Of a stretch of DNA of 64,000 nt, positions 1 to 64,000 are shown piece after piece. Within the stretch, counting starts at the first letter, position 1, and each line of letters begins with the position of its first letter. Origin of the DNA: Pseudeuparius sepicola (taxonomy: Eukaryota; Arthropoda; Insecta; Coleoptera; Anthribidae); contig OY987302.1 in the NCBI GenBank assembly GCA_963920635.1, forward strand, positions 28,309,278 to 28,373,277. The letters run 5' to 3'. The position numbers and the translations under genes are program-made. A model generated the notes under the pieces. That model was not told where the DNA came from and did not search any database. It saw only the letters and a list, made by a program, of their open reading frames with translations.

Positions 1-397
1 CAAAACGTTTTTTAGATTTTTATTTTTCTCTCTTAAGAATAACTTAATTTACATGAAATTTTGCGAGAGTATACCTTTCCTGGCATTGAATAAGCCTAAT
101 TTTGCTGGCATGTGGGAAACAAGTAGTTAGATATTCACATTTTTCAGAAAAAAAAAAAAATCTTTCAACGAAAATTTTTATTGGTGTTTTTTTCGATTTA
201 AACATTTTGCCCAGGCTCATTTTACCCGTTAAAATGTTACATTACTTACAACACCAGTAACTTTTTTGTTTTAGTTCAAAACTCCAAAGATAGCATAATA
301 TTTGATACTAAATTTTTTATAATAATTTTCTTTAATGGTAAATGTTGTCACACCTTGTTTTGGTATCGAAAGTAATTAGAAATAACTTCAATTTCAG
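1..397. other. AT-rich non-coding flank, presumed intron
   Basis: No open frame or repeat structure that I recognise. The stretch ends in a pyrimidine-rich tract and a CAG that could act as the splice acceptor for the candidate exon starting at 398. Confidence 0.4.
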
Positions 398-521
398 AAG
401 TTGCTGATAATTACGAAAGTACTACACAAGAAACTGCCAATTCCCCTGAAAGTAATGTTTTTGTAACTGAATCAAATAGAAGGTGTACCTGCTTCAAACC
501 TTTCTTCATTCAGCCTTCCAG
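398..521 (+). CDS. Candidate internal exon of a host-like gene
   Basis: The segment lies between a 3' splice-site pattern (TTCAATTTCAG) and a donor-like CAG|GTTTGT. One frame is open across all 124 nt and encodes about 41 residues rich in Glu, Ser, Thr and Asn, with a Cys-Thr-Cys near the end. It could be an early exon of the same plus-strand gene whose last exons lie at about 18661-18803 and 21824-21936. In that case the Polinton and mariner insertions both sit in one intron. The phase does not fit the next candidate exon directly, so an exon is missing or the model is wrong. No domain is recognisable in this exon alone. Confidence 0.35.
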
Positions 522-585
522 GTTTGTTATTTTAATTGCTTATTGCTTAGGTAGGAAATAAAGGTCCAATTATTTTAGATCCATG

Positions 586-591
586 TAAAGG
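586..591. repeat. Left 6-bp target-site duplication TAAAGG
   Basis: TAAAGG directly precedes the element end AGTAGTTAAG and recurs at 16604-16609 directly after the inverted end CTTAACTACT. Six-bp duplications are the known hallmark of Polinton/Maverick integration. Confidence 0.9.
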
Positions 592-605
592 AGTAGTTAA
601 GTAAA

Positions 606-678
606 GCGGATCCTGGCTCAAAGATGGCCGCCATATGTGAGCCAGCTTCCGCATAAGGGTTTTTGAGCCAGGATCCGC
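606..678. repeat. Subterminal hairpin and direct repeats (left end)
   Basis: A 17-nt sequence GCGGATCCTGGCTCAAA (606-622) recurs inverted at 662-678 and could form a stem over a 39-nt loop. Within and beyond it, two similar direct repeats with the core GAGCCAG..TCCGCATA lie at about 638-661 and 665-687. The position 14 nt from the element end suggests a binding site for integrase or replication proteins (inference). Confidence 0.7.
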
Positions 679-749
679 ATAGGGTTTTCGGGGATAAAAT
701 CTGGCGGTGGGGGGGATTTGTGTGGGGGGATCCCCTCCACTTTTTTTAG

Positions 750-788
750 TATATATTTCGATGGTTGATTGGTAAAGTAGTACACAGT
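750..788 (+). promoter_or_regulatory. TATA and initiator upstream of the 106-aa gene (left)
   Basis: TATATATT at 750-757 is followed about 30 bp later by CACAGTTC, close to the arthropod initiator consensus (A/T)CAGT. The first ATG of the downstream gene is at 824. The mirror copy is at 16407-16445. Confidence 0.5.
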
Positions 789-823
789 TCTCACTTTTAA
801 CTTAACTAAATAAGATTAAAAGT

Positions 824-1144
824 ATGGCATCGTTTGTGACCCATTTAAATAACAGTTTGTTCCTGAAGAAATTCATTAGGGTCCAAGATTTGGAAGTCAA
901 CCGAAAGTTTGAGGTACATGCATTTACGAAAATAAACACCAAGTTCGGCGAGAAGATATCCTTGGAATTCGACGATTTCAAAACAATTTTACCGCAAAGG
1001 TTCACGGTAGAATTTACAGAAGAACGAATTGAGCAAGTAAACAAGGACATTTTCAACGGGCGAAAGTATTATCTTATTAGTTATGGACCTGTCGGGAAAA
1101 CAACTAATATTCAATTTTCCGTCCAAGAACCGGAACAGCTATAA
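824..1144 (+). CDS. 106-aa Polinton-associated small protein (left copy)
   Basis: Unrecognised by name. The ATG at 824 lies 36 bp after a TATA/initiator pair and starts a 106-residue protein. The pattern of alternating hydrophobic and charged residues around 'TKFGEKISLEFDDF' and 'LPQRF', ending in a 'GPVGKTTNIQF' strand, resembles short proteins often found beside A32-type ATPase and chromodomain integrase genes in insect Polinton-like elements. The strand-rich layout would suit a small beta-barrel such as an OB fold, so a single-strand DNA-binding role is possible, but I cannot show it. No signal peptide or membrane segment. It is the outermost gene of the arm, and an identical copy lies at 16051-16371. 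Confidence 0.7.
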   Translation: MASFVTHLNNSLFLKKFIRVQDLEVNRKFEVHAFTKINTKFGEKISLEFDDFKTILPQRFTVEFTEERIEQVNKDIFNGRKYYLISYGPVGKTTNIQFSVQEPEQL

Positions 1145-1493
1145 AAATACTTTGGAGTCTCACATTCGAAAATTACAGAAACTAAAATATGAAATTGATA
1201 TATATGAAATTAATAAGAACTTTAAACAATTAAAAATAAAATATATATAGCATAAGAGATGTTTCATTTCTTCTACCCATAGTAAATTAATAAAATAACA
1301 AACTACCCAGCAGGTGTACAACAAAGTAATAGTATAAAAAAAGTGCAAAACTGAAACTTGAATTAAAACCAAACACAATTTTTTCTTGCAGCTTGATGTA
1401 GCTCCAAACAAAAAATAATAATGCCTAATGATAAAAATTCTAACAAAAATAATAATTTCTGTGCCCTCTAAGGAAGTCCATACATAGTCCCCA

Positions 1494-1668
1494 TGCAAAT
1501 TCCCCATGTAAAGTCCCCATTTTAAGTCCCCATTTTAAGTCCCCATTTTAAGTCCCACTTAAGCCGCCCACTTTTTAAGTCCCACTTAAGCCGCCCACTT
1601 TTTAAGTCCCACTTAAGCCGCCCACTGTAGACGCCAACTTTCGACGCCAACTTTCGACGCCAACGTCT
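1494..1668. repeat. Iteron-like short tandem repeats (left)
   Basis: Three kinds of short direct repeat follow one another: AAGTCCCCATTTT-type units, AAGTCCCACTTAAGCCGCCCA units about 27 bp long (three copies), and GACGCCAACTTTC units (three copies). The right arm has one fewer of the first and of the last type, which fully explains the 26-bp length difference between arms. Clustered GC-rich iterons in a gene-free part of an otherwise AT-rich element suggest a replication or transcription control site (inference). Confidence 0.75.
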
Positions 1669-2438
1669 CAGTTGGATGCAGTACTTTTATAAGGATCTAC
1701 TAAGTAGGAGGAAGCTTTTCAGTTCCCACCTACAATTCTATAAACAGCCAATCCAGCGCAGATAGTGACTCGAACCATTTTTGGCATAATTCCAGAGAAA
1801 GTTAACCCTTTCAGAGTTTTACACCCGACTGTTCAAATTAGTTACACCTTCACCTGGTTTTAGTACCTTGAATCTTTTTGTGCCGAGTCAACAAAAATGC
1901 AGACAAGTTTGCCCCCTTTTACTTTTATAGCAGGCTGTTCACATTCTTTAGACTTTCACCTGTTTCTAAATCTTCTTGCGCGACCCTTCCTTCAAGGGAT
2001 AATCTTACATAACAATGATCCACTTTTAAATGTTTTTTGTCAGACTTTTTTTTTATAGTCCTGTAAATGGCATGTTATAAAAATTTACTGCCTGGTAGTT
2101 TTATAGCAGACTGTTCAAATTATTTAGATTTTCACCTGCTTGTAAATCTTCTCGTGCGACCCTACCTGAGATTTTAATAAAAAAAGGCTTTCAATGTTAA
2201 AACTTAAATGAGAATATTTTGCTGTTATTGTTATTTTGATAAAAAAAACTGTGTACATTATTAATATTCCACTTAAAATTCCTCGATAAAAATATTGCTT
2301 TAAAGTGGGTTAGTAAGGAATAGGTAAACAAAACTAAACAAGAAACCAGTATATAAATAAAACAAACTAAAATTAATTAATGTTTTGTTTTATTAAAATA
2401 ATTCATATATTTTGTTACAATAAACTTATATACAAATA
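1669..2438. repeat. Gene-free spacer with three degenerate ~70-bp direct repeats (left)
   Basis: No gene is visible. Three related segments start near 1815, 1919 and 2098, each with the order TATAGCA(G)GCTGTTCA...TTAGA(C/T)TTTCACCTG...AAATCTTCT.G.GCGACCCT. The last two are the most alike. The conserved order of blocks suggests a binding array or a decayed duplicated promoter. The end of the interval holds the poly(A)-type 3' region of the minus-strand gene that ends at 2439. Confidence 0.6.
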
Positions 2439-2936
2439 TTAGCACTGTCGTTGTCTGCGTAGACGGTCGAACCAGCCTTCATAATATGCATAATTATAAG
2501 TCGTTCGATTTCGTATTATGTCCTCATTATTCGCAAATCGAAAATACCCTGCCACATACCCAGATTCGTATTCGATTTGACGCTGATGATTAAACCACCC
2601 TGCGTAGTACGCCTTATTATATGCAATGATATCAGATTTAGCCATGTAAATGTCATTAGCGTCCGCAAAACACTGACCGTATCTGATCCATCCATCTTGA
2701 TATCCTGCACCATATTGAACTTTATCCATTTTCACGTCACCCTCCAGAAAACGCCTATTCTTACCAGCCTGATGATCAAACCATCCCGCGTATAAACCTT
2801 CATTATAGTGCCTCACATGAATGTCCCTTAATCGCCTAATTGGATTTGCGTTTTCTTCCGTTTTCCACTGACCATACGAACTCCATCCTGCACTGTATCC
2901 ATCATCTGTCACTTTTCTTTTATTCTGAGAATACAT
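2439..2936 (-). CDS. YxxGW-repeat protein, 165 aa (left copy)
   Basis: No known family recognised. The first ATG in frame is at 2936 (codons upstream lack an ATG), giving 165 residues. The whole protein is built of aromatic repeats: short 'GYSAGW', 'LYAGWFDHQ', 'GYQDGWIRYGQ', 'YYAGWFNHQ', 'GYVAGYFRF' and 'YYEGWFDR' motifs every 25-30 residues. Two types alternate, one continuing into YGQ-like and one into WFDHQ-like sequence. This looks like about three paired repeats of a small structural or binding module. No signal peptide or membrane helix. A TATA-like TATAAAAGG lies about 105 bp upstream (3039-3047). The opposite strand also has shorter open frames, which I regard as shadows. Confidence 0.75.
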   Translation of the reverse strand: MYSQNKRKVTDDGYSAGWSSYGQWKTEENANPIRRLRDIHVRHYNEGLYAGWFDHQAGKNRRFLEGDVKMDKVQYGAGYQDGWIRYGQCFADANDIYMAKSDIIAYNKAYYAGWFNHQRQIEYESGYVAGYFRFANNEDIIRNRTTYNYAYYEGWFDRLRRQRQC

Positions 2937-3352
2937 CTCAACGAGTGTTATAAACTTTTGCCACAATTATCTAGCTGAAGCAATATTTAATTCTTTGTAT
3001 TGAATTGAATTTAGTGAATTTTGTTAAGGATGTGGCTGCCTTTTATATTTAACGTAAGCATTGCCTATCCCCACTCAACAGCGTTGTCGTCTAATTAGAA
3101 AATAGAGCAATTTGAAGTAGAAAATTTTTTGGCAACGCCGAAGGGGTGGAGTTACCCCCACTCCCACCAGAGCAAAGTTAACGCCTAAATTAAAAAGTAG
3201 CAACGTTGAGAGCCATCCCCACCAACGCATTCATTTTAAAATCTACAGAAGGGTGTAGAAATTCAGCAAAAGCATCAGTTTTCTAAATTTTGTTGAATTG
3301 TGTTCGAGTTTTGTCGTGTGTTATTTTTAAATTTATTACTTTGCTTATAATT

Positions 3353-4468
3353 ATGAGTGTGTTCCAAACTAAGGCGATTGTCCACTACAATGCTGTTGTG
3401 AGGGTAAGTCAAAACTTATTTTTTTATAATTATTAAATACGTTATTTCAATTTGCTTCGAGAAACTATTTTGCTTTTTCGCATCAGAAAATTTTTAGCCA
3501 ACTTTTTTCTTGTTAGCCGCAAGTTGGAGATTTTCTTATGCGAAAAATATTTTTTTATTTGCGATATACTAACATTCAATAATTATTATAGTCACCATCT
3601 GCTTATAATCTCATCGAGACGCTTGCGGCAGAGGGGTCAGTTGAAAATTCATCTGAAGAAAACAATGTTGATCATGTAAGTAGACATGTTTATGAATTCT
3701 AACAAATAATAAATGTTTATCTTATACTTATAGTATTCCGAAGTGGACGATGAAAGCATTAGAAGCGCAACATCGTTTGCTGTGTCGCAGATCGAGCGTG
3801 AGCTGGCACATGAACAATCGGCATATGTACAGCCTGCACAACCTGCCGAATCGGCACATGTGCAGCCTGCGCAATTGACATATGTACAGCCTGAACAACC
3901 CGCACCTGAATATTCGGCACATGTGCAGCCTGCGCAATTGACATATGTACAGCCTGAACAACCCGCACCTGAATATTCGGCATATGTACAGCCTGCACAA
4001 CCTGCCGAATCGGCACATGTGCAGCCTGCGCAATTGACATATGTACAGCCTGAACAACCCGCACCTGAATATGAGCAACCCGCGCAACCTGCAGGGCATG
4101 CGTCGCCTGCTCAGTCTGAGCAAACCCACCGGCAGAACGTCTCCAGTCCTGTGAGGACTGTTGGGAAAAATATGGAGACGTTGAGAGCGGTTTATAACAG
4201 GGGGCGCCGCACAAACAGGTTTCCGGATGACAGCTTCGATTTTGAAGATCCAACAGCTGGAGGACGTCACAATTTGGAACTTAATAAAGTGCTGGAAGAT
4301 AATGTTGTCGTCTTACAGCTTCAAAGTAATAAGCTGGCCAAAAACAAGGCTGGTTTAAAAAATAAAACAGATAGGTTAGATAAATTAAGAAAAATTTTAG
4401 TAAATAGGATTAGTATAATAGAAATAGATGAAGCGCGTGTGAATAAAATATTAACTAGTTATAAGTAA
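3353..4468 (+). CDS. Three-exon Pro/Gln-repeat protein, 289 aa (left copy)
   Basis: Unrecognised family, but the gene structure is clear. Exon 1 (3353-3403, 17 codons from ATG) ends at AGG|GTAAGT. Exon 2 (3592-3675, 28 codons) follows a TACTAAC branch site and TTATAG acceptor and ends at CAT|GTAAGT. Exon 3 (3734-4468) follows a TTCTAAC branch site and CTTATAG. All junctions are phase 0, giving 289 residues. Introns are 188 and 58 bp. Residues about 75-160 are repeats of the type 'HVQPAQLTYVQPEQPAPEY', encoded by near-identical DNA repeats. The last ~60 residues form a Lys/Leu-rich coiled coil. The long antisense frames over the repeat are shadows. A structural or scaffold role is possible. 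An open frame from 3743 begins with GTG, not ATG, which supports the spliced model. Confidence 0.8.
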
Positions 4469-4642
4469 GCATAAGTTGAATCATATATATATAATATTAC
4501 ACATAGTTTTAAACCAACGCTTTGTTATTCATTTCTCACCCAATACCATTATAAACACCAAGCAATAAAATTTTATTACGTGCAATACAGAGTCGCTCGG
4601 TAGCTAAATACAAAAGTAATATTTTTCTCCTAAGCAGACCAT

Positions 4643-5320
4643 ACTTTAGCATAAGCGTACGTGCACACTTCCGGCTGAGGGAGATGTAAGAAAGGTAAAA
4701 AATATAGTTAGGGGATTTTACATAGCGATCGTCCTCGCTCGAACTCGCACGGACAAGCGGTAGCAAGCGGATACCTAAAATCCCAGAACATTTGTAGTAT
4801 CAAACTGTAGTTTTTAAGTAAATATTTTATTAAACGTTTATTTTCTTATATTCGAGAATTTAATTTAAATAATAATAATAAAACAATTATCCAATAATAC
4901 ATTTCATTTACAATAATACCAATGGCCTAGTTTTTGCACCTGTTTTACATATTAAGCATGTATCTTGCCGAAAAGCTATGCTTTAGCATAACCGTACGTG
5001 CACACTTCCGGCTGAGCGATGTAAGAAAGGTAAAAAATACAGCCAGGGGATTTTACATAGCGATCATCCTCGCACGGACAAGCAGTAGCATGCGACTACC
5101 TAAAATCCCAGAACATTTGTAGGTATCAAACTGTAGTTTTTAATTAAATATTTTATTTCACGTTTATTTTCTTATAGTCAGGAATTTAATTTAAATAATA
5201 ATAATAAAAACAGAATTATCCAATAATACATTTTATTTACAATAATACATTTTATTTACAATAATGGTATAATTTTTGCACCTGCTTTACACATCAAGCA
5301 GGTGTCTTGCCGAAAAGCTA
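4643..5320. repeat. Tandem duplication of the 3' end of the zinc-site gene (left)
   Basis: Two ~338-bp units (4643-4980 and 4981-about 5320) share TTTAGCATAA.CGTACGTGCACACTTCCGG, a segment ending CAGAACATTTGTAG, a TAATAATAATAA stretch and the coding tail TTTTTGCACCTG...GCCGAAAAGCTATG. The inner unit ends in the real 3' end of the gene at 5256-5756; the outer one holds a decayed copy of that coding end. This is direct evidence of local tandem duplication before the arm was duplicated. The mirror is at 11901-12578. Confidence 0.75.
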
Positions 5321-5756
5321 TGTAAAGCTTTTCTTTACAGGCACTACACCGCATGAATCTTTGCAAAGGCATTTCTGTCAAAGAAAAATGTAAAGTTTCA
5401 TGCCGATGCTTCGCATTGTCGGTGAAACCATTCAGGGAAACCTCTGTAAAATCTACCACATACGCACGGTAACAATTTAGGCACAAACGCGCCCTTTCTG
5501 TTACCTTTACATATGCGGCAGATACACAGAGGCCCCCCACTGTCCAGTTATTATAACCCTCGCTCGGGTTAATGGGTACACTTTTCGCCACGACGGAGTC
5601 ATCGCGGCCAACGTCTACCCCTTCATCTTCGTCACTAGCATCATCGTCGTCAATGTCGTCGATGTCTCTTCTCAATTCTGCAGGCACCGTTTTCTCAATC
5701 TCTTCTTTTTCTTCTAACGCAAGTTGGTATAGGGAATTATTTATGGAGGCAGCCAT
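5256..5756 (-). CDS. Acidic zinc-site protein, 166 aa (left copy)
   Basis: Not assignable to a named family. Residues 31-54 are a strongly acidic Asp/Glu tract. The C-terminal half holds Cys92-x2-Cys95, His117/His119/His123, Cys137-x2-Cys140 and Cys153-x2-Cys156, which could bind two zinc ions as in zinc-ribbon proteins. The ATG at 5756 follows a TATA/TCAGT promoter on the minus strand (5821-5828 and 5792-5797). A role in transcription or nucleic-acid binding is plausible from the acidic tract plus zinc sites, but not shown. The 3' end has been tandemly duplicated downstream. Confidence 0.75.
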   Translation of the reverse strand: MAASINNSLYQLALEEKEEIEKTVPAELRRDIDDIDDDDASDEDEGVDVGRDDSVVAKSVPINPSEGYNNWTVGGLCVSAAYVKVTERARLCLNCYRAYVVDFTEVSLNGFTDNAKHRHETLHFSLTEMPLQRFMRCSACKEKLYIAFRQDTCLMCKAGAKIIPLL

Positions 5757-5828
5757 TGTTATTAAATTTAATTTGTTTGGAGAAAAACTGTAACTGATGT
5801 CTATTGAGATATCTCCAGAGTTTTTATA

Positions 5829-6267
5829 GTCTAAAACATCAACCTGTACGAGATGTCTAGGAGGGGATCCTAGTGTTTTATGTCCTATTTAAATATATGC
5901 TATAAAAAGTGATACATTTTTTTAAATTTTAATTCATCCATTTCAGAAAACTGTATTTTTTGCTGTTTTTTATTTTGAAATAAATGGAACAACTAATCTG
6001 CATATTTGAGTTATTCCAAATTTCATAAAGATTGCAACTACTGATTTTCTTTTATGAATTGACGTGTAATCAATACAATGAAAATATTAGATTTTTAATA
6101 CAGGTCGTGCCCTCTATTTCTGTAGGGAAACAACTACAGTCGTGCTTCAAAAGTACTACCAATTGATCGATATTTCGCCGAATACTTTACCCTTGCAACA
6201 GGTATGCGCAAGGGGGTTCGAAAGATACCGCTGGGTGGTTCGAAGGCCCCGCCGTCGAGGGCGCGCT
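5829..6267. other. Gene-free spacer (left; mirrored at 10954-11392)
   Basis: No supported gene. A pyrimidine tract ending CTATTTCTGTAG near 6124 and a CAG|GTATGC near 6200 could be splice signals for an upstream exon of the Lys-rich gene, but no exon can be defended. Confidence 0.3.
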
Positions 6268-6519
6268 ATGAGTCTCAGGAACGCGGCGGCTGTCACAAAG
6301 AGAGAGATGGGAGATATGGAACTGAAAATTTGGAGCACTCCAAAGGCAAATGATCTAAAGGCAAAGGCAAATGATTCAAAGGCAAAGGCAAATGATCGGA
6401 AGGCAAATGATTCGAAGGCAAAGGCAAATGATCCAAAGGCAAAGGCAAATGATCGGAAGGCAAAGGTAAATGATCCGAAGGCAAGTGATCCGAAGGCAAA
6501 TGATCCAAAGGCAAATTAA
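6268..6519 (+). CDS. Lys-rich KAND-repeat protein, about 83 aa (left copy)
   Basis: The first ATG in frame is at 6268; the open frame extends further 5' but without an ATG. After about 27 residues the protein is almost only repeats of 'AKANDPK', 'AKANDRK' and 'AKANDSK' type, strongly basic and probably disordered. Small basic repeat proteins of DNA viruses often coat packaged DNA, which is one possible role, but no family is recognised. AATAAA lies about 40 bp after the stop. The DNA repeat could also be a simple minisatellite, so protein status is moderate. Identical copy at 10702-10953. Confidence 0.5.
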   Translation: MSLRNAAAVTKREMGDMELKIWSTPKANDLKAKANDSKAKANDRKANDSKAKANDPKAKANDRKAKVNDPKASDPKANDPKAN

Positions 6520-6611
6520 AAATATAGTATGAATGTATTGTAACAATGTGTTAGTATATAATAAAGATAAAATTAAGTATAATTGTCAGTGTTTTATTCC
6601 CCACCTACGTG

Positions 6612-7055
6612 ATGTATATGTGTGATATTTGCGGTACAACATTTTGTAGATCGGATAGTTTTACAAGACACAAGAATATTCACAGAACTATTATTTTTAT
6701 GTGTGAATTCTGTAGTAAAACGTTTTCGAGAAAAGATAACTTAAAAACTCATAAAAGAATCCACCAACTTCAAAACGACTTAGTTGTTAGCGAGGTCGTT
6801 GGATACAACGATTCGAAAGACGCGATGCAAATCCATCAGCAGACAGTTTCACTTCCAGTAGAAAACCTAGATATTGTGCAAGAAAGTAGTGCTAAATCTA
6901 AACACGGTGTACTGTTTCCAAACTCATTTAGGGCAATTTTTTGTGGACCTAGCGGATGTGGAAAAACCAACGCTTTACTTAGTTTAATATTTAATGAAAA
7001 CGGACTAAAATTCGAGAATATCAGAAAAGGATTTGATAGCTATATAAAACTCTAG
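6612..7055 (+). pseudogene. C2H2 zinc finger-A32-type ATPase, truncated left copy
   Basis: The first ATG is at 6612. Two C2H2 fingers (C4-C7-H20-H24 and C31-C34-H47-H51) are joined by a ~60-residue linker to an ATPase start with Walker A GPSGCGKT at residues 112-119, preceded by 'FPNSFRAIF'. This is the form of the poxvirus A32-like packaging ATPase found in insect Polinton-like elements, which pumps DNA into capsids. The gene breaks at 7021 after 'LKFENI' and runs into unrelated sequence (12 foreign residues), so Walker B and the rest are missing. The break point is the inner edge of the left arm. Confidence 0.8.
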
Positions 7056-7083
7056 TGACTCGGTATCTTTATTAGTAGCCAAC
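7022..7083 (+). promoter_or_regulatory. Left core junction and probable promoter of the DUF8207-like gene
   Basis: Unique sequence starts at 7022. TATATAAAAC at 7041-7050 followed by TTAGT about 30 bp later, just before ATG 7084, looks like a TATA/initiator promoter. The junction thus joins a broken ATPase to the intact upstream region of the next gene. Confidence 0.45.
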
Positions 7084-8007
7084 ATGCCCTTGACATCACA
7101 AGAACAAATTCAGAGAGCACAGCGTGCTAAAAAAATTAAAGAGCTAACTAGATCTATTAGAAGAAAATATGCTGCGTTAAAAACGGGTAAATCTGAGATG
7201 GATGAGACTTTAGATAAGATATTCAAGCCCGTAAAAGATTCTCTAAGCGAAATAAAAAATAATATGAAAGTTAAGGTAGGATCAAAGCAACAAACTGCAA
7301 TTCGGATAAAACCTAAGATAGAATTATTTACTAGTACGCCAAGTAAAAAGTTACCGTCTGAAATATCTGGAGAAAATACATTACCTACAACGGTCTTAGA
7401 ATCATCTCAAGTAACTGAATACGATGATGATGTTGAAGATGACGCAGATTATGGTTATCCTGAAACGGCCTTACCATACATTCAAAATTTCATCTCAAAA
7501 TCTGCTGATATTGATAATACTTATGGTCCTAAACTTGATCGCAGTACCTACACATGGACCTTAGGAAATAAACATATCGATTTTGATAAAGACACGGGAG
7601 ATATAATAATCGATAACACTCCTTTCAAGAGCACCGACGGACTTTACCAACTCATTTTCTATGAATATCCAGAATACAGTCAGGCGGATTTGTTAAATTA
7701 CAAGAAAATTTTAATGTTAACTGGTGTTCACCTTACATCGAATGGTAAATTGAGGGGTTCTCACAAGACCAAATACCTTAATATCATTAGACCTCTAATA
7801 AGAAGTAAAACTCAAGATGCGCAAGGTACAGGTATGCAGCTTACTTATAACACAAAACCCATAGAGTACGTATACTGGGATAATGTCAATGAATTAGTAG
7901 ATAGGTTGAAGTTACTTGTAGCTTCTAAAGATGCCGGAAACACTTCTCACGACAACGAAATCGCAGCCATCTTAAATGAATTAAAGGAAGCTAAAGTTAT
8001 TTACTAG
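7084..8007 (+). CDS. DUF8207-like protein, 307 aa
   Basis: Intact frame from ATG 7084. The N-terminal ~60 residues are basic and helical, then an acidic linker. Roughly residues 150-250 ('WTLGNKHIDFDKDTGDIIIDN', then 'GLYQLIFYEYP', 'YKKILMLTGVH' and 'KTKYLNIIRPL') match my memory of the DUF8207 domain found in arthropod proteins next to Polinton-type integrases. Function is unknown; a virion or packaging role has been suggested only by position. A short coiled-coil gene follows after 36 bp and then the integrase, an order I regard as typical for these elements. The family call is from memory and needs a profile search. Confidence 0.75.
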   Translation: MPLTSQEQIQRAQRAKKIKELTRSIRRKYAALKTGKSEMDETLDKIFKPVKDSLSEIKNNMKVKVGSKQQTAIRIKPKIELFTSTPSKKLPSEISGENTLPTTVLESSQVTEYDDDVEDDADYGYPETALPYIQNFISKSADIDNTYGPKLDRSTYTWTLGNKHIDFDKDTGDIIIDNTPFKSTDGLYQLIFYEYPEYSQADLLNYKKILMLTGVHLTSNGKLRGSHKTKYLNIIRPLIRSKTQDAQGTGMQLTYNTKPIEYVYWDNVNELVDRLKLLVASKDAGNTSHDNEIAAILNELKEAKVIY

Positions 8008-8043
8008 AAGTATAATTACTGTCAATATACAGTTAGTTACAAA

Positions 8044-8391
8044 ATGACTCTTAACAAGTTCGGACGCTCGTCGAAATACAAAAAGGCTAGCGGCATTGTG
8101 CACTCTCCTTTGTCCCAAAACCAAAAATTGAATAGCGATGCTTCAGCTATTTCATTTCAATATAATAAAGATAACGAAAAGCTTAGAAATATATTAGATG
8201 AGCGTCATAACTTTTTATTACGGTCAGTAAACGACTTTAAAAATAACGTTTCCCAGCAAATACAGGATTTTAAAGAGTTGTTAGAATTAAATACTGTTGC
8301 TTTGCAAACTGCCATAGAGAAAATAACACAAGAGCAGGATGTGATTAAAGAACAACTGAAATTGGATAAACAAAAGAGCGGTGTAAAGTAA
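8044..8391 (+). CDS. Small coiled-coil protein, 115 aa
   Basis: ATG at 8044, 115 residues. Residues about 50-110 form one long amphipathic helix rich in Leu, Gln, Glu and Lys ('QQIQDFKELLELNTVALQ'), typical of a coiled coil. The N-terminus is basic. No family recognised; found between the DUF8207-like gene and the integrase with short spacers on each side (36 and 33 bp), so it is probably a real element gene. Confidence 0.6.
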   Translation: MTLNKFGRSSKYKKASGIVHSPLSQNQKLNSDASAISFQYNKDNEKLRNILDERHNFLLRSVNDFKNNVSQQIQDFKELLELNTVALQTAIEKITQEQDVIKEQLKLDKQKSGVK

Positions 8392-8424
8392 TTTCATTTT
8401 AAGTTGGAATTGAGCAGTTGAACA

Positions 8425-9369
8425 ATGAATTTCGGTCATAGTGATGAAAAAGTTCGGTTAGTTAGGGAACTCCATAAACCAGCTCGAAAAAATTATCCTC
8501 GACGTCGAACTATTATCAAAGGCTTAGATGATCTTTGGCAAGCCGATCTTGCTCAGTTAGATCAATATGCTTACTGTAATAGAGGTAATAAATTCATATT
8601 AGTTGTAATTGACTCTTTCTCCAAATATGTCTGGTGTAGACCGCTACAATCCAAGTCTGGAGCAGATGTTACAAAGGCTTTTAAAGATATTTAAAAAAAC
8701 AGTGGGGGACGCAAGCCTCACAATTTACAAACCGATCAGGGCAAAGAATTTTACAACTCTGAATTCCAGAAATTGATGAAAACTTTTCAAATTAATCACT
8801 ACAGTACATTTACCGACAAAAAGGCAGCTATAGTGGAAAGAGTAATACGAACTTTGAAAGAAAAATTATTCAAGTATTTCAGTCTAAATGGAAAATATAG
8901 GTGGATTGATATTTTGCCTACTGTAGTAAATGAGTACAATAATAGGAAACATAGAACGATACAAATGAAGCCTGGTGAAGTTAACAAAAACAATGAGCAA
9001 CATTTAGTCACCAATGTGTACAACAGTCACTTAAAAGTTTTCAAAACTCGTAAATTTAGGAAGGGTGACATTGTGAGAATAAGTAAAGCTAGACATGTAT
9101 TTGACAAGGGATATCGACCTAATTAGACAACGGAGTTGTTCAAAATAATCAAAGTACAACACACCAATCCTCCCACATATTTGTTAGAAGATTTACGTGG
9201 AAGAGCTATAAAGGGTGGTTTTTATAATGAAGAATTGCAAAAAGTGGCAAATCCTGATATCTATTTGGTGGAAAAAGTGCTTCAAAGGAGGAGGGGGAAA
9301 GTTCTTGTGCGATGGCTCGGGTTAGATAAAAGCCACGACTCGTGGATAAGCGAAACAAACATTGTGTAG
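8425..9369 (+). pseudogene. Retroviral-type integrase with chromodomain, two nonsense codons
   Basis: One reading frame of 314 sense or stop codons plus terminator. Catalytic D41 ('LWQADLAQL'), D104 ('LQTDQGKEF') and E138 ('IVERVIRTL') form the DDE core that joins Polinton ends to target DNA. The C-terminal ~40 residues ('YLVEKVLQRR', 'VRWLGLDKSHDSWI') are a chromodomain, which may steer insertion to histone marks. TAA at codon 90 (8692-8694) and TAG at codon 234 (9124-9126, where related proteins have Trp) interrupt the frame with no frameshift, so decay is recent. Without suppression of both stops no active enzyme is made. The intact 6-bp target duplication shows that integrase worked when this copy inserted, either its own before decay or one in trans. 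Confidence 0.85.
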
Positions 9370-9394
9370 TTCTCTCGGTGAACGAACCGCCAAA

Positions 9395-10030
9395 ATGTCT
9401 GACAGTGGTTACGAATCCGATGTAAGCAGCAGTGAAAATGATATTGCAGAAGATTATTTGCTTTTGGCAGCATGTTTTCCAATCAAATCAACTAATGGAT
9501 TATTCATTCATACAGGGTTGAGTCTCAAGAAATATTTTGAGCCAGCAGTAATCATCACATACCTTTGTCATGATCGGAGAGTAATTTCCTTGAACTACTC
9601 TGAATGGAATAAATTATTGGAACATGTATGTGAATTTATTCATAATGGTGGAGCTCCAATGTTTGCCAGATTCGACTCACGTATGGTTCTAAGTACGGTG
9701 ATTGACGCCGATGGAAATCAGCACGTGTCGCTTAGAAAAAATAATGTGTATGTTTATTTTACCGAGGCAGATATTTTTGAATTGTTAAACGTTAGCATAA
9801 GTGCATCTTTGAGATTTGGCTTTTTGCTCCGCTTTGATTTTTATGATTTCTATTGTAATTTCTTAGATAAAGTCAATCATCTAGTAGTAAGTAGTAACTT
9901 AAATGAAACAGACATTATATTAATATTATGTAATATTACATTTAGTATAGAAACCTTTTGTATTTTTGAACTCTTCTGTTTTTACAAAGAGTTTCTGTTG
10001 GCTGATTTGTATAGGAGAAGGTTGGTTTAA
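9395..10030 (+). CDS. 211-aa Polinton-associated protein of unknown function
   Basis: Starts at ATG 9395 (CAAAATG context), 25 bp after the integrase stop. The N-terminus 'MSDSGYESDVSSSE' is acidic and phosphosite-like, followed by a mixed alpha/beta region with 'YFEPAVIITYL' and 'VYVYFTEADIFELL', then a Phe-rich C-terminal third. Similar mid-size proteins accompany these integrases in insect elements in my memory, but I cannot name a family. The stop lies 12 bp from the end of the convergent ATPase remnant, at a rearrangement junction, so the C-terminus may be truncated or altered. Confidence 0.55.
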   Translation: MSDSGYESDVSSSENDIAEDYLLLAACFPIKSTNGLFIHTGLSLKKYFEPAVIITYLCHDRRVISLNYSEWNKLLEHVCEFIHNGGAPMFARFDSRMVLSTVIDADGNQHVSLRKNNVYVYFTEADIFELLNVSISASLRFGFLLRFDFYDFYCNFLDKVNHLVVSSNLNETDIILILCNITFSIETFCIFELFCFYKEFLLADLYRRRLV

Positions 10031-10199
10031 TAAAACAACGTTCTACAAATATGGGTTTTTTGAATTTTCTCTAGCCTCTGATGGACCAATTACATCATCG
10101 TTTGAGTTAAAGGGAAAATATCCAACGCCACTAACTTGTTTAAGCACGTCTTGCAATAACTGATACTTGGGTTGGTACAGTGACTTACTGTACAAGTAA
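10031..10199. other. Right core junction
   Basis: Contains the ATPase segment present only on the right side (10060-10199) and a junction near 10040-10060 where ATPase-like sequence changes to the end of the plus-strand 211-aa gene. Nothing else is visible. Confidence 0.6.
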
Positions 10200-10609
10200 A
10201 TATTCTCGAATTTTAGTCCGTTTTCATTAAATATTAAACTAAGTAAAGCGTTGGTTTTTCCACATCCGCTAGGTCCACAAAAAATTGCCCTAAATGAGTT
10301 TGGAAACAGTACACCGTGTTTAGATTTAGCACTACTTTCTTGCACAATATCTAGGTTTTCTACTGGAAGTGAAACTGTCTGCTGATGGATTTGCATCGCG
10401 TCTTTCGAATCGTTGTATCCAACGACCTCGCTAACAACTAAGTCGTTTTGAAGTTGGTGGATTCTTTTATGAGTTTTTAAGTTATCTTTTCTCGAAAACG
10501 TTTTACTACAGAATTCACACATAAAAATAATAGTTCTGTGAATATTCTTGTGTCTTGTAAAACTATCCGATCTACAAAATGTTGTACCGCAAATATCACA
10601 CATATACAT
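10043..10609 (-). pseudogene. C2H2 zinc finger-A32-type ATPase, truncated right copy
   Basis: Same start and fingers as 6612-7055, but the ATPase continues about 50 residues further, through 'YLYSKSLYQPKY' to 'ENS', a stretch typical of the family, before diverging near 10060 and stopping at 10043. The Walker B aspartates expected just downstream are absent. Because this copy reaches beyond the palindrome edge (10200), the donor of the right arm had a longer ATPase than the present left arm. The two fused C2H2 fingers may give DNA specificity to the packaging enzyme (inference). Confidence 0.8.
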
Positions 10610-10701
10610 CACGTAGGTGGGGAATAAAACACTGACAATTATACTTAATTTTATCTTTATTATATACTAACACATTGTTACAATACATTCATACTATATT
10701 T

Positions 10702-10953
10702 TTAATTTGCCTTTGGATCATTTGCCTTCGGATCACTTGCCTTCGGATCATTTACCTTTGCCTTCCGATCATTTGCCTTTGCCTTTGGATCATTTGCCTT
10801 TGCCTTCGAATCATTTGCCTTCCGATCATTTGCCTTTGCCTTTGAATCATTTGCCTTTGCCTTTAGATCATTTGCCTTTGGAGTGCTCCAAATTTTCAGT
10901 TCCATATCTCCCATCTCTCTCTTTGTGACAGCCGCCGCGTTCCTGAGACTCAT
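10702..10953 (-). CDS. Lys-rich KAND-repeat protein, about 83 aa (right copy)
   Basis: Mirror of 6268-6519 with the same number and order of repeat units. An antisense open frame over the repeat (Pro/His/Leu-rich) is treated as a shadow. Confidence 0.5.
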   Translation of the reverse strand: MSLRNAAAVTKREMGDMELKIWSTPKANDLKAKANDSKAKANDRKANDSKAKANDPKAKANDRKAKVNDPKASDPKANDPKAN

Positions 10954-11392
10954 AGCGCGCCCTCGACGGCGGGGCCTTCGAACCACCCAGCGGTATCTTT
11001 CGAACCCCCTTGCGCATACCTGTTGCAAGGGTAAAGTATTCGGCGAAATATCGATCAATTGGTAGTACTTTTGAAGCACGACTGTAGTTGTTTCCCTACA
11101 GAAATAGAGGGCACGACCTGTATTAAAAATCTAATATTTTCATTGTATTGATTACACGTCAATTCATAAAAGAAAATCAGTAGTTGCAATCTTTATGAAA
11201 TTTGGAATAACTCAAATATGCAGATTAGTTGTTCCATTTATTTCAAAATAAAAAACAGCAAAAAATACAGTTTTCTGAAATGGATGAATTAAAATTTAAA
11301 AAAATGTATCACTTTTTATAGCATATATTTAAATAGGACATAAAACACTAGGATCCCCTCCTAGACATCTCGTACAGGTTGATGTTTTAGAC

Positions 11393-11429
11393 TATAAAAA
11401 CTCTGGAGATATCTCAATAGACATCAGTT
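11393..11429 (+). promoter_or_regulatory. TATA plus TCAGTT initiator of the zinc-site gene (right; mirrored at 5792-5828)
   Basis: TATAAAAA at 11393-11400 and TCAGTT at 11424-11429 are spaced 31 bp, the textbook arthropod core-promoter geometry. The ATG follows at 11465. Confidence 0.65.
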
Positions 11430-11464
11430 ACAGTTTTTCTCCAAACAAATTAAATTTAATAACA

Positions 11465-11965
11465 ATGGCTGCCTCCATAAATAATTCCCTATACCAACTT
11501 GCGTTAGAAGAAAAAGAAGAGATTGAGAAAACGGTGCCTGCAGAATTGAGAAGAGACATCGACGACATTGACGACGATGATGCTAGTGACGAAGATGAAG
11601 GGGTAGACGTTGGCCGCGATGACTCCGTCGTGGCGAAAAGTGTACCCATTAACCCGAGCGAGGGTTATAATAACTGGACAGTGGGGGGCCTCTGTGTATC
11701 TGCCGCATATGTAAAGGTAACAGAAAGGGCGCGTTTGTGCCTAAATTGTTACCGTGCGTATGTGGTAGATTTTACAGAGGTTTCCCTGAATGGTTTCACC
11801 GACAATGCGAAGCATCGGCATGAAACTTTACATTTTTCTTTGACAGAAATGCCTTTGCAAAGATTCATGCGGTGTAGTGCCTGTAAAGAAAAGCTTTACA
11901 TAGCTTTTCGGCAAGACACCTGCTTGATGTGTAAAGCAGGTGCAAAAATTATACCATTATTGTAA
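11465..11965 (+). CDS. Acidic zinc-site protein, 166 aa (right copy)
   Basis: Identical protein to 5256-5756, with its promoter at 11393-11429. AATAAA occurs within 10 bp of the stop codon and again 19 bp later, so poly(A) addition probably starts almost at the coding end. Confidence 0.75.
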   Translation: MAASINNSLYQLALEEKEEIEKTVPAELRRDIDDIDDDDASDEDEGVDVGRDDSVVAKSVPINPSEGYNNWTVGGLCVSAAYVKVTERARLCLNCYRAYVVDFTEVSLNGFTDNAKHRHETLHFSLTEMPLQRFMRCSACKEKLYIAFRQDTCLMCKAGAKIIPLL

Positions 11966-12578
11966 ATAAAATGTATTATTGTAAATAAAATGTATTATTG
12001 GATAATTCTGTTTTTATTATTATTATTTAAATTAAATTCCTGACTATAAGAAAATAAACGTGAAATAAAATATTTAATTAAAAACTACAGTTTGATACCT
12101 ACAAATGTTCTGGGATTTTAGGTAGTCGCATGCTACTGCTTGTCCGTGCGAGGATGATCGCTATGTAAAATCCCCTGGCTGTATTTTTTACCTTTCTTAC
12201 ATCGCTCAGCCGGAAGTGTGCACGTACGGTTATGCTAAAGCATAGCTTTTCGGCAAGATACATGCTTAATATGTAAAACAGGTGCAAAAACTAGGCCATT
12301 GGTATTATTGTAAATGAAATGTATTATTGGATAATTGTTTTATTATTATTATTTAAATTAAATTCTCGAATATAAGAAAATAAACGTTTAATAAAATATT
12401 TACTTAAAAACTACAGTTTGATACTACAAATGTTCTGGGATTTTAGGTATCCGCTTGCTACCGCTTGTCCGTGCGAGTTCGAGCGAGGACGATCGCTATG
12501 TAAAATCCCCTAACTATATTTTTTACCTTTCTTACATCTCCCTCAGCCGGAAGTGTGCACGTACGCTTATGCTAAAGT
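11901..12578. repeat. Tandem duplication of the 3' end of the zinc-site gene (right)
   Basis: Inverted counterpart of 4643-5320, with the same two ~338-bp units downstream of the gene at 11465-11965. Confidence 0.75.
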
Positions 12579-12752
12579 ATGGTCTGCTTAGGAGAAAAAT
12601 ATTACTTTTGTATTTAGCTACCGAGCGACTCTGTATTGCACGTAATAAAATTTTATTGCTTGGTGTTTATAATGGTATTGGGTGAGAAATGAATAACAAA
12701 GCGTTGGTTTAAAACTATGTGTAATATTATATATATATGATTCAACTTATGC

Positions 12753-13868
12753 TTACTTATAACTAGTTAATATTTTATTCACACGCGCTTCATCTATTTC
12801 TATTATACTAATCCTATTTACTAAAATTTTTCTTAATTTATCTAACCTATCTGTTTTATTTTTTAAACCAGCCTTGTTTTTGGCCAGCTTATTACTTTGA
12901 AGCTGTAAGACGACAACATTATCTTCCAGCACTTTATTAAGTTCCAAATTGTGACGTCCTCCAGCTGTTGGATCTTCAAAATCGAAGCTGTCATCCGGAA
13001 ACCTGTTTGTGCGGCGCCCCCTGTTATAAACCGCTCTCAACGTCTCCATATTTTTCCCAACAGTCCTCACAGGACTGGAGACGTTCTGCCGGTGGGTTTG
13101 CTCAGACTGAGCAGGCGACGCATGCCCTGCAGGTTGCGCGGGTTGCTCATATTCAGGTGCGGGTTGTTCAGGCTGTACATATGTCAATTGCGCAGGCTGC
13201 ACATGTGCCGATTCGGCAGGTTGTGCAGGCTGTACATATGCCGAATATTCAGGTGCGGGTTGTTCAGGCTGTACATATGTCAATTGCGCAGGCTGCACAT
13301 GTGCCGAATATTCAGGTGCGGGTTGTTCAGGCTGTACATATGTCAATTGCGCAGGCTGCACATGTGCCGATTCGGCAGGTTGTGCAGGCTGTACATATGC
13401 CGATTGTTCATGTGCCAGCTCACGCTCGATCTGCGACACAGCAAACGATGTTGCGCTTCTAATGCTTTCATCGTCCACTTCGGAATACTATAAGTATAAG
13501 ATAAACATTTATTATTTGTTAGAATTCATAAACATGTCTACTTACATGATCAACATTGTTTTCTTCAGATGAATTTTCAACTGACCCCTCTGCCGCAAGC
13601 GTCTCGATGAGATTATAAGCAGATGGTGACTATAATAATTATTGAATGTTAGTATATCGCAAATAAAAAAATATTTTTCGCATAAGAAAATCTCCAACTT
13701 GCGGCTAACAAGAAAAAAGTTGGCTAAAAATTTTCTGATGCGAAAAAGCAAAATAGTTTCTCGAAGCAAATTGAAATAACGTATTTAATAATTATAAAAA
13801 AATAAGTTTTGACTTACCCTCACAACAGCATTGTAGTGGACAATCGCCTTAGTTTGGAACACACTCAT
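12753..13868 (-). CDS. Three-exon Pro/Gln-repeat protein, 289 aa (right copy)
   Basis: Mirror of 3353-4468. Exons at 13868-13818, 13629-13546 and 13487-12753 on the minus strand carry the same donor, branch-site and acceptor motifs and the same protein. Both splice sites and repeat number are preserved exactly between arms. Confidence 0.8.
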
Positions 13869-14173
13869 AATTATAAGCAAAGTAATAAATTTAAAAATAA
13901 CACACGACAAAACTCGAACACAATTCAACAAAATTTAGAAAACTGATGCTTTTGCTGAATTTCTACACCCTTCTGTAGATTTTAAAATGAATGCGTTGGT
14001 GGGGATGGCTCTCAACGTTGCTACTTTTTAATTTAGGCGTTAACTTTGCTCTGGTGGGAGTGGGGGTAACTCCACCCCTTCGGCGTTGCCAAAAAATTTT
14101 CTACTTCAAATTGCTCTATTTTCTAATTAGACGACAACGCTGTTGAGTGGGGATAGGCAATGCTTACGTTAAA

Positions 14174-14210
14174 TATAAAAGGCAGCCACATCCTTAACAA
14201 AATTCACTAA
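14174..14210 (+). promoter_or_regulatory. TATA promoter of the YxxGW gene (right; mirrored at 3011-3047)
   Basis: TATAAAAGG at 14174-14182 is followed about 30 bp downstream by TTCACT, a weak initiator, and by the ATG at 14285. The same sequence occurs inverted in the left arm. Confidence 0.45.
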
Positions 14211-14284
14211 ATTCAATTCAATACAAAGAATTAAATATTGCTTCAGCTAGATAATTGTGGCAAAAGTTTATAACACTCGTTGAG

Positions 14285-14782
14285 ATGTATTCTCAGAATA
14301 AAAGAAAAGTGACAGATGATGGATACAGTGCAGGATGGAGTTCGTATGGTCAGTGGAAAACGGAAGAAAACGCAAATCCAATTAGGCGATTAAGGGACAT
14401 TCATGTGAGGCACTATAATGAAGGTTTATACGCGGGATGGTTTGATCATCAGGCTGGTAAGAATAGGCGTTTTCTGGAGGGTGACGTGAAAATGGATAAA
14501 GTTCAATATGGTGCAGGATATCAAGATGGATGGATCAGATACGGTCAGTGTTTTGCGGACGCTAATGACATTTACATGGCTAAATCTGATATCATTGCAT
14601 ATAATAAGGCGTACTACGCAGGGTGGTTTAATCATCAGCGTCAAATCGAATACGAATCTGGGTATGTGGCAGGGTATTTTCGATTTGCGAATAATGAGGA
14701 CATAATACGAAATCGAACGACTTATAATTATGCATATTATGAAGGCTGGTTCGACCGTCTACGCAGACAACGACAGTGCTAA
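14285..14782 (+). CDS. YxxGW-repeat protein, 165 aa (right copy)
   Basis: Identical to the 2439-2936 copy. It is preceded by TATAAAAGG at 14174-14182 and followed by AATAAA about 45 bp after the stop. The start at 14285 is the first ATG in the frame. Confidence 0.75.
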   Translation: MYSQNKRKVTDDGYSAGWSSYGQWKTEENANPIRRLRDIHVRHYNEGLYAGWFDHQAGKNRRFLEGDVKMDKVQYGAGYQDGWIRYGQCFADANDIYMAKSDIIAYNKAYYAGWFNHQRQIEYESGYVAGYFRFANNEDIIRNRTTYNYAYYEGWFDRLRRQRQC

Positions 14783-15552
14783 TATTTGTATATAAGTTTA
14801 TTGTAACAAAATATATGAATTATTTTAATAAAACAAAACATTAATTAATTTTAGTTTGTTTTATTTATATACTGGTTTCTTGTTTAGTTTTGTTTACCTA
14901 TTCCTTACTAACCCACTTTAAAGCAATATTTTTATCGAGGAATTTTAAGTGGAATATTAATAATGTACACAGTTTTTTTTATCAAAATAACAATAACAGC
15001 AAAATATTCTCATTTAAGTTTTAACATTGAAAGCCTTTTTTTATTAAAATCTCAGGTAGGGTCGCACGAGAAGATTTACAAGCAGGTGAAAATCTAAATA
15101 ATTTGAACAGTCTGCTATAAAACTACCAGGCAGTAAATTTTTATAACATGCCATTTACAGGACTATAAAAAAAAAGTCTGACAAAAAACATTTAAAAGTG
15201 GATCATTGTTATGTAAGATTATCCCTTGAAGGAAGGGTCGCGCAAGAAGATTTAGAAACAGGTGAAAGTCTAAAGAATGTGAACAGCCTGCTATAAAAGT
15301 AAAAGGGGGCAAACTTGTCTGCATTTTTGTTGACTCGGCACAAAAAGATTCAAGGTACTAAAACCAGGTGAAGGTGTAACTAATTTGAACAGTCGGGTGT
15401 AAAACTCTGAAAGGGTTAACTTTCTCTGGAATTATGCCAAAAATGGTTCGAGTCACTATCTGCGCTGGATTGGCTGTTTATAGAATTGTAGGTGGGAACT
15501 GAAAAGCTTCCTCCTACTTAGTAGATCCTTATAAAAGTACTGCATCCAACTG
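14783..15552. repeat. Gene-free spacer with three degenerate ~70-bp direct repeats (right)
   Basis: Inverted copy of 1669-2438. AATAAA near 14826, downstream of the YxxGW gene, probably serves as its poly(A) signal. The three repeat blocks lie at about 15050-15120, 15230-15300 and 15345-15405. Confidence 0.6.
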
Positions 15553-15702
15553 AGACGTTGGCGTCGAAAGTTGGCGTCTAAAGTGGGCGGCTTAAGTGGG
15601 ACTTAAAAAGTGGGCGGCTTAAGTGGGACTTAAAAAGTGGGCGGCTTAAGTGGGACATAAAATGGGGACTTAAAATGGGGACTTTACATGGGGAATTTGC
15701 AT
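15553..15702. repeat. Iteron-like short tandem repeats (right)
   Basis: Inverted counterpart of 1494-1668, lacking one GACGCCAACTTTC unit and one CCCCATTTTAAGT unit. It also carries two single-base differences, one beside the TAGACGCC unit and one in the GTCCCAC unit. Confidence 0.75.
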
Positions 15703-16050
15703 GGGGACTATGTATGGACTTCCTTAGAGGGCACAGAAATTATTATTTTTGTTAGAATTTTTATCATTAGGCATTATTATTTTTTGTTTGGAGCTACATC
15801 AAGCTGCAAGAAAAAATTGTGTTTGGTTTTAATTCAAGTTTCAGTTTTGCACTTTTTTTATACTATTACTTTGTTGTACACCTGCTGGGTAGTTTGTTAT
15901 TTTATTAATTTACTATGGGTAGAAGAAATGAAACATCTCTTATGCTATATATATTTTATTTTTAATTGTTTAAAGTTCTTATTAATTTCATATATATCAA
16001 TTTCATATTTTAGTTTCTGTAATTTTCGAATGTGAGACTCCAAAGTATTT

Positions 16051-16371
16051 TTATAGCTGTTCCGGTTCTTGGACGGAAAATTGAATATTAGTTGTTTTCC
16101 CGACAGGTCCATAACTAATAAGATAATACTTTCGCCCGTTGAAAATGTCCTTGTTTACTTGCTCAATTCGTTCTTCTGTAAATTCTACCGTGAACCTTTG
16201 CGGTAAAATTGTTTTGAAATCGTCGAATTCCAAGGATATCTTCTCGCCGAACTTGGTGTTTATTTTCGTAAATGCATGTACCTCAAACTTTCGGTTGACT
16301 TCCAAATCTTGGACCCTAATGAATTTCTTCAGGAACAAACTGTTATTTAAATGGGTCACAAACGATGCCAT
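16051..16371 (-). CDS. 106-aa Polinton-associated small protein (right copy)
   Basis: Identical protein to the copy at 824-1144, on the opposite strand at the other end of the palindrome. TATA (16438-16445 on the minus strand) and initiator (near 16407-16411) are preserved. Function unknown; an OB-like fold is only a guess from the strand pattern. Confidence 0.7.
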   Translation of the reverse strand: MASFVTHLNNSLFLKKFIRVQDLEVNRKFEVHAFTKINTKFGEKISLEFDDFKTILPQRFTVEFTEERIEQVNKDIFNGRKYYLISYGPVGKTTNIQFSVQEPEQL

Positions 16372-16516
16372 ACTTTTAATCTTATTTAGTTAAGTTAAAA
16401 GTGAGAACTGTGTACTACTTTACCAATCAACCATCGAAATATATACTAAAAAAAGTGAAGGGGATCCCCCCACACAAATCCCCCCCACCGCTAGATTTTA
16501 TCCCCGAAAACCCTAT

Positions 16517-16589
16517 GCGGATCCTGGCTCAAAAACCCTTATGCGGAAGCTGGCTCACATATGGCGGCCATCTTTGAGCCAGGATCCGC
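16517..16589. repeat. Subterminal hairpin and direct repeats (right end)
   Basis: Exact inverted counterpart of 606-678, with the same 17-nt stem and the same paired direct repeats, 14 nt from the right end of the element. Confidence 0.7.
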
Positions 16590-16603
16590 TTTACTTAACT
16601 ACT

Positions 16604-16609
16604 TAAAGG
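16604..16609. repeat. Right 6-bp target-site duplication TAAAGG
   Basis: Matches 586-591. Removing the Polinton and one duplicate restores an uninterrupted mariner-type end ...TA-AAGGGTTTTTCCG. Confidence 0.9.
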
Positions 16610-16984
16610 GTTTTTCCGTATATTTTTCAACCCACCCTAGAACCTCCATTTTTAATCCTAGAATAAAACTTTTTATATGAAAGTTATAGGATTTTTTACG
16701 AGCCATTTGAATCTGTTAACAGATGAAACAAACGAACGTCGGAAAATTGAGAAAAATATATAAACTTTAGTTTTTTATATGGAACACCCTGTATATTTTT
16801 GGATTTTTGAAATCTACTGGTTCTTCTGATTCCAACGATATATATATATTACATATTTGCTCCACCCGCCTGCTCAGTATTTCACGTTGCATAATTTGAC
16901 TATATAGTGTAAGGATCAAGAGACCCATGGAAAAACAAATTTGTATTTATTCATAGATATTTTAATAACTTTATAAGAACTTTA

Positions 16985-17248
16985 CTAACAACAAGAAAAA
17001 TAAAATAATAAAGGGTTATATCTCGACGTATCCACCATTAACTTCGTAACATCTTGTGATATTGTTTTTCCATTTATTTCAGGCATTTCTAACGAATTGA
17101 GAGTCTTCGGTCTTTCATAATATATTTTATTTTTTAAATATCTCCACATATCCAAGGAAGGCTGGTCCGGGCTGTTTGCCAGCCATCTAATTGAACCATG
17201 TCTTCCTATCAATTAATTATATTTGTCATTCAAATAATTTGTTACCGA
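16985..17248 (-). pseudogene. Inverted duplicate of the mariner transposase C-terminus
   Basis: Minus-strand frame with 'IRWLANSPDQPSLDMW' and 'YLKNKIYYERP', corresponding to the plus-strand sequence at 17570-17880. The duplicate begins exactly at the GTAACAAATTATTTG segment and forms the left half of the palindrome. Confidence 0.75.
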
Positions 17249-17871
17249 CTTACTAAATAAAATATTTTTTACGGACGAAGCTACGTTCACAACAGCCGGA
17301 ATGTGTAACAGGCAAAATAAAAGATACTGGAACACAGAAAATCCACATAAGTACCAAGCTGTTAAAATCCAAGGGCGACAATCACTGAACGTTTGGTGTG
17401 GGATATTAGAAAATAGAGTTTTGGGGCCGATTATTTTTGAAGGCAGTTTAACCGGAGAAAGAGACAAAAATTACCTTCAGAACGAAATTGAAGTCTTACT
17501 GCAACATCTTCCGAACCGCCAACAATTAATTTGGCAACAAGATGGGGCAGCCCCACATAACATCAGGTCGGTAACAAATTATTTGAATGACAAATATGAT
17601 TCATGGATAGGAAAACATGGTTCAATTAGATGGCCGGCAAACAGCCCGGACCTGCCTTCCTTGGATATATTTCTGTGTTCTGTGGGGATATTTAAAAAAC
17701 AAAATATATTATGACAGACCGGAAAATATCAATAGCCTTCGAAATAAATTAGAAATAGAGATTTTTTAACTAAATACGGAAAACTCTCAATTCGTTAGAA
17801 ATGCCTTAAATAAATGGAAAAACAATATCACAAGATGTTACGAAGTTAATGGTGGATACGTCGAGATATAA
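17249..17871 (+). pseudogene. Mariner-like DDE/D transposase, N-truncated and frameshifted
   Basis: Encodes the catalytic half: 'FFTDEATF' (first Asp), 'WQQDGAAPHN' (second Asp) and 'WPANSPDLPSLD' (third acidic motif), then a frameshift near 17685-17700 and a short C-terminus ending at 17871. The DNA-binding N-terminal domain is missing because it was replaced by an inverted copy of the 3' end. Cannot be active. Confidence 0.8.
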
Positions 17872-17920
17872 CCCTTTATTATTTTATTTTTCTTGTTGTT
17901 AGTAAAGTTCTAATAAAGTG

Positions 17921-18254
17921 AGGGGGTTGCCGACAGCGAAAGTGACGTTAGATTTCGTATTTTTTTTGAAATAGCATAAAATCTAATAACATTTTACCTG
18001 GCAAAAATTTAGTACGAACATCTCTGCCTTCATTTTAATCATAAGATCTTAAAAGCATATGCACTGGAATTATTATTTTCCCCAAGGTTTTCATAACCTA
18101 TAAAACAAAACTCTGCTTGCAAGATCTTATGATTAAAATGAAGACAGAGATGTTTGTACTAAATTTTTGCCAGGTAAAATGTTATTAGATTTTATGTTAT
18201 ACAACTTAAAAAAATACGAAATCTAACGTCACTTTCGCTGTCGGCAACCCCCCC
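17921..18254. mobile_element. Foldback element of about 330 bp inside the mariner right arm
   Basis: Starts AGGGGGTTGCCGACAGCG and ends with the inverse CGCTGTCGGCAACCCCC. The arms (about 120 bp) also share the segment AATCTAACGTCACTTTCGC. It interrupts sequence that is continuous in the left mariner arm, so it inserted after the mariner became palindromic. Confidence 0.75.
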
Positions 18255-18660
18255 TTAAAATATCTATGAATAAATACAAATTTGTTTTTCCATGGGTCTC
18301 TTGATCCTTACACTATATATTCAAATTATGCAACGTGAAATACTGAGCAGGCGGGTGGAGCAAATATGTAACATATATATATCGTTGGAATCAGAAGAAC
18401 CATTAGATTTCAAAAATCCAAAAATATACAGGGTGTTCTATTTAAAAAACAAAACTTTATATATTTTTCTCAATTTTTCGACGTTCGTTTGTTTCATCTG
18501 TTAACAGATTCAAATGGCTCATAAAAAATCCTATAACTTTCATATAAAAAGTTCTTTTCTAGGATCAAAAATGGAGGTTCTAGGGTGGGTTGAAAAATAT
18601 ACGGAAAAACCCTGTACGTGTCAGAAGCAAGTAGTGCCTAGACTAGAATTACTTGTAGAA

Positions 18661-18803
18661 GTTAAATGACAATTTGGAAACAGTTGTCCAAAAGTTAACT
18701 GATAAGGGCATTTTTGAAGAAAATGATCCGATTGGAGGAATTTCCTCAATTAATAGAATTTAATAGGAACCTCGAAGCAGATTCAAAACTTCGGAAAAAG
18801 CTG
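18661..18803 (+). pseudogene. Candidate exon with DUF4806-like sequence
   Basis: A possible acceptor (TTACTTGTAG) is followed by 'KLNDNLETVVQKLTDKG', then, one frame over, 'FPQLIEFNRNLEADSKLRKKL' ending at a good donor CTG|GTGAGT. The second part resembles the start of the DUF4806 domain common in insect genes and transposon-captured genes. The frame change inside the segment means a frameshift or a wrong exon boundary. Confidence 0.35.
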
Positions 18804-19225
18804 GTGAGTAGTTAAAGTTTACTGTTTTTTTTTTACCTTACCTCTCATAGTTTAAATGTTTAATTTTGAGTTTTCTACTTAAATTGGGCGAATTCGCATG
18901 AAATAATGTTTATTTTTGAGTTATTTCCATTTTATTCTAAGAAAGGGCCTCAGAAGGGCGGATTACCTTATTAGGGTATCAAAGTGCCACTGTTTCAGCT
19001 ATAAAAAAATAATTATTTTTTGAGGCACTGGAAATAGTCGAAACCTACGAAGGCCTGGAAGGGACACTCGAAATTTTTCTATGTAGATCCTCTCCTAAAA
19101 TTTCGACTTCTAAGTCGAAATATTGACCCAGAATTTCGACTTATAACTCAAAGTGTTAAACTTTCGACTTTAAGTCAAAATATTGAACTAATATTTCGAC
19201 TTATACTTATAAGTCGAACCAGATA
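18804..19225. other. Non-coding sequence with short TTCGACTTATAAGTCGAA-type repeats
   Basis: No gene. Between about 19100 and 19216 there are several copies of a short self-complementary motif around TTTCGACTTATAAGTCGAA. Confidence 0.4.
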
Positions 19226-20086
19226 GACCGGGAGATAGTGACAAATTTTTGGACGTGATTTTACTCAGTATGCCTTTCAAAGGGCATTATGTGGCACATA
19301 TTCTCACAATAATAAGGTATGAATTAGAGAGTCATCCTGGGTTCTTCATGTGAAAAACTGAGTTTTCAATTATTTGAAAAATATGCGTTTTGATATGATT
19401 TTATACAGGCTGCCATGTGTTTTATAATGGACTTCAAAATAAAAAATTCCTCGGAAAAAATAGGCATATCGTTAGGGTGGGTCCAAAGGGCTATTATTGC
19501 CACGTGATCTTGTATTTTAATAATTAATTTTTCCACGTTTCTGAACAGGCTGCCAATGAGAAGTATGCAAGTTATTATTATGAAAATGCTGAAAAAAAGA
19601 TGGCATACCTTTCGCGCATGTCCAAGTACTGTTTAAATTGAATGTTATTTAATCATTTAAACGAGTTATTCGATGTAAAGTGTACTTGGACATGCGCGAA
19701 AGGTATGCCATCTTTTTTTCAGCATTTTCATAACAAGAACTTGCATACTTCTCATTGGCAGCCTGTTCAGAAACGTGGAAAAAATTAATTATTAAAATAC
19801 AAGATCACGTGGCAATAATAGCCCTTTGGACCCACCCTAACGGTATGCCTATTTTTTCCGAGGAATTTTTTATTTTGAAGTTCATTATAAAACACATGGC
19901 AGCCTGTATAAAATCATATCAAAACGCATATTTTTCGAATAATTGAAAACTCAGTTTTTCACATGAAGAACCCAGGATGACTCTCTGATTCATACCTTAT
20001 TATTGTGAGAATATGTGCCACATAATGCCCTTTGAAATGCATACTGAGTAAAATCACGTCCAAAAATCTGTCACTATCTCCCGGTC
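19226..20086. mobile_element. Foldback element, ~390-bp arms
   Basis: Left end GACCGGGAGATAGTGAC and right end GTCACTATCTCCCGGTC are the tips of an inverted repeat that runs almost to the centre near 19650. The single-copy loop is about 50 bp. A 63-aa open frame inside is a by-product. A related tip (AGACCGGGAGCCAGCGAC) occurs at about 54502. Confidence 0.8.
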
Positions 20087-20197
20087 CAAGAACGAAATTT
20101 TTACCAAAGGTAGATGGCATTGTTGCTTACTTATTTCCAAAAAAAAAAAGTTGCTTACTCCAAAGTCAAAGCCACCTGCGATGCCACAATCAAAGCT

Positions 20198-20604
20198 AAA
20201 AATCCGAAAGTAATATTAGGCATTTGTTTTTTTAAAAAAATTACTGAAAGAAGTTCTTCAGAATCGATCGAGAACCCTAAATCCAAAATTTTGTCAAAAT
20301 AAAAATATAATGAATATGAAAAATATAGCATTTTAATAATTTCCTGCGTTTGGAACAGTGTGCCATGGAAGTTTTGAAGGCAAGTGGTTTGATGTAATTA
20401 ATGTCTATTGTCACAACTTGCCTTCAAAACTTTCATGGCACACTTTTGTAAACGCAGGAAATTATTAAATTGCTATTTTTTTTCATATTTATTATTTTTT
20501 GATTTTGAAAAAATTTTGGATTTAGGGTTCTGGATCGATTCTGAACAACTTTTAGTAGGAATTTTTTTGGAAACAAAATGCCTAATATGACTTTCGGATT
20601 TTTA
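20198..20604. mobile_element. Foldback element of about 400 bp
   Basis: AAAAATCCGAAAGTAATATTAGG at the left is mirrored by CCTAATATGACTTTCGGATTTTT at the right. Inner landmarks such as CTTGCCTTCAAAACTT also pair. No gene. Confidence 0.75.
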
Positions 20605-20611
20605 TTTTCGA

Positions 20612-20956
20612 TAATTCGATACATTCCTTTGGAGATGTGATAGGGGAGGAGGTAAGGAGTAAATTTAATCCTTATGCATTATGCAAAACTCATTTTTTTA
20701 ATATTTTTGCCAACTTTTTATTTAAAATTTTCCTTTGATCTAAATGTTTCCGGACCTTTTTCGTTCCAAACATAGTGTTGGGCAAGTAATCCAGTTGAAA
20801 AGTTTAAAAAAGTTCTGTAGATTTTTTTTATCTACTAAGAAAAATTGAAATATCTCAAAAACTATTGAGTTTTGCACTCGGTTTTGCATAATGCATATTA
20901 GGATTAAATTTATTCCTTACTCCCTCATCACATCTCCAAAGGAATGTATCGAATTA
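20612..20956. mobile_element. Foldback element of about 345 bp
   Basis: Left TAATTCGATACATTCCTTTGG and right CCAAAGGAATGTATCGAATTA form the tips. Inner arms carry GCATTATGCAAAAC and its inverse. It abuts the previous foldback. Confidence 0.75.
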
Positions 20957-20971
20957 CCAATAACCCTGTAT

Positions 20972-21704
20972 ACATACACAGTGTCACCCCATATGGGATT
21001 AAAAAAAATAGCTTTGGTTAAAATATGATGTCGGGAACAGTTTTCGCTTCAAATTAGAGCAAAAATGACATTAACAGTTCTGGCCAAGCGATCTCTGTTG
21101 GCTATCAAATTTGACATTTGTTGCGGAAAGTGGCATTTTTAAAAAAATTATTTGAGAAAGATGTTTCTACTGCGATTTTATGAATGTGTGCAAACTTGCG
21201 ATTCGTTTACCATGGCCAACTTACTGTTTTAACAATTTACTTATTACAAGAAATTATGTTTTCAGAAAAGGTGCGAAAACTAAAGTCTAATTAAAACAGT
21301 GCCTGCTTTTGACAATTTTCCTATATTTTACTCTTACATCCATTTAATATTTTATAAGATTAAATACTAGTGTCTTTTCAAAAGAATTATAAAATTATTG
21401 GAACTTTGCACTGCTCGTGTCAACATGTTTTATTTTTGCAATTTTAGTTTTTAAAAATATGGAAAGTAAATAAAATATTTATCATGGAAATGACAGGTAT
21501 TACACAAATAAACTAATTTTTGCCAGTTAAGTAAACTTTGCACTTGTAAAAAAATTCAAATTTTACAGCTAACAAAGATCGCTTGGCTACAACTGTTAAT
21601 GTCATTTTTGTCCTAATTTGAAGCGCTGTTCCCGACATCGAATTTTAACCAAAGCTATTTAAAAAAATCAAATATGGTGCGAACTTTAATGGTGACTCTG
21701 TATA
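20972..21704. mobile_element. Foldback element of about 730 bp
   Basis: Arms of about 130 bp: AATAGCTTTGGTTAAAAT...GATGTCGGGAACAG...CTTCAAATTAG at the left has its reverse complement at 21575-21660. The tips read (ACA)CAGTGTCACCCC and GGTGACTCTGTATA. The 450-bp centre has no gene. Confidence 0.75.
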
Positions 21705-21823
21705 TATTCTATTCTAACTTATAATTTAAATTTTTTTGAACTTACTGTTTTATAATCTTCAGAAAAAAATTCATCTCAGAAACATCTTTCTTGAAGTGAT
21801 TTTCAAATTCTTCCATTTTTCAG

Positions 21824-21936
21824 GTGCAATAAAAAATAAAACTGGGGTGACCGACAATCATTTTGAAATTGCTGTAAAGGATTGGCTACGCCATGCAACG
21901 CAGAGGAGAGAACGGGCAGAAAAAGACTTACATTAG
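21824..21936 (+). CDS. Candidate terminal exon, DUF4806-like C-terminus
   Basis: A strong acceptor (ATTCTTCCATTTTTCAG) precedes a frame encoding 'GAIKNKTGVTDNHFEIAV' and 'KDWLRHATQRRERAEK', ending at 21936. Poly(A) signal AATAAA follows at 21969-21974. The pattern of a helical segment ending in W/L-rich 'WL.HA..R' resembles the end of DUF4806 proteins. Probably the last exon of the plus-strand gene whose introns took up the elements upstream; the middle of the domain is missing between 18804 and 21823. Confidence 0.45.
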
Positions 21937-21968
21937 TTGGATGTTAGATGTTCTACCTATTAGGTATT

Positions 21969-21974
21969 AATAAA
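21969..21974 (+). terminator. Poly(A) signal AATAAA
   Basis: Canonical hexamer 33 bp after the candidate terminal exon's stop codon. Confidence 0.5.
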
Positions 21975-22542
21975 GCAAGCATAATACGAATAAGAAAGTA
22001 GGTGTTTTTTTGTTTTGTTTTATATCTGATATTTACTACTATTACTTACTATTCCTAAAAGTGGTGTTTATGCTTTCATAAGTTCAGTTTCTGTAAATTT
22101 GTACAATCACTCATTTTCTATACATATTGCCCGACAGAAAGTACCCACCATATGGGATTTTTTAAATGTTACATTTATCAGAAAATTTTATACTTGATAA
22201 AAGTTTGTGCATTTCCGCAAACTCAAAACGCAGTTTTCAAAATTTGAATATAATGAAAAGTGTCAAGAGTAAAGTACCTACCCTTATTTGTAATTTTAGA
22301 TAAAGAAATGCAATCCGAAATGTTGTTTAGAATTAAAAGGTAAGTATAGGCCCAAAAATGAAGTTTCGTCAAGAAATAAAAAATTTAAGGAGAGGGGTAA
22401 AAAATAACTGGTGAACACCCTGTGCAAACTTCCAAACAAGATGAATATGTTCCAAATTTTTTAGAAAAAAAAAGGTCGTTTTTAAAATACCTATATATAA
22501 ATAGGAAATTTTTAGTTGAACATCCTATACATACTATTTCAT

Positions 22543-22910
22543 ACGGGTGATTCATTAATAATGGTACATAGAGCAACTGCATATATTTTGGGCCAAAATA
22601 TTATGATCGAGCTTAAGAACTGAGATACCTCAAAAAAGTTACGAGTAAAAGCACGATCTAAAAACAGCGCAAGTGGCCCCTTTGTCATATACGTAGAAAT
22701 TGACATCTTCCCCAAAAACAGTGCAAAATTTTAGTTCAGCAGCTTGATTATTTTGGGAGATGTAGCCATAATTCAATTTCAAACAATTAACTTCAACGCC
22801 GAGTAGGTAACCATTGAGATTTGACCGGCAATTGTTAAGCTCGATCGTAATATTTTGGCCCAAAATATATGAAGTTTCTCTATGTCCCATTATTAATGAA
22901 TCACCCTGTA
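22543..22910. mobile_element. Foldback element of about 370 bp
   Basis: TACGGGTGATTCATTAATAATGG at the left pairs with CCATTATTAATGAATCACCCTGTA at the right; GGCCAAAATATTA.GATCGAGCTTAA also pairs inside. Related blocks (TTTTGGGAGATGTAGCCATAATTC) occur at 51866-51900 and 53045-53070, so it belongs to a repeated family. Confidence 0.75.
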
Positions 22911-23359
22911 TAAAAAATGTAGGAATAGGATGTATTTGAGAGGAATTTTTAATACATCACATAGAAGTTTCTAGAATATAATCTATACAAATCCCAAATG
23001 GATATCCTATAGAAACAAATAAAGTCATGGGTGACACATCGAAAAGACAGTTACAATGCGAACATTTATGGACATTATTTACAAACCTATATAAAATAAA
23101 CTAATGACACTTCGCATAGAGTCTGCAATGCGAGCTTATAAAGTGTCAGACAATTGAATATAAAAAAGGTAACATTGCGACCACAATGGGTTGTTGTAAA
23201 TTTTACTACTGATTAAATCAAGTTCGCCTTTGTTAACATGATGTGGCAGGCTTTCTATAAACCTCGCACAGTACTCCCACAGAACCTCGCATAAGAGCTT
23301 GATGTTAACAATGTTACCTCTACAGGAGTTAACTGTGATTGCTTGGTGTTTGTTGGGAT
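22911..23359. other. No recognisable gene
   Basis: Non-coding; nothing supported between the foldback and the truncated end of the non-LTR element. Confidence 0.4.
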
Positions 23360-25877
23360 ATAGCTTTATGTAGTGTGGAGCTGTTGGCCTGCCTGTGGAA
23401 ATAATTACGCAGATTTAATATTTGTTGGTCCAATTGCTTGCTGAGGTCTGCCAATCCTCTTCCTCCTAGTTGACGTGGCAGAGTTGTTCTTTGTACGGCG
23501 CTACGGGGATGATGTTTATGAGCTTTTGTCAGTAGTGTCCTAACTTTTCGCTGCAGGTTGTTGATGTCCGTGTTGGTCCAATTCACTATTCCAAAGGAAT
23601 AGCTGAGTACAGAGCACGCATACGTGTTTAGGGCCTTAAACAAATTTCTGCTGTTAAGATCAGTTCGCACTACTTGTCTTACTCTCTTGATGAATTCATT
23701 CGTTAAATCGGTCTTCATTGTTTGATGGTGTATCCTTTGAGCTTGTTTCATCCAGAGATACTTATATGTATCTCCCATGCTCATTGCTTCGATCTCCTGG
23801 CCGTCCTGCATCTCGTGTGCGCCTTGTTCGAGCTTTCCCCGGACGAAATTAAGGGTGCGGCACTTGTCCCTGGAGAACTCCTCTACAATTTTAAGCATTT
23901 GCGTTAGTTGGTTTTTGGTTGCAGCCATCAGTTTTAAATCATCCATATATAATAGGTGGTTCCAATTGATCGCTTCTGCGTTGTTGCTCTTGATAGCGAA
24001 GCCGTATTTTGTAGAGTTCAACCGATGTGATAGAGGGTTCATCGCCATGCAGAACCACAGTGGACTGAGTGAATCTCCTTGGAAAATCCCTCTTCGGATG
24101 TTGATTGTGTCGGTCTCGATGTTATTGTTTGCGGTTCTGAGTTGTATCTTAGTGCGCCAGGTTGTCATAACGTGTTCTAAAATGGAAACTGCATGATGAT
24201 CTATTTTATACAGCTTTAAGATACCTGTGAGCCAGTCGTGAGGTACGGAATCAAATGCTTTTTTGTAGTCCACATAAGCCATGTGGAGGTTTCGTTGCTT
24301 GGAATGAGCCTGGTTGCAGATGACAGAGTCTATGACGAGTTGCTCTTTGCATCCCATTGCGCCCTTCGAGCAGCCCTTCTGCTGCATTGCAGTGATGTTG
24401 TTCCGCTCGCAGTGAGCATATATTCGTTGTGTAAGGCAGGATGTGATTATCTTGTACAGCGTAGGCAAGCAGGTTATTGGCAGGGTTATCCGTATTCCGC
24501 TGGTCTTTTGGTAACAAGTAGGTTGCACCCTGTGTAAGAAACAATGGCATTTTCAGAGGATCGAGCAAGACTTCATTAATTAAGGTAGTTAGTTGTTCAT
24601 GCGTGCACCACAACTTCTTAATCCAATAATTTTGGAGATGACCTGGACCTGGTGCCTTCCAGTTGTGGGAATTCTTGATGACATTGGAGACCTCATCGGT
24701 TGTGAATTGCTCGTGTTGCATCTGGCTATAGTTCCGGCCCATCTCGCGTTCTTCACTGATCCAGCTTGCACTGACATTGCATGGACCTGGTGTGGCAAGT
24801 TGATTTCTCCAGAAACCATCAACCTGTTCTCTGCTAGGGTAACTCGTATTTGTGGCATCGGCGCTAGAATTCAAAGCACGGTAAAAACCTTTTTCTGATC
24901 GTTCAAAGAGTTCGTTGTCTCGTTTCCTGTTGTAACTAGCCTTGTATCTTCTCAGACGCCCTGCGAAAACAGAAAGTTTTTGTTTTAATGTATCAATGTT
25001 GAGCAGTGATGTTCGCGGGGTCATGCCGAGAATGCATTTGGGTGCGGCTCATTATTGCCTGCACCGCCCTCTGGATCCTTCTAGTTCTAACTCCTCTGAT
25101 ATATTCCGTCACTTGTCCTATGTCTTTACGGAGACTCTCGATCTTCCGATTTCGTGGTTCTGGTCTTGCACGATTCAACTCTTGGGCCGTTCGGATCTTG
25201 GTACCCATTACAGTGGTGACTGCCGTTGCGGCACAGTAGATTAACATGTGCATACGTTCTAATGTTGGTGTCACTGAAACATAGTTTGGTAAAATTCGTG
25301 TGTTCATAAGATCGAGCACGATCGCAAGTTTCCTGGAAGAATTTAATCTTGGTAGCGGTGGCCTGCTCAGTGGGTCTGTGCCTTCGTATCGCAATACTGC
25401 CTGTCTCATATGTGCGTTTAAGCCTTCAAAATGTTCTTCGTTAACCGATTCCAGACTCTCGGTTGTTGGTTCTACCGTTTCGGCTTCTAGTTGTTGTCCA
25501 GGCGCTTGAAGTTCCCCATTGTTGTTGTTGTCATCTATGTCTATGTGTTCTCCGTGGATCTCTAGCTCAACTTCCCGTTTGATAGCGTTAAGTCGCGTTT
25601 CTGGAATTCGGTTATTTCTTAGAATAGTTCGATACTGATCTGACACTCTTTGTTCAGACACTTGCATGTGTGGAAACTCCCTGCAGAACTCGGCATGCAG
25701 TTGTTGTCGGTAGCCGATCATCTCTGGTCCTAAGTTTGTCACCCTGTAAAAAATACGCATAATCGATTCATTCATGGACACAGTCCATTTCATGCGTCGT
25801 CGTTGTAATCCCGCCTCTGTGAACGCTGGCTGAAGTTCCCGCGCAGCACCTTCGGTGGGTGGAACCCTAGTTCTCAT
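23329..25877 (-). pseudogene. R4/Dong-like ORF: Myb-like domain and reverse transcriptase
   Basis: Three overlapping frames. The first (25877 to about 25010) has 'MKWTVSMNESIMRIFYRV' and 'VSEQRVSDQYRTILRNN', a Myb-like DNA-binding pattern as in R2/R4 proteins. The second (from 25024) has the RT entry motif 'NWKAPGPGHLQNYWIKKL'. The third (to 23329) has 'AYVDYKKAFDSVPHDWL', 'GIFQGDSLSPLWF' and the catalytic 'LLYMDDLKLMA'. Frameshifts lie near 25010 and 24480. The last residues before the stop are foreign. RT copies RNA into DNA at the nicked target; this copy is inactive. Confidence 0.8.
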
Positions 25878-25928
25878 GTGGCTCCCATGTTGTAGATGTT
25901 CGTGTTGTTGTTGGGCTGTAGCCCATTA
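23360..25928 (-). mobile_element. R4/Dong-like non-LTR retrotransposon, 3'-deleted
   Basis: Minus-strand element whose 5' end lies next to an ATT microsatellite at 25935-25955 and whose reading frame is lost at about 23360. Compared with the copies at 61.7-64 kb, the zinc knuckle and endonuclease region are missing. Loss of the 3' half is unusual because non-LTR copies are normally 5'-truncated, so a later deletion or recombination is likely. Confidence 0.7.
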
Positions 25929-25934
25929 TTAGCC

Positions 25935-25955
25935 CATTATTATTATTATTATTAT
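25935..25955. repeat. ATT microsatellite at the element's 5' border
   Basis: Run of ATT units directly beyond the 5' end of the non-LTR element. Dong of Bombyx is known to insert into TAA repeats; the other two copies in this window also border ATT runs. Confidence 0.6.
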
Positions 25956-27779
25956 ATGAAAACAAAAAATATAAAACACCTATCCACTAGTAGTACCTAA
26001 CGCCGTAAATATGTTTGACAGCTGTTTTCAAACATTAAATTTCCATGGTCTCCTTATTAGTTTTGTCAATTGTCACTGATTTATGGCAAAACTACCTTTG
26101 CTCCTTTGATAATGCAGGACGTTGATATTTTTCGAGACAAACAAGAATAAATAAATCCCCTATGTACGCCACTGTGTGCTTGGTTAAGCTCATATTGTGC
26201 AGTAATATTGCACCTCACCCCTTCATAAACCCCGACAAACACTCATTAGCCGAGCGGTGCGAGGCTCTGGACCCGCGACCGCAAGTCCACCGTTTCGTAT
26301 CCCCATGCCGACACCACAGATTTGGATAATAATTATACATTACTGGCCTTTCAAAAATTTTCCAGAATTTGAGAGGCAGTTTAAGAGCCACTGGTCGCAA
26401 GGTCTCTTCATTATTGAAGCGAAGGCCTTCCAAATACAGCGTTGACATACCGTTAGATAATTTCTTTAAAATTTATAAATTTCCATACTTGCAATTGGGT
26501 ATAGCAGCGGCGCGTTCCTTTTTTAAGCAAGTGTTCGCCTGCATCCCCATAATCCTGCGTAATGAATAATAATATCAAGACTCACCTAGTACAGAAGCAC
26601 TCATCATAACTTAGTAATAATCGCATTTACCACTTCACTAATTTGTTTTCACTTTTCACTACACTTTCACGACACAGCACATCACTTCTTAATGATGGAG
26701 CACTCACCATAACCTACTAATAATCAGATTTACCACTTCACTAATTTGTTTTCAGCACTGCCCTTCTTAGCCTAAACCGACACTATATTAAAGACCCGAG
26801 CATGACTTCATATTGACTGAAGTGGTGCTACTCGGCGAAAAAATAGGTACTTATAGATTATAGGGGATATTCTGCGGTTATAGGTATGTCAGTTTCGAAC
26901 GTCCATATTTTAAATATATTATTTTTACGTTCTTACGTTTTTACGGTAACTAGTTCTCTTTGGGATTAACAATTCGCAGTTTTGTCATATTAACAGAGCT
27001 TTTATATGTAGATTTGTTTGTGATATGAAATTTCAATACTCGTGGAAAAACTCGTATGCACAGATCATTATAAATATGAATTGCAGAAGAATAAACACTA
27101 TTTTGAAATTACAGGATAATCTGTTCAACTAGTTGATAGATATTATACTTTGGAAGAGTATTTCGTAACGTAGGTATGCAAGAATGAAAATAGAAAAAAA
27201 AATTTAAAGCCCAAAGCGAACCAATGTTTCCCTATATAAAAAAGAAACTAAAAAATCGAATGCGTTCTGTACTTACTTACTGCAACTAGCCATGGACTTC
27301 ATTTAAAATCAAAAGGTACCAAAGGTACAAAAGGTACAAATCGCCTTTTTAACTTACTTTTTTTTAAGAAAATCTATATAAGTATGCCATGTAAACCTGT
27401 TAAATTAAAGGGGCATAATAAGCAATCATTTCATTTTATTTTATACATTAAATTTGTTGTAACAGATACATTTGCATGGTTTTAGTTTATAAAATATTCT
27501 TCAATAATGGTGTTTTTAACATTATACCTCACTGTCGATTTTTTCGTCGTGTGGCGCCACTGGCGATCTCTTGAAACAGCGTCATGCACAGGTCTTTAAT
27601 ATAGATGGTGCTGGTCCAGCCTTAACGACGTAACTTTTTCACAGAAGTTGTTCGAAATATCGTCCTTCTACTCTTCGCGGCATAGATTTTTTATTGGAGT
27701 ATCGTGGCTATTTTTATTTCATTTCCACAATAGTTCAATGTTAATTTAATGATTTCGATGGAGAGACACACGACGCGAC
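25956..27779. other. Mostly unassigned sequence
   Basis: No gene supported. It contains one tRNA-like segment (listed separately) and a twice-repeated short block at about 26600-26760 (ACTTCACTAATTTGTTTTC). Confidence 0.4.
26235..26312 (+). repeat. tRNA-like SINE head
   Basis: TAGCCGAGCGGTGCGAGGC matches an RNA polymerase III A box as in Leu/Ser tRNAs, and GTTTCGTATCC about 45 bp later resembles a B box. Stems do not pair well, so it is a decayed tRNA-derived element and not a working tRNA gene. Confidence 0.45.
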
Positions 27780-28200
27780 TTGTTCGATGTTCATTAAGTA
27801 TGAACCTCGATTTTGGACTGCATGTTTTCGACCTTGGTCCGGTTCAAGATCGGGGCAGACTGCATGTACATGTTTTTTTAGAAAAAAACCGCTGATGAAT
27901 GATGGCCAAGAGCGTTGGACATAATGTTGCATAATATTGCTTCTTAATAGCTTTATCTGTGTTATTTACTGATGGTACACCCTCTGGGATTACAACGGTT
28001 TTCTAGTATTTTCCGCAGTACTTGAGCGAATAGAGTTCTAGTTCTATCGGGAAAAGTCGGCAATAGCCGCAAATGGCAACGAAGGTGAAATAATAGTAAT
28101 TACCACCCCTCCCCCGCACAAGCATTTGGTTGCTTTTAGGGTACTACTAGTTTGGAGTATTGTGAGGATGTGAATTATTATTTTATAGAATAATTCCCAA
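27780..28200 (+). repeat. SINE-like repeat, copy 1
   Basis: Shares a ~400-bp sequence with 35185-35540, including ACCGCTGATG...GGCCAAGAGCG, ACGGTTTTCTAG, TACTTGAGCGAAT and TAATAGTAATTACCACCCCTCCCCC. It starts in a region with CGGTTCAAGATCG, a degenerate B box. No coding capacity. Confidence 0.65.
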
Positions 28201-30329
28201 GAACAATAATAGATTATGTCTAACTACTACTACCACTGTTACAGCAGTATGTGTGGTTTCTACATTTAGTGATATATTCATAAAGTTTTGCACCAATGGG
28301 AAAATATTTTCAAACTGTCTTAAAAAGTTTTTTTCTCTTGAATTTTGCGTTGAAATTTATTTGTATTGTTCAACCAGTAAACAGGATTCTTTTAAGTTAT
28401 TTGCTAGTAAAAAATATCGAGTATCGATTTGAAAACATATAATTAAGAAAAAACTAATATAGTTGATATATTTCTGAAAATTTTCAAAGCGGCATAATAA
28501 TTCACTGCGAATACATTTTTTTTCAAATGTCAAATCTCATATGCACTAACATGCAACATCATAGCTCGAAATCAGATTTTCAAAAAAATCTAATAAGAAA
28601 ATTTGCCATTTTTTCTTTTTGTACAAACTTTATGAATAGCACTGTATAGTATTGCTAAAGTCAGTTGAAACTTGTCTGGGGTTGAAACAGCATAAAAACT
28701 CTAAGCGGTTCAACAAAGGAATATTATAGGGCATAGGCGCCACACAGGTTTCATAAATAAGTAGGTATATATTCTGCAGAATAACAGTTTTGGTTATGAC
28801 TGTAGTCAAACAATATGTAAACGATGGTCAACACTATAAGTGAAGTGTTTCAATGTAAATTAGGTAAACTATATTGTGATGATTGTTCGTTTTTGCAAGG
28901 GTGTCATGAAATATTGCCAACACACCAAAATGTATTCAGCTGTGTGTTCGTTTTAAGTGCAGTTGTATGTCTCTGTGTATATGTATACTTTAGGTTTATT
29001 AAAACAAGAGATATTACAAGGTGTTTTATTATTACTGGAACCTTCAAGTTAATTTGTTTCCTCGTCCATCTAACAAAAAAAAATTGTTCAAAGATCTCTA
29101 TTTCCAGAATACATTTGCGCAATTAGAAAAAAACACTGTGCACTAATAGTATATTACATAGCGAGAGTTGTAAACAGCTTATTACGTATGAGTGGAAAAG
29201 TTGCGCACGAGCCGCGCAGCGGCGAGTGCTGTAATTCCACGAGTATGTAATAAGCTTACAACTCAAGTTTTGTATTATAATTTTTCTTCGACGAAAGAAA
29301 AACTATTATAATAGATAAACTATACTTCTGATTATCTGACAGGCAATAATTAGTATGTTGGTTAGTTGCTATGGTGACGCAGATGCCGCGCTAACAAGGC
29401 ACCCGTGATAATTGCGTTTTAATTAAGAACAGATACGTAATTTTTTTATTACATGTCAGTCATTACGTGTCAGTGTTCGTAACAATGGACTTACTTATAA
29501 CCTCAACCGTCACTTAATAGGTATGTTACTAGCATAGGAGTAGAAAAATAATATAAAGTTCCATGGATATCAGATTGCTACATAGCACACCCTCCTTCAT
29601 ATGTCTAATAATAATTAATACCTACCGATGAACACCGGAGCTAGCTCAGACAAAGTTGTGTTGCATAAAATTTTAAAAACGTACTTGTATGATTTTCTTT
29701 TGATCGACCACGGTTAATGGGTCGTTGGAGTAACAATGCCTGCTGTAAAACAAAAGCTGCGCCGCACGCAACCCGTTCTTTGTGCCCTCGAGTTTTTCAG
29801 AGGGTTTTTTGTACGTTTAACGTTCGCTCTGGCATAAAAATCTATAAAAACTAATTCCCACGTGCGCAATTTATCATACTGGGTGTAGTTCTATATAAAA
29901 ACACGACCCTACAGTTGTTCAGTTAGATCCGTTTTTTATTTGAATATCAGAGGGGCAATATTATAATTGAAAATTTAATATGCCGTGTGTCCATGGATTG
30001 TTAAAGGAGTAAATGTTCAGTGGAAAATTATTTTAGTCTTGCGAAAATGATACAGTTTGTCCCCCAATTGGTGTTCGTTAGCACATTTTTATTTTTGCAA
30101 TCTGTGGGTCATAGCCAGGTTAGCCATCTGGTGAACCTGGACCCACAGATTGGAAAAATAAAAAACTATGACAGTTAATGCAATTATGACAGTTAATTTT
30201 CGTGAATTTGGGTAGCTTATACAATGATTTTAGAATATTTTAATATGTTTGGCAAATCTCGTTAAAGCAACGAAATAGTCCAGGAATTTTAGATCATATC
30301 GACCCCAAAGCCGGAAAAATAAATCACAC
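28201..30329. other. No recognisable gene; one 100-bp palindrome
   Basis: 29165-29264 is an inverted repeat (GAGTTGTAAACAGCTTATTAC and its near inverse) with a GC-rich centre, probably a small foldback. TATATAAAA followed by TTCAGTTAG near 29900 looks like a stray promoter or LTR remnant. Small open frames here have no gene-like features. Confidence 0.4.
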
Positions 30330-32009
30330 ATTCTGAAGGTCGTTTTTCGTTCTTTGGACCTTGCTGTAGGTACAACATATCTCAAGTCACCAAAAATCCC
30401 TCTTGTACTCGATGAATATAGTGCAGTAAAAGTTTTCGTAATTTAGTGGAAAATACTGAAAATTAACGTTTCTTGTTTTTTGTCATATCCTGGTTTGCAT
30501 CGATGTTACGCGTGGTTAATTTATATCCACTAGCACAACCTTCTCAAGCTTACAAGCCCTGCGGGGCGGTTCAACGGGTCTATGCAGTATAGAGCAGTCT
30601 GCACTTTGGCTTATTATTATTATTAGTTTATATTTTCTAATAAATGTTCAACCCTCTTTTTAATTATAATTAGATACATTTGTGAACTTTGTTTCAATAA
30701 TTGGGTACCTATGTGAGTAGGTACGTTTGTTTAACGGACAATAAAAGCAGTAACACGTAACAAAATATACACAGAAGTATAGGTATTTATAATAAGTAGG
30801 ATTCCTGGTGTACATTATCTACACACTCACTAAATTATCTTTTGACTTTTGCAACAATATTAAACAATGGTTGGATTGTTAGAAAACTTCTTTAATTTTA
30901 AAGGGTACTTTAGTTTGTCTATGCAATTGGCCCTTAATCATTTTATTCTTAAATTTTTGTCCTTTGGAAAGCCCAAAACTAATATAAGTTGACCGCTTGC
31001 CGTCAAGCCAAGAAAACCTAGGTACTTCAAGTTATTATTACGGTTTACGAGTCACACTGCCTCGTCGTAGCAATCTGGTGACGCTACCACTACCTGCACT
31101 ACACAAATTAATTCTGTTAAGTTTCTTGTAAAGTCAACTGACAGGCCACGCCGCGCAGACCAGCAGGCCATGTTGCCAGCTTTCTCAACTTCGGTGCTTG
31201 CGTGCGTCATTAAGGGTCCACAACTACCGTTGTTTGATGGATAAGAACAATGTGAGCTATCCCTCAAAGGAATGCTGCAGCGCCGGGGGTTCAGTGGAAA
31301 AACATCGCCTGATCTCCTTAATCTTCGCCCTGAGCAAAACACCTGTACCGTCCAATATAATTCCTTGGAGAATGAATTATTGAAATGCTTACGCCTATGA
31401 GCTAGAATCTTGTGGAGTGTAGGTGCTGCAGGATCCAGGAGACGCTGACCAGCTGATAGTCACTTCAGCACTAGACCTCTCCGTCACTCGATGCCGTCAA
31501 GGATGTGATAATGTACTCCCATGCTCTGTCCGGCTCTGATTCAAGGTCTGCATTCTATGCCAAGGGGAAAGCGTCTATCCTGAAACTTATACAAACCGAT
31601 GAACAAAATTATTAAAAGAAGTCGTTTTTTAACTTAATTGGAGTTGATATCGAGGAATTGCTGGAGGTGGGAGAAAGAGTCATACGGGCATTGTATACCT
31701 AATGGAAATTCGGTATGATATTGTACAATCGTAAAATCCAAAAAAGAATCAGAAGACGCAATTTAGACTGCAATCTCTCCCACCTTCCAAGGTAGCTGCA
31801 AGGCCACACATTCTTCGTATTCATCGTCAGGTTGGTTGGCATTCAGAACGTAATTAAACCTGCGCAGTTTCAATTACATTTCTAGTTAATTAATTTTATT
31901 AATTGCCTAGTTACCTTCTAGAAACCCCCGACTCAGCATCTCTCCCGACGCATCATTCGAGAACTTGTTTAGTTAGCGCTTTCTTTATATAAATAGGGTG
32001 ACCCAAATT

Positions 32010-32870
32010 AAATCAGTAATTATAGACCTATATCAATTTTGCCAATATTATCTAAGATCATAGAAATTATTCTGAGAGGCCAAGTAGTGGGCTATTTTGA
32101 AGATAATGCTCTACTAACCTGTCACCAATTTGGCTTCCGAGGCTCGCTGTCGACGGGAGATGCCGTCTGCAGCTTGCTTCGGTACCTACATAACTAACCG
32201 AATCGAGATCAACTTTTTTGTGGGCACCACGCTACTCGTAATCCAAAAAGCTTTCGACAAACTAGGGCTCTATAAATTTGGAATTAATAGCCTCAATTTA
32301 ATCTCATCTTTCCTTTCATACCGAAACCAGTATGTTGTTAATGATGGTAAAAAATCTGATACATCCAAAACATCTCATGGCGTTGTGCAGGGCTCTAGTT
32401 TGGGCTCTATAATCTTTCTCATATTTGTAAATGACATCCCTATTAATAACGGCGTACTATTTGCAGACGACACTGTTTACTGCTCATTCAGTACTAACAT
32501 AAAAATACTAGTCGAGTCTATGCACAGGATTGTAGAGGACTCCACTACGTGGTTCACGGCTAACAAGCTCTGTTTGAACAAAGACAAGACCAAACATATT
32601 GTCTTTTCATATAGGAATAGTGTCTTTGAAAATCCAGTTTCTGCCAAATATTTGGGTCTTGAACTCAATCCCCTACTTACATGGTCTGTACATGTGGATC
32701 GTCTGGCATCCAGGCAGTCTAAAAGCACTTACATAGTTCGGTGTCTTCGAGACTCCGTGCCGCTTAAAACAGTGATTACTTGCTACCATGCCCTGTTTCA
32801 CAGCCTCTGTACATATATTTTTATTGCGTGCGGCCATTCTGCACATGCCAAGAGGATTTTTGGGTAACAA
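32010..32870 (+). pseudogene. Non-LTR retrotransposon RT fragment (Jockey/CR1-like)
   Basis: Begins with 'NYRPISILPILSKIIE' and 'LTCHQFGFRGSLSTGDAV' (about 32015-32190), then in another frame 'LYKFGINSLNLISSFLSYRNQ', 'GVVQGSSLGSIIFLIFVNDI' and the active-site 'VLFADDTVY', ending after the thumb at 32867. At least one frameshift near 32200-32260. No endonuclease domain or 3' tail is recognisable. RT motif order is clear; the clade call is tentative. Confidence 0.75.
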
Positions 32871-33189
32871 CGCAAAATATTAAGAGTGATTTGTCGCCTT
32901 GAATATACAGTGTGTCGCAATTTGATACTGGACACCTCAGAAATATATGAAGGGCAAGGAAAACAAATGGTCTGTATTTATTTATTGTTGGTACCAAGGG
33001 AGATTATCTCATAGGCGGTGGTATTTGGATGGGGTGATTGTTTCATGGATGATTTTTTAAAATAGCAAATTTTCAAGAAACACCATTTGGGATTTTTTTA
33101 CGACAAAATGTTATTAAGAAAACTTGTTCAGAATAAAAAAGTAAGTAGATTCGCAAAATTTTCAAAGGCTAGGCCTACTTTGATTTTTA

Positions 33190-33345
33190 GATTTATCTTC
33201 AACATTTTTCTTAGAAAAGTGTCCTTTCTGGAGATTTCACGTCAAAATTTTACTTTTTCACTTTGATCAAGTTTCCTTAAAAATACTTTGACGTGAAAGG
33301 TCCAGAAAGGACACATTTCTTAGAAAAAAGTTGAAGAAAAAGGCG
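33190..33345. repeat. Small hairpin of about 155 bp
   Basis: TTTTTCTTAGAAAAGTGTCCTTTCTGGA at the left pairs with its inverse CCAGAAAGGACACATTTCTTAG at the right. No gene. Confidence 0.6.
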
Positions 33346-33600
33346 AAAAAGCTGTTATTGTCTTATTTGTGTATTATGGGATTCCAGAACATAAAAATTA
33401 ATCATGTGGACATAAATTAACCATGTAACATCAATGTAAACCAGGATATAACGAGAAACAAGAAACGTCAATTTTCAGTATTTTCCACTAAAATGAGGAA
33501 AACTTTAACAGCACTATTCGCATCGAGTATAAGGGGAATTTTTTCGACTCGAGATATATTGTACAGCAACGTCTAAAGAATCGAAAGCAACCTTCATACG

Positions 33601-34629
33601 GCGATCTTAATTTTTTTCCTGCCCATAGCCTATAATCCCTAGACTAGAAGTGCTTGTACGAGCTTGAAAATGTGATCATATTGTGTTCACGAAGCCGGTT
33701 ACCCAATAAATGTTTTTGGTAAATAAGAAGGCACTTTTAAAAAAATTTCAAATTTGTTTTCAAACTATTAGTAGGTAGTTATACTAAGAGAGTTCTGACT
33801 CACGACCCCCATGTTAATATCCATAAGACCAGAAATGCCTGCATTTTGGCTAAGTCACGCCCGATGTCACAGCTTGACCTAAATTGACCTTTGGGCCACC
33901 TGTGACCTCTAGTTGACCCTCGATTCGTCGAAGCCGCATTTATCAGTTGCAGCTTGTCCGAACTCCACCCCTGATCTCATTTTTACCTGTTTTACCGCAT
34001 TTTTACCTGTACTCAACTAGGGGGCTTACATGATTTAATGGAACTCGACACAACTGAAAACGACCTTTTTCTTGATAGAGCTAACTTCATTCACTTTCTT
34101 GGCGCACTAAATTTGTCACTCACTAGTTCACTGATAATCCGTTTCACTGCACCGAAACGCTCTTAAAGTTGTGTTCTGTGCGTGTTCCGCTTCCTCTGAA
34201 ATAAGAACGTCAACATTAGCCAACGTCTCCGGGGGCTAGTTGCTTACCGTACTTTCCGCTTAGGTCGTATCCAACACGAACGACATACTTGTTTCATTCC
34301 TTTCTTTCTCGTTTTCTTTTTTGTCATAGTTAGGGACTCATTCCTATTTGCAATCGAATCGTCGCTCCCCTGTGACACCGGTTTAGTTCTAAGTACTTGA
34401 ATTTTTCTAATCTTTTCCTTTCGATCTTTCTAGCTTTCTGTACTTTATTTTCTTGTCTTTAAGTATGTTACCGGGTTCTAGCCTGATGTGTAACCTACCG
34501 ATTTTTAGTATTACTACTGGGCGAGTTTCTTGTCTGTCGCTTGACGTATCCCTTGTGGAGGGCTTGGCTTTGGGCATGCTTTTGCGTTGTGCATGTGCTG
34601 GGTTTTCTTGGGTTTTGCGGGATGTTCAG
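33601..34629. other. No recognisable gene
   Basis: Less AT-rich than its surroundings but no gene, splice model or repeat could be supported. Confidence 0.4.
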
Positions 34630-35118
34630 AACTTATGATACAAGTTATATATTTTAATGTTGATAATAATAATTATTATTCTTCACAAACCTGTAAACAA
34701 TATTATTGCTAGTTGAAATAAAGTTCATATTATGGTGTATAATACATTTTTATATAAAAGAAAGCTGTCCCAAGATAAATTCAATACCATTACTGATTTG
34801 ATCAACCGTTGCACTAAATAACAATTATCTACTTATCACATAAATATCTACTCTTCCTATTGACTATTTTTGCTTTATATTTCTGAGATTTTTGCCTTTA
34901 TCTGACAAAGACGCTTTAAAGATGACGTGAATTATATTACCCCTAATCCAGCCTGCCATATAAAATATGAAGACGACACCTCGCCGACTCGACAGAGACA
35001 CCGATGTTATAAATTAGTTGAAGACACTTGTAGTACTCAGTCTGTATTGTTCGTTCACATTTGTTGTAACCCAAAAGAAATAAAAAAAATAAAAATAATC
35101 CTCTGCGTTCTATAAGTT
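34630..35118 (+). repeat. Gypsy-type LTR, copy 1
   Basis: Starts AACTTATGATACAAG and ends TCTATAAGTT (inverted tips), and contains GAAAGCTGTCCCAAGATAAATTC and CACTTGTAGTACTCAGTCTGTATTG as in the second copy at 36472-36847. AATAAAA precedes the U5-like end. It carries about 110 bp not in the other copy. The following ATTTGTGCG resembles the ATTTGGCGC after the other LTR, hinting at a lost primer site replaced by the SINE. Confidence 0.65.
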
Positions 35119-35560
35119 ATTTGTGCGTATGTTTACCGCGGGGCCGCGGTAGGGGACGTTCGTATCGTCCCGATCTCTTTAGACCGTGGTTCGATTCGAG
35201 GCCACGTCAGGGCATATGCAACATGTCTTTAGAAAAACACCGCTGATGGCCAAGAGCGCAGTGTAAAATGTAGAGTCACGGTAGTTTTATCTGTGTAGTT
35301 TACTAATTGCCCTTCACTCACTGGAGTTACTACGGTTTTCTAGGGTTTTCCGTACTACTTGAGCGAATGCTATCCAAGTTCTATGGGGAAATGATCACAC
35401 CAAGCCGAAAATGGCACTGAAGCCTAAAATAATAGTAATTACCACCCCTCCCCCACTCCCCCGCACAAGCAGGTGGTTTCTTCTGGGGTAGATATTCCTA
35501 GTTTGGAGTGTTGTGAGGGTAAGAATTATTATATTATAAAACTTTAAAAAATAACAGTTT
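35119..35560 (+). repeat. tRNA-derived SINE, copy 2
   Basis: An A-box-like GGGGCCGCGGTAGGGG and a good B box GGTTCGATTCG lie about 50 bp apart at the 5' end, followed by the body shared with 27780-28200. This is the better preserved copy of the two. Confidence 0.7.
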
Positions 35561-36471
35561 AATAATAATGTATTTGGAATAGGTCATTTATTAAGTCAGG
35601 CATTATTTTTTTTCTTGCGTGCGGATAAAAGATTCCTCACTGCTACCTAACTTATACTAAATTTAAATTTATAATTCACCTAGGGCGCACTGGGGCTAAG
35701 AAAAAGTTCATGTTTTCATGTTAATAGATTTTGAGCTTTTTGCATACTGACGTCGCCTTCTGTAGAGAACGCGGTTCTAGTTCAAGTACGTGAATACACA
35801 AAGGCAGTAGGGTAAGACGCCCCTTGACGCTCGGCTTGCTTGTTCATTCCCATGGAAAAGGATCTCATTTGAATATCAGCGTCAGCCTATATGCAAATCT
35901 ATTCCCCTACTGCCAAATAAAGGGTTTATTCGATGTACATACCTAAACAATAAATCTGCAATGTGAGAAAAATTTAGTGGGACTCTGTGGGCCTCCATCT
36001 GTAAAATATAATCTGTTTGGCAATATAGAACTTCGATTTAAATCCTTTGAAATTTATGGTATCTGGAAAGTGAACTAGCAATTAAAATAAAAATAAACTT
36101 TTTGTAATATGGACTCGTTTGTTTTAAATATTTAAGTTTTAAAGTTTCGTTTTCGAGACAGGCTGTTAAAGTTAATAAAAAAAACAATATGTTCTTAGTC
36201 GTTGTAGAAAATGTTTTTATGTTAGAGATTATTAGTTTGAACCACCGAAAAATAAAAAAAATAGAAATGGCTTCTACTACTGCAATGCTTGGTTTCTGTA
36301 GAATTTTTGTTTATTCGCAATAAGCCAAAGGCGAGGTTGCCATGATTATATATACTAAAAAAGAAAGAAAGAAAAAGAAAAAATTAACGTACTTTTATCA
36401 ATTTTAACACCCTGTTGTATCTCGAAATCGAAGCTTTAAAACATACAATATCATAATAATGAACTTATGAG
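35561..36471. other. No recognisable gene
   Basis: AT-rich non-coding sequence between the SINE and the second LTR; nothing supported. Confidence 0.4.
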
Positions 36472-36847
36472 TTGTATATTTTAATGTGGATATTAATAAT
36501 TATTATTATTCACAAACATGCAAACAATATTAGTGCTAGTTAAAATAAGGTTATTATTATGTTGTAAAATACATTTTTATTGAAAAGAAAGCTGTCCCAA
36601 GATAAATTCAATAGCATTATTTGTTTGATCAATCGTTGCACATAAATAATAATTATATATCACATAAATAATTACCCTTCTGATTGACTATTTTTGCTTT
36701 ATTTATCTGAGATTTTTGCAAAATCCGAAGAAGACGCTTTGAAGATAACTTTGCAGACACTTGTAGTATTCGGTCTGTATTGTTCGTTCGCATTTTTTGT
36801 TGTAATCCAAAAGAAATAAAAAAAAATTAAAAATAATCCTCTAAGTT
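36472..36847 (+). repeat. Gypsy-type LTR, copy 2, with primer-binding site downstream
   Basis: AACTTATGAG...CTCTAAGTT, 376 bp, followed after two bases by TTGGCGCAGTCAGTGGGAT (36850-36868), which matches the TGGCGCAGTC-type primer sites used by 17.6/297-like gypsy elements. It is therefore a 5' LTR. The two LTRs differ by indels and many substitutions, so they are not a recent pair. Confidence 0.7.
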
Positions 36848-36868
36848 ATTTGGCGCAGTCAGTGGGAT

Positions 36869-37900
36869 TCTACGGGTCGCGATCGATTCAAACGTTGCAC
36901 GATTTTTGTCATCTCGATTAACCGTAGAATCGAACTGTTGTTTTCGAATTCCAAGGACAGTTTTGGAGGCATCCCATCCAATCGACGGACCATGGACCCC
37001 CTGGAAGGGCATACATCGGAGGCCGGGACATCCATTTCCTGAGCTCGCGAGGAAGATTGGTTTTGGTGAAGACACAAATCGCTGATCCAGCCGTCGTCTT
37101 TATAAATACTGTTATGCAGAGGTTCCTCTTGATTTGTAAGTACAAATTTGAAGAATTTTGTTGTTTTTATTGTTTAATGAGCGATATCAACGATATAACG
37201 AATATTTTTGAAAATTTGAATTTAACAGTTCCTCCAACCAAAAAGTAAACATTTATTATACGCCTATTCTCGAAAATATTGTCAAAGAAAACTCTTTTAT
37301 TGAAAATTCTCTTGTTCAACCGCAAAAAAGGTTCAAAATCAATTGAAATCTGAATATCTAAACTGCGTACCTGCCACAATTTGATGGCAATCCCAATGAC
37401 TTAAATAGATTTTTGGCAGTATGTTATTCAATCATAAATAATTTTTACAATGCGGAAAGTCTAGGTGATTTTCATAATGTGTATTTGCTCAAAAATTTTG
37501 AAAAGAAACTTTTATAATAATTTAGTTTTAAGGACATTCGTATCACGTTTAAAATAACACTTAGGTACAACTATTAGATGTATGAAACCAAATTGTTTAA
37601 ATGAAGCAATGCAGATGGTCTATTCAAGAAGACAAGGTACAATATTTCCAAAATTTTACTCCCAATGACAATTTCGGACCTTCTAACCCTTCTCCTAGGA
37701 CACCTAATATGTCACAACCCAGACCAAATAATGCATAAAATCCACCTCTAATACACATTTTGATTCCCGTACACCAAACAATTTATTTAGACAACAACCG
37801 CCCTTCCCTTCACCTCTTCCAGTGCAACCTAGAGCACCCCCTCAACCTCATCGTTACTTTACAAATTCACAAGTTTTTAGACAACCGTAGCAAAACAGAA
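36869..37900 (+). pseudogene. Decayed Ty3/gypsy gag
   Basis: After the primer site, scattered frames encode 'FDGNPNDLNRFLAVCYS' and 'IINNFYNAESLGDFHNVYLL' (37380-37500), as in insect gypsy gag proteins, then 'NFGPSNPSPRTPNMSQPRPNN' and a Pro-rich end near 37850. Many stops and frameshifts. No protease, RT or integrase follows. Confidence 0.6.
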
Positions 37901-38523
37901 ATGTTTTCAAAGCAAATCTAGGCCTCTTCAAGGCACCTTTTGTTCTCTCTTCAAGTCACCTCCATACAATGATTCATATCTCTATTAACTTATATCATAT
38001 TTCTGCTCATTCAACGTCTACTTTAAACAAAGCCTATTATTTTCTTCTTAAACTTCAAGGTTTGCATTGTCATCAAACCAAGCATATTTTCTGCCTAGCC
38101 ATTTCCAGAAGCTACACCTACAGCTAACAGCTCAGGTCTTTGTTCAACACTAGTACCTACATAAGTAAATGAGTACTGTACTAAGTAATCAGTTGATATC
38201 AAGTCTTTCTGCTCGTTACTCTGTCCATTTTATAACTGTAATTTGTGTGTAAATAAAATAAATAGTTTTTAAAAAACCGTTTACCGTCTCGGCTCGTTAA
38301 CATACATATAGGAATAGATATATTACCAAAGACAACTTGTTTTGTTTTATGATTTAAAAATTAATATTGTTGGCACATCCAAGGTTTCCAGTTTTTTTAT
38401 AGGATTTAGGTTATTATGTAGATAAAATTATCTCAAAGCATATATACACGATTACAAGTCTATCAAAAAACTATGTTCTATGCATTACAAAATAGGAACG
38501 ACTTAATTTAAGAAATGCCTATG
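37901..38523. other. No recognisable gene
   Basis: AT-rich; AATAAAATAAATAG near 38260 may be a poly(A)-type end of a lost retroelement. Confidence 0.35.
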
Positions 38524-39660
38524 GGGTCATTCAAACTCGGCGTCCCAGGCCAATTATGGACAGTCGAAAAGCGAAAAAAAAATCTGCGTCTGTGGCGTTA
38601 AAGAGGCCCAAATAAAGATTAGATCGCAACTAAATTTAAAATTTTTGACAAACGACGCTCGGCGTCGCGACGCCCGGTATATTTTTTTTGTAACGAACAT
38701 ACCTTTTTTATTTGATATTTAGGTAGCCCTATTCTTTCTAAGTAACTTTTGTCTTGACCGTTTTGTTGGTTTTTTTTTTCGTTTACAATTTACAGGCAAC
38801 AATATACAGAAAATTAAAGAAATTAATTGACTTGACTCTCCCATGCAGTGGGCGACGAGCACGAGCGACTGTCATTCATTTTCCATATATTGACGTAAAG
38901 CAAACGATATAATATACTAACAACTATTTACTATAGAATATAGGTATACAGTGTGTCCGTAAAGTAACGCATAAAATCATTATTTCTGAAAATACATGGT
39001 TAGAAAAAATCCTCGGACACATCGATTTTGTTTCAAAAATGACATTTTGTGACATATCATCCAAATCTGTAAGGTCATCGTTGTTCCGGATATGACGTCA
39101 TCGGCAATTTTTTCAAATGACAACCTCCTCCTTTTATGACGTAATTAGAAAGGCCGTCACAGCCTACATTGAAATTGTAATTGAAAGATTTTCACAAATT
39201 ACAAATTTATTTCAATTATTAAATATTCAAACCTCAAAAATATTGTGTATACAAAAGCAAACCGGAACATATTGAAGAATGCACCAATATTTCTCCAGAA
39301 ATTATAAGCAACAAGAATTTGTTCACCGCTTAGCATACTGTCAGGCACCAGATGGTCTCCACTTCGAACATTTACTTCAGTATTGCAATTCAAACTAAAC
39401 TATGACATCCACTTGAAATGAATAAATTTGTAAATTTTTCAAACTTCAAACATATTTTTGTAATATAACAATTTTTTTTATAATTTCAATGTAGGCTGTG
39501 ACGGTCTTTCTAATTACCAGAGACTTGCCATCAATAGACTGCGCGTAACGCATCTAAGGTATTGTCGACACAGTATGCAACCCACAAAACGCTGCGGGGC
39601 AATAAATCGTGTCCGGCGTCCGCGAGTCGCGAGTTATTACTTCGTTAGGTCCTAAAAAAG

Positions 39661-41621
39661 ATGAACACGCGACGACCAATTAAATGGGAACTTTTTAAAA
39701 CGTTGGTCTCTTTACAACAAACTGAAGGTCGAACAAAACACATTAATTTCAGACCAGAAATAATTATGAAAGTGAGATTAGCGGCCCAGATTTTTAGCAT
39801 AAGTGTAGCAGATTCTCTGGATTTCTGCAGACTGCAACAAAGACCTTAACTTAAAATCATTCGCAGATTCTGACGAACTTCAAATTTTTGCGGAAAAATT
39901 AATGATATATTTGACGCTTTAAATTCCAGAAATTTGGTGTCAAAGATGAGTAGTTTCGGAAAACCGTTAACTCTAGAAAATATTACTTCCTTTACAACGT
40001 TTTTTAAAAGTTCCATTCAATATATCATATATTCATACTCTTGATGCACAAAATATTTTAACGACACGTAGAAAGACGGGTTTCAAAGGTATCATTATAT
40101 CTATGATAAGTGTTCAGAATATGGTGAACGATCTGATAAACACAAAAATTTTGGATTATTTCTTGACATACAAAGTAAGTCAAGATCATAATAACCCAAC
40201 AGCTAAGCAGTTCGAGGACGCCTAAAAGAGACAGACTTTTGCTTAAAACAGAAATTTCATCCTCTGCTTTCGCTAATTGTGTGCAGGGTGTCCCAGTGAA
40301 AGTGATAAACCCGATTTTCTCCGTAATTTTAAAGATAAATTCATTGTTCTAAAACCAAACTTGTGTAGAATTTTCCGAGGAATTCGAATGTGAAGTCAAA
40401 CTGAATATACCGGGCGTTGTTAAAAAGTTATTTCAAAAAATACAGTTTTCCATAAAATTTTGAAGTTGGATTTTAACACGAAATGTTAATAATGAGTATA
40501 CGGGGAGTAACGAAAAGATGTCGGTTTTCATTTCTGACTTCCGGTTTTACCGGAAGTGAGCATCACAACAACCTGCAGATTTTGGGTCTTTTAAGTTCCT
40601 TTTGTTCTCCAAATTCCAACCATATATATTTTTATATAGTTATCTCTAACTATATATTTTTAGCATTCCATGCAAAGATGTGAACTTGTCATATTCAACG
40701 AAATTTATCAAAAAATAAAAATTAACTTCTTGGTTATTTTTAGAGATATTTATATAAAAATATATATGGTTGGAATTAGGAGAACAAAAGGAACTTTAAA
40801 AGCCAAAATATACCTACAGGTTGTCTCAAAAATCTGACAAAGTGATGCTTACTTCCGGTAAGACCGGAAATCAGAAATGAAAACCGACACTTTTTCGCTA
40901 CTCCCCGTATACTCATTCCTAACATTTCGTGTTAAAATCCAACTTCACAATTTTTTGGAAAAAGGTATTTTTTTATATAACCACATATAACTTTTTAACA
41001 ACACCCGGTCTGTTAAGTTTGACGTCACATTCGAATTCCTCGGAAAATTCTACACAAGTCTGGTTTTCGAACCATGAACTTATCTTTAAAATACGTAGAA
41101 AATCGGGTTTATCACCTTAACTGGGACACCCTGTACGAATAGATAATAGGTACGTCTATTCTAACAATAAGTCGTGGATGTAGGAAAGAACAGCATGTTG
41201 ATGATCTACTTGATTTAATAGATAATGAAGAACATTATGCAGAAAATGAAGACATACTAGTTTTTCCAAATTGGTCTCCATATTTACCTACTAGACCTAA
41301 CTACGTACATTTCAGGTTTTGTTGCAAGAAAAATAGCTAAGTCTGTTAAATGTTCCATATGTGCAGATGCTGTAGGTATTCGGATCAGAGAGTCATTCAA
41401 AGCTTTTAACTGGAAAAAATCGTGGAGGATTGTTGCACGCCTCAAGCGATGTCATAAAAAATTGCCAAATTGCCGAAAATGTTTTCAGGTTTTTCATCCA
41501 ATCCTCACCCCATCCCGTTGTAAACAAAATGGTTATCAGTGGTCTTAGAAAGATCATTAACAGTTACAACCCATTTAAAATAATTTTATATTGTTTTTTG
41601 TCGATAAAATCTATTGAATGA
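39661..41621 (+). pseudogene. P-element (THAP9-like) transposase remnant
   Basis: 5' part (39661-40240): 'RLAAQIFSISVADSLDFC', 'DIFDALNSRN', 'KPLTLENITSF' and 'FLDIQ/FLTYKVSQDH', then 'NNPTAKQFED', motifs known from P/THAP9 transposases. 3' part (41300-41600): 'FVARKIAKSVKCSICADAVG', then 'LLHASSDVIKNCQIAENVFR' and 'PHPVVNKMVISGL'. The two parts are split by the foldback, and several stops and frameshifts occur. The THAP zinc finger is not seen. Inactive. Confidence 0.75.
40288..41133. mobile_element. Foldback element inside the P element
   Basis: Tips GCAGGGTGTCCCAGT and ACTGGGACACCCTGTA; arms of about 280 bp include GAATTCGAATGTGA.GTCAAA and ATGAGTATACGGGGAGTA and their inverses. Related arm pieces recur at 56820-56930, so this is a family. 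Confidence 0.8.
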
Positions 41622-41994
41622 ATGCGTTAAAGCAAGCGGCGAGAGCGTAATTCTGCCCCGCAATGAACAGTTGGTTGCCTATCCTATCTTGACAACAGGG
41701 GCTTATGGCTAACCGTACGCTACGCGCAGTCTATTGATGGCAAGTCTCTGCTAATTACTCATAGAAGGGGGGGGGGGGTTGCCATTTGAAAAAATTGCCG
41801 ATGACATCATATCCGGAACAACGATGACCTCACAGATTTCAGTGAAACGTCACAAAATGTCATTTTTTAAAACAAAATCGAGGATTTTTTTTAACCATGT
41901 TTTTTCAGAAGTAATGATTTTATGCGTTACTTTACGGACACAGTGTATATATTTAACAATTTAACAAATGAAATAAGTAGCATATTTACAACAA

Positions 41995-44990
41995 ATTTTC
42001 AACGTGTCCTCCATCATTCGCTAAGCACATCTCCAGGCGTTTCTTAACATGTTGGGTTGCATTTTTTAACATGTTTCTTGTTATAGTCATACAAGCGTCC
42101 CTAATTTTTTGTTTTAAATGATTCACATTCCTCGACGGTGTTTTATAGACCTCATTTTTTAATTTCCCCCATAAGAAGTAGGTAGTCTAATGGCGAAAAG
42201 TCGGGAGACTTAGGAGACCACATGTAGATAATGTAAAGAATCAAATGAATTTAGTAAAAGTATTTGTTTTGTTATGCTTTAGGATTATACCTGATAGTAT
42301 TATTTGTGCCAATCCATCTATTTCTAAAATTATTCTCGCATTATAGTGGAGTCAACCAGGAAAATAACTTCGAACAAATTCCGGGAGTTTTAGGTTTTGT
42401 TGGAATGTGTTCGTTTTGATGTCTTAAAACAAAATCCGAAGAGTCCGCAGCGCAAAATAGTGTGCGATTTTTTTATTTAACAATAACTGTCAAAAATATA
42501 GTTTTTTGTTAGCAACTTATTTAATAAGCGTTTTTATAGAATTTAATTTTCTTTAAGATCATACGTTTTCACGCTTCCTCGTATTTAAGAGGCAGCCGAA
42601 ATTGAGAGCGGCGCATGGAGCGCGAGACAGTTAAACAGTAATAACTTTTTACTCACACAACTAATTCATATGCAACAAAGTTTATTGGAAAGTGACCCCG
42701 TAAAGCAATTAAAAAATTATGTAGCATTAATTTCCATGAAGGGATACACCTGTCATATTATTGTAAAGTTGGTCTTGATCAAAATTTCATGCATTTTTAC
42801 AATAATTGACGTTACATGGTCAATTTGTAATATTTTTGAGCAATATTACAGAATGTTTATACTAAATGTATGTACTATTGAAAGAGCAATATAAGATTAC
42901 GATATAAAACCTCGTTTTTTTTTTGTCACTTTTAACATAGAGATTTTTCATAAATTCTTGCTATCGTATATTCAATATTTATTTCAAACGCTCATAATAT
43001 CCGCATAAAATTAGATATTGAAACTCAATAGGTGACTTTTTTTAAGCTTAAAATGGGTGGTTTTTGATAGCATAAGTAATTTTAATGTATTTCTCTTTTT
43101 TCTCGTTTATTTTTGCAGTAAACGGCGTTATAATTAATTTCCCGAAACGCAGAACTCAATTTTGTTATTTTTAAATCCAAGAATGAAGCTGAAGGAGGTT
43201 TCTTACTGGGATGAGACCAATCCTAAGTGAGAGTACACGTTTTAAACTTCCGATTTCCTAGTCAAAAGATTTTTTTCTACATAATTTCCGCTCGTGATTA
43301 TTAGCTTTTGGAAAAAAACTCTCTTCATACAATAATACGAATTCCCTAATAAATATAAATAAATATAATAATTTCCGCTTTCTTTGTCGTAAATACTTCA
43401 TACATGTTTGTATACTACTATTATAGTCCTCATTTTCGATCCACTGAGAACATGCGTTTGTGTGTGTAAGGGTGTATGTGCGTGTATTTGTGAGGCGTGT
43501 TAGTCGGCAGGTAGTCGGCAGATGTCGTTCTGTTCCCTTAAAGCACAGCTTGTATTGGCCTGGGGACGAATGGCACAGCCTATATATATCCCCCGAAAAT
43601 CCAAGCTATATACCGGGTGTTTCATTAAGGGTGAAGAAGTACCATATCTCAGAAATTAATAGTCCTGGAGCTTTGGGAAAAAATCTTCTTAAGTAATATG
43701 GTCACGAAAAATCGCTGGAAATTATTTTTAAGTTTGTAGGGCGGCCGCTAGGGGGCGTATTCGCAACAGTAAATTTGAAAAATGAGTTTTCTAAAAAAAA
43801 ACAACTAATAAATATTTAAATTTATTGCAGTCTTCAGCAAATTCTGAACAATTTTCGTTAAGGATTTTTTGCGCTTGCTCTTCAAATAGAGGTGAGACGG
43901 GCGGATAAACCTTGACTTGCTGCTAACTCCGGTTTGGTTGAATTTGGGCTTGCTGGAGAGACATTTCCTTCTTCTATCAAATGATTGTCCAGTATCCAGT
44001 AAGATCATTTCGAATTTCGTGGTCACCGCTATAGAGGGCGCAATTCGAAAAATTTCCCTTTTATTACAATTTTCTCAGAAATTTTAAATTCAATGACATC
44101 TTTATTCTGTTATAATCGAAAAGTAGATTACATTTACAACAAAAAATACTTTGGTATTTCGATATCTTCATTAGTTTTGGAGTTATCGCCAAATGAATAA
44201 TTATAAACATGTTATTTGAAAGAAGAAGGTAGGTATTTGTTTTCAAAAATTTCCGTGGTCAAGCATGCCATGAAATAAATAAAAATCTGCTTGAGCTTTT
44301 CGTAAATAGCTAGATTTTCACTTTTTATTCCGTTAAACGTATTTCTAATTTACTTACCTTACCTGTCGTATTGATATGAGATTATGATGATTATGAAGAA
44401 AATTCTATTATTCTTGCATTCAACTTCATTTTTACTAGGCGTCATTTTGTTTTTAATTTTTTTTACTTCATATTCATAATCGGCATCTCAAAAAACATAA
44501 AAGTATATATTTTCATTAAAAGATAACGATTCTACATTAATTGTAGACGATTTTTGAGAAATTTCGGTGAAAAATCGATTTTCTATTTTTTTTTAAAGCG
44601 CAGTTTTTCAACCTGCGGACTTTTAAATAAAAGTATGTTTGAAGGTGTTTCAAAAGGTTTTATTCAAATCCATGACTTCCCTAATTAATTCCTAATTAAC
44701 ACCATTTTTCGCCTACGTTGACTCCACTATTATGCACTGGTGCTCCATCTCGTTGAAACCACATAATTTGGGGATACATATTATCATGTCTTGCCTTTTC
44801 TAGCGTTAAATGCATCTACATTATTTCTTAATGTATGTTCTAAACGCTGGAACATTTTGTAGCTAGGGGCATATAGTTCTGGATATCGTTGCCGATAAAT
44901 ATTGCAGGCCAGCCTAGAATTTTTTCTGGCTTCCGCATAAACAAATTACATGTCCACTTTTTCTTCATGACTAGCCATTGCACTTAAAAT
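41995..44990 (-). pseudogene. Mariner-like transposase, interrupted
   Basis: Minus strand: 'QIMWFQRDGAPVHN' (second catalytic Asp) near 44720-44770, then after the insertion 'NNFRNRWIGTNNT', 'WSPKSPDFSPLDY' (third acidic motif) and a C-terminus 'HVKKRLEMCLANDGGHVENLL' ending at 41995. Frameshifts and stops are present. The 5' part beyond 44990 is unclear. Confidence 0.7.
42344..44730. mobile_element. 2.4-kb insertion with TAGTGGAGTCAAC ends
   Basis: Starts TAGTGGAGTCAAC and ends GTTGACTCCACTA, inserted exactly between two parts of the mariner transposase frame and flanked by TTA on both sides. A 3-bp TTA duplication would suit PIF/Harbinger, but no transposase is seen. The interior is AT-rich, with a CGGGTGTTTCATTAAGGGTG block near 43614 that may be the tip of another foldback. 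Confidence 0.55.
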
Positions 44991-45546
44991 TTTTTTGGGT
45001 TAATCACTGATAATTTTGAACTTGACAGTTTAAGTTAAACCAAGCAAAAACAAAGAAATGTCATGGCCTATGTGATTAATATTTTAATCCTTTAAATTAA
45101 TGATGTGAGGGTGTATTAGTTTGTTGATTTGCAAAAATATCCTGTACGATATACTTCTGGCTATTTAACATTAGATAAGACAAAATAATAAGGAAGCCGA
45201 GAAGTGACGAAAATGTGGCAATGGGGTTAAATTATGCAACGGAAGATTTAATATTCAATGACCCAAAAATTTTTAAACCAAATTAAGTGTCAAAATGTTT
45301 AGCTACATTATATACAACAACTGTAGCCCATTAATAGTGGAGAAAAAAGTTATGGACGCTTTATTAAAAAATGCAACGCAACATTTTAAGAAACGCCTAG
45401 AGATGTGCTTAGTGAATGATGGAGGTCACGTTGAAAATTTGTTGTAAATATATTACTTATTTAATTAGTTAACTAGTTATATATTATGTCTATATATATG
45501 TATATGGATATAAGAGGAGGGGTAGTCGTGGCTTGACTAGTTAAAC

Positions 45547-48036
45547 AACAAGAACCAAATTTATAACCCGCATATATCTGGTTTGAATTTAAACGTAGAC
45601 AAAATCAATCATATAATAGAATTTTTAATCAAATAAAAGAAACTAATGTACGTAAATTTGAGCATCTTAAAAATGAAAATAAAATCAAACTTAAAATAAA
45701 TCAACGTTGGTTTAAAAATCTTACAAATGTTGATATTCCTATCGAAGTTAAGAATATTCTATCACTTGGTCCAAAATTTAGTTTACCACCAACTAAAACT
45801 GACATTTCTATTAAGAATCTCTTAGCAGATGTGGAATTCTCTCTTGAACAAATAAATAATCACGATCAAAAAAACATTATCCTTTGTCAGATGACTAATA
45901 TAATAACTAATTTCATTAATCATTTTCCAACGCATTATTCTGAAATTACCTCTTGGTATAATACTACAAAAAAGTTTTTGAAAGAGCACCCAGAAATTAT
46001 TGTAGTTAAGTCTGATAAAGGTAATGTTTCAGTTATCATGTTTAAAAACGAATACAGTGAACTTGCAAATAATATGTTACAAGATCCAACTTATTATATC
46101 AAATTACCAAGAGATCCAACTAATACCATACAACAAAAAGCTAATAATTTAGTTAGTAATTTAACTAAAACTAAAGAAATAGAAAAAGATGTTGCTAAGT
46201 CTTTAAAAATATACAATTCTATTGCCCCAAAATTTTATGGATTACCAAAAATCCATAAACCTAACCTAGCTCTTAGACCTATCATTGCTTCAATTGATTC
46301 ACCAACTTAGTACATCTTATGAAGAAAATAATACTTATTTTATTAAAGATTCTTTTAGTTTTGCAGAAAAATTCAATAATTTCCAACTCCCTGAAAATTA
46401 TGTCATTATAAGTTTAGATGTTGTTTCTTTATTCACTAATATTCCATTAGAACTTACTTTAAGTTGTATAGAAAGAAAATGGAATAGTATCAAACATCAT
46501 TGTACTATTAAAAAGGAAAGTCTGTTTATATTTTTGAGATTTGTTTTTAATAATACTTATTTTTCATTAGACAATCAATTTTATAAACAAATTTTTGGTA
46601 CACCAATGGGATCTAATATTTCACCAATCATTGCTCAATATGTTATGGATGAACTTCTTGAAAATTATATACCAAAATTATCTTTTGAATTACCATTCTT
46701 ATTAAAATATGTTGATGATATAATTTGTTCAATACCTAAAGGTAAAGAGCAAGAGATTTTACAAGTATTTAACAGTTACAACCAATATATACAATTTACT
46801 CTGGAACCTGAAAATCATAATAGTGTACCTTTCTTGGACACTAAAGTGATCAGAAAAGCAGATAATAGAATAATATTGGATTGGTATACTAAACCAACTT
46901 GTTCTGGTAGATACACTAATTATTTTTCGTACCACACTGAAAAAACTAAAATAAATTTAGTGCTAAGTATGAAAAATAGAATCTCAAAATTATGTCACCC
47001 ATCACTTATAAAAAAGAATTTAGTTAAATTAAAAAAACTTTTTATTGATAATTCTTATCCTGAAAAACTTTTAAACAAATTATTGTTTTCAACAAGAACA
47101 TCTAATAATATATCAGATCAGCAACCTTTAGATCAACAACCTAGTACAATTTCGAGTAATAATATTAATTTAAATCTTAAAATATACAGATCTTTTCCTT
47201 ATATTAAAGACCTAACACCAAAAATTTCAAATTTATTAAAAAAAGAAACCAATGTCATAAGTGCTAATAAAACAATAAAAATTGTAGGAAATCTCTTTAC
47301 GAATCTTAAGGACAAGGTAAATACTCAAGATAGGTCTAATGTAGTTTATCAGATTAATTGCACTAATTGTAATAAAACTTACATTGGTCAAACATGCAGA
47401 AGCATTAAATCTAGAAATATTTCGCATAAAAGTGATATTCGTCTAAGGCCCGAATCATGTGCTTTATCTCAACATGTTAATTCAACAGGACATAAAATGG
47501 ATTTTGATAATACTAAAGTTTTGGCAACTGAAAGAAATTATTTTAAGCGTTCTTTTCTTGAAATGTGTTACATTAACCAAGTTGAAAATACTCTTAACAA
47601 AAAAACAGATATTCAGGACCTTAATATAATTTTTTCAAATTTACTTTTCTTAGAAAACAAACCAAATTTTACTAACAACAATAATAATTCAAATATACGT
47701 AGATAAAGGTATAATAATAGTAACTAGTGACATTTATATACCTTTAAAAATAAACTATTTTTAAGTGTCATATTGAACTAGATTTTTGTCAAAACTAAAT
47801 TTAAAAATTTTGTACTTTTGCCCTGTCCAATGCAAAATTCAAACATTAACATCTCTACATTATATTAGGAACTCACTTAATTGTAAGTAATTTTGAAATT
47901 TATATCACAAAAACTATTTTAATGTAATTTTAGAGTGACTGAAGAAGCAGTTAAACAACTGCGAAAGCTTTCACCAATAAAAAGAGTCTTCACACTTAAA
48001 AAATGGCTTATTTCCCACTAAATTTGGTTCTTGTTA
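45547..48036. mobile_element. Penelope-like element boundaries
   Basis: ACAAGAACCAAATTT at 45547 and the inverse AAATTTGGTTCTTGT ending at about 48036 bracket the ORF and a ~300-bp 3' untranslated tail. Both lie beside short ATATGGATATA repeats. Inverted or partial terminal duplications are common in Penelope-like elements; exact ends are uncertain. Confidence 0.5.
45567..47706 (+). pseudogene. Penelope-like element ORF: RT plus GIY-YIG endonuclease
   Basis: Open from about 45567 ('WFEFKRRQNQSYNRIFNQ') with no in-frame ATG before the RT; a deletion and frameshift near 46300 splits it, and the second frame runs to 47706. RT motifs: 'VKSDKGNVSVIM', 'FYGLPKIHKPNLALRPI', 'IISLDVVSLFTNIPLE', 'GTPMGSNISPIIAQYVMDE' and catalytic 'LLKYVDDIICSIP'. 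The C-terminus has 'VVYQINCTNCNKTYIGQT', a GIY-YIG endonuclease start, preceded by a linker. This domain order is diagnostic for Penelope-like elements, whose endonuclease nicks the target for RT priming. Only one clear break, so relatively young. Confidence 0.85.
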
Positions 48037-48190
48037 TATGGATATATATCCTATAATAAATAGGTAGTTGTTAGTATATTATATTGTTTGCTTTAGGTAC
48101 ATCAATATATGGAAAACAAATGAAAGTCGCTCGTGCTCGTCGCCCACTTCATGGGAGAGTCAATTAAGTCAATTAATTTAATTTTCTGTA

Positions 48191-49150
48191 GGGGAGAGTC
48201 GGGTAATATCGGACAGTGGGTAGTATCGGACAACAGCATCTTCTCAATTTCCCTAATAGATGGCGTTTCGAATTTGTCAGAAAATGCTTTATTAGAATTG
48301 CCCTAGACACATAATATGTTCAGTATGAGGCCGAGCTTAGAACGGTACACGTCGTGTGCTTTATTTTTTATTTTTTGCCCAAAACAAATTTGCCGGACAT
48401 AAAATTTACCAGTCTATATTTAATATAAACGGTAAGTTCTTTTAAAATGTTCATATTATATAACATTTGTTGGTTATTTTGGACTATAAAAATGGTTTTA
48501 TGGAAATTATCGGAGGGTCGTAAAAAATAAGTTGGTCACTTTTTTCCAACGGTGCTGTTCGGGTAGTATCGGACACACATATTTCGGGTGATATCGGACA
48601 CACTGAAATTTTAACTGAACATTCTTATTTTCACATTAACCCTAAAAAATGCCCAAGAACACAAAAGGAAAAAGAAAAATTGACCAACTAGAGGATTACA
48701 TTGGAAAAAATAAAAATGTAAAGGAAAAAAATATAGCAAAGATAATGTGCTCTGAACAGCAACAAGAAGCAACGGAGTGTATCATCTGTGGTGAAGACTT
48801 CGTCGCAAATTGGATACAATGCATCTAGTGCCATGGTTGGACCCATAAAAATTGTTCTGAGGCAGAAAAACATCAGGTTTATTATAAATGCGACATTTGT
48901 AAGGAGAATTAATTCATGTCCTATACTACCCGACGTTTCAGAAAATTACAAAAAGAGGCCCACTTTTGTTTTTAACGAGTGGAGTTTTTGTTTAAGTTTT
49001 TTTGTTTAATTTTATTATGTATTCTATTCTGAAAAGAGTATAGTTTATTTTAAGCAAAAATATGTTAGCAAAAATATGTTAATATGTAATTTTTTTGATA
49101 AAAATTATTTCAATTTTTCGAAATGTGTCCGATATTACCCGACTTTCCCC
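48191..49150 (+). mobile_element. Pogo-like element of 960 bp with TA duplication
   Basis: GGGGAGAGTCGGGTAATATCGGACA at the left and the inverse TGTCCGATATTACCCGACTTTCCCC at the right, flanked by TA (48189-48190 and 49151-49152). The uninterrupted sequence exists in the other arm of the outer foldback (near 38805-38815), which proves the insertion and the TA duplication. Subterminal GGGTAGTATCGGACA and GGGTGATATCGGACAC repeats occur near 48219, 48559 and 48587. Confidence 0.85.
48649..48912 (+). pseudogene. PHD-like finger ORF of the pogo-like element, one nonsense codon
   Basis: ATG 48649 starts an 86-residue frame with a single TAG at 48826. The N-terminus is Lys-rich ('MPKNTKGKRKIDQLEDYIGK'), like a nuclear localisation tail. 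The rest has 'ECIICGEDF', 'NWIQC', 'CHGWTHKNC' and 'YYKCDICKEN', a Cys4-His-Cys3 pattern of a PHD finger, which ends many pogo-type transposases. No catalytic DDE part is present. Either an internal deletion left just the C-terminal reader domain, or the element carries it as a stand-alone small protein. Confidence 0.65.
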
Positions 49151-49430
49151 TATATTGTTGCCTGTAAATTGCAAACGGAAAAAAAAACAACAAAACGTTC
49201 AAGACAAAAGTTACTTAGAAAGAATAGGGCTACCTAAATATCAAATAAAAAAGGTATGTTCATTACAAAAAAAATACCGGGCGTCGCGACGCCGAGCGTC
49301 GTTTGTCAAAAATTTTAAATTTAGTTGCGATCTAATCTTTATTTGGGCCCCTTTAACGCCACGGACGCAGGTTTTTTTTCGCTTTTCGTTTGCCCATAAT
49401 TGGCCTGGGACGCTGAGTTTGAATGACCCT

Positions 49431-50989
49431 GTAAACAACTTACCTCGTCTTCTTACAATAAAACCATGTTATTTGTATTAGCGTGAGTCATCTATTCCTA
49501 TATACCAGTGTGACTCATTCTGATGTTGGACACCCTCATAAAATCTGCAATTTTTGTCCGATTTTAACCGTATTTTTCTAAAAATAGGTCACAAAAACTC
49601 TTATTCTGGCGCAAAGTTTCAGGTCTTAATCTCAATTTTCAATATGAATTTTTTTTATAGTAAAAAAAGACGAAAACCCTTTAGCGATTTTTTTATTTAA
49701 AATCTGACAACACGCGTTAATCAGGACACCCTGAAATCCCCATATACCAAATTTGAACAAAAAATACACAGGGAGTTCCATTCTGCAGGGTGTCAAAGTT
49801 GAGCAAAATAGGAATTTTACAGGCATCTGGCGAGTCAAGTGTGCCATAGAATTACTTCGAAACAGTTGGATGGTCAACAGGACCACTCACAGTGTTGGTG
49901 TACAAAGATTCAATACAAAAATAAACAGGGTATTTTTCTTTGGACCATCTCAAAATGCTGAATTTTTATTAAACTCTATATGGGATCAAGAGTACTCTGG
50001 AATTTTTGAAAAAATATTAATAGAGACAAGAGTAATTTAATTCTCTACAAAATGCCTAACAACAAATAAAAATCAGTTTGAATTGTTGGACCTTTCTCAA
50101 CAAAGCCACTGTCTAAGATAATACATTTTCTGTGTGTTTCTGTGCCCTCTCACTATTTTCAACTAAATCAAAGCATCCATGGAATACCTAAACACATAAC
50201 ATCGGCGAGAACTCATCAGTTTTATTACAAACAGTCCCAATTTAATTTGTAACAAATGCAAACTAAAACAGAGGAAAACTAAATATTTGTTGCTTCAACT
50301 AATCCGCCATTTAAGTAGATAATTAAAATATAAAATATAGGTTTCCGTCAATAGATGTGCAAAATTGACTTGTATGAGGATTTCTTCGAAAAACATTTTT
50401 TTTTTTGAAGAAAATATATTTATTCGTTACTTTATGTACCTACACCCTATATAGCTTTCTAATAGTTATCTTTTGTAATATGTTTAAACCGTTCTATTGA
50501 ATGCTGTTCCAGTGCCACCAATTTTGGAGTTGAAGACTAAATGGCTTGGTTTATAATATACTTATCTACTGTTACTACAGAACGACGAATTTTCAAGAAC
50601 AAAAACGTTTCTAAGTAATTTTACTATACTGGCTCTCGTGTTATTGAGATTGGGATTGGCCGTGGGAAGGTAAATATAAGCTTACCACTATTCAATACCC
50701 ACGCGTTCCTACGGAATATTTTTATCAGGAGTGTTAATTGGTCAGGTGTGGCTGTCATCTGTGGCCATAACGGCTTGAACATATTTGAATTAAGAATATG
50801 GTACAATCAGAATCAGATACAAGGCATTGTTTCCGGCAGTATCACAATCACCGGATGTTGAAATTGTTCTTTGAATAGTACATTCTCATATTTTGGTACA
50901 GCCTCATAATAGACCGGCGGTACTTCACTAGTCAGATGAAACGTTTTTCAAATCCATGCCAATCATACAGATGAATGCAAATTCCATGA
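49431..50989. other. No recognisable gene
   Basis: Non-coding. Short blocks such as CAGGACACCCTG near 49721 and CAGGGTGTCAAAGT near 49787 look like tips of further foldbacks, but I could not pair complete arms. Confidence 0.35.
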
Positions 50990-51724
50990 ATGTGCCAAAG
51001 AAGCGAATTTTAGGCGCCGCTCGCGTGCAGGCGGGTGTGGAGTTAGATTTTTCGCTTGTGACAAAAAACCAGCGGAAACCAGCGCGCAGAACAAATTTTG
51101 GTGAGCATCTCCTAACGACTTTAAAATGCATGCCAGTATGTTTTACGACAGATTTGCACTGCCAAACGATAATTTACCGATTGGCTTGCAGTTTTGTAAT
51201 GCAGAAATTTATGAAAAGTTATTGTGAAAAGTGCAAAAAATTTCAGGTATCTCCGCTCCGAACGATTTTAAAATGCATGCCATTGACATAATTAGCTATC
51301 ATATTTGCCGGAATTCAAATATACAGTGTGTCCACGAATGGACTTAATTATACTTGTAAAAAAAATTATTTTCAATGTTTCGAAAAAAAGTCATTCTTGA
51401 TAAAAAAAGTCTGCTTGCTCTTAAAATAAGATTGGCACGGGAAAAGTTAACATTACTTATAATGGGTGACCAGAAAATTGAAGAAACGTTAATTATCATA
51501 AGAGTAAACTACCTCTATTTGTAGAGAGATTGAAAAAAGTTATAAAGAAAGTTTGTTCATCGTGACCTGTATATTTTCGAATTTTTATAATCTACTAGTT
51601 GTAACTGATTCTAGTGATATACAAGGTGTTCCAATAAGGACTCCCGTCGGTGTTATCTTGGGAACGAAAAGAGATATTTTAACTCCGTAAACTACCAAGC
51701 GTTCATTTTGATATTGGCATATAC

Positions 51725-53200
51725 AGGGTGTCCCGTTAATAATGGTCCTTATAGCAACTGCGTATATTTCGTTACAAAATATGACCACTGAGGCCAATAT
51801 GCCTAATACAAATGTTGTTTGTTTAAGAGATACAGAACGTTGAAGTCATTCTTTGAAATTGAATTATGGCTACACCTCCCAAAATAAATGAAGCTGCCGA
51901 ACTGAAATTTAGCAATGCTGTGTTTTTGGGAAAGAAGAATAAGCTGAAGTTGTTTTTGGATCATGCTTTTACTCGTAACTTTTTTGAGGTTATCTTTTTG
52001 GTTTTGCAGGTCCATTATTTTAGTGCACCCGTTCATTCTGTAACAAAAAGATACTCTTGTTTTATAAGGATAAAATCAACCGTTTGTGTTGAAATTTGAA
52101 AAATGTGCCCCCAAACACCTGTTGAATCCAATGACGTCAAAACCTATAGACGTGGTGCCCCCTTGTTAAAATGCCCTTTATTTTGACTCCAAGATTAAAT
52201 ATATCCATACTACTCTAAAAACATGCTACAAACAAAGACAGAAAGTCAACCATCAACCAACTATACACCCGGTGATTTCCGGTTATAGTTCCTCCAGAAT
52301 CACACTTGGATATCGCATGTTTTTTCTTGTTTGGGGGCGCCGGAAGCATCGGAACCTCACCTGAAGACTCGGGGGATGGTCTAACGACGCCAGTCTCTGA
52401 GCCCAGCGTCGAAATAAGTTCGCTACGGCTCGACAAAAAGGGGCAATTTCTGACAATCTCGCGATATTTTCGGAATAATTTAATGGTGCGCTTAGATTGT
52501 GATCAGTTCTGGGCGTCAAGCGTTTATCAAAACAAACCTGTCTATAGGTTCTGACGTCATTGGTTGACTCCAACATTCGAAAAATAAAATTTCTACCTAC
52601 CACTTTCAAATGCTGCAGATAAACCGTACCATTTGAAGTGAGAAAAAAAATCCCTATGAATAAGCTACCAAAAATATTTCGCTTTCAAAATAGAACAGAT
52701 TGAAACTCCGCAAAACTTTGACATTATTTCCAGAAAACGAATGGTTTTTTGACCATTGCTCACTTGGCATTTTTCTCCATTTTGAATGGACAAATGATCT
52801 GTAATATTTGAAACCGGTAGCTGAAAATTTTATGTTTCGAATTTTGGAATTAACAGGTGTTTTGAGACACATTTTGCCGATTTCAACTCAAACAGTTGAA
52901 CTTATCGTTATGAAATAAGAGTAACACAATGAACACATGTACTGAAATGATGGACCTGCAACACCAAAAAGATAACCTCAAAAAAGTTATGAGTATGTAT
53001 ACGCAAAAACAGCAGTGCCAAATTTCAGTTCAGCAGTTTGATTTTTTGGGAGATGTAGCCATAATTCTATTTCAAAAAAATGAACTCCGACGCACTGTAT
53101 TTCTTATACAAACAACATTTCTATGAGGTATATTGGCCTCAGTCGTCATATTTTGGCCCGAATTAATATATGCAGTTGCTCTTTGGACAATTATTAACAA
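51725..53200. mobile_element. Foldback element with an internal insertion
   Basis: ACAGGGTGTCCCGTTAATAATGG...GCAACTGCGTATAT...GAGGCCAATATGCC at the left pairs with GGTATATTGGCCTC...ATATATGCAGTTGC...ATTATTAAC at the right; TTTTGGGAGATGTAGCCAT also pairs. Related to the element at 22543-22910. The segment 52100-52920, with its own inverted TTGAATCCAATGACGTCA / TGACGTCATTGGTTGACTCCAA pair, appears to be a later insertion. Confidence 0.6.
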
Positions 53201-53399
53201 GGCAAAAACATATCGATCTTAAAAATGCTGGAAAGTAGCGCATCTGAAAGACCTGTATGGTGCTGGAGAAACTTTTGTTCTACAGACGGTTTTCCTACTG
53301 TTGATGTTAATATAGTAGTTTTTGAGATATTTAATCGCTTTACTATGTCATTTAGAAAAAAATGAGCTAACTCGCTTAAAATTAACTTTTGAGGAAAAG

Positions 53400-53690
53400 T
53401 TAAAAATATCTTTGTAGTTCTCTAGGATGAAGAAATAGCGGCATGTGTGAAATTACTACATTTCCGATTTGACCGGAAGTTACCTAAAAAAATAAATTCA
53501 GTCAAATGGTGTTGTTATTAATAATATAAAACTACCTTTTCTCCAATTTTTAGGGATAAATTATACAGTATGTTTATTTTAAACTGAAAAATGGGCCACT
53601 TCCGGTCAAACCGGAAGTGTAAAAATTTGACACGTGCCGCTATTTTCTTCGGCCTAGTAAATTTTTAATATTATCTTTTTTCATAACCTA
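53400..53690. repeat. Hairpin of about 290 bp
   Basis: The left half reads GTTAAAAATATCTTTG...AGCGGCATGTGTGAAATT...CCGGAAGT, and the right half ACTTCCGGTCAAACCGGAAGT...AATTTGACACGTGCCGCT. No gene. Confidence 0.6.
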
Positions 53691-53704
53691 CAACATACTG
53701 CAAT

Positions 53705-54270
53705 GGCAATGGCATGCATTGTAAAAGCGTTCGAAGACACCTGCAATTTGTTGCGCTTTTAGCACTAACTTCTGACAATGTTCTGCACCACAAAACTGCA
53801 TGCTAATCGGTAAATCGTTGCTTGGTGGTCCAAATTTGGCATAAATATATTGGCATGCGTTTTAAAAGCGTTGGAAGAGACCTGCAATTTTTTGCAATTT
53901 TCGCACTAACTTTTGATAATGTTATGCAATACAAAACTGCATGCCAATCGGTAAATCGTCATTTGATAGTGCAAATTTATCATAAAATATGTATATTGAT
54001 AAACAGTCGTTCGGAGATACTTGACATGTTTTGAACTTTTAGCAATAATTTTTCATAACGTTTTGCATTACAAAACTGCATACCCATCGGTAAATTATTA
54101 TTTGGCGGAGCAAATTTATCGTAAAACATATTGAAATGCATTTTACAGTCGTTCAGAGTCACCAAAAAATTTTACAATTTAATGTGCTCACCAAAATTTG
54201 TTGTGCGGACGGAAACTGCATGCCAATAAGTTTCCGCTGGTTTTTTTTCTTTTCGTTTGGTACTGTTGGC
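53705..54270. repeat. ~142-bp tandem repeat, about four units
   Basis: Units begin near 53709, 53852, 53994 and 54130 with variants of GGCATGCATTTTAAAAGCGTTCG and contain AACTTTTGACAATGTT.TGCA...CAAAACTGCATGCCAATCGGTAAATCG. A further unit lies at 57712-57860 in the same orientation and one at 51105-51290 inverted. Confidence 0.8.
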
Positions 54271-54340
54271 ATGCATTTTAAAATATTTCTGAGACATCGA
54301 TTTTTCATGCAAGCGAAAAATCTAATTCCACATCCTTCTG

Positions 54341-54744
54341 CAAAAAGTTTTTATGTAATAATTCTATTTGGATGGAAGTACCTAAGTCTATGGCACCTGG
54401 TAGCTGTCAATTAGAAATATCTTTTATTATCAGATATAGTTAGGGTTTCACAACTTGACTTGATTCTCAAGCTACTTAGCTTGACTTGAAATCAAGTTAA
54501 TAGACCGGGAGCCAGCGACCTTTTTTAATGACCAAAACCACAAAATCTGAACATTTTTCCTAAGCTTTATTTGGTACCTATCACTAGTATAAGTAAAATA
54601 ATAATACAGAAACCTGAAACTTTGCTAACATGTCGATTATGTTATAATTAAATGAAAAAACGTATCCAGCCGAATTTAGAGTGGGGGATTATGCCCCAGC
54701 TTTTCACGTAAAGAAGTGAAAAATATGCGCTCAGTAGGTAAATT
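54341..54744. other. No recognisable gene
   Basis: Non-coding; AGACCGGGAGCCAGCGAC near 54502 resembles the tip of the foldback at 19226. Confidence 0.35.
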
Positions 54745-55010
54745 GATACCGCAAAAGCTGAAATTTTGTAAACTAATAGTTCAGTTAATAACTTGAACGA
54801 AAAAAACATCCAGCTTTATATTTAGTGGGAAAAGTATTCAGCTGATGCAGTGAAGGAAGCTGCGCATCGGTAAACGCTCGGGCGCGTTGTATCTTTGACT
54901 GCATCAGCTGGACACTTTTCCCTCACTAGATATAAAGCTGAAAATTTTTTTTCATTTAAGTTATTAACTTAACTAGGTATTAGTTTACGAAATTTCAGCA
55001 TTTTCGGTAT
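54745..55010. repeat. Foldback of about 265 bp
   Basis: CAAAAGCTGAAATTTTGTAAACTAAT at the left and ATTAGTTTACGAAATTTCAGC at the right; inner AGCTGATGCAGT and inverse pair around a GC-rich loop. Confidence 0.65.
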
Positions 55011-55739
55011 CAGATATCTATACTTTCCTCATTAAACATAGCGCGTCCATGCAGTTTATATACTATCACACAAGTTTTTAAATTTAAAGAGTTTTAATAA
55101 ATATTTACACATTTTCTCTAAAATTCCATATAATAATTCTGCCATCGCTGTACTATAATTTCATATTTGACATCTAGCAACGTTGCAGAGTTACGCCATA
55201 TATCTAGTGTGACTGTTAAACTTGTACCAATCGGAGCTGCAAGAATGTCTAACGAACATCCGTTTTGCCTATTTAGCAAAAAAATGCGGAAAATTAAATA
55301 TTTTTGATGCGGTCAAGTTAAAAAAGAGTCCTAGCCATAGTAAAAATTCGGACATACGCGTGTTTGGTTTTTTCGAGCGTTGTGTTGCCGGAAAAGCCGA
55401 ACAGTTTTCAAATGTATCACAGCCAGTGCCCACAACCGTTTTACAGCATTACCGCCTAAACAGAGAGGATACGATCCGAATAAGCAGGCAGCCTCATCTT
55501 CAAGTACAGAGACCAAAAGAAAAATAAGTGTACCGTAGAGTCGTGTTACTTTGTCACTACTTTTGAGGTTGTTTGATAATAAAACTATTAGACATATTTT
55601 TTTTTATAGGCCTGAACTAAAACTACATGTTTTATTGTCAGGGGTAATATAACAAGTACGAACCTCGGAGCATCACCAACTTGAGTGGTGCCAAGTAGTC
55701 GTCGCGCTGAAACCGAGGCAGGCCTTTAAACGCCTACGC
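55011..55739. other. Unassigned; one ~100-aa frame of doubtful value
   Basis: An open frame at 55222-55527 encodes 101 residues without any recognisable domain, promoter or splice signals. The rest is non-coding. Confidence 0.3.
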
Positions 55740-56730
55740 GGATTTTTTTTGCGATGCCACTGTGCTTGTCACAGCACTCCTACAAGTTTTTTCTATACTC
55801 CTATATCCCCTACCTGTCCACCACAAATCTTTGATACACCTACATCCCATACGAGTTTTCCACAAATATCTCTGAGATTCAGATTAAAAAAATAGAATTT
55901 CTTTACAATTTTTTGTAACGCCACTGTCGTTTACCATGGCATCCCTACAGATTTTTTCAATGCTCCTACGCGTCCCCACAAAATATATTTCAAATTGAGA
56001 TTGATTTACAAAAAAAGTTTTCTTTAGAATTTTTTGCGACGCCACTGTTGTTTGTGACAGCAACCCTACAGTTTTTTTTTCTATATTACTACATCCCTCA
56101 TGCGTCTTCCAAAAATATATTTGAGATTAAGTTTGATTTACACAAAAATAAGATTTTTGGTATTTTTTTTGCGACGCCACTGTCCTTTTGGCACGGCACC
56201 CCTACAGGTTTTTCTCTATATTACTACATTCCCTATGCGTCTTCCAAAAATATCTTTGAGATTAACATTGATTTACACGAAAATAAGATTCTTGGGATTT
56301 TTTTGCGACGCCACTGTCGTTTGTCGTTGCACTTCCTACAGGTTTTTCTATTTTACTACATCCCCTATGCGTCTTCCAAAAATATCTTGGAGATTGAGAT
56401 TGATTTACACAAAATAAGATTTTTGGAATTTTTTTTCGGAGCATAAAATGTCGTCTGTCACGGCACCTGCTACAGGGTTTTTCTATATTACTACATCCTC
56501 TATGCGTCTCCCAAAAATATCTTTGAGAATGAGATTGATTTACACAAAAAAATAGATGTTTTTTTCTATGCCTACTCCTACATCCCCTATGTGTTCTCCA
56601 AAAATATATTTGAGATTGACATTGATTTACACAAAAAATCAGTATACTCTATACTCATACATCCCTTACGCGTGCCTCAAAAATATCTGATTGAGATTGA
56701 TCTACACAATAAGAATCAGATTTTGCTTTT
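55740..56730. repeat. ~130-bp tandem repeat, seven to eight units
   Basis: Units share GCGACGCCACTGT, a CACGGCA(C/T)CCCTACAG block, ACTACAT.CCCTATGCGTCTTCCAAAAATAT and TTTGAGATT.A.ATTGATTTACAC. Starts fall near 55750, 55915, 56034, 56171, 56305 and 56430, then decay towards 56730. Long open frames across it are repeat artefacts. Confidence 0.85.
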
Positions 56731-57030
56731 TTTGCGACGAAATAAAAATCGAAAAATGTTCAAGTAATTTTCCGTAAAATTTATGAAATGTCCAGATTTT
56801 CAAAAAGAACATAATTGTCAAAGTACCTAATACTCACTTCCAGTCAAACCGGAAGATGGAAATAAGAACTGACCATTTTTTGCTACTCCCTGTATAGTCA
56901 TTACTAACATTTCGTGATAAAAGTCTTGTTTTTTAATAACTTTTTGACAATCCCCGATATAAAAAACCTGAAACTTGGGACACTGCAAATCTCTGTGCTA
57001 AATTTAGGTGAAGCGTATTTAATCGTAACT

Positions 57031-57258
57031 TACAGTGTGGATACAAATTGTGAAATATTGCTTATATTTCTTAAAATATTCCTCATATCAAAAACATGTT
57101 TTAATAAAAGTGTTAGGGGAATTTATTATTTATTTTTTATTTTATTACTACTAAAAAGGAAATAATTTCCCCTAACACTTTTATTAAAACATGTTTTTAA
57201 TATGAGGAATATTTTAAGAAATGTAAGCAATATTCCTCAATTTGTATCCACACTGTAT
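57031..57258. mobile_element. Short palindromic MITE
   Basis: TACAGTGTGGATACAAATTG at the left and CAATTTGTATCCACACTGTA at the right are exact inverse tips; arms of about 100 bp meet near 57140. The TA at each outer edge suits a mariner-derived MITE. Confidence 0.8.
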
Positions 57259-57589
57259 AACAGCTGATCAATTTTCTGTATTTTTCTACCTTCCATCTAA
57301 ATAATAATTAATCTCTACATCCTTAATCAAATTAAATAGTGCCTCAAAAATACATGCAATCATATATAAGAATATAAATGCTATGAATGTGCCAAAGAAG
57401 CGAATTTTAAGCTCCGCTCGCGTGCAGAAGGGTGTACAATTCAATTTTCCGTTTGCATGAAAAAGCAATGTCTCTAAACGATTATTATTATTATCAACAA
57501 AAATGCAGATTGTATCGTTTATTATTATAACATTATACAATAAAAATTAAAATTAAAATATGAATTTTCGTTGCTAATTAAAAAAAAGA

Positions 57590-57676
57590 AAAAGCATTGT
57601 GTGGGATTTCAACCTACGATGAAATAAATAAAGTTTTCTAGGTACGCACCTTTACCCACTCGGCTATATCCACTTC
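57590..57676 (-). repeat. tRNA-like SINE head, minus strand
   Basis: On the minus strand TAGCCGAGTGGGTAAAGG (A box) and GGTTGAAATCCCACAC (degenerate B box, an A in place of CG) lie at tRNA spacing. The intervening arms fit a tRNA-like fold only partly, so I treat it as a SINE or tRNA pseudogene. Confidence 0.5.
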
Positions 57677-57711
57677 TGTAAATTCTTTCCATGAGGTTGC
57701 TCATATCTAAA

Positions 57712-58197
57712 ATAACCTGAAATTTGTTGGACTTTTCGCATTAACTTTTGACAATGTTCTGCATCACAGAATTGCATGCCAATCGGTAAATCGTCATTTG
57801 ATAGTTCAAATTTATCGTGTAAAATATATTGGCATTCATTTGAAAATCGTTCGGAGACATCCGGCGTAAATAGAAGCACGTGTTCAGGGCAACAGGGACG
57901 TACTCGATCGTACAAGTAAATTTACGCGGTTTAATCTTGTTGTTCTCAGCTATTTAGACGCTGCCACAAAAAAATTTTTCGATGGTTTGAACCATTTTAA
58001 TTAAGCTGATAATTTTTTTCTGTAATATTTTTATGTAAACAATTGTAAAACTAAAATTAAATAAAGGTCGTGCCTAAGTGCGGCTCTAGCGTGCTCTTAT
58101 TTACGCCAGGTTTTCTTAAATAAAACAATATTTTAAAAATAGTGTTCTTTATTTACATACCCACATTCTTACATTTCAATCTACATCTATGATATCC
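57712..58197. other. One 142-bp repeat unit, then the 3' flank of the polymerase pseudogene
   Basis: 57712-57860 matches the repeat at 53705-54270. The AAATAAAG on the minus strand near 58146 may be the old poly(A) signal of the polymerase gene that ends at 58198. Confidence 0.5.
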
Positions 58198-60641
58198 TTA
58201 TGACCCCAAGGCAAGGTTTATGATATTGTCGAGGATATATCGTATGTTATCGAAAGGGCTGAGACCGATTTTACTTTGTTTGATACTAAACACCGTATGA
58301 GCATACGAACGTATCGAGCACTGGCTAGCGATTTTTTCTTTCTTTTCAAATAGGCAATCGACGTAATCCTGGTACGTAGTCTTATTTTTTACTACATTGT
58401 ATTTAAACCCCTTTGCTTCTTTCACGCACTTTTCCCCCTCGTCTATTAAGTATGAATACATTTTTGATCTAAGCCCGATGAAATGGGTCAAGATACTACC
58501 GTTTAATTCATCTTTCATTAACCCTGGTACTTTTTTATTTACAGCGGAATGTTGTATCTCTTATTTGGTGGGTAGTCGGAGATGTCAAACCTAGCTATAT
58601 TTTTCAGAATGAGATCCCGATAAACATCGTCGCAACAAATTTCGTAGATAAGACTGTCCGTATCAGTGTATAGTAATTGACAGTCGGAGGATGAATAGTT
58701 TTGTAGGATAAAATAGTAATGGAATTCGTAGATGCAAGTTTTGGATATGTCTAGAGTTGCCGTATCTCCCCTCCCACTTATTCACTAACTTCACGATTCT
58801 GTTTCCTAATATTTTCCGTAGTTTTACCATAGATAGCGTTGTTCATAAGTTTAATAATGTTTTTTTCGAAATCAAACTTGGCCTTCGTTGTTAATTGGGT
58901 GTTATATTTGATATATGGCGTCAAAAAAGCGGAATGTTTAAACTTTAAAATTCTGTGGGCCTTTTTCAAGAGCAGACCGTGGTTCAGGGCCTGTATGAGC
59001 GCCCTGTAATGTTTCACGTATTTTTCTTTGAGATAAAGGGTAGTCATAAGTTTAGGTAATTTCGATTCTAGTGGTACTCGGTGTTCGGCCGCAAAAGGAA
59101 GATCTTTATGCAAATCGTACAACCCGTCAGGATACTCTAAATCAACCTCTAAAATATACCCTTCTTTAGCATCGTTGTGAATTTTAGTAACGTCAATACT
59201 GGCAATGTCGTCGACCCATTGGAAACCGCCTTGAGGCAAATACTCACACATCGCCCAACCGTACAAATTATTTACGTCTAGATACAGAATATATTTAGAG
59301 GGATCGTCCGGATTGTGTCCTTTCATGTATTTATTATTAGCTTGCACCAAGCGCTTAGAACATTGGCTCAATCCGACAGCTCTCTCGAGAAATAGCAAAA
59401 TATCGATATCTTCAAACGTTTTTAGTTTACAGCCGGTGAATTTTAACATACAATCGAAAGTATAACCGGGCATGGTGTAATACCAAGCGGGATCTAGGCC
59501 GTAATTATCGTGACAAGACTTTCTGAACGTTTCAAACACGTCAGTTAGCAGCATTATGTCGGTTTTGAGGTACAAATCCGAGTATTCACCGATCGTGCGT
59601 ATATTGAATTTTCCCCAAACCAGTTGAGCGTGAGCGTATTCATTTTCATTGGTATTGGTGTCATTTAGTTTGTTATAAAATTTATCGATGGTTGGAAGCG
59701 AAGTCTCTAAATTGTCGATGTAGTCATAACAAAAAAAGCCTTTTCTAGTCATAGGGTCTGATAGGGTCAACTGATCCGAAGGGATGTCGCAAAATTTTTT
59801 TCTAGTGTTAACAAAATCCTTGCTCTTAAGAGAAGAGGCTAGTGTCTCAAGAGAAAATCCCATGAATCTGAAGGAATCTATAAAACGAAATTTTACACAT
59901 TATCGAAAATCGTAAAACTTGTATATTTTATGGGAAGAAGGGAGATATGATTGCGCTTGGCAAGGTCCCTGATAATGAAATGACTGTCGTAGCCGCTGAA
60001 ATTATGAAATACCACTAAAATCATGAACGGGTTTCGATAATTTAGATTGCATGCCTGATGGGCGTACCCACGAAACCTAGAAGACAAATGGCAATGATCA
60101 CAAACTATGATATCGTCGGGAGTGAACGATTTTTCACAAATGTGACAATTCGCCGTGGCATTTTTTCAAACTTATATTTTGTTCCATCGGTTCCACAGTT
60201 GTTAATTTCGACGCAACGAATTTTGCGATTTCCTCCATTCGATCCGCATACCAAGACATATACAATCGGACCCTCGATAGCTTTTGAAAAAAGACAAAGA
60301 GTCGTCGTAGGAGCGTGTTTTTGGTACTTGGTAGTCTGCGACATCGCCTCCGATTCGCGATAAGGTTTTAACATGGACTCAAAATTTGAATATATAACAA
60401 TAGGGGTGCGTTCTTTATATACGTAATTTTTAAACTTGACAAATTCTTCTTTGGGGAACGACACCTGGCAATTATTCAATTGTTCACAGTAAACAGTGTG
60501 GTTGTCTAATTTCTCCTGGATTTGAAAATAATTCAGGCATCTGTCACATATGAACATTTTGCCGTTGTGTTTATTCATTTGCGTAGAAATTAGACGCGAG
60601 AAATTTTTAATCCAACAAAAATGATATTTTATAGCTGACAT
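58198..60641 (-). pseudogene. Protein-primed family B DNA polymerase of Polinton type, decayed
   Basis: Read on the minus strand in changing frames. From 60641: 'FICDRCLNYF' finger-like motif and exonuclease motif I 'VIYSNFESML'; near 59990-60030 exonuclease motif II 'FHNFSGYDSHFI'; 59863-58778: 'YTMPGYTFDCMLKFTG', polymerase motif A 'YLDVNNLYGWAM' and motif B 'IKLMNNAIYGKTTEN'; near 58640 motif C 'LLYTDTDSLIYEI'; 58518-58198 the C-terminal 'GLRSKMYSYLIDEG' region. Frameshifts lie near 60160, 59900, 58790 and 58560, and about 40 residues seem deleted between motifs B and C. The N-terminus is cut by a non-LTR insertion. Polymerases of this family replicate Polinton-like linear DNA from a terminal protein primer. 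This is not part of the element at 592-16603. Confidence 0.85.
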
Positions 60642-60644
60642 TTG

Positions 60645-61261
60645 TTCTGTGATACTAGAACTCTACCTACCTATGAATACTTAAATATCGAACATAACAA
60701 CTCAGTTTATTCCATAAAGCAGACAAATAAGATTGAATATCTTGGAGTAACAATGGATAGGCATTTAAGATGGAATCACCACAGCAATAAACTAGCACAA
60801 AATATAAGAGCAATAGTGTATAAATTTAGAAGAATGTCCCAAATCTTAGATTCACACACTTTGACAAAACTTTATTATGCACTAGTGCAATCAAGATTTT
60901 TTTTGGAATATTAGCCCGGGGAAGTGCAAATTTTTGTCATCTAAAGAAAGTTGAAACTTTGCAGAAGCGAATACTGAAGATTATTTTTAAGAAACGTTTA
61001 CTATATCCATCAGAACAGCTATATACGGAGACACGTGTGCTAGATCTGAGAAGATTATACTTCCTATCAGTAGTAAGTAATCAATTCAAATGTAAGAGTA
61101 CCCTACAAGATTTGAACCATGTTTATCAAACTAGATATGGTTTACCGTCTAACTCTAGAACACCTTTTTCGCTTAAGTCAGTTGGCCAGAGATCCCATTT
61201 ATATTTGTCGCCAAGACTGTTTAATAGCTTGCCTCTGGGGATAAAACATATTAGGACTTAA
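60645..61261 (+). pseudogene. Non-LTR RT thumb/C-terminus (Jockey/CR1-like)
   Basis: 'KIEYLGVTMDRHLRWNHHSN' and 'LTKLYYALVQSRFF' at the start, then after a frameshift near 60905 'LQKRILKIIFKKRLLYPSEQ' and 'RLYFLSVVSNQ', ending near 61261. This is the region after the RT active site in Jockey/CR1-type elements. Confidence 0.7.
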
Positions 61262-61714
61262 AAACTATTTAAAAGATAAACAAAAAAGTATCTACTGGGC
61301 CAAACTAATGCAGCTATTCGAAATCTTATTGAGATGAGAAATTGAAATATTACACTTACTATACCATGCTTTGCGCACTATGTGTATTTCCTTCCAGCAT
61401 ATCATATTTTGTTGTTTTGCGTTTTAAGATCTTGCTTTGTTTTTCTCTTCTCCTATGGTTGGACTCTGTCAGATGGCCTTTGTCCATTTTGGTCTTGGTC
61501 TGTTATTAAATGTAGTATGTAGTATGATATGAAAATTAGAAAATAGGATCATATGCCCACGGACAGTCTTTGACTTTGTGGGAAAATCAGTTTATTTGTT
61601 ACTGGTTAATATTGTATTGTGTCTTGTGTCTATTGTTTGTATGTTTGTATAATTTAAAATTAAAATGGAATTGTTGTTGCTATTTGTATTTGTATATACT
61701 GTATTTAAACAAAT
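60645..61714 (+). mobile_element. 5'-truncated non-LTR retrotransposon 3' end
   Basis: The copy starts inside the RT region, directly at the broken end of the polymerase pseudogene, and runs through about 450 bp of untranslated tail to an ATT run at 61715-61738. Severe 5' truncation is typical of non-LTR insertion. Confidence 0.7.
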
Positions 61715-61738
61715 AAACATTATTATTATTATTATTAT
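61715..61738. repeat. ATT microsatellite
   Basis: (ATT)n between the non-LTR tail and the 3' end of the first R4/Dong-like copy. Confidence 0.7.
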
Positions 61739-63018
61739 CGACTTAGCCAAAAGGCATTCACACTCCCTCTACGGGGAACATTCACTCAGATCCCGGGTAT
61801 CCCGGATACCATAAAGATCTGGCTCGGACGAGACCCTTGCCATGTTATCGGGCCTTAGGTGACATTGATGTTGTCGGACGTTCCTGCATTCCCCATGAAT
61901 TTCCTGACGGTTCTGGCTGTCGCAAGTAGTACCGCTTTCTGCATGGACCTGTAAAGACTATCAGTTAGACCCAGCTCTTTTATGTTTCTCAGCAAACTTT
62001 TTGGTATAACACCAGTTGTTGACACGATAATTGGAATCGTCTTGACGTTTTCCATTTCCCATTGCCTTCTAATTCGTTCTTCTAAGTCTCTGTACTTCGC
62101 GATCTTCTCGACTTCACACGCAGGTTGTTGTTGTTCGGGATGGCCACATCAATCAGAGTTGTCTTCCTAGAAATTTTATCAACTATTATAAGGTCTGGTC
62201 TGTTATGGGCAACTCGTTGATCTGTCAGAACTGTACGATCCCAGTACATCTTGTAATTGCTGTTCTCAAGAACAGGCTCCAGTGTGTAGCTGTAATATGG
62301 GACCCTCTCAGCCTGCACAAGCAGCAGTTTTTCCCCCAGTTCCTGGTGCAAGATCTTGGCAACCGAATCGTGTCGTTCCTTATATTCCGTTGATGCGAAC
62401 ATCTGACATCCTCCTGTTATGTGCTGGATTGTTTCTGAAGTTGGGCACCCGTATCTGCATCTGTCATCCACTACCGATGCATCTCCTACAATGAATTTTA
62501 GGTAGTTGCGAGGTGGTATAACCTGATCTTGTATGGCCAGTAAGAAGCCTTCCGTCTCGGGGAACATTCTTCCCGAGGTCAGCCAGTAGTTCGACGCTAA
62601 CTTGTCGACATGTTCCTGCTTGACCTCATTAGGATGCCTCCCGTGCAGCGGCTTCTCCAACCACCTCTGTAGTGTATCGTTGTCGGTTCGGTGGTGATTT
62701 TGACGCTCGTGTTCCGTCAGACGTAGCGGTGTTGAGACGTCTGCTCCGCATATAGCCCTATGTAGTGTGGAGCTGTTGGCCTGCCTGTAGAAATAATTAC
62801 GCAGATTTAATATTTGTTGGTCCAATTGCTTGCTGAGATCTGACAATCCTCTTCCTCCTAGTTGACGTGGCAGAGTTGTTCTTTCTACGGCGCTACGGGG
62901 ATGATGTTTATGAGCTTTTGTCAGTAGTGTCCTAACTTTTCGTTGCAGGTTGTTGATGTCCGTGTTGGTCCAATTCACTATTCCGAACGAATAGCTGAGT
63001 ACAGAGCTGAGTACAGAG
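61739..63018 (-). mobile_element. R4/Dong-like 3' end, copy A
   Basis: The 3' end TCGACTTAGCCA... abuts an ATT run; the 5' end is truncated near 63010 at a GAGTACAGAG(CT) duplication, beyond which lies another ATT run. About 97% like copy B by eye. Confidence 0.75.
61855..62978 (-). pseudogene. R4/Dong-like ORF C-terminus, copy A
   Basis: Contains 'RQLGGRGLSDLSKQLDQQ', the zinc knuckle 'CRYGCPTSETIQHITGGC' and the restriction-like endonuclease core 'RPDLIIVDKISRKTTLIDVA', then 'GVIPKSLLRNIKELGL' and the end at 61855. The endonuclease cleaves target DNA to prime RT. A 4-bp deletion near 62113 (relative to copy B) shifts the frame after the endonuclease core. Confidence 0.8.
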
Positions 63019-63042
63019 TATTATTATTATTATTATCTCGAC
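63019..63042. repeat. ATT microsatellite between copies A and B
   Basis: (ATT)n immediately 3' (minus-strand sense) of copy B and at the truncated 5' end of copy A. Confidence 0.7.
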
Positions 63043-64000
63043 TTAGCCATAAGGCATTCGCACTCCCTCTACGGGGAACATTCACTCAGATCCCGGGCAT
63101 CCCGGATACCAAAAGGATCTGGCTCGGACGAGACCCTTGCCATGTTATCGGGCCTTAGGTGACATTGATGTTCTTGGACGATCCTGCATTCCCCATGAAT
63201 TTCCTGACGGTTCGGGCTGTCGCAAGTAGTACCGCTTTCTGCATGGACCTGTAAAGATTATCAGTTAGACCCAGCTCTTTGATGTTTCTCAGCAAACTTT
63301 TTGGTATGACACCAGTTGTTGACACGATGATTGGAATCGTCTGAACGTTGTCCATTTTCCATTGCCTTCTAATTCGTTCTTCTAAGTCTCTGTACTTCGC
63401 GATCTTCTCGACTTGCTTCACACGCAGGTTGTTGTTGTTCGGGATGGCCACATCAATCAGAGTTGTCTTCCTAGAAATTTTATCAACTATTATAAGGTCC
63501 GGTCTGTTATGGGCAACTCGTTGATCTGTCAGAACTGTACGATCCCAGTACATCTTGTAGTTGCTGTTCTCAAGAACAGGCTCCGGTGTGTAGCTGTAAT
63601 ATGGGATCCTCTCTGCCTGCACATGCAGAAGTTTTTCCGCCAGTTCCTGGTGCAAGATCTTGGCAACCGAGTCGTGTCGTTCCTTATATTCCGTTGATGC
63701 AAACACCTGACATCCTCCTGTTATGTGCTGGATTGTTTCTGAAGTTGGGCACCCGTATCTGCATCTGTCATCCACTACCGATGCATCTCCTACAATGAAT
63801 TTTAGGTAGTTGCGAGTTGGTATAACCTGATCTTGTATGGCCAGTAAGAAGCCTTCCGTCTCGGGGAACATTCTTCCCAAGGTCAGCCAGTAGTTCGACG
63901 CTAACTTGTCGACATGTTCCTGGTTAACCTCATCAGGATGCCTCCCGTGCAGCGGCTTCTCCAACCACCTCTGTAGTGTATCGTTGTCGGTTGGTCCAAT
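63043..64000 (-). mobile_element. R4/Dong-like 3' end, copy B, running off the window
   Basis: Same 3' terminus as copy A (CTCGACTTAGCCATAAGGC) next to ATT repeats. Sequence at 63988-64000 (TTGGTCCAAT) departs from copy A and resembles a segment about 170 bp further 5' in the element, suggesting a small deletion or junction at the edge. Confidence 0.75.
63155..63964 (-). CDS. R4/Dong-like ORF C-terminus, copy B, intact as far as seen
   Basis: Open for about 270 residues with 'ASNYWLTLGRMFPETEGF', zinc knuckle 'CRYGCPTSETIQHITGGC', endonuclease core 'RPDLIIVDKISRKTTLIDVA' and C-terminus 'ARTVRKFMGNAG'. No stop or frameshift in the visible part. The apparent start is only the last start-like codon; the frame belongs to a longer RT protein, so it is a 5'-incomplete gene. 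Confidence 0.75.
   Translation of the reverse strand: MEKPLHGRHPDEVNQEHVDKLASNYWLTLGRMFPETEGFLLAIQDQVIPTRNYLKFIVGDASVVDDRCRYGCPTSETIQHITGGCQVFASTEYKERHDSVAKILHQELAEKLLHVQAERIPYYSYTPEPVLENSNYKMYWDRTVLTDQRVAHNRPDLIIVDKISRKTTLIDVAIPNNNNLRVKQVEKIAKYRDLEERIRRQWKMDNVQTIPIIVSTTGVIPKSLLRNIKELGLTDNLYRSMQKAVLLATARTVRKFMGNAGSSKNINVT

Follow-up and report, generated by a model that had tools for sequence, protein, structure and literature searches.

A palindromic Polinton derivative inserted at many sites in the genome of Pseudeuparius sepicola

The window, the 64,000-nucleotide stretch of DNA that was analysed, contains a 16,012-bp element (592-16603) built as a near-perfect inverted palindrome, with TAAAGG on either side. 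We interpreted it as one member of a family of palindromic Polinton satellites that occupies at least 39 sites and is likely replicated, possibly packaged, by the proteins of a 19.4-kb relative whose ends it shares (probability roughly 0.78).

Arms, core and genes of the palindrome

The left arm (592-7021, + strand) and the right arm (10062-16603, - strand, of which 10200-16603 is represented in both window arms) surround a single-copy core (7022-10061, + strand). Comparison of 592-7021 with 10200-16603 by BLASTN gave 99.55% identity over 6430 columns, with 3 mismatches and 3 gap openings; MAFFT alignment of the same two arms gave 4 mismatches. The differences were confined to the outer 1.1 kb, and the inner 5,401 bp were exactly alike. 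Chance was excluded, given a repeat of 6.4 kb that recurs across the genome. The target-site duplication consists of the same 6 bp at 586-591 and 16604-16609. A first-pass annotation had described both the palindrome and its clean outer duplication, and both proved real.

The fold-back junction of the family (J2) was placed at 10061/10062 from other copies. Relative to the other copies read, the left arm later lost 459 bp at the 7021/7022 step, a deletion common to the window and copy L003. With J2 at this position and the left arm shortened later, the true unique core is about 3.04 kb. The arms of the other copies read measure about 6.5-7.2 kb. The lengths first proposed were about 6.4 kb for the arms and 3.2 kb for the core. 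The proposed core junction at 7021/7022 is present but secondary, and the one put at about 10050 lies at 10061/10062.

A further junction (J1), at 6292/6293 and mirrored at 10928/10929, joins the outward end segment to a block of KAN repeats and ATPase. It was located by the match to a polymerase-bearing element (L061), which starts at 6293-6294 and was read in L061 from the ATPase-block side of the junction. This block faces the capsid genes in the polymerase-bearing element, and a terminal repeat at 592-693 (+) is common to the far end of that element over 107 columns. The arms are doubled, in line with the earlier idea of two doses of left-end genes, but neither is a plain copy of a single parental end: each appears to combine a polymerase-side end with an inverted KAN/ATPase block.

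Each arm carries frames of 106, 165, 98 and 166 aa and a zinc-finger ATPase. The 106-aa gene (824-1144, +; second copy 16051-16371, -) sits within 909 bp common to five polymerase-bearing elements. Its protein had no Pfam match, a homologue search with it found none, and its single-sequence fold prediction reached a pLDDT of 45. YYxGWF-like motif repeats were recognised by eye in the 165-aa gene (2439-2936, -; 14285-14782, +). Tandem repeats occur in the next frame, which is 98 aa from the ATG at 4172 or 244 aa in full (3734-4468, +); its 98-aa counterpart lies at 12753-13049 (-). The 166-aa gene (5256-5756, -; 11465-11965, +) has zinc-ribbon-like cysteines, with a Pfam E value of 0.058, under the cut-off. 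The ATPase combines a C2H2 finger with an A32-like domain and is truncated in both window arms, the left copy (6612-7055, +) by the 7021/7022 deletion and the right copy (10043-10609, -) by J2. In copy L002 it matched the FtsK/A32 type (PF04665, E 4.3e-11).

Four genes occupy the core. A 307-aa DUF8207-family protein (7084-8007, +) had 65 homologues, all with a precomputed PF26634 assignment, and our own hmmscan of it gave no PF26634 match. The sole species-named entry among the homologues listed was from a flea beetle, at 43% identity. Comparison with viral contigs confirmed no relative, and a fold search of the predicted model against the PDB gave no match at E <= 0.001. It is followed by a 115-aa protein (8044-8391, +), coiled-coil-like by eye, and by an rve integrase (8422-9369, +) with a chromodomain-like C-terminus (under the Pfam cut-off). 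The integrase is broken in the window by stops at 8692-8694 and 9124-9126; in seven other core loci read, the frame is open over 315 aa, and in L002 it matched PF00665 (E 1.7e-14). The last core gene encodes a 211-aa protein (9395-10030, +) and is convergent with the polymerase gene in L061.

The window copy is thus decayed, with both ATPases cut and stops in the integrase. Protein-primed polymerase B and jelly-roll capsid genes were searched for in the palindrome and neither was found; the first-pass annotation had suggested, as a possibility, that helper functions supply replication and capsids.

Copies in the genome and agreement between their arms

A search for the core in the assembly that contains the window (769 Mb, 16 contigs) found at least 40 copies. 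Of 1,474 candidates, 40 were scored, and each matched at about 100% over all 3,178 bp. Full-length matches necessarily span J2, so the junction at 10061/10062 is present in all 40. Two of the cores lay within one 31-kb end pair, which gave at least 39 insertions. The palindrome had been presented as a single event; it is instead a family, and the search for further copies with the same junction, proposed at the same time, succeeded.

An inverted partner of 10061-10199 was found near the core start in 37 of the 40 scored cores. It was absent in the window, C1:87759805 and C3:7781391, and the 7021/7022 deletion was directly seen in the window and C1:87759805. In six compared loci that bear the partner (L002 and L004-L008), the left arm was 459 bp longer than that of the window.

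Perfect 6-bp duplications bounded 15 of the 16 copies examined at both ends. This tally comprises the window, all ten copies of a first set and four new copies from a second set of ten, in which nine were perfect and five of these were already in the first set. The exception was C1:87759805, whose right end was not found. Together with the integrase open in seven other loci, this showed that the family spreads by insertion as one unit, and it supported the earlier view of a fold-back Polinton derivative that integrates whole.

Eight core loci were read, L001 being that of the window. The integrase frame was open in seven of them and the ATPase frame full-length in five (L002, L005-L008); in L004 the ATPase was split and the DUF8207 frame shortened. 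With both frames open in several copies, partial autonomy is possible. The near identity of the copies suggests recent activity in the host.

Ten copies with both arms were compared; copy 2, which has no right arm, was left out of the within-copy counts. The two arms of one copy differed by 0-7 SNPs over 6.4-7.2 kb, and the left arms of different copies by 1-41 SNPs. Seven of the ten are closely related, with 1-9 SNPs between their left arms, and the agreement between arms therefore draws mostly on the more distant three: the window copy, copy 1 and copy 3.

The ungapped columns included 57 variable ones, 56 of them with two alleles. Among these 56, 24 were common to at least two copies, and at all 24 the arms agreed in every copy. 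Of the others, 18 had a variant confined to a single arm, and 14 a variant confined to a single copy but present in both of its arms. Indels followed suit: 116 cells were shared by the two arms and 21 were limited to one. In copies 1 and 3 both arms contained an extra stretch of several hundred bp, which neither arm of the other eight had. This suggested that both arms of a new copy are taken from one template. Single-arm changes seem to gather after each new copy forms, and the arms could serve as a clock, seemingly reset at each jump and drifting afterwards. In-place conversion between arms would be a weaker explanation of their likeness.

A polymerase-bearing relative with the same ends

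The exact 22-bp tip of the element occurred 264 times in the genome, and its reversed control did not occur. The 100 tip sites listed formed 48 inverted pairs and 4 unpaired tips. Spacing was 15.0-18.7 kb in 31 of the pairs, 19.2-19.8 kb in 15, and 31.1 and 33.1 kb in the remaining two. Among the matches listed, the polymerase was found in 14 of the 48 pairs and the palindromic core in 13 others; no pair had both, and 21 had neither. The 14 with the polymerase were one pair of 17.5 kb and 13 of the 15 in the 19.2-19.8 kb class.

The right half of one 19.4-kb element (L061) was read. It begins with a polymerase C-terminus, which faces the 211-aa gene, and continues with the integrase, the 115-aa gene and the DUF8207 protein. 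Then come a full ATPase, repeats and a 142-aa frame, and next the capsid gene, encoding a double-jelly-roll protein of 402 aa (PF21738, E 2.6e-77). Beyond it lie a frame of 240 aa and a PLA2-like protein of 258 aa, and a terminal repeat of about 107 bp closes the element. This right end differed from bases 1-102 of the palindrome arm by 1 mismatch and 5 gap positions.

The polymerase fragment of L061 had no Pfam match of its own. We named it polymerase B on the strength of its 65% identity, over 219 aa, to a relic in the window that matches PF03175. Copies of this polymerase piece numbered at least 40 at about 100% (40 of 1,176 candidates scored). Judged from the end spacing, the other copies probably sit in complete elements as well. 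A genome search with PF03175 found other polymerases, none of them in these polymerase-bearing elements among the matches listed.

Over the block from the ATPase to the 211-aa gene, L061 was 99.5-99.9% identical to the window copy and to each of the other seven core loci. Its polymerase piece and capsid-side DNA gave no match to the window element: the palindrome is without the polymerase and capsid block that the 19.4-kb relative carries. On the polymerase side, five polymerase-bearing elements contained at least 909 bp of the palindrome arm end. From these five ends, the inner part of the arm (1501-6292) is probably polymerase-side end too. The relative is a candidate for the helper that the first-pass annotation had postulated. 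The palindrome may depend on it, and the two would form a candidate helper/satellite pair inside one animal genome.

Origin, rival explanations and known systems

We propose that the palindrome arose while a linear element was copied from end to end, when the strand copied from the polymerase-side end twice switched template by folding back. At J1, the polymerase-side end would have been joined to the inverted block KAN-ATPase-DUF8207-115-integrase-211. At J2, the copy would then have folded back at the 3' edge of the polymerase into the ATPase and run out to the same end, which would remove the polymerase and double the end. Relative to the fuller element, everything from the polymerase outward would be replaced by inverted ATPase, repeats and end. 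An early reading, in which the right arm had the parental order and one switch sufficed, was overturned by the other copies and the relative.

The sequence at J2 is CAAATATGGGTTTTTT on the 211 side and CAAATATGAAAACC on the ATPase side, where it precedes GAATTTTC, a sequence common to the palindrome and the ATPase. The two sources had no common base at the exact breakpoint, and CAAATATG (eight bases) in common 6-8 nt away. With microhomology near the breakpoint and not at it, the switch model draws more on structure than on microhomology.

The arms could be kept alike by a single-strand panhandle with 6.5-kb arms or by repeated fold-back. In the adenovirus model, the displaced strand of a linear, end-copied genome forms such a panhandle, and a genome of this kind would keep both arms alike.

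If an ordinary Polinton had been duplicated in inverted orientation in the chromosome, or altered by gene conversion, after its insertion, the palindrome would be a local rearrangement. Inverted duplications are common in genomes, and conversion between inserted arms could equalise them, which the 14 both-arm SNP columns private to one copy would fit. However, in 15 of 16 copies the duplications bracket the palindrome as a whole, and all 40 scored cores, which lie at different places, have one and the same J2. One-arm SNPs also remain (18 of 56 two-allele columns), and frequent in-place conversion would erase them. We regard such a local rearrangement as very improbable, and the data already contradict it as the source of the spread. 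It is scarcely credible that chimeric hairpin reads in the assembly produced the structure. Hairpin chimeras do occur in long-read data, but here one junction was found at 40 scored places, with flanks that differ and duplications that match where they were read, the left and right arms have private differences, and the same secondary deletion occurs at two loci. Both explanations were rejected.

A palindromic transposon sufficient in itself, using its own integrase and copied by host enzymes without a Polinton helper, would agree with the 40 or more copies, the integrase open in seven of eight core loci and the full-length ATPase in five of eight. On the other hand, the polymerase gene was not found in the palindrome, its ends and 99.5-99.9% identity tie it to a co-resident polymerase-bearing element, and the agreement of the arms requires copying beyond cut-and-paste alone. 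We consider self-sufficiency unlikely, and prefer a satellite served by its same-ended relative.

The palindrome shares with Polinton/Maverick (adintovirus-like) elements the 6-bp duplications, the (AGT)2 end, the rve integrase with a chromodomain-like end and the A32-type ATPase. The Polinton genes for polymerase B and a DJR capsid protein are in the co-resident relative and not in the palindrome. PMC8097293 reports for vertebrate Mavericks the (AGT)2 end motif, which the palindrome end AGTAGT fits, and inverted repeats of 46-1,447 bp in 134 intact vertebrate elements. That of the palindrome, about 6.4-7.2 kb, is outside the reported range. With duplication, end motif, integrase and ATPase present, the polymerase and capsid genes missing and the repeat too long, the palindrome is a derivative and not a complete Polinton. 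No report of a palindromic Polinton was found in the available portions of the literature on palindromic, non-autonomous, long-TIR, insect and defective Polintons and on adenovirus analogues.

Some defective adenovirus genomes have the left end duplicated in inverted orientation, have lost internal and late genes, and use a helper with the same origin. The palindrome likewise has one end doubled in inverted orientation, genes lost and a fuller partner with the same ends; unlike them, it is integrated in the genome, repeatedly inserted and inherited by the host. Non-autonomous derivatives of DNA transposons (MITE-like, foldback) have the ends of a fuller partner and lack internal genes. The palindrome resembles them in both respects, but it measures 15-18 kb, several of its copies retain integrase and ATPase frames, and its gene-bearing arms co-evolve within each copy. 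It appears to be a fuller element rearranged with its ends kept, the direction of change being suggested by gene content. On the best reading it would work like an inherited defective-interfering genome, probably with a helper.

More broadly, palindromic satellites might be a standing second life form of Polintons, arising whenever protein-primed copying folds back, out-replicating the complete element, inherited and spread by integration. We put this forward only tentatively and think it rather doubtful. Mirror genomes would then win since the favoured end, for replication origin or for packaging, is present on either side.

Adenovirus passes through a linear, end-copied form able to fold on itself, and the co-evolving mirror arms are indirect evidence for a similar linear, self-folding stage in Polintons. 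Maverick particles were unobserved as of 2021, according to PMC8097293.

Among the matches listed in the PF03175 search, six further inverted pairs of polymerase matches lay 5-15 kb apart, mostly with near-equal scores. On the tentative reading of palindromes as a standing form, these would be independent cases in other Polinton families.

Paired arrangements elsewhere in the assembly

On contig C2 of the window's own genome assembly (G000), a 31.1-kb pair of ends (C2:73863360-73894490) enclosed two palindromic cores in identical orientation. The exact 22-bp tip was absent from its interior among the tips listed. We interpreted this sequence arrangement as a probable dimer-like insertion, perhaps originating in a concatemer.

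Among the matches listed, polymerase B also occurred in this assembly as six inverted pairs, spaced 5-15 kb apart and mostly with near-equal scores (C5:31297250-31309203, C7:27332072-27342571, C3:42016954-42028194, C3:44255499-44260540, C11:39471801-39479224 and C2:74764059-74779479). These may represent palindromes of other Polinton families.

Polymerase B near and apart from the palindromes

The palindromic copy L031/L032 (C1:87751805-87770600) carried the same 459-bp deletion as the window copy. Its right end was not recognisable, and a polymerase B fragment (C1:87767602-87768849) lay inside the expected right arm.

A further polymerase family was present at numerous sites on C1 and C2, many with 1254-aa open frames among the matches listed. 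The 22-bp tip was not found near this family among the places listed.

Within the window, a polymerase B relic of another Polinton was located at 58778-60662 on the minus strand (PF03175, E 2.9e-11, at 58778-59899). It shared 65% identity over 219 aa with the polymerase of L061, the 19.4-kb polymerase-bearing relative.

Other mobile-element-like sequences in the window

The right flank of the palindromic element began at the edge of a second inverted-repeat element (16601-18619; 365-bp arms, 96%). The frame at 17238-17714 within it appeared transposase-like by eye and gave no Pfam match.

A Penelope-like element with reverse transcriptase and GIY-YIG domains occupied 45567-47706 (plus strand). 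Two related stretches, 23329-25925 and 61738-63715, appeared reverse-transcriptase-like by eye; the one frame tested from them gave no Pfam match. They had a 258-bp repeat (97%) in common, and the latter contained two direct repeats (300 bp, 96%).
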